Shown: positions 1 through 34,317 of the stretch, piece after piece | How the letters are laid out: each line of letters starts with the position of its first letter | How positions within the stretch are numbered: position 1 is the stretch's first letter | From: Patulibacter sp. | GTDB taxonomy: Bacteria; Actinomycetota; Thermoleophilia; Solirubrobacterales; Solirubrobacteraceae | Direction: 5' to 3' | DNA: 34,317 nt | Assembly (NCBI RefSeq): GCF_030655195.1 | Contig: NZ_JAURWA010000068.1 | Coordinates: 1 to 34,317 of the forward strand | Program-made: the position numbers and the translations under genes | The notes under the pieces: generated by a model | Told to the model about the DNA's origin: nothing | The model's input: only the letters and a program-made list of their open reading frames with translations | The model's database searches: none

Positions 1-100
1 GGCCGCCGGCGAGCGCGGCCGGACCCGCGCGGCGGCGCTGACGGATCCGGCCGCGGTGGCCCTGCGCCTGCGCGCGCTCTACGCCGCCGCCGGCGACTGA
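1..100 (+). CDS. C-terminal end of an unidentified protein (cut by window edge)
   Basis: An open frame runs from base 2 to the TGA at 98-100, giving 32 residues and ending LRLRALYAAAGD. The composition (Ala/Arg/Leu-rich, amphipathic, short tail after an ALTDPAAVA stretch) resembles the C-terminal helix of GT4-type glycosyltransferases, which would suit the neighbourhood, but 32 residues are too few to assign a family. Third positions are almost all G or C, as in the genes that follow. The next gene starts 53 bases downstream on the same strand. Confidence 0.5.
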   Translation, partial: AAGERGRTRAAALTDPAAVALRLRALYAAAGD

Positions 101-139
101 CCCCGTCGACCGTCACAGGGAACCCTCAGGCCCGGCGCC

Positions 140-145
140 TAGACT
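140..145 (+). promoter_or_regulatory. TAGACT -10 box of galE (leaderless)
   Basis: TAGACT lies 8 bases before the galE ATG and matches the TANNNT signal of leaderless actinobacterial genes. Transcription would begin at or next to the start codon. No Shine-Dalgarno sequence is visible. No convincing -35 box was found. Confidence 0.55.
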
Positions 146-153
146 CCCGCCGC

Positions 154-1200
154 ATGGCGTGGCTTCTCACCGGCGGTGCCGGCTACATCGGGTCCCACAT
201 CGTCCAGGCGTTCCGGGCGGCGGGCCGCGAGGTCGTCGTCCTGGACGACCTCTCCTCGGGGTTCCGGGAGTTCGTGCCCGCCGACGTGGTCGTCCATGAG
301 GGCCGCGTCGAGGACGCCGCGGCCGTGGGCGCTGCGCTGGACGCCCAGCCCGTCGACGGGGTCGTGCACCTCGCGGGCCTGAAGTACGCGGGCGAGTCGG
401 TCAACGTCCCGCTGGACTTCTACCGCGCCAACGTCGAGGGCACCCGGGTGCTGCTGCGCCAGATGGCCGAGCGCGACGTCGACCGGCTCGTGTTCTCGTC
501 GAGCTCCGCGACGTACGGGACGATGGAGGGCGAGATCGTGGCCGAGGACGCACCCCAGCGGCCGGAGAGCCCGTACGGCGAGTCCAAGCTGATCGGCGAG
601 TGGCTGATCCGCGACCAGGCCGTCGCCCGCCCCTCGCTGCGCCACACCTCGCTGCGCTACTTCAACGTCGTCGGCTCCGGCCCGGTGCGCGACGCCCCCG
701 ACGCCGAGCACGGCGTCGTCTCGCTCGTCGACCACAGCCCGTACAACCTGTTCCCGCTCGTCTTCCGGGCGCTGTCGCGCGGCGACCGGCCCAAGGTCTT
801 CGGCGACGACTACCCCACGCAGGACGGGTCGTGCGTGCGCGACTACGTCCACGTCGTCGACCTGGCCGAGGCGCACGTCCGCGCGGCGCTGCTGCTGGAG
901 GACGGCACGGAGCTCGCCCCGGCGTACAACGTCGGGCGCGGCGAGGGCACCTCGGTGCGCCAGATCGTCGAGACCATCCTGGCCGTCGTCGGCGAGGAGG
1001 GCCTGGGCTACGACGTCGCTCCCCGGCGCGGCGGCGACCCGGCCAAGATCGTGGGCTCCGTCCGCCGCATCGAGCGCGACTTCGGCTGGAAGCCCGGGCT
1101 GGACCTGCGTGCGATGGTCGAGGGCGCCTGGGAGGCCTGGAACGCCCCCGGCGCCGCAGAGCGCGAGGCCGCCCAGGACGCCCGCCGCGCCGCGGCCTGA
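154..1200 (+). CDS. galE: UDP-glucose 4-epimerase (GalE-type extended SDR)
   Basis: A 348-residue extended short-chain dehydrogenase. It should interconvert UDP-glucose and UDP-galactose (possibly the N-acetyl forms) in the cytoplasm and supply UDP-galactose for glycan synthesis. The sequence opens with the NAD-binding GGAGYIGSH motif at residues 7-15. It has the catalytic serine region FSSSSATYG near 114-122 and the YxxxK pair Y141/K145 in SPYGESK. GalE-typical segments include HLAGLKYAGESV, LRYFNVVGS and the GSCVRDYVHVVDLAEAH substrate-site block. Length is normal for GalE. The start is fixed by the N-terminal Rossmann strand and by a TANNNT box 8 bases upstream. The Ala/Arg-rich last 15 residues are an unconserved tail. 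The next gene is convergent, 19 bases away. The family call is firm; the exact epimer pair is not provable from sequence. Confidence 0.92.
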   Translation: MAWLLTGGAGYIGSHIVQAFRAAGREVVVLDDLSSGFREFVPADVVVHEGRVEDAAAVGAALDAQPVDGVVHLAGLKYAGESVNVPLDFYRANVEGTRVLLRQMAERDVDRLVFSSSSATYGTMEGEIVAEDAPQRPESPYGESKLIGEWLIRDQAVARPSLRHTSLRYFNVVGSGPVRDAPDAEHGVVSLVDHSPYNLFPLVFRALSRGDRPKVFGDDYPTQDGSCVRDYVHVVDLAEAHVRAALLLEDGTELAPAYNVGRGEGTSVRQIVETILAVVGEEGLGYDVAPRRGGDPAKIVGSVRRIERDFGWKPGLDLRAMVEGAWEAWNAPGAAEREAAQDARRAAA

Positions 1201-1219
1201 GGGCGACCCGAAGGCCCGC

Positions 1220-2224
1220 CTACGCCCCGGCCTCGTCCTCGGGGTCGTCGCCCACCGCGCCGTCCTCCGGCAGGAGGTGCCGGCCGGCGAGGTCGTCGCC
1301 CTCGGCGTTGGCCTGCCGCAGCAGCGCGGTGGCGCGGGTGTCGCCCCGGTCGCGTCCGCGGATCGACACGGCCAGGTTCGTCACGGCGTGCAGCCGGCCC
1401 AGTGCGATCGCGCGGCGGTAGAGCAGCAGGCCCTCGTCGAAGGTGTCGGGGCTCTCCGTCAGGCGGTTGCCCAGGTCGATCATCGCGCTGTCCTCGCCCC
1501 GCTCGACGGCACGGCGGAGCACGGCGATCGCCTCCTCGGGGCGCCCGAGCCGGTCCAGCGCGGACGCCCAGCTGGCCGAGGCCACCTCGACGTCGGCGTC
1601 GATGGCCTCGAGGAACGCCCGCTCGGCCTCGGCGTCGCGGCCGGCCTCCTCGAGCGCGAACGCCCGGCCCAGGTGCGCCTCGTGGTACCCGGCCGCACCG
1701 GCCTCCTCCCACAGCCGCACGGCGTCGTCCAGCCGCCCGGCGGCGCGGTAGCCGCGCGCCAGCGAGTCGGCCACGGTGCCGCTGGCCTCCTCGGCGTGGG
1801 CGCGCTCGAGCAGCTCGACCGCCTCGGCGACCTCGTCCTGGCGCAGCCGCAGGAGCCCGAGCTGGTGCGCGGCGTCGGGCTCGCCGTCGGCCGCCGCGGC
1901 GGTCAGCAGCTCGTCGACGCGGTCGAGGTCGGAGCCGTCCTCGGCCAGCACCATCGCGAGGTCGACCCGCGCCTCGGAGAACCCCAGGTCGACCGCGGAG
2001 CCGTAGGCGGCGGTCGCGCCCTCGAGGTCGCCCAGGTGGGTCAGGGCGGTGCCGAGGTTGCTGAACGCGACGTCGTCACCGAACGAGGCGGCGACCCGGA
2101 AGATGGCCGCGGCCCGCTCGGGCTGGCCGGCGTCGCCCAGCGCGGTCGCGAGCGTGTTGAGCTCGTCCACGTCGCCGGTGCGCATGGCGGCCTGCAGGTC
2201 GCGTTCGAGCTGGTCGTCGGTCAT
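1220..2224 (-). CDS. TPR / Sel1-like repeat protein
   Basis: A 334-residue protein made almost entirely of helical repeats of about 34-36 residues. Recurring elements such as NLGTALTHLGDLEGATAAYGSAV, LARGYRAAGRLDDAVRLWEEA and WASALDRLGRPEEAIAVLRRAV are tetratricopeptide or Sel1-like units; roughly eight can be counted. It has no signal peptide or membrane segment, so it is predicted cytoplasmic. The C-terminal tail is acidic (EDGAVGDDPEDEAGA). TPR arrays bind partner proteins, but nothing here identifies the partner. A weak GGCGGA lies about 9 bases before the ATG, and no TANNNT box is present, so this gene may be translated from a leadered mRNA. It converges with galE and lies downstream of the GMC oxidoreductase operon, separated by a strong hairpin, so it is probably its own transcription unit. 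Confidence 0.8.
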   Translation of the reverse strand: MTDDQLERDLQAAMRTGDVDELNTLATALGDAGQPERAAAIFRVAASFGDDVAFSNLGTALTHLGDLEGATAAYGSAVDLGFSEARVDLAMVLAEDGSDLDRVDELLTAAAADGEPDAAHQLGLLRLRQDEVAEAVELLERAHAEEASGTVADSLARGYRAAGRLDDAVRLWEEAGAAGYHEAHLGRAFALEEAGRDAEAERAFLEAIDADVEVASASWASALDRLGRPEEAIAVLRRAVERGEDSAMIDLGNRLTESPDTFDEGLLLYRRAIALGRLHAVTNLAVSIRGRDRGDTRATALLRQANAEGDDLAGRHLLPEDGAVGDDPEDEAGA

Positions 2225-2331
2225 GGGTCACGTCCGCCGGGCGGGGCGCGGGTGCGCCCGTTCCGACCGGACCCCAAGTGTCCTCCTCCGCGCGGCGGGA
2301 GTGCACCGCAGCGGCGTTCGCGGGGTACCGC

Positions 2332-2358
2332 GCGTCCCGGAGCGGTGCCCCGGGACGC
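2332..2358 (-). terminator. Hairpin terminator of the GMC oxidoreductase operon
   Basis: Perfect 9-bp inverted repeat, GCGTCCCGG at 2332-2340 and CCGGGACGC at 2350-2358, with a 9-base loop. It starts 40 bases after the stop of the leftward GMC oxidoreductase gene. There is no T tract, which is usual in high-GC actinobacteria. The rest of 2225-2397 holds no gene. Confidence 0.6.
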
Positions 2359-2397
2359 CCACGCGGAGGACCGCGGCGCCCACCGGCGTGCGCCGTC

Positions 2398-3999
2398 CTA
2401 CAGCGCCCCGCGGCCGATCTCGGAGGCGATGTGCTCGGCCTGCCGGATGCCCAGCGCGACGATCGTCAGCGTCGGGTTGGCGGCCGCGCCGGTGGTGAAC
2501 TGCGAGCCGTCGGAGACGAACAGGTTGGGCACGTCGTGCGCCTGGCCCCACTCGTTGACGACGCCGTCCTCGGGCCTCGCGCTCATGCGACACGTCCCGA
2601 TGTTGTGGGTCGACGGGTAGGGCGGCGTGCGCTTGACGTTCTTCGCGCCCACCGCCTCGTAGACCTTCGTGCCCTGGGTCCAGGCGTGCTCGCGCATCGC
2701 CAGGTCGTTCTGGTGGTCGTCGAAGTGGACGTGGGGGACGGGCAGGCCGTGCGCGTCGGTCATGCCGCCGTCGAGGGTGACGCGGTTGGTGGACTGCGGC
2801 ATGTCCTCGCCGACGAGCCACATGCCGGCCGTCGAGGCGTAGTCGTCCATGATCCGCGTGAAGTCCGGGCCCCAGCCGCCCGGGTCGACGAACGCGGCCA
2901 TGAACGGCACGCCGAGCGAGATCAGCTGCATGTAGTAGCCGCCCGCGAAGCCGCGGTCGGTGTCGTGCCGCGACTCGTCGGCGACCACGCCGGCCATCGT
3001 CTCGCCGCGGTACATGTGGACCTCCTTGTCGAAGGAGCCGTAGACCGACGCGGTCAGGTGCCGCATGTAGTTCCGGCCGACCTGCCCGGAGCTGTTGGCC
3101 AGGCCGTCGGGGAACAGCGGCGAGTCCGACAGGAGCAGCAGGCGCGCCGTCTCGATCGCGTTGCCGGCGACGCACACCGCCCGGGCCTTCTGGCGGTGCA
3201 GCGCCCCGTCCTCGTCGACGTAGAGGACGCCGTCGGCGCGGCCGCGGGCGTCGTGGGTGATCTGGCAGACGTGGCTGCTCGCGCGCAGGTCGAGGTTGCC
3301 GGTCAGCGCCGCCTTCGGCAGCTCGGAGACCAGCGGCGACCACTTGGACTCCTGCTTGTCGCCCTGGAAGTTGAAGCCGTCCTGCACCGTCGCGGGACGC
3401 CCGTCGAAGGGCACCGAGTTGGTGGCGTACGGGCCGGTGGCGATGTGGCGGTAGCCGAGCTCCGCGGCGCCGTTGCCCATGACCTTGAAGTTGTTGTTCG
3501 CCGGCAGCGGCGGACGGCCGCCCTTGTGGGTGACCCCCATCTTCTCCTCGGCGCGGTCGTAGTACGGCTCGAGGTCCTCCAGCGAGATCGGCCAGTCCAG
3601 GAGCGACGCGCCGTCGACCTCGCCGTAGGTCGACGCGGTCTTGAACTCGTGCGCCTTGAACCGCGGCGTCGCGCCGGCCCAGTGGGTCGCGGTGCCGCCG
3701 ACGGCCTTGACGGTCCAGGCGGGGAGGTTGGGGAAGTCCTTGGCCAGCCGGAACGAGCCCGACGTCGTGCGCGGGTCCAGCCAGGCCATCTGGTTGAAGG
3801 CCTCCCACTCGTCCTGGACGTAGTCCTCGGCGGTCAGGTGCGGGCCGGCCTCGAGGACGACGCAGCGGATACCGCGCTCGCACAGCTCGTGGGCGAGCGT
3901 GCCGCCGCCCGGGCCGGAGCCGACGATCACGACGACGTCGGAGTCGTCCTCGTCGAACGAGGCGGTGTCGAAGCGCCCGCGGATCTCGGTGGCGCTCAT
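2398..3999 (-). CDS. GMC-family FAD-dependent oxidoreductase
   Basis: A 533-residue flavoprotein of the glucose-methanol-choline family, related to the large subunit of membrane gluconate/2-ketogluconate dehydrogenases. It would oxidise an alcohol or sugar substrate using FAD; the substrate is not predictable. The N-terminus has the FAD-binding GSGPGGG at 27-33 followed by VVLEAGPH. A GGTATHWAG block (flavin/active-site entry) follows near 110. The C-terminal half ends with the GMC_oxred_C signatures STHNIGTCRMS (carrying the catalytic histidine) and NPTLTIVALGIRQAEH. There is no Tat or Sec signal, unlike periplasmic gluconate dehydrogenases, so cytoplasmic action is inferred. The start at 3999 is the ATG of an ATGA overlap with the upstream small-subunit gene, so the two are translationally coupled. 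A longer in-frame ORF upstream is a shadow of that gene. Control by the adjacent FadR-family regulator is likely. Confidence 0.9.
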   Translation of the reverse strand: MSATEIRGRFDTASFDEDDSDVVVIVGSGPGGGTLAHELCERGIRCVVLEAGPHLTAEDYVQDEWEAFNQMAWLDPRTTSGSFRLAKDFPNLPAWTVKAVGGTATHWAGATPRFKAHEFKTASTYGEVDGASLLDWPISLEDLEPYYDRAEEKMGVTHKGGRPPLPANNNFKVMGNGAAELGYRHIATGPYATNSVPFDGRPATVQDGFNFQGDKQESKWSPLVSELPKAALTGNLDLRASSHVCQITHDARGRADGVLYVDEDGALHRQKARAVCVAGNAIETARLLLLSDSPLFPDGLANSSGQVGRNYMRHLTASVYGSFDKEVHMYRGETMAGVVADESRHDTDRGFAGGYYMQLISLGVPFMAAFVDPGGWGPDFTRIMDDYASTAGMWLVGEDMPQSTNRVTLDGGMTDAHGLPVPHVHFDDHQNDLAMREHAWTQGTKVYEAVGAKNVKRTPPYPSTHNIGTCRMSARPEDGVVNEWGQAHDVPNLFVSDGSQFTTGAAANPTLTIVALGIRQAEHIASEIGRGAL

Positions 4000-4466
4000 C
4001 GGACGATCTCCTCCCGGGCCGGGTCCTCGATCTGCGGATCCGGGAGCCAGTCGAGGTCGTCGAAGCCCCGCTCGAGGTAGCCGTTCCCGTCGGGACAGGG
4101 CCCCTGGTAGCCGAGCAGGTCCCACACCGGCGCCTGGTCGTAGAGCCCGGTCACCAGGCGGGTGCGGACGTGCTCGAAGAACGCGGTGCCCTCGATGGAG
4201 CGCAGGACGTCGAGGCGCGCGGCGTCGTCGAGGTCGGCGAACGGCGCCCCGCCGACGACGTCGACGTCGCGCAGGCCCTGCTCGAGCTGCGCCCGCACCC
4301 GCAGGTCGGCCTCGGCCGCCGCGACGATCGTGCCGACGGCGTGCTCGTAGGGCGCGTCGGGGAACGACGGGTGGGGGAACATCGCGCGGGCGACGTCCTT
4401 CAGCAGCGCCAGGGACGCCTGCGACGTCAGCGTCGTCGCTGCGGTGCCGGTCTCGGTGGTGGCCAT
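3996..4466 (-). CDS. Gluconate 2-dehydrogenase subunit 3-like protein
   Basis: A 156-residue protein of the gluconate 2-dehydrogenase small-subunit family, which typically pairs with a GMC flavoprotein and helps it fold or bind. Visible hallmarks are LALLKDVARAMFPHPSFPD near the N-terminus, an FFEHVRTRLVTGLYDQAPVWDLLGYQGP block around 105-132, and an ending rich in D/E (DLDWLPDPQIEDPAREEIVR). Classical members carry a Tat signal; this one starts MATTETGTAATTLTSQ and has none. The ATG at 4466 is preceded by AGAGGA 5 bases upstream and GAGGAG 12 bases upstream, which decides this start over a longer in-frame ATG at 4544. The stop overlaps the oxidoreductase start (ATGA). No cytochrome c subunit gene is nearby, so the electron acceptor is unknown. 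Confidence 0.85.
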   Translation of the reverse strand: MATTETGTAATTLTSQASLALLKDVARAMFPHPSFPDAPYEHAVGTIVAAAEADLRVRAQLEQGLRDVDVVGGAPFADLDDAARLDVLRSIEGTAFFEHVRTRLVTGLYDQAPVWDLLGYQGPCPDGNGYLERGFDDLDWLPDPQIEDPAREEIVR

Positions 4467-4552
4467 CTCGATCCTCTTCTCCTCGCTCGGTGGGCCGCCG
4501 CTCCGTGTGCCGAGCGGTCTCCGGCCTCGCCGCGACCCTCCCACATGCCTGC

Positions 4553-4563
4553 TGGTCTGACAA
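4553..4563. promoter_or_regulatory. FadR-type operator O1
   Basis: TGGTCTGACAA fits the TNGTNNNACNA half-symmetric consensus of FadR-subfamily GntR regulators. It is the reverse complement of O2, centred 38 bases away, in the divergent region between the GMC operon and the regulator gene. It lies where the leftward promoter's initiation region would be expected. Confidence 0.65.
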
Positions 4564-4590
4564 GTAAAGATGTGACGCGGGACACACCCC

Positions 4591-4601
4591 TTGTCAGACC
4601 A
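4591..4601. promoter_or_regulatory. FadR-type operator O2
   Basis: TTGTCAGACCA again fits TNGTNNNACNA. The identity with O1 (inverted) extends to CTTGTCAGACCA over 12 bases and to 15 of 16 with CAG beyond. Its first six bases, TTGTCA, could also serve as the -35 of the regulator's own promoter, with a 19-base spacer to TATGCT. Binding would then repress the regulator gene and, with O1, the divergent operon. Confidence 0.65.
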
Positions 4602-4615
4602 ACAGCCAGGAGGTC

Positions 4616-4621
4616 TATGCT
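4616..4621 (+). promoter_or_regulatory. TATGCT -10 box of the FadR-family regulator gene
   Basis: TATGCT ends 6 bases before the ATG at 4628, implying a leaderless transcript. Operator O2 sits at the matching -35 position. Confidence 0.6.
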
Positions 4622-4627
4622 GCGCCC

Positions 4628-5416
4628 ATGCCGTTCGAGGAGGTGGTGCGCCGCCCGGTCTACCAACAGGTCGCAGCCCAGCTGCGCGCCGCGATCCTGG
4701 ACGGCGACCTGCAGCCCGGCAACGTGCTGCCGTCGGAGCGCGAGCTCGGCGAGCGCTTCGGGGTGGGGCGCACCAGCGTCCGCGAGGCGCTGCGGGCGCT
4801 GCAGGCCCAGGGGCTGGTCGTCGCGTCCGGCCCGACCGCGCCGCTGCGGGTCACGGCTCCCGAGGCGCTCTCCGCCGGCCCGGTGGGGGAGTCCTTCGAC
4901 GCCCTGATGCGCCTCGGCCTCGTGCCGCTCGGCGACCTGATCGAGCTGCGCCGCGCCCTCGAGGGCGCCGCACTGGCCGCCGCGGCGAGCCGCGACCCCG
5001 CCCCCGACCTGACGGACGCCGAGACGGCGCTGGCCGCGATGGAGGCGGCGGCGGGCGACGTCGATGCGTTCGAGGTCGCCGACGTCGCGTTCCACCTGGC
5101 GCTCGTCGACGCCTCGGGCAACAGCGCCCTGCGCCTCGTGATGCTCGCCGTCCGCTCGTCGGTGTCGGGGCACCTGCGGTCCGCCCTGCACCGCCTCGAG
5201 GACCCGCCCGCCGAGCTCGACCGCCTGCGCGCCGAGCACGCCGGCATCCTGGCCGCGGTCCGCGAGCACCGCGCCGACGACGCGGAGCGCCTGGTCCGCG
5301 ACCACGTGCGCGACCTGTACCTGCGGACGGCGGCGGTGGCGCCCGACGACGTGACGCAGGGGGCGCCGGACCGCGCGACGACCGCCGTCCTGGCTGCGGA
5401 CGGGGCGTCCGCATGA
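4628..5416 (+). CDS. GntR/FadR-family transcriptional regulator (FCD domain)
   Basis: A 262-residue regulator. Residues 8-75 form the GntR winged helix-turn-helix (PVYQQVAAQLRAAILDGDL, LPSERELGERFGVGRTSVREALRAL). Residues about 88-235 form the all-helical FCD ligand domain. The metal-binding set typical of FCD proteins is present: D152, H156, H204 and H226. Family members such as GlcC, LldR and PdhR sense small carboxylates (glycolate, lactate, pyruvate). The next gene encodes a GlcD-type hydroxyacid dehydrogenase and overlaps by ATGA, so a 2-hydroxyacid effector is the natural guess. Two inverted copies of a FadR-type operator upstream suggest autoregulation and control of the divergent GMC oxidoreductase pair. 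The ATG at 4628 is supported by a TANNNT box 6 bases before it. Confidence 0.9.
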   Translation: MPFEEVVRRPVYQQVAAQLRAAILDGDLQPGNVLPSERELGERFGVGRTSVREALRALQAQGLVVASGPTAPLRVTAPEALSAGPVGESFDALMRLGLVPLGDLIELRRALEGAALAAAASRDPAPDLTDAETALAAMEAAAGDVDAFEVADVAFHLALVDASGNSALRLVMLAVRSSVSGHLRSALHRLEDPPAELDRLRAEHAGILAAVREHRADDAERLVRDHVRDLYLRTAAVAPDDVTQGAPDRATTAVLAADGASA

Positions 5417-6792
5417 GCGCCGTCGAGTCGACCCGCACCCTGGCCGAGGACCTCGCCGGCGCCGGCGAGGTCATCACCGACCCCGACGTCCTCGAGGCCT
5501 ACCGCCGCGACCAGGCCGCGCCCGGGCTCCTGCGGGCCGGGGTGCCCGCCGCCCTGGTCCGGCCGACGACGACCGCTCAGGTCCAGGCCGCCGTCCGCGC
5601 GGCGGCCGCCCACGGCGTGCCGGTGGTCCCGCGCGGCGCCGGCTCGGGGCTCAGCGGCGGCGCCAACGCGCTCGACGGCTGCGTCGTCGTCTCCCTCGAG
5701 CGGATGGACCGCATCGTCGAGCTCGACGCCGCCGGCCTGACCGCGACCGTCCAGCCCGGGGTCGTCAACGCCGCGCTGGGCACGGCGGCCGCCGCGGAGG
5801 GCCTCTGGTACGCCCCCGACCCCGCCAGCCGCGAGTTCTCCACCATCGGCGGCAACATCGCCACGAACGCGGGCGGGCTCTGCTGCGTCAAGTACGGCGT
5901 GACGCGCGACGCGCTCCTGACGTGCGAGGTCGTGCTCGCCGACGGGCGCGCGGTTCGCGTCGGCCACCGCACCCGCAAGGGCGTCGCGGGCTACGACCTC
6001 GCGGGTCTCGTCTGCGGGTCGGAGGGCACGCTCGGGATCGTCACCGAGGCCACGCTGCGCCTGCTGCCGGCGCAGCCGCGCGCCAGCACCCTGGCGGCCA
6101 CGTTCTCGTCGCTGGTTGAGGCCGGGGAGGCCGTCGCGGCCATCGTGCGCCGCGTCCGCCCGTCGATGCTCGAGCTGCTCGACCGCGCGACGCTCCAGGC
6201 CGTGCAGGAGCTCGAGCCGCTGGGCTACGAGGACGACGTCGAGGCGGTGCTCTTCGCCCGGTCGGACGCCGGCCCCGAGGCGGGGCCGCGCGAGATCGCC
6301 CTGATGCAGGAGCTCTGCGACGCCGCCGGCGCCACGCTCTCGGTGGTCTCCGACGACCCCGAGGAGGGCCGGATGATCACCGCCGCCCGGCAGCTCGCCT
6401 ACCCCGCGCTGGAGCGCAAGGGCACCACGCTGCTGGACGACGTCGCCGTCCCGTTGCCGCAGGTCCCGGCGCTCTTGGCCGGCGTCGAGGCGATCGCCGT
6501 CGAGCACGACGTCCTGATCGGCACCTTCGGCCACGCCGGCGACGGCAACATGCACCCGACCGTCGTCTACGACCACCGCGACGACGACCAGGTCCGGCGC
6601 GCCCGTGCCGCCTTCGACGCGATCGTCGCCCTCGCCCTGTCGCTCGGCGGCACCGTCTCGGGCGAGCACGGCGTCGGCCTCCTCAAGACGGACCACCTCG
6701 ACGCGGAGCTGGGCGACGCCCGGGCACTGGGCCGGGCGATCAAGGACGCGTGGGACCCGGCCGGGACGATGAACCCGGGCAAGGCGATCTGA
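5413..6792 (+). CDS. FAD-linked 2-hydroxyacid dehydrogenase (GlcD-like)
   Basis: A 459-residue member of the VAO/PCMH flavoprotein family, close to glycolate oxidase subunit GlcD, D-lactate dehydrogenase and D-2-hydroxyglutarate dehydrogenase. It would oxidise a D-2-hydroxyacid to the 2-oxoacid in the cytoplasm or at the membrane face. FAD-binding motifs are PRGAGSGLSGGA (73-84) and STIGGNIATNAGG (about 142-154). GYDLAGLVCGSEGTLGIVTE follows. The C-terminal cap carries GTFGHAGDGNMHP (metal/substrate histidines), SGEHGVGLLK and the ending DPAGTMNPGKAI, all typical of the family. The start overlaps the regulator's stop by ATGA, making a two-gene operon. A strong hairpin follows 18 bases after the stop. 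GlcE and GlcF partners are absent, so a stand-alone dehydrogenase is more likely than a three-subunit glycolate oxidase. Confidence 0.9.
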   Translation: MSAVESTRTLAEDLAGAGEVITDPDVLEAYRRDQAAPGLLRAGVPAALVRPTTTAQVQAAVRAAAAHGVPVVPRGAGSGLSGGANALDGCVVVSLERMDRIVELDAAGLTATVQPGVVNAALGTAAAAEGLWYAPDPASREFSTIGGNIATNAGGLCCVKYGVTRDALLTCEVVLADGRAVRVGHRTRKGVAGYDLAGLVCGSEGTLGIVTEATLRLLPAQPRASTLAATFSSLVEAGEAVAAIVRRVRPSMLELLDRATLQAVQELEPLGYEDDVEAVLFARSDAGPEAGPREIALMQELCDAAGATLSVVSDDPEEGRMITAARQLAYPALERKGTTLLDDVAVPLPQVPALLAGVEAIAVEHDVLIGTFGHAGDGNMHPTVVYDHRDDDQVRRARAAFDAIVALALSLGGTVSGEHGVGLLKTDHLDAELGDARALGRAIKDAWDPAGTMNPGKAI

Positions 6793-6810
6793 CCGGCTCC
6801 GCCCGACGCG

Positions 6811-6833
6811 CCCCCGTCGGCCGCCGACGGGGG
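6811..6833 (+). terminator. Hairpin terminator after the GlcD-like gene
   Basis: Perfect 10-bp stem, CCCCCGTCGG at 6811-6820 and CCGACGGGGG at 6824-6833, closed by a 3-base loop. It begins 18 bases after the stop and is followed by a G-rich run instead of a T tract. It could also act on the leftward gene ending at 6909. Confidence 0.75.
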
Positions 6834-6908
6834 CGGGGGTGACCCCGGCCCGGCGCGGATCCGGCGTCCGGAGCGGCGAGGCCCGGTGAGAGCTCCCGGG
6901 TGTCGCCC

Positions 6909-7862
6909 TCAGACCGTCCGCAGCCAGGCGACCGTGTCCGCGATGCCCTTGTCCAGCGGGATCTGCGACTCCCAGCCCAGGAGCGCCTTGGCCTTGGAGA
7001 CGTCGGGCCAGCGGCGCTGCACGTCGACGTCGAACGTCGGCAGGTGCTCGAAGACGAGCTCGTCCCTGCGGCCGCACTGCTCCCAGATGACCTGGCAGAC
7101 GTCGGCGATCGTCCGCTCGTCCCCCGCCGAGATGTTGAAGTCCTCGTTCAGCGCGGCGTCGTGGCCGGTGGCGGTGACGATGCCGTCGGCGATGTCCTGC
7201 ACGTGGGTCAGGGTGCGCGTCTGGTCGCCCTTGCCGAAGATCGGGAGGGGCGCGCCGTCGGGCAGCGCCAGGACCTTCTTGATGACGTCGGGCACCATGT
7301 GCGCGATGCCGGGCTCGTCCTCGGGCATCTCGCCCGGGCCGTAGGCGTTGAACGGACGGACGATCGTGTACGGCAGGCCGTGCTCCACGTGGGCGGCCTT
7401 GATCTGGATCTCGCCGGTGAGCTTGGAGAACCCGTAGGCCGAGGTCGGCACGGGCACCCGATCGACGTCCTTCTCCGCGGTCGGGAACGAGGTCGAGTTC
7501 TCGAACACCATGGAGCTCGACACGTAGGTGAAGCGGTCGACGCCGATCTCCACGGCCGCACCCATGACGCTGTTGTAGAGCGACGAGTTCACGTCGGTCA
7601 GCGTGTAGGGCAGCTTGTGGAAGTTGCCGATCCCGCCGACGATCGCCGCCAGGTGGATGACGTGCGAGCAGCCGACGAGCGCGCGCTTGGCCTCGTCGCG
7701 GTCGCGCAGGTCGCCGCGGTGGATCTCGCACCCCTCGCGCATCCAGTCGGGCGCGTCGCGCTGGTCGGAGACCCGCACCTCGAAGCGCGGGTCGCGGAGG
7801 AGACGACGGACGACGGCGGCGCCGATGGTGCCGGCACCGCCGGTGACGAGAACGCGAGACAT
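6909..7862 (-). CDS. NAD-dependent sugar epimerase/dehydratase (extended SDR)
   Basis: A 317-residue extended SDR acting on a nucleotide sugar. The NAD-binding motif GGAGTIGAA is at 8-16. The catalytic region has VSSSMVF (114-120) and YxxxK as Y143/K147 in SAYGFSK. A GIGNFHKLPYTLTDVNSSLYNSV segment and RPFNAYGPGE give the substrate side. The pattern is closest to UDP-glucose 4-epimerase-like and GDP-mannose 3,5-epimerase-like SDRs, but the exact substrate cannot be fixed. The ATG at 7862 is supported by TACCCT 8 bases upstream and by the Rossmann strand starting at residue 2; the ORF extends further upstream but overlaps the divergent toxin-antitoxin genes, so the extension is rejected. It is transcribed alone, between a terminator hairpin and the divergent vapBC operon. 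Confidence 0.85.
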   Translation of the reverse strand: MSRVLVTGGAGTIGAAVVRRLLRDPRFEVRVSDQRDAPDWMREGCEIHRGDLRDRDEAKRALVGCSHVIHLAAIVGGIGNFHKLPYTLTDVNSSLYNSVMGAAVEIGVDRFTYVSSSMVFENSTSFPTAEKDVDRVPVPTSAYGFSKLTGEIQIKAAHVEHGLPYTIVRPFNAYGPGEMPEDEPGIAHMVPDVIKKVLALPDGAPLPIFGKGDQTRTLTHVQDIADGIVTATGHDAALNEDFNISAGDERTIADVCQVIWEQCGRRDELVFEHLPTFDVDVQRRWPDVSKAKALLGWESQIPLDKGIADTVAWLRTV

Positions 7863-7870
7863 TGCGCCGG

Positions 7871-7876
7871 AGGGTA
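7871..7876 (-). promoter_or_regulatory. TACCCT -10 box of the leftward SDR gene
   Basis: On the minus strand TACCCT lies 8 bases before the ATG at 7862, the spacing seen at many genes in this window. Leaderless transcription is inferred. Confidence 0.5.
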
Positions 7877-7899
7877 ACCGGCGGCGGGTACGTCGCGAT

Positions 7900-7957
7900 G
7901 TTGCACGAGTTCTGCACGTGATCGATGCAGAGTGCATGTTCCTGTTGCGCGATGCAC
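7900..7957. promoter_or_regulatory. Cluster of TGCA boxes, probable vapBC operator
   Basis: Five TGCA-centred boxes (starting at 7902, 7913, 7926, 7933 and 7953) lie upstream of the antitoxin gene. The middle pair forms a perfect inverted repeat, ATGCA-GAG-TGCAT at 7925-7937. Ribbon-helix-helix antitoxins usually bind such short inverted repeats in their own promoters, so autoregulation is the likely role. The region is notably A/T-rich for this window. Confidence 0.5.
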
Positions 7958-7959
7958 GG

Positions 7960-7965
7960 TAGGCT
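7960..7965 (+). promoter_or_regulatory. TAGGCT -10 box of vapB
   Basis: TAGGCT ends 6 bases before the ATG at 7972, and no Shine-Dalgarno is visible. It lies immediately after the last TGCA box, so a bound antitoxin would cover the promoter. Confidence 0.55.
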
Positions 7966-7971
7966 GGGCGC

Positions 7972-8202
7972 ATGGCGCTGCTGCAGATCCGAGACGTCCC
8001 CGACGAGGTGCATCGGACGCTGAAGGCGCGCGCGGCCGCCGCCGGGCTGTCGCTCTCCGAGTACTCCCGGGGCGTCCTCGGGCAGGCCGCCGGACGCCCC
8101 ACCCCGGCAGAGCTCGCGGCGCGCGTGACGCACCGCGGGGCCGTCACGCCTGCCGAGTCCAGCGTGGACGCCGTCCGGGCGATCCGCGACGTGGGAGAGT
8201 GA
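7972..8202 (+). CDS. vapB: Ribbon-helix-helix antitoxin (VapB/FitA-like)
   Basis: A 76-residue antitoxin. The N-terminal 45 residues, MALLQIRDVPDEVHRTLKAR followed by AAAAGLSLSEYSRGVLGQAA, match the ribbon-helix-helix fold of FitA-like antitoxins: one beta strand, a helix with LKARAAAAGLS, then SEYSR. The C-terminal 30 residues (THRGAVTPAESSVDAVRAIRDVGE) would wrap the toxin. It should neutralise the downstream PIN nuclease and repress the operon by binding the TGCA repeats upstream. The stop overlaps the toxin start (GTGA), the usual coupling of such pairs. Confidence 0.85.
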   Translation: MALLQIRDVPDEVHRTLKARAAAAGLSLSEYSRGVLGQAAGRPTPAELAARVTHRGAVTPAESSVDAVRAIRDVGE

Positions 8203-8597
8203 CCGTCCTCGACACCTCCGGCGCGGTCGACGTCCTGCTGGGCTCCGGGGCCGCCGCGACGGTCAACGACCTGCTCGCGCGACAGGGGCCGCTCGCCGCC
8301 CCGGACGTCCTCACGTTCGAGGTGCTCGCGGTGCTCCGCCGGATGGCGAGCCGCGGCGACGCGGGGCCCGAGCGGCTCGGGGGAGCGGTGGCCGACCTCG
8401 GGGACCTGTCGCTGCAGCTCTATCCGGCGATTCCCCTCCGGGCCAGGGCCTGGGGGCTGCGCGAGAACTTCACCGCCGGCGACGCGCTCTTCGTCGCCCT
8501 GGCGGAGGCGCTCGACGAGCCGCTGGCGACGAAGGACCTCGGCCTGGCCGACGCGACCGAACGGCACACGGGCGTGCAGGTGGTCCGGCTCGGCTGA
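8199..8597 (+). CDS. vapC: PIN-domain toxin ribonuclease (VapC-like)
   Basis: A 132-residue PIN-domain protein, expected to be a magnesium-dependent endoribonuclease that cuts tRNA or rRNA when released from its antitoxin. The acidic active-site set is visible: D5 in VLDTSGAVDVLL, E41 in DVLTFEVLAVLRR, D95 in TAGDALFVALAEAL and D113 in LATKDLGLA. Length is normal for VapC. The GTG start at 8199 is chosen because it forms a GTGA overlap with the antitoxin stop and places D5 at the usual position. All four acidic residues are intact, so the toxin is probably active. Confidence 0.87.
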   Translation: MTVLDTSGAVDVLLGSGAAATVNDLLARQGPLAAPDVLTFEVLAVLRRMASRGDAGPERLGGAVADLGDLSLQLYPAIPLRARAWGLRENFTAGDALFVALAEALDEPLATKDLGLADATERHTGVQVVRLG

Positions 8598-8681
8598 CCG
8601 CCGGCCGGGCGCCAACGGTCGGCGACCGGCCCTCCTCATCCGGCGCTGAGGTCACCGACGAGCCGACGACCGAGGTCCGCA

Positions 8682-8696
8682 GGCCCGCGCCGGGCC
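8682..8696 (-). terminator. Short GC hairpin between two converging genes
   Basis: GGCCCG-CGC-CGGGCC is a perfect 6-bp stem with a 3-base loop, starting 9 bases after the stop of the leftward sugar dehydrogenase gene. It may end that transcript and possibly also vapBC from the other side. The stem is short, so confidence is modest. Nothing else is seen in 8598-8705. Confidence 0.4.
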
Positions 8697-8705
8697 CCCT
8701 GTCGC

Positions 8706-9998
8706 TCAGGCGACGCTGGGCGCCGTCGGCACCGCGTCGCGCTCGAGCGCGGACGCGAGGTCCTCGGCGATGCCGAAGACGGTGTCCTGGCCGAAGCAGT
8801 TCCACGGGTCGGCGAGGATCGCGCCGTCCGACGCGAGGTCGGCGATCCGGCGCAGCACGGCCGGGTCCTTCCAGGCGGAGTGGTTCGTCGCCAGGACGAT
8901 CGCGTCGGCGTCGGCCACGGACTCGGCGAGGGTCAGCGTGGACGACGGGCTGTGCGGGTCGTGCGCGGCGACCAGGGCCAGCTCGCGCTCCAGCAGGCGC
9001 ATGAGCTTGAAGCTGAGCGAGTCGCGCTCGTCGTCGGTGTCGCCCTTGAAGGCGAGACCCAGGACGGCGACCTTGCGCCCGCGCAGCTTGCCACCCGGCA
9101 CCCGGCGCTTGACGCCGTCGAGCAGGAACAGCGGCACCGACTCGTTGACCCGCGAGACCGCCAGCAGCATGCCCGGCGCCGGCGAGCGCTCCTCGGAGAA
9201 CGTGAAGTCCTTGCGCAGGCACGTGCCGGCCGTCATACCGGGGAGCTTCATGCCGCCGCGCGGGTAGTCCCGGTTGATCAGATCGATGACCTCGAAGACG
9301 TTGGCGCCGTACTGCTCGCACTCCATCATCAGCCGGTTGGGCAGCGCGAACATCGTGTACCGCAGGATGTTGGTCCAGATCTTCGCGAGCTCGGCCTCGA
9401 CCGGGGAGGTCTGCACGACGCGGGCGCCGAGCGCGGCGAACGGCTCGGCGGCGACCTCGCCGGAGCGCTCGCCGACGCCACCGACGATGCACGGCAGCGT
9501 CGAGATCTCGGCGAAGAAGCGCGACGCCGCGATCCGCTCGGGGACGTGGGCGACGAACAGGTCGGTGCCCACCGTGAAGCCGCGGTGCATCTCGAGGTAG
9601 CCGGCGACGAACTCCGTCGTCCCGGGGGCGATCGTCGAGCGCAGGACGATGCAGTGGCCCTCGCGCAGGTGCGGCAGCAGGTCGTCGAGGACGCTGCGGA
9701 TCTGGCCGACGTCGATCTCGATGTGCGAGAACGACGGGGTCCCGAGCGTCAGGACGATGTGGCGGGCCCGGGCGGCCTCGGCGACGGTGCCCGTGACCTC
9801 GAGCAGCCCGTCGGCCTGGACGCGCGCGAGGATCTCCTCGGCGCCGGGCTCCTCGAACGGCATGCGGCCGTCCTGGACGGCCTCCACGATCTCGGGCTTG
9901 GCGTCGATGCCGATCGTGCGCAGCCCCCCGTCCGCGAACGCGAGCGCGAGCGGGAGCCCCACACGACCGATGCCGACGACGGCGACGTCCAGATCCAC
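8706..9998 (-). CDS. UDP-sugar 6-dehydrogenase (WecC/UGD family)
   Basis: A 430-residue nucleotide-sugar dehydrogenase that oxidises C6 of a UDP-sugar to a uronic acid with two NAD. The NAD-binding GIGRVGLP is at 9-16 and the central domain helix carries EAELAKIWTNILRY (201-214). The catalytic cysteine is C260 in GTCLRKD, with K263/D264. The C-terminal domain includes VAVLGLAFKGDTDDERDS. The short N-terminal spacing and the KIWTN type helix look more like WecC (UDP-ManNAc dehydrogenase) than UDP-glucose dehydrogenase, and the upstream gene encodes a WecG-type transferase. UDP-ManNAcA synthesis is therefore inferred but not proven. Two consecutive GTG codons are possible starts; the second, at 9998, is 7 bases from a TAGCCT box, whereas the first would be only 4, so 9998 is preferred. 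Confidence 0.87.
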   Translation of the reverse strand: MDLDVAVVGIGRVGLPLALAFADGGLRTIGIDAKPEIVEAVQDGRMPFEEPGAEEILARVQADGLLEVTGTVAEAARARHIVLTLGTPSFSHIEIDVGQIRSVLDDLLPHLREGHCIVLRSTIAPGTTEFVAGYLEMHRGFTVGTDLFVAHVPERIAASRFFAEISTLPCIVGGVGERSGEVAAEPFAALGARVVQTSPVEAELAKIWTNILRYTMFALPNRLMMECEQYGANVFEVIDLINRDYPRGGMKLPGMTAGTCLRKDFTFSEERSPAPGMLLAVSRVNESVPLFLLDGVKRRVPGGKLRGRKVAVLGLAFKGDTDDERDSLSFKLMRLLERELALVAAHDPHSPSSTLTLAESVADADAIVLATNHSAWKDPAVLRRIADLASDGAILADPWNCFGQDTVFGIAEDLASALERDAVPTAPSVA

Positions 9999-10005
9999 CA
10001 CGGGG

Positions 10006-10011
10006 AGGCTA
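10006..10011 (-). promoter_or_regulatory. TAGCCT -10 box embedded in the wecG-like stop codon
   Basis: On the minus strand the first three bases of TAGCCT are the TAG stop of the upstream glycosyltransferase gene. The box lies 7 bases before GTG 9998, so the dehydrogenase may have its own leaderless promoter besides read-through. Confidence 0.5.
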
Positions 10012-10908
10012 GCGCCCGGCGGGCACCGACCTGCGGCGCAGGGGGCGACGGCGCGGCGGCGGTCCCTCGAGCAGGACGGGAGCGACGGACTGGCCCGACG
10101 AGCGCTGACGCGCGAGCTGGCTGCCGAAGCGCATGACGAAGAGCGGGTTGTAGCGCGCGTAGCGCCGCCACAGCCGACGCGGCTCCTGCACGAGGCGGAA
10201 GAGCCACTCGAGCCCGAGCGACTGCACCCGGGCGGGGGCCTGCGGCACGAGACCGGCGTGGAAGTCGAAGGCCGCACCGACGCCGACGAGGACCGGTGCC
10301 TCGAGCCGGGGGCGCATGTTCGCCATCCACTTCTCCTGCTTCGGCACGCCGATGCCGACCCACACGACGTCGGCGCCGGAGCCGTTGATCTCGTCGATCA
10401 CGCACTCCTCCTCGTCGGCGGTGAGCGTGCGGAACGGCGGCGACCAGCCGCCGACGATCGTCAGCCCGGGGAACCGCTCGAGGAGGTTGCGCGCCAGCGT
10501 GTCGAGCGCGTCGCGGTTGCGTCCGCCGTACAGGTAGATGCGGGTGCCGTTGCGCGCGGCGTGGGCGCAGTGGCGCTCCATCAGCGTCGGGCCGTAGACG
10601 CGGTTGGGCTGCTCGTGGCCCAGCAGGTTCATCGCCCAGACCAGCGGCTGGCCGTCGGGGACGGTGAGCGAGCTGCCGAGCACTGCCTGGCGCAGCTCCT
10701 CGTCCTCGTGGCAGGCCATCACGGTGTGCGTGGCGGCGACGCAGACGTAGCCCTGGCGCCGGCTGGCGACCATGGCGTCCATCCACTGGAGGGTGCGCTC
10801 GTAGGTCGTGAGCGCCATCGGGATGCCGACGACCTCGACCTGCGGAGGCGGCGTCGCCAGCGATCGGAGGACGTCTGCGTCCGTGACCGTGTTCCCGTGG
10901 TTGTGCAT
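10009..10908 (-). CDS. WecG/TagA/CpsF-family glycosyltransferase (GT26)
   Basis: A 299-residue GT26 enzyme. Members add ManNAcA (WecG) or ManNAc (TagA) to undecaprenyl-linked GlcNAc at the membrane's cytoplasmic face. Core motifs begin with VEVVGIPMALTTYERTLQWM, then CVAATHTVMACHEDEELR, TVPDGQPLVWAMNLLG (the conserved aspartate), IYLYGGRNRDALDTLARNL, and VVWVGIGVPKQEKWMAN with GVGAAFDFHAG near the end. The basic C-terminal tail (RRRPLRRRS) may contact the membrane. The start is uncertain: ATG 10908 is used, but an in-frame GTG at 10959 would add 17 residues. A TTTATC-like element next to that GTG would start transcription just inside it, which favours the shorter form; neither start has a well-placed ribosome site. 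It pairs with the downstream dehydrogenase. Confidence 0.87.
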   Translation of the reverse strand: MHNHGNTVTDADVLRSLATPPPQVEVVGIPMALTTYERTLQWMDAMVASRRQGYVCVAATHTVMACHEDEELRQAVLGSSLTVPDGQPLVWAMNLLGHEQPNRVYGPTLMERHCAHAARNGTRIYLYGGRNRDALDTLARNLLERFPGLTIVGGWSPPFRTLTADEEECVIDEINGSGADVVWVGIGVPKQEKWMANMRPRLEAPVLVGVGAAFDFHAGLVPQAPARVQSLGLEWLFRLVQEPRRLWRRYARYNPLFVMRFGSQLARQRSSGQSVAPVLLEGPPPRRRPLRRRSVPAGR

Positions 10909-11160
10909 GGTGGTGGAGGCGGCGTGTGGAACGGGGATCGTCCTCCTCCGGCGGCTCACCGGGATAAACCCGTGGTGCCTACAGAAGTTGCGCAGCCGTC
11001 GAACCGTACCGCTCGCCCGCGCCGGACCGTGTGTCGCACGTCCGCGTGCAACGAGGCACCCGGAACCGGAGAGCCGAATCGGCGGGATCGCGCCGCCGTC
11101 GCCCGGTGCCCTCCGGTCGGTCGGCCCGGACGGGCGCGGTGACGACGACCGACGGCCTTA

Positions 11161-11166
11161 TAGCCT
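11161..11166 (+). promoter_or_regulatory. TAGCCT -10 box before the leader ORF
   Basis: TAGCCT (part of TTATAGCCT) lies 8 bases before ATG 11175, the standard spacing of leaderless genes here. That ATG opens a ten-codon ORF, while the main gene begins at 11204. The rest of the 10960-11203 divergent region holds no recognisable gene. Confidence 0.55.
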
Positions 11167-11174
11167 GGCCCCAG

Positions 11175-11207
11175 ATGCGCCCTCGGCCGGACCTGCGGAC
11201 CCCATGA
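11175..11207 (+). CDS. Ten-codon leader ORF coupled to the GMD-like gene
   Basis: ATG 11175 opens a frame encoding MRPRPDLRTP and ends at TGA 11205-11207, which overlaps the ATG of the next gene in an ATGA junction. A TAGCCT box lies 8 bases before the leader's ATG, exactly where leaderless genes of this window have theirs. The main gene has no ribosome site and its ATG is 37 bases from the box. The simplest reading is that ribosomes load on the leader and re-initiate at the main gene. The peptide has three arginines and three prolines in ten residues, so stalling-type control is imaginable but unproven. It is too short for coding statistics. Confidence 0.4.
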   Translation: MRPRPDLRTP

Positions 11208-12202
11208 CGCGCCGCGTGCTGATCACCGGGGTCACCGGACAGGACGGGGGGTACCTCGCCGAGCAGCTCCTCGCCGCCGGCGACGAGGTCGTCGGGACCG
11301 TGCGGTCGCCCGGCGGGGCCCTGGGTGCCGCGGGTCTCGGGCACCTGGACGGGCACGTGCGGCTGCTCGTTGCGGACCTCCTGGACCCGCAGAGCGTCAA
11401 GGACGCCGTCACCGACGCCCGCCCCGACGAGATCTACCACCTGGCCGCGCCGACGTTCGTGCCCGACTCGTGGAAGGACCCGACGGAGGTCACCGCGGCG
11501 GTCGTGACCGGCACGGCGGCGGTCGTCGCGGCCGCCGGCCGCCTGGAGACCGAGGCCCGCGTCCTCGTCGCGGCGTCGAGCGAGATCTTCGGCGACTGCG
11601 GCGTCTCGCCCCAGGACGAGGGCTCGCCCATGCGCCCGCGCAGCCCCTACGGCGTGGCGAAGCTCGCCGCCCACGGGCTCGTCCGCACGCTCCGCTCGGG
11701 GCAGGACCGCCACCTGGTCTCGGCCGTGACGTTCAACCACGAGTCGCCCCGGCGGCCCGAGCGGTTCCTGCCGCGGAAGGTCACCGCCGGCGTCGCGGCG
11801 ATCGCCGCCGGCCGGGCGGACGAGCTGACCATCGGCGACCAGGCCGCCGTCCGCGACTGGTCCCACGCGGCGGACATCGTCGCCGGCATGGTGCTGGCGC
11901 TGCGCCACGACGTCGCGGACGACTACGTCCTGGCGTCGGGCGTCCCGCGCACGGTCGGCGACCTCGTCGACGCGGCGTTCGCGGCGGCCGGCGTCGAGCG
12001 TCTGGTGCCGACCCGGGAGGGGCAGATCCGCGACCGCGTCGTGACCGATCCGCGCTTCGTCCGGCCGCCCGAGCAGTGGCCGCCGGTGGGCGACCCGTCG
12101 AAGGCCCGCGACGTCCTCGGCTGGCGGCCGACGCGCACCTTCGAGGGGCTCGTCGGCGAGATGGTCGCGGCGGACCTGGAGCGGCTGCGGGGCGCCGGGT
12201 GA
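11204..12202 (+). CDS. GDP-mannose 4,6-dehydratase-like SDR
   Basis: A 332-residue extended SDR closely patterned on GDP-mannose 4,6-dehydratase. The cofactor motif is GVTGQDGGYLAEQLL (9-23), the active site is SSEIFG (125-130) with Y149/K153 in SPYGVAK, and FNHESPRR plus RKV follow in GMD style. It differs from the canonical gmd at 14.5-15.5 kb: the substrate region is shorter, GYEVHG-type spacing is altered and it has PERFLPRK instead of GLEFVTRK. With a true GMD nearby, this copy may be a GDP-4-keto-6-deoxymannose reductase (giving GDP-rhamnose), or a dehydratase for another sugar. It overlaps the following glycosyltransferase by GTGA. The ATG at 11204 is chosen because the Rossmann strand follows directly and a leader ORF ends on it. 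Confidence 0.82.
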   Translation: MTRRVLITGVTGQDGGYLAEQLLAAGDEVVGTVRSPGGALGAAGLGHLDGHVRLLVADLLDPQSVKDAVTDARPDEIYHLAAPTFVPDSWKDPTEVTAAVVTGTAAVVAAAGRLETEARVLVAASSEIFGDCGVSPQDEGSPMRPRSPYGVAKLAAHGLVRTLRSGQDRHLVSAVTFNHESPRRPERFLPRKVTAGVAAIAAGRADELTIGDQAAVRDWSHAADIVAGMVLALRHDVADDYVLASGVPRTVGDLVDAAFAAAGVERLVPTREGQIRDRVVTDPRFVRPPEQWPPVGDPSKARDVLGWRPTRTFEGLVGEMVAADLERLRGAG

Positions 12203-13335
12203 CCATCCGGGTTGCCCTGAACCTCGTCTACCTGACCCCCGGCGAGACCGGTGGCATGGAGGTCTACGCACGGGAGCTCCTGCCGCGCCTGGCCGAGATC
12301 GAGGGGATCGACCCGGTGGCGATCGTCAACACCGTCGCGGCCCAGGACGAGACCGCACCGTGGAACACCGTCGTCGCGTCGGTCGTGGCCCCCGTCGACG
12401 CGCGCGACCGCCGGCAGTGGGTGTGGGGCGAGCAGCGCCACGTCCCGCGTCTGGCGACGGAGATCGGGGCGGACCTGGTCCACAGCCTCGCCTCGACGGG
12501 ACCGGGCCGCCTGGCCGGAGGGCCCCCGCGCGTGACGACGGTCCACGACCTGCACTACGCCGTCGCACCCGAGGCCCACTTCGGTCTGCGCGGCCTGGGG
12601 ATGCGGGTCCTGGTGCCGGCCGCCGTCCGGGCGTCGCGACGGGTGATCGCCGATTCGCACGCGACGAAGGCCGACGTCGTGACCCACATCGGGACGCCGG
12701 CGGACCGGATCGACGTCGTCCACCTCGCGACGACGCCGCCCCGCAGCGGCGCGGCGACGCCGGAGGCGGACCTGCGCCGGCGGCTCGGACTGGGCGACCG
12801 ACGCGTCCTGCTCAGCATGGCGGCGAAGCGGCCGCACAAGAACGTCGAGGGCCTCATCGACGCGCTCGCGGCGATCCCGCCCGACCGCCGGCCGCTGCTC
12901 GTCGTGCCGGGGTACCCGACCGAGCACGACGCCGTCCTGCGCCACCGCGCCGTCGCCCGCAACGTGGCGGACGACCTGCTGCTGCCGGGCTGGCTGTCCA
13001 CCGCGGACGTCGAGGGCCTGTGGGCGCTGTGCGTCGCCCACGTCTTCCCGTCGTTCTACGAGGGCTTCGGGCTGCCCGTGCTCGAGGCCCTGCAGCGCGG
13101 GGTCCCGAGCGCCTGCTCGGACCGCGCGTCGATGCCGGAGGTGGCCGGCGACGCCGCGCTGCTCTTCGACCCGGGGGACGGCGCGGCGGTCCGCACGGCG
13201 ATCGAGCGGCTGCTCACCGAGGACGCGCTCCGCGCCGACCTCCGCGAGCGCGGCCCGGCGCAGGCCGCCCGGTTCTCGTGGGAGCGCTGCGCGAGGGAGA
13301 CGGCGCGGACATACGCCCAGGCGCTGGCGGGCTAG
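12199..13335 (+). CDS. Glycosyltransferase family 4 (GT-B fold)
   Basis: A 378-residue retaining GT-B glycosyltransferase. The N-terminal domain opens with a strand and glycine loop (LTPGETGGMEVYARELLPRL), and the linker has TVHDLHYAVAPEAHFG. The donor domain has SMAAKRPHKNVEGLIDAL, LLLPGWLSTADVEGLW and the nucleotide-sugar signature FPSFYEGFGLPVLEALQRGVP with its EX7E-type glutamates. This type often transfers mannose or rhamnose-like residues, which would suit the preceding GDP-sugar gene; the donor is not provable. GTG 12199 forms a GTGA overlap with the SDR gene. Its stop codon TAG lies inside CTAG shared with the convergent gene. Confidence 0.87.
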   Translation: MTIRVALNLVYLTPGETGGMEVYARELLPRLAEIEGIDPVAIVNTVAAQDETAPWNTVVASVVAPVDARDRRQWVWGEQRHVPRLATEIGADLVHSLASTGPGRLAGGPPRVTTVHDLHYAVAPEAHFGLRGLGMRVLVPAAVRASRRVIADSHATKADVVTHIGTPADRIDVVHLATTPPRSGAATPEADLRRRLGLGDRRVLLSMAAKRPHKNVEGLIDALAAIPPDRRPLLVVPGYPTEHDAVLRHRAVARNVADDLLLPGWLSTADVEGLWALCVAHVFPSFYEGFGLPVLEALQRGVPSACSDRASMPEVAGDAALLFDPGDGAAVRTAIERLLTEDALRADLRERGPAQAARFSWERCARETARTYAQALAG

Positions 13336-14489
13336 GGCCGAGGCGTCCCGGCGTAGCCCGCCGCGACCGTCCGCAGCGAGCCGTCGAGCGACAGCCGGTC
13401 GGCGTTGCTCGTGAACCACTCACGGGTCGAGGCACGCAGCTCGTCGCCCCGCTCGTGACAGGCGACGATCGCGTCGGCGATCGAGGCGCCGGTCGCCTCG
13501 GGCGCGACGAATCCGTTGACGCCTTCGTCGACGAGCTCGACCGCCGCGTTGTCGTCGCCCGCGACGACGATCGCCGGCGCGCCGTGCGAGGCGGCCTCGA
13601 CGACGACCATCCCGTAGCCCTCGCGGGAGGACGGCTGCAGCACGCACGTGGCGGTCCGCATCGCCTCGTCGACGACCTCGGCGGCGACGAACCCGGGCAG
13701 CTCGATCACGTCCTCCAGGCCGAGCTCGGCGATCCGGGCGCGGACCTTCTCGGCCTCGGGCCCCGCGCCGAAGATCCGGCCGCGCAGGTCGGGGATCCGC
13801 TCGCGCGCGGCGGCGATCGCGTCGACGACGAGCGGCGTGCGCTTCTCGGGGATCATCCGGCCGGCGTAGACGACGGTCGGGGGCGTCGTGGCCGGGTCGG
13901 CCGGCGGCGGCGCCAGGCTGCCGGCGTACTCGCCCGTCAGCACGGTGACCTCGCCGCGCAGGCCCAGACCACGGAGCCGGCCGGCGTGCAGGCGGGAGAA
14001 CGCGTAGGCGGTCTGCGGCACCTGGGCGCAGACCCGCTGGATCGTCCAGCCCACGCGGCCGCCGACGCCGCCGAGGTACTCGAGCCAGTAGTCGCGGCTC
14101 CACACCTCGTGCCAGTCGCACGAGATCCGAAAGCGCCCGACGGGCTTCGTCACCGCGGCGGCGAGCAGCGAGAAGTACGGGAACGACGCCGTGTGCACGA
14201 CGTCGTAGTGGCGCCCGCGCCGCAGCAGGTGCGCGAAGACCCCGAGCCCGAACCGCAGCGGCGGCCCGATCTTGCGTCGGTCGCCGACGTAGAGGTCCAT
14301 CCGCGGGCCGACGGCCACGACCTCGACGCCGGGCAGGTCGGGCGCGTCGCCCTCGTCCCACTGCGTGAGCGTCAGGTAGGTGACCTCGTGTCCCTCGGCC
14401 GCGAGTCGCTCGGCGAGGTTGCGGTACCACCGCTCGGCGCCGCCGACGGTCCAGGGGAAGAGGCAGTCGTAGACGAGGCAGATGCGCAC
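13332..14489 (-). CDS. Glycosyltransferase family 4
   Basis: A 385-residue GT-B glycosyltransferase. It begins with the acceptor-domain strand RICLVYDCLFPWTVGGAERW (glycine loop at 15-18) and LAERLAAEGHEVTYLT. The donor domain includes VVYAGRMIPEKRTPLVVDAI, GAGPEAEKVRARIAELGL, and the signature PSSREGYGMVVVEAASHGAP with a conserved glutamate pair. The start is GTG 14489, 13 bases after the upstream gmd stop, so the two form a leftward operon. A GDP-sugar donor derived from the gmd product is a reasonable inference. The C-terminal stop overlaps the stop of the convergent glycosyltransferase in a single CTAG. Confidence 0.87.
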   Translation of the reverse strand: MRICLVYDCLFPWTVGGAERWYRNLAERLAAEGHEVTYLTLTQWDEGDAPDLPGVEVVAVGPRMDLYVGDRRKIGPPLRFGLGVFAHLLRRGRHYDVVHTASFPYFSLLAAAVTKPVGRFRISCDWHEVWSRDYWLEYLGGVGGRVGWTIQRVCAQVPQTAYAFSRLHAGRLRGLGLRGEVTVLTGEYAGSLAPPPADPATTPPTVVYAGRMIPEKRTPLVVDAIAAARERIPDLRGRIFGAGPEAEKVRARIAELGLEDVIELPGFVAAEVVDEAMRTATCVLQPSSREGYGMVVVEAASHGAPAIVVAGDDNAAVELVDEGVNGFVAPEATGASIADAIVACHERGDELRASTREWFTSNADRLSLDGSLRTVAAGYAGTPRP

Positions 14490-14502
14490 GCCGGGCCCCG
14501 CC

Positions 14503-15468
14503 CTACTTCGAGAGCAGTTCGAGGTCGGCGCGGGTCATGAGGCGGATGAGCTCCTCGAACGAGGTCTCCGGCACCCATCCGAGGTCCTTCTTCGCCTTGG
14601 CCGGGTCGCCGATCAGCAGGTCGACCTCGGCCGGCCGCACGAACTGCGGATCGATCCGCACGTAGGGCTCGTAGTCGCCGAGGCCGGCCTCGTCGAAGGC
14701 GACCTTCACGCACTCCTCGACGGTGTGGGTCTCGCCGGTGGCGATGACGTAGTCCTCGGCGGTGTCCTGCTGCAGCATCAGCCACATCGCCTCGACGTAG
14801 TCCTTCGCGTAGCCCCAGTCGCGCTTGGCGTCGAGGTTGCCCAGCGCCAGCTCCTTGCGCAGGCCGTGCTTGATCGCCGCGGCGTGCCAGGTGATCTTGC
14901 GCGTCACGAACTCCAGGCCGCGCCTGGGGGACTCGTGGTTGAAGAGGATCCCCGACGTGGCGTGCAGGTCGTAGGACTCGCGGTAGTTGACGGTGATGAA
15001 GTGGCCGTAGACCTTCGCGACCCCGTACGGGGAGCGGGGGTAGAGCGGGGTCTCCTCGGACTGCGGGACCTCGCGGACCTTGCCGAACATCTCCGACGAG
15101 GACGCCTGGTAGAAGCGCGCCTCCGGCGCGGCCTCGCGCATCGCCTCCAGCACGCGGGTGACCGACACGCCGGTGAAGTCGGCCGTCAGGGTCGGCTGGA
15201 CCCAGGAGAGGCCGACGAAGCTCATCGCGGCGAGGTTGTAGATCTCGTCCGGGGCGGACGCGCGGATCGTGTCGACCAAGGAGCGCTGGTCGAGCAGGTC
15301 GCCCTGGTGCAGGGTGATCTTGTCGCGCAGGTGCTCGATCCGGTCGAACTTCTCCGTCGATGCGCGACGGACCATCCCGTGCACCTCGTAGCCCTTGTCG
15401 AGCAGCAGCTCGGCGAGGTAGGAGCCGTCCTGGCCGGTGATTCCGGTGATGAGGGCGCGCTTCGGCAT
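14503..15468 (-). CDS. gmd: GDP-mannose 4,6-dehydratase
   Basis: A 321-residue extended SDR that converts GDP-mannose to GDP-4-keto-6-deoxymannose, the precursor of GDP-fucose, GDP-rhamnose and related sugars. Diagnostic GMD segments are [15 protein letters not shown] (9-23), [30 protein letters not shown] (122-129), YxxxK as Y148/K152, [17 protein letters not shown], and [21 protein letters not shown]. The ATG at 15468 is supported by TAGGCT 7 bases upstream, and a longer ORF is rejected because the Rossmann strand begins at residue 4. It is somewhat shorter than the roughly 340-370 residues of enterobacterial GMD, as in many actinobacterial versions. It is followed by a GT4 gene. Confidence 0.93.
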
Positions 15469-15475
15469 GGGCGGA

Positions 15476-15481
15476 AGCCTA
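15476..15481 (-). promoter_or_regulatory. TAGGCT -10 box of gmd
   Basis: On the minus strand TAGGCT lies 7 bases before the ATG at 15468. A -35 element would fall within the 14-bp tandem repeat at 15492-15519. Confidence 0.55.
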
Positions 15482-15491
15482 CGAGAGGACC

Positions 15492-15519
15492 GAGAACCGC
15501 GGATTGAGAACCGCGGATT
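15492..15519. repeat. Two tandem copies of a 14-bp repeat in a divergent promoter region
   Basis: GAGAACCGCGGATT occurs twice head to tail without a mismatch (15492-15505, 15506-15519). Each copy holds the palindromic core CCGCGG in a near-palindromic AACCGCGGATT. The position, overlapping the expected -35 of the gmd promoter and 70 bases from the opposite promoter, suggests a regulator-binding site. A simple replication duplication is the alternative. Confidence 0.6.
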
Positions 15520-15585
15520 GGCCGTCGGTTGGGCGCGCCCCGCTTTGCGACGTTTGAGGGGTGAGGCGAGACCGTGGCCCCTCGC

Positions 15586-15591
15586 TACGAT
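15586..15591 (+). promoter_or_regulatory. TACGAT -10 box of the zinc-ribbon methyltransferase
   Basis: TACGAT ends 6 bases before ATG 15598, the leaderless spacing found repeatedly here. It is the first promoter of the rightward second glycan block. Confidence 0.55.
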
Positions 15592-15597
15592 CGCCGC

Positions 15598-16476
15598 ATG
15601 CATCCGCAGATGACCTGCGTCTCCTGTGGCGGTTCCCCCGTCAAGGCGTTCGAGGCGACGGACGACTACCTCCGACGGGACGGTGTGGTCTTCACGTACA
15701 GCCGCTGCCCGGTCTGCGGGACGTACGCTCTCGTGAACAGGCCCGAGAACCTGGGCGACTATTACGCCGACGACGCGTACTACGACGGGACTGGCGATGC
15801 GTCACAGGATCACCTGCGCCGCGGGCTCCTCTCCACCTTCGCCCCGTGGGCAGGTGGCGGTCGCATGTTGGACATCGGCCCGGGGAACGGAGCACTCCTC
15901 CGCGAGGCGCGCAATCACGGGTTCACGGACCAATCCGCCGTCGAGCGCGACGCCCGGTCATGCGAGTTGATGCGCGGAGACGGTGTCTCCGTCGTCGAGA
16001 CCGCGGATCCGGTCGCCGGGCTCGACGGGGTCGAGCCGGCGGACGCGGTGGTCATGGCGCACGTGATTGAGCACGTCGAGGAGCCGATGGAACTCCTGAC
16101 GGCCGCAGCGTCCAAGGTAAAGCCGGGTGGCGTTCTGGTGGTCGCGACCCCAAACCCGGAATCGCTGTCGTTCAAAGTTTGTCGCTCCCGTTGGCGGCAC
16201 GTGGACGCCCCGCGGCACCTCTTCCTCCTGCCGCACGCCGTCGTCGCCGACCGTGCGCGGCGGGCCGGACTGGAGAACGTCCGCACTACGACGACCGATC
16301 CGTCGGGCCTCGAGTGCAACCGCGGTGCTTGGTGGCCGTGGGCGCTCAACGTGATGCCGACCAAGCGAAGCGGGCACAACCTCGACCGGGTGGTCCGTCG
16401 AAGCGCAGGCATTCTCGAGCGTCGCGGACTACGCGGGAGCACGTACACCGCGGTGTTCCGTCGTCCCCCGGCCTGA
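15598..16476 (+). CDS. SAM-dependent methyltransferase with N-terminal zinc ribbon
   Basis: A 292-residue class I methyltransferase of the type found in polysaccharide clusters. An N-terminal zinc ribbon is formed by C7/C10 (CVSC) and C37/C40 (CPVC). The SAM-binding motif [12 protein letters not shown] follows near residues 88-100, then [18 protein letters not shown] (motif II region) and [29 protein letters not shown] segment is common in methyltransferases acting on sugars. It probably O-methylates a glycan or nucleotide sugar; the target is unknown. If the pathway downstream makes a vinelose-like sugar, this enzyme could supply a 2-O-methyl group, which is speculation. Its base usage is visibly less GC-biased at third positions than the genes to its left, suggesting a transferred segment begins here. 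Confidence 0.85.
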
Positions 16477-16537
16477 TCCCGGTTGGGGTGGAGGCCCCAA
16501 GTGAGGCGCCGGACCCGGCCGGACCCGGACTCGGCGG

Positions 16538-16543
16538 TAGCCT
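16538..16543 (+). promoter_or_regulatory. TAGCCT -10 box of rfbG
   Basis: TAGCCT lies 7 bases before GTG 16551, which fixes that GTG as the start among several in-frame candidates. Confidence 0.55.
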
Positions 16544-16550
16544 CCCCGCC

Positions 16551-17651
16551 GTGTCCGAGTTCGTGAATCCGCCGCAGTTCGGCGCCGTCGCCCCCGCTAT
16601 GTGGCGCGGGCGCCGCGTCCTCTTGACCGGGCACACCGGTTTCAAGGGCGCGTGGCTGTCGCTGTGGCTGCAGGCGCTGGGCGCGGAGGTCACGGGCTTC
16701 AGTAATGGGATCCCGACGGCGCCGTCGCTCTACGCGCTGGCCGACGTCGAGCCGGGCCTGACGAACATCACCGCCGATATCCGCGACCGCGAGGCAGTAA
16801 CTGCGGCGGTCCGCGACGCGCGGCCGGAGGTCGTGATCCACATGGCTGCGCAGCCGATGGTGCGCCGGTCGTTCGTGAATCCGCACGAGACGTACGAGAC
16901 GAACGTCATGGGCACCGTCAACGTCCTCGACGCGGTCCGCACGGTCGGCGCGGACACGGTGCGGGCGGTTGTGAACATCACATCGGACAAGGCGTACGAC
17001 AACCGTGAGCAGGGCCGCCCGTTCGTGGAGGACGACCCGATGGGCGGCCACGATCCTTACTCCAACTCGAAGGGCTGCGCGGAGCTCGTCACCGACGCAT
17101 TCCGGCGCTCGTACTTCTCCGGCGATGACGTTGGCCCGCGCGTGGCGAGCGTTCGTGCGGGCAACGTCATTGGCGGTGGCGACTGGGGCGAGGACCGTCT
17201 GGTGCCCGACGTTATGCGCGCGGTCTCGGCGGGGCGGCCGGTGCCGATCCGCAACCCCACGGCGATCCGGCCGTGGCAGCACGTCCTGAACCCACTCTCC
17301 GGTTACCTCGTGGTGGCCCAGAAGATCCTGGCCGGCAACCACGACGCGGCGTCGGGGTGGAACTTTGGGCCCGCGCAAGACGACGCGAAGCCGGTGTCAT
17401 GGATCGCTGATCGGCTGACGGAGCTCTGGCCCGATGAGCTGGCCTGGGAGATTGATCCGGGCCCCCATCCGCACGAGGCGCAGTTCCTGTCGCTGGACTC
17501 AACAAAAGCCCGGGAGGGCCTGGGCTGGCGGCCCCGGTGGGCGCTCGGGCAGACGCTCGAGTCGATCGTGCAGTGGCACCTCGGGCTGCGGGACGGTGCG
17601 GACGTCCGTGCACTGACGCTCGAGCAGATCCGTCTATTCTCGGCCGCATGA
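16551..17651 (+). CDS. rfbG: CDP-glucose 4,6-dehydratase
   Basis: A 366-residue extended SDR that dehydrates CDP-glucose to CDP-4-keto-6-deoxyglucose. The N-terminal LLTGHTGFKGAWLSLWLQ (24-41) is diagnostic of this enzyme. Further hallmarks are HMAAQPMVRRSF, ITSDKAYDN (143-151), Y170/K174 in YSNSKG, VRAGNVIGGGDW, and RPWQHVLNPLSGYL. Length agrees with the 355-370 usual for RfbG. The start is GTG 16551, set by a TAGCCT box 7 bases before it; the ORF continues upstream but only through shadow sequence. The stop overlaps the start of the cytidylyltransferase gene by ATGA. With the next gene it provides the committed steps of CDP-6-deoxyhexose synthesis. No 3-dehydrase (RfbH) follows, so a 3,6-dideoxy sugar is unlikely. 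Confidence 0.93.
   Translation: MSEFVNPPQFGAVAPAMWRGRRVLLTGHTGFKGAWLSLWLQALGAEVTGFSNGIPTAPSLYALADVEPGLTNITADIRDREAVTAAVRDARPEVVIHMAAQPMVRRSFVNPHETYETNVMGTVNVLDAVRTVGADTVRAVVNITSDKAYDNREQGRPFVEDDPMGGHDPYSNSKGCAELVTDAFRRSYFSGDDVGPRVASVRAGNVIGGGDWGEDRLVPDVMRAVSAGRPVPIRNPTAIRPWQHVLNPLSGYLVVAQKILAGNHDAASGWNFGPAQDDAKPVSWIADRLTELWPDELAWEIDPGPHPHEAQFLSLDSTKAREGLGWRPRWALGQTLESIVQWHLGLRDGADVRALTLEQIRLFSAA
17635..17640 (+). promoter_or_regulatory. TATTCT -10 box of rfbF inside the end of rfbG
   Basis: TATTCT lies in the last codons of rfbG and ends 7 bases before ATG 17648. This would let rfbF be transcribed separately as a leaderless mRNA in addition to the operon transcript. Confidence 0.5.
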
Positions 17652-18418
17652 AGGCCGTGATTCTCGCTGGGGGCCTCGGCTCGCGACTGAGCGAGGAGAC
17701 CTCCGTGCGTCCGAAGCCGATGGTGGAGATCGGGGGCAAGCCGATGCTCTGGCACATCATGAAGATCTATTCCGCGCACGGGATCAACGACTTCGTGGTG
17801 TGTCTGGGCTACAAGGGCTACGTCATCAAGGAGTGGTTCGCGAACTACGCGCTGCACACCTCCGACGTGACGTTCGACCTGCGCACGGGCGAGATGGAGG
17901 TCCACCACTCTACGACTGAGCCGTGGCGCGTGACGCTCGTCAACACCGGGGCGAACTCGATGACCGGCGGCCGCCTCGGGCGCGTCCTGCCGTACCTCGA
18001 CGACGAGGACTTCTGCTTCACCTACGGCGACGGTGTGGCCGACGTCGATCTGACCGCGTTGTTGGCGTTCCACAAGAGCCACGGCAAGCAGGCGACGGTC
18101 ACCGCGGTGCAGCCCGCCGGCCGCTTCGGCGCGCTGGACATCGACGGCGACGAGGTCAAGTCGTTCGAGGAGAAGCCGCGCGGCGACGGTGCGTGGACCA
18201 ACGGCGGGTTCTTCGTGCTCTCGCCGAAGGTCGCTTCGTACCTCGAGGGCGACGCGACGGTCTTCGAGCAGGGACCGCTCCGGGGTCTCGCCGCCGACGG
18301 CCAGCTCGCGTCGTACAAGCACACGGGTTACTGGCAGGCGATGGACACGCTGCGCGAGAAGCAGATGCTGCAAGAGCTGTGGGACTCCGGCGACGCGCCC
18401 TGGCGCGTGTGGTCCTAG
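17648..18418 (+). CDS. rfbF: Glucose-1-phosphate cytidylyltransferase
   Basis: A 256-residue nucleotidyltransferase that makes CDP-glucose from CTP and glucose-1-phosphate. Residues 5-13 read ILAGGLGSR, the NTP-binding loop, followed by RPKPMVEIGGKPMLWHI (K23 and K31 region) and YGDGVADVD, whose first aspartate binds the metal. RfbF-specific features include LGYKGYVIKEWF, the long VHHSTTEPWRVTLVNTG segment, AVQPAGRFGALDI, and GFFVLSPKV. Length is that of RfbF (about 257). ATGA overlap with rfbG shows a shared operon. Gene order (rfbG before rfbF) is reversed relative to enterobacteria. Confidence 0.94.
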   Translation: MKAVILAGGLGSRLSEETSVRPKPMVEIGGKPMLWHIMKIYSAHGINDFVVCLGYKGYVIKEWFANYALHTSDVTFDLRTGEMEVHHSTTEPWRVTLVNTGANSMTGGRLGRVLPYLDDEDFCFTYGDGVADVDLTALLAFHKSHGKQATVTAVQPAGRFGALDIDGDEVKSFEEKPRGDGAWTNGGFFVLSPKVASYLEGDATVFEQGPLRGLAADGQLASYKHTGYWQAMDTLREKQMLQELWDSGDAPWRVWS

Positions 18419-18457
18419 GACCGCGGTGACCGATCTGACGGCTGACGACTGTCGCTG

Positions 18458-19438
18458 ATGGGCGTCGGCAGCTCCGCACCTCTCGGCGTCGATGTGGCGA
18501 TCGTCGCGTATCGCCGCTGGGACCTGACCTCCAGTTGCCTCGACCACCTCGCGAGCCAGACGCGAGAGCACCGCGTCGTGGTGTGCGACAACGGCTGCGA
18601 CGAGGGCACTGCAGACCTCGTCCGGGAGCACTACCCCGACGTCGAGGTCCTGCGTCTCGAGCGGAACATGCCCTACGCGACTGCCTGCAACCGCGCCGTT
18701 GCTCAGGGTGAGCGCGACGTCATCGTGATGATGAACAACGACATCGACGCTCGGCCCGACTTCCTTGAGAGGCTCGTCGCCCCGCTCGAGTCGGATCCGA
18801 CGGTCGGATCGGTGTCTGGTCTTCTGATCGCGCCCGGCGAGCAGCGTATCGACAGCGTGGGCCTGGTCGCGGACCGAACGCTCTCGGCCTTCCCGCGGTG
18901 GGGCGGCGCCCACCCGTCGCAAGCCCGAGCCGATTCGCCCGTCCTGACCGGGCCGGCCGGCGCGGCGGCGGCCTTTCGACGGGCGGCGTGGGACGAGGTC
19001 GGCGGCCTCGACCAGCGGATCTTCGCCTACATGGAGGACTTCGACCTCGCCGTGCGGCTGCGCACCGCGGGCTGGGGTGCTGGGGCGGCGCTCGACGCCG
19101 TGGCCGTCCACATCGGGTCGGCGACGAACGTGCATCGGTCCGTGAACCAACGTCGCAACGGCGGGTTCGGTCGTGGATACGTCCTCCGTCGGTACGGCTT
19201 GCTTCGCACCAGGCTCGCCGCGCAGATCCTGGCGACCGAGGCCATCGTCGTCCTGGCCGATGTGGTCATCTCTCGCGATCTCGCCGCGCTGAAGGGCCGG
19301 ATCGCTGGGTGGCGGGCCGGGCGGGGACTTCCGCGTCACGCGATGCCGCCGGCGGCGGCGGTCGACGGCACGATCACGTTCAGGGACAGCATGCGCCTGC
19401 GTCGTGGCGTCTACTTCCCGGGCCAGGACTCGTCGTGA
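18458..19438 (+). CDS. Glycosyltransferase family 2 (rhamnosyltransferase-like)
   Basis: A 326-residue GT-A enzyme. VDVAIVAYRRWDLTSSCLDHL opens the nucleotide-binding fold, VVCDNGCDEGT follows, and MMNNDIDARPDFL contains the metal-binding DXD motif. GPAGAAAAFRRAAWDEVGGLDQRIFAYMEDFDLAVRLR holds the acceptor-side ED motif. This architecture is that of WbbL-type rhamnosyl and related transferases. The C-terminal part has a run LAAQILATEAIVVLADVVI that could associate with the membrane. The start ATG 18458 overlaps the TGA of a preceding short frame in TGATG, and there is no ribosome site. It overlaps the next gene by GTGA. Donor unknown; the CDP-branched sugar is a candidate. Confidence 0.85.
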   Translation: MGVGSSAPLGVDVAIVAYRRWDLTSSCLDHLASQTREHRVVVCDNGCDEGTADLVREHYPDVEVLRLERNMPYATACNRAVAQGERDVIVMMNNDIDARPDFLERLVAPLESDPTVGSVSGLLIAPGEQRIDSVGLVADRTLSAFPRWGGAHPSQARADSPVLTGPAGAAAAFRRAAWDEVGGLDQRIFAYMEDFDLAVRLRTAGWGAGAALDAVAVHIGSATNVHRSVNQRRNGGFGRGYVLRRYGLLRTRLAAQILATEAIVVLADVVISRDLAALKGRIAGWRAGRGLPRHAMPPAAAVDGTITFRDSMRLRRGVYFPGQDSS

Positions 19439-20757
19439 CCGACGTGCGTCCGCGCGTGCTGTTCATCTCCCCCGATGCGGTCGGCAAACAGATGGCCGGG
19501 CTCGGTATCCGGTACACGGAACTCGCCGCGACGCTGACGGACATCGCTGACGTCGTCATCGCGACCGGTGCCCCCGAGCGCGACGCCTCGGTCCTGGCTT
19601 CCGGGGCCCGGGTCGTCGGCTACGAGCCCCACGCCGCGGACGCTCTGCGCGAGTGGATCGCCTGGGCGCACACCATCGTTACGCCCCCGCAGTGGCCGGT
19701 CGTCACGCGGTGGTTGCGCCGTTCGGGCAAGCGGGTCGTCTTCGATCTCTACGACCCCGAAACGTTGGAGACCCTTGAACTCTTCTCGCGGGGCCGCCCC
19801 GGGATCCGTCGCCTGATGGTCGCGCTCACGCTCGACCGGCTCCACGACGCGCTGCGGACGGGGCACCACTTCATGTGCGCCAGCGAGGCCCAGAGGGACC
19901 TCTGGACGGGCGTCCTGCTCGGCGGACGTGCCCTGGGGCCGAAGACCTACGACGCGGACCGCAGCCTGCGATCGGTCATCGATCTGGTGCCTTTCGGGCT
20001 TCCCTCGACCCCCCCGACGGTGTCGGGCGGGGGCGGCCCGCGTGCAGCCTTCCCGCAGATCGCCCCTGATGACGAGATCGTGCTCTGGAACGGCGGGATC
20101 TGGCCGTGGCTAGACGCTCCGACTGCCGTTCGCGCGATGGCCCGTGTGGCGCAGGCTCGGCCCGGCGTTCGCTTGGTCTTCATGGGGCGCGGGTCCGGCT
20201 TTGCAGGGCAGGCCGCCGTCGAGGAGGCGCAGGCCGTAGCTCGCGCGGCGGGCGTGCTCGACAGCACGGTGCTGTTCTCGGATAGATGGGTGCCCTACGC
20301 CGAGCGGTCCGACTGGCTCCTTGCCGCCGACTGCGGGATCGCGACCGCCGGAGACCACCTCGAGACGCGCTATGCCTTTCGGACACGGATGCTTGACTGC
20401 TTCTGGGCGGGATTGCCCGTTGTCTGCACCGCCGGGGACGATCTGGCCGCGCGAGTGGGACGGGACGGCCTCGGCGCGGTCTCCCCGGTCGGGGACGACG
20501 AGTCGCTCGCGATGGCGATCGTCGGGGTGCTGGAGCGCGGACGCGTCGGTCACGGGCCCGCGCTGGCCGAGGCCGCGCGTGACTACGCCTGGCCCGTCGT
20601 AAGCACACCGTTGCGGCGGTGGGTGCTCGGGCCCAAACCGCGGCTTAGTCCCGCCCGGACCGCGGTACGACTGCCAGGGCACCTCGGGCGCGAGGTCGCC
20701 TACCGAGCGGTGCGGGCGAGCCTGGCCAGGCTGCGAATCGACTGGCCTTCCCTGTGA
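19435..20757 (+). CDS. GT-B glycosyltransferase (GT4-like)
   Basis: A 440-residue glycosyltransferase. The N-terminus (RPRVLFISPDAVGKQMAGLGIRY) resembles GT4 proteins that begin ISP...AGLGIRYWELA. Mid-protein residues VVFDLYDPETLE and HHFMCASEAQRDLW belong to the acceptor domain. The donor domain begins EIVLWNGGIWPWLDAPTAVRAM and continues VRLVFMGRG. Its ending ETRYAFRTRMLDCFWAGLPVV is a recognisable signature of a GT4 subgroup found in actinobacterial surface-glycan clusters. GTG 19435 forms GTGA with the preceding gene, and the stop forms GTGA with the next, so three glycosyltransferase-like genes are tightly coupled. Sugar specificity is not predictable. Confidence 0.83.
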   Translation: MTDVRPRVLFISPDAVGKQMAGLGIRYTELAATLTDIADVVIATGAPERDASVLASGARVVGYEPHAADALREWIAWAHTIVTPPQWPVVTRWLRRSGKRVVFDLYDPETLETLELFSRGRPGIRRLMVALTLDRLHDALRTGHHFMCASEAQRDLWTGVLLGGRALGPKTYDADRSLRSVIDLVPFGLPSTPPTVSGGGGPRAAFPQIAPDDEIVLWNGGIWPWLDAPTAVRAMARVAQARPGVRLVFMGRGSGFAGQAAVEEAQAVARAAGVLDSTVLFSDRWVPYAERSDWLLAADCGIATAGDHLETRYAFRTRMLDCFWAGLPVVCTAGDDLAARVGRDGLGAVSPVGDDESLAMAIVGVLERGRVGHGPALAEAARDYAWPVVSTPLRRWVLGPKPRLSPARTAVRLPGHLGREVAYRAVRASLARLRIDWPSL

Positions 20758-21683
20758 CTCCGCGAATTGCCGTCGTGCACCTGGTCCGCAAAGGCAACGG
20801 CGTAGCGCCGTTCGAACGGTTCATGGCGTCCTACAACGCGCACCCGGCGGGCGCTGAGCACGATCTCGTTCTGCTCTTCAAGGGGTACGAGGGGGGGGAG
20901 AACGAGCTTCTTGCGCACCTTGACCGTGCGCCTGAGATGACGAAGCACCTCGTGGTTGGGGACAACGGGTTCGACCTCACGGCCTACCGCCAGGCCGCCG
21001 ACCGCCTCCCGCATGAAAGAGCCTGCTTCCTGAACTCGTTCAGTCGGGTTCTGCACCCGGGGTGGCTCGGGCTTCTGGCCGACGCATTCGATGACCCGTC
21101 CGTCGGCCTGGCGGGCGCCACGGGGTCCTGGGAGAGCACCGTCTCGCTCGGTCTGCGCCAGCTCGGCGACAGCCTCTCGTACCCCGGGGCGTTCGCCACC
21201 CGCGCCGCGCTCTTGGATGAGCTGCGGCACGAGTCCGGTGACTCGGCGCCAAATCCCATTCTCGAATGGCTCTTCGTTGCGAAGGAGACTGTCCGCAGCG
21301 CCCGCGAGTTCAGACGTTTCCCGTCTGCGCACCTGCGCACCAATGCGTTCCTCATCGAACGCGAACGTTTTCTCGGCGTACCGATGCCTGCTCTGTCGAC
21401 CAAGCGCGACGCGCTGGTTTTTGAGAACGGACGGCGTGGACTCACCGCTACCGTCCGCGCGCAGGGCCTGCGATCGGTCGTAGTCGACCGTACGGGAGTG
21501 GCACGCGGCGAGGCTGACTGGGCGGAAGGGAACGTGTTCTGGCAGGACGACCAACAGGATTTGCTCGTCGCCGATAACCAGACAGACGCGTACGATGCCG
21601 CGGGCGCCCGGGTCCGCGCGCTGCGCTCCCGCAAAGCCTGGGGGGCGTCCGCCCGCGGCGTTGCTACCCCCTCCTTTCCATGA
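20754..21683 (+). CDS. Uncharacterised glycosyltransferase-like protein
   Basis: A 309-residue protein I cannot place in a named family with confidence. It opens with a Rossmann-like strand (IAVVHLVRKGNGVAPFERFMASY). DNGFDLTAYRQAADRL (70-85), then CFLNSFSRVLHPGWLGLLADAF and VGLAGATGSWES, resemble the acceptor and donor segments of RgpF/rhamnan-synthesis and related GT-A-like proteins. An SAHLRTNAFLIERE segment lies around residues 190-205. There is no signal peptide or clear membrane helix. It lies between a GT4 and the flippase, coupled to the GT4 by GTGA, so a role in repeat-unit assembly is likely. It has less GC-biased codons than the flanks of the window. Confidence 0.7.
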   Translation: MTPRIAVVHLVRKGNGVAPFERFMASYNAHPAGAEHDLVLLFKGYEGGENELLAHLDRAPEMTKHLVVGDNGFDLTAYRQAADRLPHERACFLNSFSRVLHPGWLGLLADAFDDPSVGLAGATGSWESTVSLGLRQLGDSLSYPGAFATRAALLDELRHESGDSAPNPILEWLFVAKETVRSAREFRRFPSAHLRTNAFLIERERFLGVPMPALSTKRDALVFENGRRGLTATVRAQGLRSVVVDRTGVARGEADWAEGNVFWQDDQQDLLVADNQTDAYDAAGARVRALRSRKAWGASARGVATPSFP

Positions 21684-21712
21684 TGACCCTCTCGAGAACT
21701 GCGGCCTGATCC

Positions 21713-23209
21713 GTGTCCAGCGGACCCATTCCGCCCGGCGTCTTCGAGACCGCTGGTCCGGCCCCTGACCTGATCGACAGCGACGAAGCGGGTGGTGCTG
21801 CGCTTCGTGGCGGTGCACTGCGGACCGTGGGGTTCGCGGCGGGGCTGATGTTGTCGCTGGTCTCGGCACCGCTCGTCATCCGCCACCTCGGCGACGCCGA
21901 GTTCGGTCGGTACTCCGCAGTGCTCGCGGTGGTGGCGATCGTCGGTGGACTCACGGAGGGTGGTGTGAACACCGTCGCGCTTCGAGAGCTCGCTGTGGCG
22001 CGGGATCGGGATCAGCGGGATCGCCTGATGGGCGACCTGCTCGGGCTCCGTCTCGTGCTAACTGCCACCGGCGTCATCCTCGCCGTCGGGTTCGCGGTGA
22101 TTGCCGGATACGGGCCCTCACTGGTCGCCGGCACGGCGCTCGCCGGGCTCGGTCTTATCGGGGCGCTCGCGCAGTCCCTCCTGGCGTCCGTACTACAGAG
22201 TCAGCTCCGCTTCGGCTGGGCCACGATCATCGATCTCTTGCGGCAGATCGTCACGACCGGCCTGATCGTGGTCCTCGTCATCGGCGACGCCGGGGTCGTT
22301 CCGTTCCTGGCGGTGTCTATTCCTGCCGGGCTTGCGTCGCTTGCGGTGACCATCGTCCTCATCCGCGGGAGTATCAGCCTGCGCCCAGCTTTCCATCCGA
22401 ACCGTTGGCTCCCGTTGTTGCGAGACACGGCCGTCTTCGCGGTCGCCGTGGCCGTCAACACGCTGTACTTCCGTATCACCCTGGTCCTCATGTCGGTGGT
22501 GGCAGCGGCAGTTGAGACTGGGTATTTCGCGGTGTCTTTCCGCGTGATGGAGGTCCTTGTGAACCTCCCTGCGATCCTGCTCGGAGCCGCCTTCCCGATC
22601 ATCTCGCGCACGGTCTGGACGGACCGCCCGCGGTTTGAGCAGACGACGGCCCGCATGTTCACGCTCGCGTTGATGCTCGGAACCCTGATCTCGGTCGCGC
22701 TGGTGCTTGGTGCCCCGTTTGCGATCGAGGTGCTCGCCGGTTCGCAGGGCCACCCGTCGACGGCCGTCCTCCAGATTCAGGCGGCGGGGATCATCGCGAC
22801 GTTCCTCGCGTCGGCCACGGGCTATCCGCTGCTGAGCCTGCACCGCAACAAAGAGACCCTGGCTGCCAACCTCGTGTGTCTCGCAACGGCGATCGCGCTG
22901 ACGCTCGCGCTCACCCCGACCTGGGGCGCGAAGGGGGCCGCGGTGTCCGCCGTCAGCGCAGAGTTCTTCCTCGCCGCGGTCACGACGTTCGCCCTGGTCC
23001 GTCGCGGGGGGGTGCGTGTTCCGCTGATCGAGGTGCCGATCGTGCTACTCGCCGGTCTGGCGGCGCTCGGGGTCGGTCTGGCGGTCGGCATCCATCCAGC
23101 TGTCCAGGCCGCGGTGGGGAGCCTCGCTTTCCTCCTCATACTGCAGCTCACAGGGCGCTTCCCGGCCGAGGTGCGGGAACTCCTCGCCCGGCGCGTTCCG
23201 GGGCGCTGA
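21713..23209 (+). CDS. Wzx-type polysaccharide flippase
   Basis: A 498-residue polytopic membrane protein of the MOP superfamily, expected to flip undecaprenyl-diphosphate-linked repeat units across the membrane. Hydrophobic segments run the length of the protein, roughly twelve to fourteen. The N-terminal segment ALRGGALRTVGFAAGLMLSL, then LVIRHLGDAEFGRYSAVLAV and LTEGGVNTVALREL, is typical of Wzx flippases. GTG 21713 gives 30 soluble residues before the first helix; a start nearer that helix cannot be excluded because neither a TANNNT box nor a ribosome site is visible. It lies 29 bases after the preceding gene. It implies a Wzy-dependent or teichuronic-type pathway, but no polymerase is found in the window. 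Confidence 0.88.
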   Translation: MSSGPIPPGVFETAGPAPDLIDSDEAGGAALRGGALRTVGFAAGLMLSLVSAPLVIRHLGDAEFGRYSAVLAVVAIVGGLTEGGVNTVALRELAVARDRDQRDRLMGDLLGLRLVLTATGVILAVGFAVIAGYGPSLVAGTALAGLGLIGALAQSLLASVLQSQLRFGWATIIDLLRQIVTTGLIVVLVIGDAGVVPFLAVSIPAGLASLAVTIVLIRGSISLRPAFHPNRWLPLLRDTAVFAVAVAVNTLYFRITLVLMSVVAAAVETGYFAVSFRVMEVLVNLPAILLGAAFPIISRTVWTDRPRFEQTTARMFTLALMLGTLISVALVLGAPFAIEVLAGSQGHPSTAVLQIQAAGIIATFLASATGYPLLSLHRNKETLAANLVCLATAIALTLALTPTWGAKGAAVSAVSAEFFLAAVTTFALVRRGGVRVPLIEVPIVLLAGLAALGVGLAVGIHPAVQAAVGSLAFLLILQLTGRFPAEVRELLARRVPGR

Positions 23210-23243
23210 CGACGCGCATCGACTCTCGACGCCAGCCCTGGGC

Positions 23244-23249
23244 TACGGT
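23244..23249 (+). promoter_or_regulatory. TACGGT -10 box of a GT2 gene
   Basis: TACGGT ends 6 bases before ATG 23256, consistent with leaderless transcription of the two tandem GT2 genes. Confidence 0.5.
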
Positions 23250-23255
23250 TCGCCC

Positions 23256-24215
23256 ATGCACGCGCCACGCGCATCCGCGGTCGTCTTGAGCTACGACGGC
23301 CGCGACCTTCTGGAGTCGTTTCTCCCTTCGGTGCTTGCCCAGGACTACGGCGACTTCGAGGTCGTCGTGGTTGACAACGGGTCGACCGACGGATCCGTGG
23401 GCATGTTGCGGGAACGATGGCCCGAGGTGCGGATCGTCGCGCTCCCCGAGAACGTCGGGGTCACCGCTGCGCTGAACGCCATGGTTCGCGCAGGGGAGGG
23501 CGAGTACGTCGCACTGCTCAACAACGACGTCGAGCTCGAGCCGTCCTGGCTGCGCATCCTCGTCGGCGTGATGGACCGTCGTCCGGAGCTGGCGTCCTCG
23601 GCTGGAAAGCTTCTCCAGCACCGCAACCGAGGGCGGATTGACCGCGTCGGCGACGAGGTTCGTTGGTCCAGCGCCTGTTTCGGGCGTGGCAGTGGGGACC
23701 TCGACAGCGGGCAGTTCGAGACCGGTGAGGAAGTCTTCACGGTCGGCGGCGCAGCCGCCGTCTACCGCAGGTCAGCGTTTGCGCGGGTCGGGCCGTTTGA
23801 CGATGATTTTTTCGCGTACGTCGAAGACGTCGACTGGGGCTTTCGGGCCCGTCTCGCGGGGTACGCCGCTTGGTACGAGCCGACGGCCGTCGGCTACCAC
23901 CTGGGAGGCGGCACGCTCGGCGGCATCAACCCCTTCTCTCTCTACCACCTGCGTCGCAACCAGCTCTGGTTGGTCCTCAAGAACTACCCTGCCGCGAGTC
24001 TTCTGCGCCACGGGCCTTCGGTACTTCTGTTCAACCTCGCTGGCCTCGGGATGGCGGTGCGGCGGCGGCAGGTGGGCCTTGTCCTAAAGGCGTACCGTGA
24101 TGCTTTGCGTGGCGTTCGCCCGGCCCTGCGCAAGCGCCGCACCATTCAGCGGAGCCGCACTGTCGGTTCGCGCGAGCTGGAGCGGTTCATCGAGCGAGCG
24201 GGTCGACCGTGGTGA
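23256..24215 (+). CDS. Glycosyltransferase family 2 (tandem copy A)
   Basis: A 319-residue GT-A glycosyltransferase. SAVVLSYDGRDLLESFLPSV starts the nucleotide-binding domain, and DNGSTDGSVGMLRERWPEV, then ALLNNDVELEPSWL with the DXD-type motif at 89-92, follow. GGAAAVYRRSAFARVGPFDDDFFAYVEDVDWGFRARLAG carries the ED motif. The C-terminus has a helical, basic tail (RKRRTIQRSRTV). It is clearly paralogous to the next gene over its whole length, including the tail. Rhamnosyl- or related 6-deoxyhexosyltransferases of the WbbL/RfbN type share this layout. The stop overlaps the next start. Confidence 0.86.
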   Translation: MHAPRASAVVLSYDGRDLLESFLPSVLAQDYGDFEVVVVDNGSTDGSVGMLRERWPEVRIVALPENVGVTAALNAMVRAGEGEYVALLNNDVELEPSWLRILVGVMDRRPELASSAGKLLQHRNRGRIDRVGDEVRWSSACFGRGSGDLDSGQFETGEEVFTVGGAAAVYRRSAFARVGPFDDDFFAYVEDVDWGFRARLAGYAAWYEPTAVGYHLGGGTLGGINPFSLYHLRRNQLWLVLKNYPAASLLRHGPSVLLFNLAGLGMAVRRRQVGLVLKAYRDALRGVRPALRKRRTIQRSRTVGSRELERFIERAGRPW

Positions 24216-25189
24216 GCGCGCAGCGGCTGCCCACGCCGGAGCGTCCGCGGGTGGTGGTGACGGTCGCCACTTTCAACGGACGGCATCTGTTGGAGACCTT
24301 CCTGCCGTCCGTCGAGCAGCAGACGTTTCGTGAATTCCGCGTCGTGGTCGTCGACGACGCGTCGTCCGACGACACCGTCGAATGGCTGACGCATGTTTGG
24401 CCGGACGTCGAGATAGTCGGGCTTGAACAGAACGGCGGGGTCACCAGAGCATTCAACGTCGGTATTCGCGCAGCCTGGGACGGCGAGATGATCGGGCTGT
24501 TCAACAACGACATGGAGCTCGCGCCCGAGTGCCTCCAGCAGTTGGTGGACGCTCTCGATCAGTACCCCGGTGCGGGTTCGGTCGGCGCAAAGCTCCTGAA
24601 CTACTACGAGCGCGATGTCATCGATGGTGCGGGAGACCTCTTCGACTGGGCCGGCACGGGTACTCGCCGCGGTCACGGAGAGCAGGACACCGGTCAGTAC
24701 GACGAGGCGCGTGAGATCTTCGGCGCTTGTGCCGGGGCTGCGCTCTACCGTCGAACTGCCTTCGAGCAGGTTGGCCTCTTCGATGAGCGGTTCTATGCTT
24801 TCTTCGAGGATGTTGACTGGAGTCTGCGGGCCCAACTTGCGGGGCGTCCGGCAAGGTACGCGCCGTCGGCCGTCGCGTTCCACATGGGCAGCGCGACGCT
24901 CGGTCGTGGGATGACGGACTTCACCCGCTACCAGCTGACTCGTAACTCGTTGTGGATTCTGGCGAAGGACTACCCGGTGTCGGCGCTAGTCCGGCATAGC
25001 CCACGGATCCTGTATGTCCAGGCGGCAGCCTTCGTCGTGGCCGTTCGAGGGCGGCAGTTGAGGGTGTGGATGCGGGCGACACGGGATGCGTTCAGGGCGT
25101 TGCCAGCGGTACTGCGGGACCGACGCGAGGTGCAGCGCACCCGGACCGCGCCGCTGCGGGAGGTCGAAGAGATCGTGGCGGCCCGCTGA
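24212..25189 (+). CDS. Glycosyltransferase family 2 (tandem copy B)
   Basis: A 325-residue GT-A glycosyltransferase, paralogous to the preceding one. Matching landmarks are VVVTVATFNGRHLLETFLPSV, VVVDDASSDDTVEWL, GLFNNDMELAPECL (NND at 98-100), GACAGAALYRRTAFEQVGLFDERFYAFFEDVDWSLRAQLAG, and the tail RDRREVQRTRTAPLREVEEI. The start is GTG 24212, which makes a GTGA overlap with copy A; an adjacent in-frame GTG at 24209 would add one residue. The duplicate pair has probably specialised for different linkages or acceptors in the repeat unit. GC bias at third positions is low for this window. Confidence 0.86.
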   Translation: MSAQRLPTPERPRVVVTVATFNGRHLLETFLPSVEQQTFREFRVVVVDDASSDDTVEWLTHVWPDVEIVGLEQNGGVTRAFNVGIRAAWDGEMIGLFNNDMELAPECLQQLVDALDQYPGAGSVGAKLLNYYERDVIDGAGDLFDWAGTGTRRGHGEQDTGQYDEAREIFGACAGAALYRRTAFEQVGLFDERFYAFFEDVDWSLRAQLAGRPARYAPSAVAFHMGSATLGRGMTDFTRYQLTRNSLWILAKDYPVSALVRHSPRILYVQAAAFVVAVRGRQLRVWMRATRDAFRALPAVLRDRREVQRTRTAPLREVEEIVAAR

Positions 25190-25253
25190 CAGGACGCTCC
25201 TAGCAATCCGCTGGGGCCGCGGCGACGGCGGATCGCCCGCCGAGCCCGCCGGT

Positions 25254-25259
25254 TAGCAT
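25254..25259 (+). promoter_or_regulatory. TAGCAT -10 box of the sugar C-methyltransferase operon
   Basis: TAGCAT ends 8 bases before ATG 25268. It would start the three-gene unit C-methyltransferase, RmlC-like, reductase. The preceding bases from 25190 hold no gene. Confidence 0.55.
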
Positions 25260-25267
25260 GCCGAGCG

Positions 25268-26497
25268 ATGCCCGCTCCCTGCCGGTTCTGCGCCACTCCA
25301 GTCGAGCACACGTTCTCTGACCTCGGGATGTCCCCGATGGCGAACAGCTACCTGACGCCCGAGCAGGGCAACGCGATGGAGCCGTTCTACCCGCTGCACG
25401 CGCTGGTCTGCACGAAGTGCAAGCTCGTCCAGCTGGAGGAGTTCCAGTCCGGCGAGGAGATCTTCTCCGACTACGCGTACTTCTCGTCGTACTCGACGTC
25501 GTGGCTGGAGCATTGCAAGCGCTACACCGGCGAGATGACCGAGCGTTGGGGTCTCGACGGGTCGAGCAAGGTCGTTGAGATCGCGTCCAACGACGGCTAC
25601 CTGCTGCAGTACTTCCAGGAGCGTGACGTGCCGGTCCTGGGCGTCGAGCCGGCCGCGAACGTCGCGAGGGTCGCGGAGGAGAAGGGCGTCCCGACGGTCG
25701 TCAAGTTCTTCGGCGTCGACACGGCCACCGAGCTGGCCCAGGACGGCAAGGCCGACCTGCTGCTGGGCAACAACGTGATGGCCCACGTTCCGGACCTCAA
25801 CGACTTCGTCGGCGGCATGAAGGTGTTGCTGAAGGACGACGGCGTCATCACGGTCGAGTTCCCGCACCTGCTGAAGCTCGTCGAGCTGAACCAGTGGGAC
25901 ACGATCTACCACGAGCACTTCTGCTACTTCTCGTTCCTCGTGGTGAGCCGGGTATTCGAGGCCCATGGTCTGCGCCTGTTCGACGTGGAGGAGCTCCCGA
26001 CGCACGGAGGCTCGCTGCGCATCTACGGCTGCCACCAGGACGACCCGAGCAAGCCCGAAACGGACCGCGCGAACGAGCTCGTCCAGCGCGAGATCGACCT
26101 CGGCTACGACGACATCGAGTTCTACGCCGCGTACGCCCGCCGGGTCGAGGCGGAGAAGCGCGACATTGTCGAGTTCCTCACGCAGCTCAAGCGCGACGGC
26201 AAGCGGATCATCGGCTACGGCGCGCCGGCGAAGGGCAACACGCTCCTGAACTACTGCGGCATCCGTGGTGACTTCCTCGACTACACGGTCGACTTGAACC
26301 CGCACAAGCAGGACCAGCTGCTGCCCGGCACGCACATCCCAATCCGCTCGCCCGACGTGATCAAGGACGACAAGCCCGACGTCGTATTCATCCTTCCGTG
26401 GAACCTGAAGGACGAGATCGTCGAGCAGCTCGCGTATATCCGCGAGTGGGGCGGCCAGTTCGCCGTCCGCGCCCCCGAGATCCAGCTCATCCCGTGA
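25268..26497 (+). CDS. NDP-hexose C-3 methyltransferase (TylC3-like)
   Basis: A 409-residue SAM-dependent sugar C-methyltransferase of the TylCIII family, which methylates C-3 of a nucleotide-linked 4-keto-6-deoxy sugar. Three domains are visible. First is a zinc-binding N-terminus with C5/C8 and C48/C51, between them DLGMSPMANSYL, the family hallmark. Second is a SAM domain with VEIASNDGYLLQYF (103-116), GVEPAANVA, NNVMAHVPDLNDF and YHEHFCYFSF with the catalytic-region histidines. Third is a C-terminal domain with ELPTHGGSLRIYG, IIGYGAPAKGNTLLNYCGI and DLNPHKQDQLLPGTHIPI. Given rfbF and rfbG nearby and no other nucleotidyltransferase, the substrate is probably CDP-4-keto-6-deoxyglucose. The stop overlaps the RmlC-like gene by GTGA. 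Confidence 0.9.
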   Translation: MPAPCRFCATPVEHTFSDLGMSPMANSYLTPEQGNAMEPFYPLHALVCTKCKLVQLEEFQSGEEIFSDYAYFSSYSTSWLEHCKRYTGEMTERWGLDGSSKVVEIASNDGYLLQYFQERDVPVLGVEPAANVARVAEEKGVPTVVKFFGVDTATELAQDGKADLLLGNNVMAHVPDLNDFVGGMKVLLKDDGVITVEFPHLLKLVELNQWDTIYHEHFCYFSFLVVSRVFEAHGLRLFDVEELPTHGGSLRIYGCHQDDPSKPETDRANELVQREIDLGYDDIEFYAAYARRVEAEKRDIVEFLTQLKRDGKRIIGYGAPAKGNTLLNYCGIRGDFLDYTVDLNPHKQDQLLPGTHIPIRSPDVIKDDKPDVVFILPWNLKDEIVEQLAYIREWGGQFAVRAPEIQLIP

Positions 26498-27033
26498 GGC
26501 TCGACCCGACGCCCCTCGCGGGGGCGTTCGTTGTCGAGCAGGAGCGTCGCGCCGACGAGCGCGGCTACTTCGCCCGCACCTTCGACGCTGAGGTCTTCGC
26601 TGCTGCAGGCGGCGACGGCCGGGTCGCGCAGTGCAACACGTCCTTCAACACGAGGGCCGGCACGCTGCGCGGCATGCACTTCCAGGCTGCGCCCTACGGC
26701 GAGGCCAAGCTCGTGCGCTGTACCCGCGGCGCGATCTTCGATGTGCTGATCGACCTGCGCGACGACTCGATGACCCGCCTGCAGTGGTTCGGAGCCGAGC
26801 TCAGCCAGGACAACGGCCGAGGTCTGTTCATCCCCGATGGCTTCGCCCACGGGTTCCAGACGTTGACCGATGATGCTGAGGTCAGCTACCAGATGAGCGT
26901 GCCGTTCCAGGACGGCGCGGGGCGCGGCGTCCGCTGGGACGACCCGGCGTTCGGCGTCCAGTGGCCCGATGCTCCGGTCGGCGGACGCACGATCAGCGAG
27001 CGCGACGCGGCGTACTCCGACTTCGCGACATGA
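26494..27033 (+). CDS. RmlC-like sugar epimerase with an altered catalytic tyrosine
   Basis: A 179-residue cupin of the dTDP-4-dehydrorhamnose 3,5-epimerase family. Motifs are GYFARTF near residue 24, LRGMHFQ with H62, K72 in GEAKLVRC, IPDGFAHGFQTL, and WDDPAFGVQWP with D149/D150. In my hand alignment with the canonical copy at 28.0 kb and remembered RmlC sequences, the position of the catalytic tyrosine (the YxP region, Y136 in the other copy) is F138 here. That could limit it to a single C-5 or C-3 epimerisation, or reflect a branched substrate in which C-3 cannot epimerise. It sits between the C-methyltransferase and reductase genes with GTGA and ATGA overlaps, so it acts on the C-methylated CDP sugar. 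Confidence 0.85.
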   Translation: MRLDPTPLAGAFVVEQERRADERGYFARTFDAEVFAAAGGDGRVAQCNTSFNTRAGTLRGMHFQAAPYGEAKLVRCTRGAIFDVLIDLRDDSMTRLQWFGAELSQDNGRGLFIPDGFAHGFQTLTDDAEVSYQMSVPFQDGAGRGVRWDDPAFGVQWPDAPVGGRTISERDAAYSDFAT

Positions 27034-27950
27034 GGCGCGTCCTTGTCACCGGCGCGACGGGGTTCGTCGGGCGCCACGCGCTGGGCGCCCTCGTGTCGCG
27101 GGGGTACGAGGTCCATGCGGTTTCGTCGAAGGGGCCGACGGACGACAGCCCCGAGGGCGTCGTGTGGCACGTCGCCGACCTACTCGACCCGGTCGCTGGC
27201 CCCGCGCTCGTCTCCGAGGTCGCACCGACGGACCTGCTGCACCTCGCCTGGTACGCCGAGCCCGGCGCGTTCTGGGGGTCGCCGGAGAATCTGCGCTGGG
27301 TGGCCGCGTCGCTGGCCCTGCTGCGGGCGTTCGCGGACGCCGGGGGAACGCGCGCGGTGCTCGCCGGTACCTGCGCGGAATACGCGTGGGAGAACGAGAC
27401 GCACTGCGTCGAGGGTTCGACGCCGCTCAAGCCCGCGACGCTCTACGGTGCCGCGAAGCACGGACTGCACGTCGTCGCCGAGGCGTTCGCAGCGGACGCC
27501 GGCATCAGTCTCGCGTGGGGTCGCATCTTCTTCCTCTTTGGGCCGCACGAGGACTCACGGCGTCTCGTGAGCTCTGTCGCGCGGGCGGTCATCGGTGGGA
27601 AGCGTGCCGAGACGTCGCACGGCGAGCAGGTGCGGGATTTCCTCTACGCCCCGGACTTGGCTGACGCCTTTGCCGCGCTCCTCGCGAGCGAGGTGACGGG
27701 CGCCGTCAATGTAGCCTCTGGCGAGCCGGTGGCGATCCGCGATGTCGTGCAGGCAATCGGGGACTCCGCGGGCCACCCGGAGCTGCTCGCAATCGGTGCA
27801 CGTCCTACCAACTCGAGCGAGCCCGCCGTTCTCACCGCGGACGTGTTTCGTCTATGCGACGAGGTTGGCTGGACTCCGCCGGCGACGCGCGAAGACCGGG
27901 TGTCGACCACCGTCGAGTGGTGGCTCACGACACTGGGCGAGACGGCCTGA
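27030..27950 (+). CDS. NAD(P)-dependent nucleotide-sugar 4-ketoreductase (SDR)
   Basis: A 306-residue extended SDR. VLVTGATGFVGRHALGAL opens with the cofactor loop, and an AGTCAEYAWE segment takes the serine/threonine position. LYGAAKHGL contains YxxxK, and GRIFFLFGPHEDSRRLV follows. VRDFLYAPDLADAFAALL and VNVASGEPVAIRDV complete the fold. Similar proteins end CDP-sugar pathways as 4-ketoreductases or epimerases (RfbJ/tyvelose-type enzymes are relatives). As the last gene of the C-methyltransferase operon, reduction of the C-4 keto group to finish the branched CDP-6-deoxy-3-C-methylhexose is the inferred role. ATG 27030 forms an ATGA overlap with the RmlC-like gene. Confidence 0.84.
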   Translation: MRRVLVTGATGFVGRHALGALVSRGYEVHAVSSKGPTDDSPEGVVWHVADLLDPVAGPALVSEVAPTDLLHLAWYAEPGAFWGSPENLRWVAASLALLRAFADAGGTRAVLAGTCAEYAWENETHCVEGSTPLKPATLYGAAKHGLHVVAEAFAADAGISLAWGRIFFLFGPHEDSRRLVSSVARAVIGGKRAETSHGEQVRDFLYAPDLADAFAALLASEVTGAVNVASGEPVAIRDVVQAIGDSAGHPELLAIGARPTNSSEPAVLTADVFRLCDEVGWTPPATREDRVSTTVEWWLTTLGETA

Positions 27951-27999
27951 CGGCCGGCATCCACGCCGCAGGGCTCCACGGCAGATGGTGTACCGCCGC

Positions 28000-28005
28000 T
28001 AACGT
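28000..28005 (+). promoter_or_regulatory. TAACGT -10 box of rmlC
   Basis: TAACGT ends 8 bases before ATG 28014, suggesting a separate leaderless transcript for this gene. The 62-base gap after the reductase gene holds nothing else. Confidence 0.5.
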
Positions 28006-28013
28006 TCGCAGCG

Positions 28014-28571
28014 ATGGAGATCCGCGAAACGACCTTGCCGGACGCGAAGCTCGTGGTCCCGCGGGTGTTCCCCGACGACCGGGGCTTCTTCGCCGAGACG
28101 TTCCGCGAGAGCGCCTTGGCCGACGCGGGCATCCACGACCGGTGGATCCAGGACAACCACTCGCGCTCGAGCTTCGGCGTCGTCCGCGGCCTCCACTTCC
28201 AGATCGGCGAGGGCTGCGCCAAGCTCGTGCGCTGCGGCCGCGGCCACATCTGGGACGTGATCGTCGACCTCCGCAAGGGCTCGCCGACCTACGGCAAGTG
28301 GGAGGGCTTCGATCTGACCGACGAGAACATGCACGCCCTGTACGTCCCCGTCGGCTTCGCCCACGGGTTCGCCGTGAAGAGCGAGATCGCCGACGTGCTC
28401 TACAAGCAGACGGGGTACTACTCCGGCGACGTCGAGCGGGGCATCGCCTACGACGACCCCGACGTCGGGGTGCAGTGGCCGCTGACGGCAGACGAGATCC
28501 AGGTGTCGGAGCGGGACGCGACCGGGCCCCGCCTGGCGACGGTGGCGGACACGCTGTCGTTCGTGTACTGA
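28014..28571 (+). CDS. rmlC: dTDP-4-dehydrorhamnose 3,5-epimerase (RmlC family, canonical residues)
   Basis: A 185-residue cupin of the RmlC family. It keeps the full active-site set: H61 in VRGLHFQ, K70 in CAKLVRC, Y136 in KQTGYYSGD, and D147/D148 in AYDDPDVGVQWP. VPVGFAHGFAV and DLRKGSPTYGKWEGF are also typical. Enzymes of this type epimerise C-3 and C-5 of dTDP-4-keto-6-deoxyglucose for L-rhamnose synthesis. No rmlA, rmlB or rmlD is in the window, so either these lie elsewhere or the protein acts on the CDP-linked pathway. Its own TANNNT box and the 62-base gap separate it from the C-methyltransferase operon. Confidence 0.9.
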   Translation: MEIRETTLPDAKLVVPRVFPDDRGFFAETFRESALADAGIHDRWIQDNHSRSSFGVVRGLHFQIGEGCAKLVRCGRGHIWDVIVDLRKGSPTYGKWEGFDLTDENMHALYVPVGFAHGFAVKSEIADVLYKQTGYYSGDVERGIAYDDPDVGVQWPLTADEIQVSERDATGPRLATVADTLSFVY

Positions 28572-28634
28572 TGACGCACCCCTGAGCTCTTCACCTGGGG
28601 GGCGAACTCCACGAACTGGCGTCCTCTACCAGAC

Positions 28635-30371
28635 ATGACAGATTCTTCGAGACGCTCCTTCGGCCCGGTCCTCGTCGTCGCGGCCAGCCTGTTCGGGCTC
28701 GCCACCGCCCGGGACGCCGCTGCTGGCGAATACGAGGTGTGGTCCTGCCGCGCACCGGATGGGACCCCGAGAGCAGCCGGGCTCGCCGGAGGCGCCGGGA
28801 CCGGAGGCTGGAGGGTCGCGCTGACCTCGGGCAACAACAGCAACGGCAACACCGCCGAGGACAATTGCGCGGCGGGCGGGGCCCTGACCGCCATCGCGGC
28901 GCGGCAGTTCCCACAGAGCGGCACCTCGGGCATCGCGTGGCGCTTCGAGGCCCCGTCCTCGACCGTGATCTCCCGGTACGCCCTCACCGTCGACGGATAC
29001 GTCCGGCCGCCGACCCAGCCCGATGAGCACTTCGGCGATGTCGCAGTTCGTAGAGACGAACAGGTCGATGCGTCACCCGACGGTCGGTGGCTCGGCTCGT
29101 TCTACCCGGGCATATTCGGCCCGCAGATGGTGAACTACGAGGGTGGCGGTTCCACCGGTGTTTCGCTCAGCGCCGGATGTTCCGGCTATGCAGGACGGAC
29201 GTGGACCTGTGCCGCCGACAACGCCAACGGTGTTGCATCGGTGAATCTGCGGAACGCGCGTTTCACGCTGTCCGACCGGGACGCTCCAGCCGTCACCTCC
29301 GTATCGGGCGACGCCCAGACGGACTCGCTCTGGGCAGGTTCGACCGGCATCTCCGTCGGCGCGAGCGACGTCGGCGGCGGGGTCTACCGCCTGGGCGTCG
29401 AGGTCGACGGGCAGATCCGCAGCTGGCAGTACCTGGCCGCCGCGCCGTGCCGACCGTGGGCCGGCACCGAGCGGACGTTCCTGTCGCCGAAGCCGTGCCC
29501 GTCGACGGTCGGTGGGGTGCAGCAGATCTCCACCACCGATCTGCCCGACGGCGTCCACACCGTGCGGGTGCTCGTCGAGGACGCCGCCGGCAATCAGACG
29601 ACGGCATACGGACCGGTGACCAAGACGCTGCGCCGCACCGCCGACGGCACGCCGGGCTCCCCCGGGGCCGCCGGCGCGGGATCCCCCGCGGGCGGGTCGG
29701 CCGCGGACCCCGGGCCGCTGAACGGCTCCCCCGCCGTGTCCGACGCCCGGATCCGCGCCCGCTGGACCGGCCGCGAAGGCATCACGCGCAGCATCAGGTT
29801 CAACCAGCGCCCCAAGCTCGACGGCCAGCTCACGACGCCCGCAGGTCAGCCGATCAAGGACGCCTTCGTGCGCGTCACCATCAAGCGCGACGCCCGGAAC
29901 TCGCCGTCCTTCGCGCGTGACTCCCTCCGGACGGACAAGAACGGGCGGTTCGGCTGGACGTTGCCGACCGGGGTCTCGTCTCGCGCGATCCTGCTGAGCT
30001 ACCACCAGCGCGTGAACGACACGAAGGCCGTGGCGACGACGCGGTTGAACCTGCGCGTCACCGCGGCGGTCCGGCTGACGCTCAGCCGGAAGACCGCGCG
30101 CAAGGGGCAGGCGGTCCGCCTGCGGGGCAAGGTGCTCGGACGGCCCATGCCGAAGACCGGGAAGCTCGTCGAGCTCCAGGCTCGCAACCCCGGGCGGAAG
30201 TGGATCACCTTCCGGACGGTGCGCAGTAGGAAGAGCGGATCGTTCTCCGCGACCTACCGGTTCCGCAACGGCGGTCCCGCGCGGTTCCAGATGCGGGCCC
30301 GGGTCCGGAAGACCGGGGATTACCCCTACGCGACGGGCTCCTCGGCCGTCCGGTCGATCCGGATCCGCTGA
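28635..30371 (+). CDS. Secreted multidomain beta-sandwich protein
   Basis: A 578-residue exported protein of unknown function. Residues 1-30 form a Sec signal peptide (RR at 6-7, hydrophobic core PVLVVAASLFGLA, cleavage probably after DAAA). There is no lipobox or sorting signal. Residues 31-225 form a cysteine-containing domain with lectin-like look (EYEVWSCRAPDG, WRFEAPSSTVISRYAL, CSGYAGRTWTCAADN). Residues about 226-330 look like an Ig-like repeat (ISVGASDVGGGVYRLGVEVDG, VRVLVEDAAGNQTT). A Gly/Pro/Ala linker spans roughly 336-362. Two further carboxypeptidase-regulatory or Ig-like units follow, the last with KGQAVRLRGKVLG. Similar architectures are frequent in Solirubrobacterales surface proteins, from memory. 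A hairpin follows the gene. Confidence 0.8.
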   Translation: MTDSSRRSFGPVLVVAASLFGLATARDAAAGEYEVWSCRAPDGTPRAAGLAGGAGTGGWRVALTSGNNSNGNTAEDNCAAGGALTAIAARQFPQSGTSGIAWRFEAPSSTVISRYALTVDGYVRPPTQPDEHFGDVAVRRDEQVDASPDGRWLGSFYPGIFGPQMVNYEGGGSTGVSLSAGCSGYAGRTWTCAADNANGVASVNLRNARFTLSDRDAPAVTSVSGDAQTDSLWAGSTGISVGASDVGGGVYRLGVEVDGQIRSWQYLAAAPCRPWAGTERTFLSPKPCPSTVGGVQQISTTDLPDGVHTVRVLVEDAAGNQTTAYGPVTKTLRRTADGTPGSPGAAGAGSPAGGSAADPGPLNGSPAVSDARIRARWTGREGITRSIRFNQRPKLDGQLTTPAGQPIKDAFVRVTIKRDARNSPSFARDSLRTDKNGRFGWTLPTGVSSRAILLSYHQRVNDTKAVATTRLNLRVTAAVRLTLSRKTARKGQAVRLRGKVLGRPMPKTGKLVELQARNPGRKWITFRTVRSRKSGSFSATYRFRNGGPARFQMRARVRKTGDYPYATGSSAVRSIRIR

Positions 30372-30393
30372 CGGCCCGGGGGAGGCGGTCGCA

Positions 30394-30423
30394 GTCCTCT
30401 CTCGGCGCCCACCGAGGGAGGAC
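30394..30423 (+). terminator. Hairpin terminator after the secreted-protein gene
   Basis: GTCCTCTCTCGG (30394-30405) pairs with CCGAGGGAGGAC (30412-30423) over 12 positions, one of them a G-U wobble, with a 6-base loop. It lies 22 bases after the stop and separates the gene from ctaA. No T tract. Confidence 0.65.
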
Positions 30424-30457
30424 CGTCCGGCGCCCCGATCCGCCATCCTTTGACGGG

Positions 30458-31471
30458 ATGGTCACCGCCGCTCCTGCCTCGACCCAGGGTCCTCGCCGCG
30501 CGCAGTGCCTCCGGCGCCGGTTCGTCAGCAGTCCACAGCGGATGCTGCTCGCCGCGCGCCTGACGCTGATCGCCAACGTCGGGATCATGTTGAGCGGTGC
30601 GCTGGTGCGCGTCACCGGCTCCGGGCTGGGCTGCTCGGACTGGCCGCGGTGCAGCACCGAGAGCATCGTGCCCAACCAGGCACACGCTCCCACGATCATC
30701 GAGTTCGGCAACCGGATGCTGACCTTCGCCGTCAGCGCCACCGCGATCTTCGCGATCTTCTGTGCGCTGACGATGGCCGTGTACCGGCGGGACCTGTTCT
30801 GGATCTCCGTCGGCCTTCTCGGCGGCGTATTCGCCCAGGCCGTGATCGGCGGGATCAGCGTCCTGGCGGACCTGGACTGGGTCTTCATCAGCGCGCACTA
30901 CATGGTGTCGTTGCTGCTGCTCGTCGTCCCGTCGGCCGTCCTCACCTGGAAGGCCGGGAAGGACACGAAGGCCCCGCGCACGCACCTGGCGGCCGACAAG
31001 CTCACCGCCCGCACCGTCTTCGCCCTGCTGCCGCTCGGCGCCGTCGCGCTCTGGGCCGGCACGCTCGCCACCGCGGCCGGCCCGAACAGCGGCGGTGAGG
31101 GGACCGGGGACGTCGTCCGGCGCTTCGACGTCCACGGCACCGGCACGCTGGAGTGGATCGTCCACCGCCACGGGGCGCTCTCCGCGATCTTCGGCCTGCT
31201 GATCATCGCCGCCTGGGGCGTGGCGAAGTGGCGCAAGGCCGGCGAGCGGTTGACGCTCACCCTGACCCTCGCCGGCATGCTCGTCGCCGTCCAGGGCATG
31301 CTCGGGCTGATCCAGTACGGCCTCGAGCTGCCCGGGGAGCTCGTCTGGGTGCACGTGACCCTCGCGACGCTGACCTGGACGACGGTCGTCTGGGCTTGGC
31401 TCGTCGCCGGGTCCGCCAAGCGGTTCACGACCTCGCGGGCCGCGTCGCCGTCGGCCGTCGCGGCCGACTGA
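30458..31471 (+). CDS. ctaA: Heme A synthase (CtaA/COX15)
   Basis: A 337-residue integral membrane protein that converts heme O to heme A for cytochrome c oxidase. About eight hydrophobic helices are visible. Conserved features are RVTGSGLGCSDWPRC (51-65, cysteines C59 and C65), EFGNRML (82-88), the helix ISAHYMVSLLLL, HRHGALSAIFG and VWVHVTLATLTW, which hold the heme histidines. In the first motif asparagine N85 stands where Bacillus CtaA has a histidine (EXXH); I recall the same substitution in other actinobacteria. ATG 30458 gives a 27-residue basic extension before the first helix; ATG at residue 29 is an alternative start. A CATCCT sequence 8 bases before the ATG imitates a TANNNT box. 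Unrelated to the glycan genes on either side. Confidence 0.93.
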   Translation: MVTAAPASTQGPRRAQCLRRRFVSSPQRMLLAARLTLIANVGIMLSGALVRVTGSGLGCSDWPRCSTESIVPNQAHAPTIIEFGNRMLTFAVSATAIFAIFCALTMAVYRRDLFWISVGLLGGVFAQAVIGGISVLADLDWVFISAHYMVSLLLLVVPSAVLTWKAGKDTKAPRTHLAADKLTARTVFALLPLGAVALWAGTLATAAGPNSGGEGTGDVVRRFDVHGTGTLEWIVHRHGALSAIFGLLIIAAWGVAKWRKAGERLTLTLTLAGMLVAVQGMLGLIQYGLELPGELVWVHVTLATLTWTTVVWAWLVAGSAKRFTTSRAASPSAVAAD

Positions 31472-31603
31472 CCGCGGCACGACGGCTCGTCGACGGGGCT
31501 CGGAGGGCACTGTCGCCGCGCCGGTCGGGTGCGCTCTCAGCACGGGTAGAGGTCCGCTGGGCGTCGCGCGGCACCACCGAGCGGACCTGCGAGGATCCGC
31601 GTG

Positions 31604-32623
31604 ATGAGCCGGTTCGGGGAGTCCATGCGCGGTCGCTCGGTGTTCGTCACCGGCGCCTCGGGAATGCTCGGTTCATGGCTCGTCCGCGCACTGCTGGACC
31701 GCGGAGCGACCGTCACCGTCCTGCGTCGCGACGAGGTTCGCGCGTCGATGCTGACGCTCGACGGACTCGAGGCCCGCTGCACCGTCGTCCGCGGCGACCT
31801 GCTCACGCCCGGTCTCGTGGAGCGCGCGATTGGCGAGCACGAGTGCGACACGGTCTTCCACCTGGCCGCGCAGACGATAGTGGGCACGGCCAACCGCTCG
31901 CCCGTCCCGACGTTCGAGGCGAACATCCGCGGCACCTGGCTCCTGATGGACGCCTGTCGGACCCATGACGTCCGCCGGGTTGTAGTTGCTGCGTCCGACA
32001 CGGTCTACGGGGTCTACGACGAACTGCCCTACCGCGAAGACTTCGCGTTTCGGGCGCGCTTCCCCTACGACGTGTCGAAAGCAGCGACCGACCTCATCGC
32101 CCGCTCGTACTGGCACACGTACGGCGTGCCGGTGGCGATCACCCGACTGGCCAACATCTACGGCGGAGGTGACCTCAACCGCTCCCGCCTGCTGCCCGAG
32201 GCGATCGCCGCCGTCCTTCGCGGCCGTGCCCCGATCATCCGCTCCGACGGGTCGCCCGAGCGCGACTTCCTCTACGTGGAGGACGCCGCCGACGCGTACC
32301 TCGCCATCTGCGACGCGCTCGACGCCGATGAGGGCTGCGTCCCGGGTGCGGTCACCCGTGCACGTGGCGAGGCGTTCAACGCCGGGGGCGGGCGGCCCCA
32401 CAGCGTCCGATCGATCATCGACGCGGTCGTCCGTGTCTCCGGGCACGACCTGACCCCCGACGTGCGGGGCACCGGCACGCCGTCCGGCGAGATCGACCGC
32501 AAGTACGGGGACTCCTCGAAGCTGCGCGACCGTACCGGGTGGGAACCGCGCGTCGGCCTGGACGAGGGCGTGGAGCGGACGATCGCCTGGTACCGCGAGC
32601 ACCTCGACGCGCTGCCGACGTGA
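31604..32623 (+). CDS. NAD-dependent sugar epimerase/dehydratase (SDR)
   Basis: A 339-residue extended SDR. SVFVTGASGMLGSWLVRALL gives the cofactor loop. HLAAQTIVGTANRSPVPTFEANIRGTWLL resembles CDP-glucose dehydratase and related enzymes. AASDTVYG supplies the serine region, and the YxxxK is in FPYDVSKAATDLIAR. LANIYGGGDLNRSRLLPEAI and ERDFLYVEDAADAYLAI complete the substrate side. It is likely to be a nucleotide-sugar 4,6-dehydratase or 4-epimerase. A GTG at 31601 is also possible; ATG 31604 has GAGG 9 bases upstream. No TANNNT box is seen, so a leadered transcript is likely. It is separated from the rest of the glycan block by ctaA. No known substrate can be named. Confidence 0.83.
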   Translation: MSRFGESMRGRSVFVTGASGMLGSWLVRALLDRGATVTVLRRDEVRASMLTLDGLEARCTVVRGDLLTPGLVERAIGEHECDTVFHLAAQTIVGTANRSPVPTFEANIRGTWLLMDACRTHDVRRVVVAASDTVYGVYDELPYREDFAFRARFPYDVSKAATDLIARSYWHTYGVPVAITRLANIYGGGDLNRSRLLPEAIAAVLRGRAPIIRSDGSPERDFLYVEDAADAYLAICDALDADEGCVPGAVTRARGEAFNAGGGRPHSVRSIIDAVVRVSGHDLTPDVRGTGTPSGEIDRKYGDSSKLRDRTGWEPRVGLDEGVERTIAWYREHLDALPT

Positions 32624-32642
32624 TGCCGACGTCGCGTCCGGC

Positions 32643-32876
32643 CTAGCCGTACGCGGCGGTCAGGCGCGGGAAGCGTCGCTCGAGGTCGCGCCGGTCCGCC
32701 GGTGCACCACGGTCATCGACGGGGCGGACCAGTCCTCCCACTCCTCCCCCCCCGGCGTCCAGACCATCCACGTCCGCCAGGGAGTCGGGGTCCGCCAGCG
32801 CGCTCTCGAACACGAAGCAGTGGAGGCCGCGGACGGACCTTCCCGGCCCGCTCGGCACCGGGACTGCGCGTTCCAC
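32643..32876 (-). other. Possible small gene or remnant with a C8 tract
   Basis: A minus-strand frame of 77 codons from GTG 32876 to TAG 32643 fills the gap between two genes. It includes CFVFESALADPDSLADVDGLDAG and ends LERRFPRLTAAYG. After the eight C bases at 32746-32753 the +1 frame reads EEWEDWSAPSMTVVHRR, which also looks protein-like and has high GC at third positions. A frameshifted end of an old gene is therefore possible. No ribosome site or TANNNT box precedes it, and I cannot name a family. It may equally be chance open frame in GC-rich DNA. Confidence 0.25.
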
Positions 32877-32902
32877 TGACCGCGACCGGCACGCACTGCC
32901 GA

Positions 32903-32908
32903 TAGCGT
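32903..32908 (+). promoter_or_regulatory. TAGCGT -10 box of the Trm112-type methyltransferase
   Basis: TAGCGT ends 7 bases before GTG 32916. This picks 32916 over the in-frame GTG at 32907, which overlaps the box itself. Confidence 0.55.
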
Positions 32909-32915
32909 GGCCGCC

Positions 32916-33920
32916 GTGCGTGAGTCCCTCCTGCCCGTCCTCCGTTGTCCTCGCTGCCTCGGCGAGGGCACCTTCCGGCTCGACGCCCGCGAGCGCGACG
33001 CCCGCGAGGTGCGGGAGGGGACGCTGGCCTGCTCCTCGTGCGACCTGGAGCGGCCGGTGCGCCGCGGCATCGTCGACCTGTTGACGGACCCACCGGGGTT
33101 CGTCGAGCGGGAGGCCGACGGGCTCGAGCGGTTCGCCGAGGTGATGCGCGCCGACGGGTGGGACGCGGAGAAGATCCTCGCCCTGCCCGACGTCGACCTG
33201 GGCTACTGGAACGCCCAGGCCAACGCGATGGAGCGGATGCTCGCCGACGTGCCGCTGCATCCCGGCCAGCGGATCCTCGACGTCGGCTCCAACACCTGCT
33301 GGGCGAGCAGCCGGTTCGCCCGCGAGGGTCTCGACGTCGTCGCGCTGGACATCGCCGACAACGACCTGCAGGGGCTGGGCGCCGGCGACATCCACTTCGA
33401 GGGCCGCGGCATCTTCTTCGAGCGGCTCCTGTCGGTGATGTACGCCCCCGCGCTTGCGAGCGGCAGCTTCGACCACGTCTTCTGCTGCGAGGTCCTGCAC
33501 CACAACGACCGCGCCAACCTCGACGTGACGCTGCGCGAGATGTTCCGGCTGCTCAAGCCGGGCGGGCGCCTGACGGTCGTCAACGAGCCGATGCGGTTCC
33601 CGCTGCGCCCCAAGCTCGACCACGCCGAGGAGGTCGCGCAGTTCGAGGGCAACGAGCACGTCTACGTGATGCACCAGTACATCCGGGCCGCCCGGGCGGC
33701 CGGGTTCACGGTGCGGCTCCCGAAGCTGCGCGACGCCCTCGACGCGCCGTTTGACCGGTCGTTCGTGCCGCCCGGACGGCTCGGTCCGCTGAAGAAGGCG
33801 CTCCGCGACGGTCCGGGCGGCTCCGTGCTGCTGAAGGCCAAGCGCGCCGCGCGCTTCTGGTGGATCAACGCGATCCGCGGCGACGCGAACCTGACGCTCT
33901 ACTGCGTCAAGCCTCGCTGA
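32916..33920 (+). CDS. Trm112-like zinc ribbon fused to a SAM methyltransferase
   Basis: A 334-residue protein. Residues 5-56 resemble a Trm112/UPF0434 zinc ribbon: C11/C14 (CPRC) and C39/C42 (CSSC), then RPVRRGIVDLL. The class I methyltransferase domain follows: ILDVGSNTCWASSRFA (motif I, with SNTC in place of the usual glycine run), VVALDIADN, FDHVFCCEVLHHND, LKPGGRLTVVNEP. The last 80 residues are helical and basic. Members near glycan clusters are thought to methylate sugars or to carry out unknown steps; no substrate can be named. GTG 32916 is preferred because of the TANNNT spacing. A membrane-protein gene converges 17 bases downstream. Confidence 0.84.
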   Translation: MRESLLPVLRCPRCLGEGTFRLDARERDAREVREGTLACSSCDLERPVRRGIVDLLTDPPGFVEREADGLERFAEVMRADGWDAEKILALPDVDLGYWNAQANAMERMLADVPLHPGQRILDVGSNTCWASSRFAREGLDVVALDIADNDLQGLGAGDIHFEGRGIFFERLLSVMYAPALASGSFDHVFCCEVLHHNDRANLDVTLREMFRLLKPGGRLTVVNEPMRFPLRPKLDHAEEVAQFEGNEHVYVMHQYIRAARAAGFTVRLPKLRDALDAPFDRSFVPPGRLGPLKKALRDGPGGSVLLKAKRAARFWWINAIRGDANLTLYCVKPR

Positions 33921-33937
33921 GCGGCGGTCGCGGCAGG

Positions 33938-34317
33938 TCAGCCGGCGGCGAGGACCGCGAGGCCGATCGGCACCGCGGCGATGAGGTGCGCGAGCGCCAG
34001 GCCCGCGATCGCCTGTCGGCGGGCGGCCCCGGGGGACGCACCGTCCTGCACGGCGGTGCGTGCCCAGGAGGCGAGGACCACGCCGCCGACGGAGCCGGAG
34101 ACCGCAGCCCCGACGACGAGCGCCACCCCGGCGGGAAGGCCGGGGAGCAGGGCGAGCGCGAGGGCCGAGACCGCAGCGGCACCCGCCGCGACCGCGGCGA
34201 CCAGCTCGCGGAGCGTCGCACGGCTCTCCGGGCCGACCCGGCCGTGGTGGGCGCCGGAGCGGGCGCGGGAGGGCGCCCGCGGCGGCCCGAGGACGGGACG
34301 GGCGCGCTGCGCGCCGG
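33938..34317 (-). CDS. C-terminal part of a membrane protein (cut by window edge)
   Basis: A minus-strand frame stays open from the right edge of the window to TGA 33938-33940, about 126 residues. Three hydrophobic stretches are visible: LVAAVAAGAAAVSALALALL, GVALVVGAAVSGSVGGVVLA, and AIAGLALAHLIAAVPIGLAV. Between the last two is the short basic loop TAVQDGASPGAARRQA. Upstream is a Pro/Arg-rich stretch (RARPVLGPPRAPSRARS). The alternation of Gly/Ala-rich helices is convincing for a real membrane protein, but I do not recognise the family. A GTG at 34126 is only an internal codon. The gene converges on the methyltransferase. Confidence 0.6.
   Translation of the reverse strand, partial: GAQRARPVLGPPRAPSRARSGAHHGRVGPESRATLRELVAAVAAGAAAVSALALALLPGLPAGVALVVGAAVSGSVGGVVLASWARTAVQDGASPGAARRQAIAGLALAHLIAAVPIGLAVLAAG

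What the first reader, a model, noticed from the sequence alone, without database searches (positions are those of the whole stretch)
16551..27950. Predicted pathway to a CDP-linked 6-deoxy-3-C-methylhexose (vinelose/virenose-like branched sugar)
The window holds rfbF and rfbG, a TylC3-type sugar C-methyltransferase, an RmlC-like epimerase and a terminal SDR reductase, the last three coupled by GTGA and ATGA overlaps. No RfbH-type 3-dehydrase and no other nucleotidyltransferase is present. The simplest chain is Glc-1-P to CDP-Glc, to CDP-4-keto-6-deoxy-Glc, 3-C-methylation, epimerisation and C-4 reduction. CDP-vinelose (6-deoxy-3-C-methyl-2-O-methyl-talose) is known from Azotobacter; a CDP route of this kind in an actinobacterial surface glycan would be notable. 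The adjacent methyltransferase at 15.6 kb could add an O-methyl group.
Basis: partly seen in the sequence, partly recalled or inferred. Interest (0 to 1): 0.75.

Follow-up and report, generated by a model that had tools for sequence, protein, structure and literature searches.

The report
CDP-linked branched methyl sugar gene cassette
A bacterium related to the soil genus Solirubrobacter carries, inside a surface-polysaccharide gene cluster, enzymes that most likely build a rare branched (C-methylated) deoxy sugar on a CDP carrier; the same gene set turns up in several other phyla, so it is a new member of a known but little-studied kind.

Summary
RfbG (16551-17651) and RfbF (17648-18418) pass their curated cut-offs. 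The 3-C-methyltransferase (25268-26497), RmlC-like epimerase (26494-27033) and SDR (27030-27950) are real and overlap as described.

A CDP route is best supported. The genome has one RfbF and one RfbG over cut-off and one such methyltransferase; its rmlA/rmlD/rmlB set lacks only rmlC, which the second RmlC would supply. Fourteen of 107 relative loci hold all five gene types, eleven in one order and strand, in five phyla; RmlA/RmlB never appear nearby without RfbF/RfbG.

Against: 51 of 107 loci show no RfbF/RfbG nearby, and the window's RfbF/RfbG group with copies from genomes lacking the methyltransferase. Substrate, epimerase specificity and product are untested. Recalled stereochemistry favours L-talo (vinelose skeleton) or L-manno over D-virenose. 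Parts of the set are in print for Synechocystis, Sinorhizobium and, by citation, Azotobacter.

The parts
16551..17651 (+). RfbG, CDP-glucose 4,6-dehydratase (GTG start)
   Evidence: TIGR02622 459.1 bits over cut-off 278.45; the only solved chains under E 1e-20 are CDP-glucose 4,6-dehydratases 1rkx and 1wvg; TSDK and YSNSK fit the [ST]DKxnYx3K fingerprint given for CDP-Glc dehydratases in PMC8987622 (passage)
17648..18418 (+). RfbF, glucose-1-phosphate cytidylyltransferase
   Evidence: TIGR02623 443.2 bits over cut-off 300.25; the only distinct solved chain under E 1e-20 is 1tzf, glucose-1-phosphate cytidylyltransferase; only one over cut-off in the genome
25268..26497 (+). Sugar 3-C-methyltransferase (TylC3/MtmC/TcaB9 type)
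   Evidence: PF08421, Methyltransf_23, PF08484; MtmC 4rv9 E 3.4e-85, KijD1 5t64 3.8e-75, TcaB9 3ndi 2.7e-63 (the name KijD1 is recalled); only PF08421 match in the genome
26494..27033 (+). RmlC-like epimerase 1, read here as a C5-epimerase of the C-methylated 4-keto sugar (inferred)
   Evidence: PF00908 198.5 bits; TIGR01221 152.5, below cut-off 155.75; His, Lys, Tyr, Asp of the RmlC active site kept; GTGA overlap with the methyltransferase
27030..27950 (+). Extended SDR, read here as the C4-ketoreductase (inferred)
   Evidence: PF01370 132.5 bits; GATGFVG, GTCAEY, YGAAK; no Asp-Glu/Asp-Lys dehydratase pair; ATGA overlap with RmlC-like 1
28014..28571 (+). RmlC-like epimerase 2, probably the RmlC of dTDP-rhamnose synthesis (inferred)
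   Evidence: TIGR01221 209.8 bits over cut-off; one of only two PF00908 matches in the genome, both in this window; rmlA, rmlD and rmlB stand on contig C110
15574..16476 (+). Class I SAM methyltransferase, role unknown (possible O-methylation)
   Evidence: PF13489 E 6.4e-18; best solved match only E 1.5e-6
18458..25189 (+). Glycosyltransferases (18458, 19435, 23256, 24209), an unassigned ORF (20754) and a Wzx-type flippase (21713-23209)
   Evidence: PF00535, PF13692, PF01943 matches; no Pfam match for 20754-21683

Best explanation
These genes make a CDP-linked 6-deoxy-3-C-methylhexose for a surface polysaccharide. RfbF joins CTP and glucose-1-phosphate to CDP-glucose; RfbG converts it to CDP-4-keto-6-deoxy-glucose (both steps supported by specific family matches). 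The TylC3-type enzyme then methylates C3 with SAM (family match; the CDP substrate is inferred from linkage). Because C3 then carries no hydrogen, the coupled RmlC-like enzyme, if it acts after methylation, can only epimerise C5 (inferred). The SDR then reduces the C4 ketone (inferred). If C3 is inverted on methylation, as recalled for TylC3, the product is 6-deoxy-3-C-methyl-L-talose (the skeleton of vinelose) or 6-deoxy-3-C-methyl-L-mannose, depending on the face of C4 reduction. My confidence is about 0.7 in a CDP-linked C3-methylated 6-deoxyhexose and about 0.4 in the L-talo/L-manno configuration.
For: Cut-offs passed by RfbF and RfbG and closest solved chains of exactly those functions; CDP fingerprint TSDK in RfbG against STDE in the genome's RmlB and SSSE in Gmd (fingerprints from a passage of PMC8987622). 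Full-length match to solved sugar 3-C-methyltransferases. One PF08421 methyltransferase, one RfbF and one RfbG over cut-off in the genome. The rmlA/D/B set on contig C110 lacks only an RmlC. 14 of 107 loci hold all five gene types (one search gives 15 with one duplicate; listed), 11 of them in the order RfbF-RfbG-CMT-RmlC-SDR on one strand, from Actinomycetota, Cyanobacteriota, Pseudomonadota, Nitrospinota and Planctomycetota. RfbF or RfbG lies within 6 kb in 56 of 107; RmlA/RmlB in 3 of 107, never without RfbF/RfbG (single reference sequences, so divergent RmlA/B could be missed). In the family, 17 of 19 methyltransferase loci of at least 590 bits have RfbG over cut-off on the same contig within 8 kb (hand count); 17 of 18 such genomes against 41 of 128 others have RfbG, Fisher p 3.7e-7. 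In Synechocystis, deleting the rfbC (slr0985) that shares an operon with rfbF and a putative methyltransferase did not impair rhamnose synthesis (PMC12285223, abstract and passages).
Against: 51 of 107 loci show no RfbF/RfbG within 6 kb at these thresholds, some for lack of flank; 26 of 75 loci with 4 kb on each side (duplicates included) have only a weaker RfbF-like gene, which in one annotated record is still called glucose-1-phosphate cytidylyltransferase but stands among other genes. In the window RfbG/RfbF are about 7 kb from the methyltransferase, and their nearest rows in the trees are copies from genome G381 (no methyltransferase match) and, for RfbG, G504 (only a weak match), so the pair may serve another sugar as well or instead. 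One family genome (G448, 84% complete) has methyltransferase, RmlC and SDR but no RfbG over cut-off; two further loci at 532-543 bits (G455, G471) also lack it. The 590-bit limit was chosen after seeing the list, and the Fisher test ignores relatedness. In Synechocystis the rfbC deletions changed the amounts of released and capsular polysaccharide but not much the sugar composition, and the slr1610 deletion left the O antigen unchanged; neither passage mentions a C-methyl sugar, and the authors read slr1610 as a general EPS methyltransferase. No substrate was tested. Catalytic residues cannot tell the epimerase specificities apart (PMC9095892 passage).
Confidence: 0.7

Rival explanations
1. 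The methyltransferase operon works on a dTDP sugar: RmlA/RmlB from contig C110 supply dTDP-4-keto-6-deoxyglucose, and RfbF/RfbG make a separate CDP sugar.
For: RmlA and RmlB over cut-off exist in the genome; the sugar C-methyltransferases among the solved chains are antibiotic-pathway enzymes, recalled to use dTDP sugars; window RfbF/RfbG group with copies from genomes without the methyltransferase.
Against: Of 107 loci, 3 have RmlA/RmlB within 6 kb and these 3 also have RfbF/RfbG; strong RfbG association in the family; the window enzyme lies in a set of rows with CDP-type neighbours, far from MtmC and KijD1 (a quick tree that warns of long branches for these two).
Confidence: 0.15
2. CDP route, but the RmlC-like enzyme acts before methylation (at C3 or at C3 and C5), giving another configuration such as L-ido or L-altro, or D-gulo/D-allo if C5 is not epimerised.
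For: An RmlC-like CDP-6-deoxy-D-xylo-4-hexulose epimerase, WbcA (5buv), is listed in PMC9095892 (passage); the window epimerase keeps the catalytic His and Tyr.
Against: The gene is translationally coupled behind the methyltransferase and follows it in most loci listed; gene order is weak evidence for reaction order.
Confidence: 0.1
3. The RfbF/RfbG pair and the methyltransferase operon belong to two unrelated sugars that share one polysaccharide cluster.
For: About 7 kb separation; RfbF/RfbG without the methyltransferase in other genomes and differing gene content around the relatives.
Against: Apart from RmlB no second NDP-glucose 4,6-dehydratase passes its cut-off in the genome; the five gene types stand together across phyla.
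Confidence: 0.05

Closest known systems
CDP-vinelose of Azotobacter vinelandii, with its rfbFGC cluster
   Same: A CDP-linked 6-deoxy-3-C-methyl sugar (recalled); an rfbF-rfbG-rfbC arrangement in Azotobacter is cited in PMC3769361 from Hausman 1998, of which only the title was seen
   Different: The Azotobacter locus was not read here; whether it holds the methyltransferase and SDR is not known to me; vinelose is also 2-O-methylated (recalled)
Synechocystis PCC 6803 slr0983-slr0984-slr0985-slr1610
   Same: rfbF, rfbG, rfbC and a putative C-3 methyltransferase in one cluster (PMC3769361 passages); slr1610 deletion changes EPS and adherence; slr0985 not needed for rhamnose (PMC12285223)
   Different: Gene order differs; no SDR of the window's type is named in the passages seen; sequences were not compared here; product unknown
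Sinorhizobium meliloti 1021 SMb21416-SMb21417-SMb21418 (ddhA-ddhB-NDP-hexose 3-C-methyltransferase)
   Same: RfbF, RfbG and C-methyltransferase listed in a row (PMC4053727 passage) and found in a row in L174
   Different: No RmlC-like or SDR relative of the window's genes found in the fetched 19 kb
MtmC, KijD1, TcaB9 (sugar C-methyltransferases of antibiotic pathways)
   Same: Full-length homology
   Different: They use dTDP sugars (recalled); MtmC and KijD1 fall outside the window's set in the tree
CDP-6-deoxyhexose pathway with WbcA, Yersinia enterocolitica
   Same: A CDP-4-keto-6-deoxyhexose epimerised by an RmlC-like enzyme (WbcA as listed in PMC9095892; the pathway is recalled)
   Different: No C-methyltransferase (recalled); WbcA (5buv) is a more distant match than RmlC enzymes, E 8.4e-23

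Membership tests
CDP-glucose / CDP-4-keto-6-deoxyglucose module (RfbF, RfbG) | Both proteins over the equivalog cut-offs TIGR02623 and TIGR02622 | tested here: met
   443.2 against 300.25 and 459.1 against 278.45 bits
CDP-glucose / CDP-4-keto-6-deoxyglucose module (RfbF, RfbG) | [ST]DKxnYx3K fingerprint of CDP-Glc 4,6-dehydratase | tested here: met
   TSDK and YSNSK in RfbG; fingerprint from a PMC8987622 passage
NDP-sugar 3-C-methyltransferases (TylC3/MtmC/TcaB9) | PF08421 zinc domain, SAM domain, PF08484 C-terminal domain in one chain | tested here: met
NDP-sugar 3-C-methyltransferases (TylC3/MtmC/TcaB9) | Full-length homology including the Y-[HD]-E-H stretch | tested here: met
   alignments to 4rv9 and 5t64; that this stretch is catalytic is recalled
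NDP-sugar 3-C-methyltransferases (TylC3/MtmC/TcaB9) | C3-methylation of a CDP-4-keto sugar | not testable with these tools
   needs an enzyme assay
RmlC (dTDP-4-dehydrorhamnose 3,5-epimerase) | Equivalog cut-off TIGR01221, gene at 26494-27033 | tested here: not met
   152.5 against 155.75 bits; narrowly missed
RmlC (dTDP-4-dehydrorhamnose 3,5-epimerase) | Equivalog cut-off TIGR01221, gene at 28014-28571 | tested here: met
   209.8 bits
CDP-3,6-dideoxyhexose pathway | RfbH 3-dehydrase (NF011936) | tested here: not met
   best 113.3 against 423 bits in the whole, 95% complete genome; no control genome passed the cut-off either
CDP-vinelose pathway | Product 6-deoxy-3-C-methyl-L-talose on CDP | not testable with these tools
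   configuration is inferred only
CDP-vinelose pathway | Same gene set in Azotobacter vinelandii | not tested
   the one scan of named genomes kept 80 loci, none titled Azotobacter

The most novel reading that the evidence does not exclude
A clade of 3-C-methyltransferases specific for CDP sugars, with RfbF, RfbG, an RmlC-like C5-epimerase and a dedicated SDR, forms a five-gene cassette spread over at least five phyla that makes CDP-6-deoxy-3-C-methyl-L-talose (vinelose skeleton); genes annotated as rfbC/rmlC in such clusters are then misnamed, which would explain why deleting slr0985 leaves rhamnose intact in Synechocystis.
Probability: 0.4. Interest if true: 0.6.

Novelty: new member of a known kind. 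Interest (0 to 1): 0.42.

Why it matters
If true, it gives candidate genes for a branched CDP sugar of the vinelose kind, turns a recurring but unassigned gene set into a testable pathway, and warns that 'dTDP-rhamnose epimerase' labels beside rfbF and rfbG can be wrong. A C-methyl sugar is a chemical marker that could be looked for in the glycans of culturable Solirubrobacter strains.

Tried and rejected
A diagnostic Tyr-to-Phe change in the RmlC-like gene was considered: the changed residue is a second tyrosine that varies (Y, F or H) among the relatives aligned, while the first one is kept, so it tells nothing about specificity. The expectation that RfbF/RfbG of the window would group with methyltransferase-linked copies was tested and not met: the label is clustered on the trees overall (9 changes against a shuffled mean of 16.8 for RfbG, 7 against 13.0 for RfbF), but the window's own copies sit beside unlinked ones. 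The SDR at 31601-32623 was considered as a second dehydratase: its motif is SDT, neither SDK nor SDE, so it is not counted as one, although relatives with SDK stand directly between RfbF and the methyltransferase in L057 and L105. An RfbH-type dideoxy sugar was rejected. The word 'vinelose' has no hit in the paper library. In what I saw of them no paper assigns this gene set to a sugar, but the library holds only open-licence papers and only passages were read. No structure was predicted and no fold search was run.
Full report
What is there. The window is contig C122 of a 4.55 Mb, 95% complete genome whose methyltransferase is closest to those of Solirubrobacterales. On the + strand stand a SAM methyltransferase (15574-16476), RfbG (16551-17651), RfbF (17648-18418), two glycosyltransferases (18458, 19435), an ORF without Pfam match (20754), a flippase (21713-23209), two more glycosyltransferases (23256, 24209), then the coupled trio C-methyltransferase (25268-26497), RmlC-like 1 (26494-27033) and SDR (27030-27950), and a second RmlC (28014-28571). 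A GDP-mannose 4,6-dehydratase (14503-15603, minus strand) just passes its cut-off, 433.1 against 415. All five genes named in the finding are confirmed with their overlaps.

Enzyme identities. RfbF and RfbG are about as sure as sequence allows: over curated cut-offs, and the only distinct solved chains under E 1e-20 are glucose-1-phosphate cytidylyltransferase 1tzf and CDP-glucose 4,6-dehydratases 1rkx and 1wvg. RfbG shows TSDK, the acid-base pair that PMC8987622 (passages) gives for CDP-glucose dehydratases; the genome's RmlB shows STDE and its Gmd SSSE. The methyltransferase aligns over its whole length with MtmC (4rv9) and KijD1 (5t64) and matches TcaB9. The RmlC-like protein keeps His, Lys, Tyr and Asp but narrowly misses the RmlC cut-off. 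The SDR has GATGFVG and YGAAK, and TCA where dehydratases have D-E or D-K, as a reductase may; its closest solved relatives are diverse SDRs, so its reaction is inferred.

Rest of the genome. PF08421 finds this methyltransferase alone. RfbF over cut-off: one. RfbG over cut-off: one, with 13 of 27 candidates scored. RmlB over cut-off: one, on C110, beside RmlA (479.3 bits) and RmlD (287.4 bits), both over cut-off. PF00908 finds only the two RmlC-like genes of this window. The simplest split is that the second RmlC completes dTDP-rhamnose and the first serves the CDP sugar; this is inference, and the genome is incomplete. No RfbH over cut-off, without a positive control.

Relatives. Of these 119, 109 have a methyltransferase of at least 330 bits, 107 after dropping two duplicates. 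Fourteen of the 107 hold RfbF, RfbG, methyltransferase, RmlC-like and SDR (15 with one duplicate), 11 of them in that order on one strand; in compact cases (L043, L059, L062, L085) they span 4.5-4.7 kb. Phyla: Actinomycetota (nine loci, two of them unnamed), Cyanobacteriota (one), Pseudomonadota (two), Nitrospinota (one), Planctomycetota (one). RfbF or RfbG is within 6 kb in 56 of 107; RmlA or RmlB in 3 of 107, always with RfbF or RfbG. In a quick tree of 110 rows the window sits in a set of 12 Solirubrobacterales-type rows (SH-aLRT 100), 11 of them with RfbG (L068 without), within a set of 56 (SH-aLRT 96); MtmC and KijD1 are far outside on long branches. Rows with a strong RfbF neighbour also lie outside the 56 (L112, L143, L144, L147, L155, L158-L163), so the link to RfbF is wider than that set, and rows inside it are not all linked.

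Family level. Among 146 genomes of the family, 43 have any match and 18 have one or two loci of at least 590 bits, 19 loci in all. Of the 19, 17 have RfbG over cut-off on the same contig within 8 kb, one has it on another contig (G508), one not at all (G448) (hand count). Seventeen of 18 such genomes against 41 of 128 others have RfbG over cut-off (Fisher p 3.7e-7; not corrected for relatedness, limit chosen after the fact). Of the seven other genomes of the window's genus, one has a weak match (E 3.6e-7) and six none, so the locus is variable.

Results against. RfbF/RfbG also occur without the methyltransferase: RfbG in 41 of 128 family genomes. Trees of RfbG (53 rows) and RfbF (68 rows) place the window's copies beside unlinked copies from G381 and, for RfbG, G504. 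The pair is thus a module that seems to be reshuffled between clusters, and it may feed another sugar. A second context of the methyltransferase, with only a weaker RfbF-like gene, accounts for 26 of 75 loci with 4 kb on each side; in one annotated plasmid it stands with PIG-L and DUF4910 genes. It is probably a different sugar.

Product. Starting from CDP-4-keto-6-deoxy-D-glucose, C3 methylation with inversion (recalled for TylC3) gives the D-allo series; C5 epimerisation gives L-talo or L-manno after C4 reduction; without it, D-gulo (D-virenose) or D-allo. [quoted passage not shown] PMC3539893 proposes a dTDP route to D-virenose and GDP routes, one of them with epimerisation to L-virenose (passages), so an epimerase does not exclude every virenose. 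The coupled epimerase favours a vinelose-type skeleton. That CDP-vinelose comes from Azotobacter is recalled; the library has no paper with the word.

What is in print. PMC4053727 (one passage) lists SMb21416-21418 of Sinorhizobium meliloti as ddhA, ddhB and NDP-hexose 3-C-methyltransferase. PMC3769361 (passages) describes Synechocystis slr0983-slr0985 and slr1610 and cites an Azotobacter rfbFGC cluster (only that title seen); the slr1610 deletion is flocculent, adheres to glass and has altered EPS but an unchanged O antigen. [quoted passage not shown] My reading would explain slr0985, but I did not compare its sequence, and no C-methyl sugar is mentioned in what I saw. Hence: a new member of a known kind, with an unassigned product and a clear test.

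Noticed in passing
window 31601-32623: SDR related to NDP-sugar dehydratases with motif SDT instead of SDK or SDE; relatives with SDK stand between RfbF and the methyltransferase in L057 and L105.
   Followed up: partly
window 28014-28571 and G000 contig C110:14571-18562: The genome's rmlA, rmlD and rmlB stand together without rmlC; the only RmlC over cut-off is in this window, next to the C-methyl sugar operon.
   Followed up: partly
L056 5585-13086, L060 6713-15025: Clusters with RfbF, an FAD oxidoreductase-like protein, an SDR, the same methyltransferase, RmlC and a peptidase-like protein (names by eye) but no RfbG: perhaps another unassigned CDP sugar.
   Followed up: no
L175 2157-9695 (Agrobacterium pusense pAt1): Methyltransferase with a weak RfbF-like gene (annotated glucose-1-phosphate cytidylyltransferase), PIG-L deacetylase, DUF4910 protein and glutamate-1-semialdehyde aminomutase: a second kind of context.
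   Followed up: partly
window 20754-21683: 309-codon ORF in the polysaccharide cluster with no Pfam match; a relative (153 bits) occurs near the same cassette in L044.
   Followed up: no
window 22000-26000: G+C falls to 65.5-67.4% from 72-76% in the first 14 kb, common for exchanged surface-polysaccharide genes.
   Followed up: no
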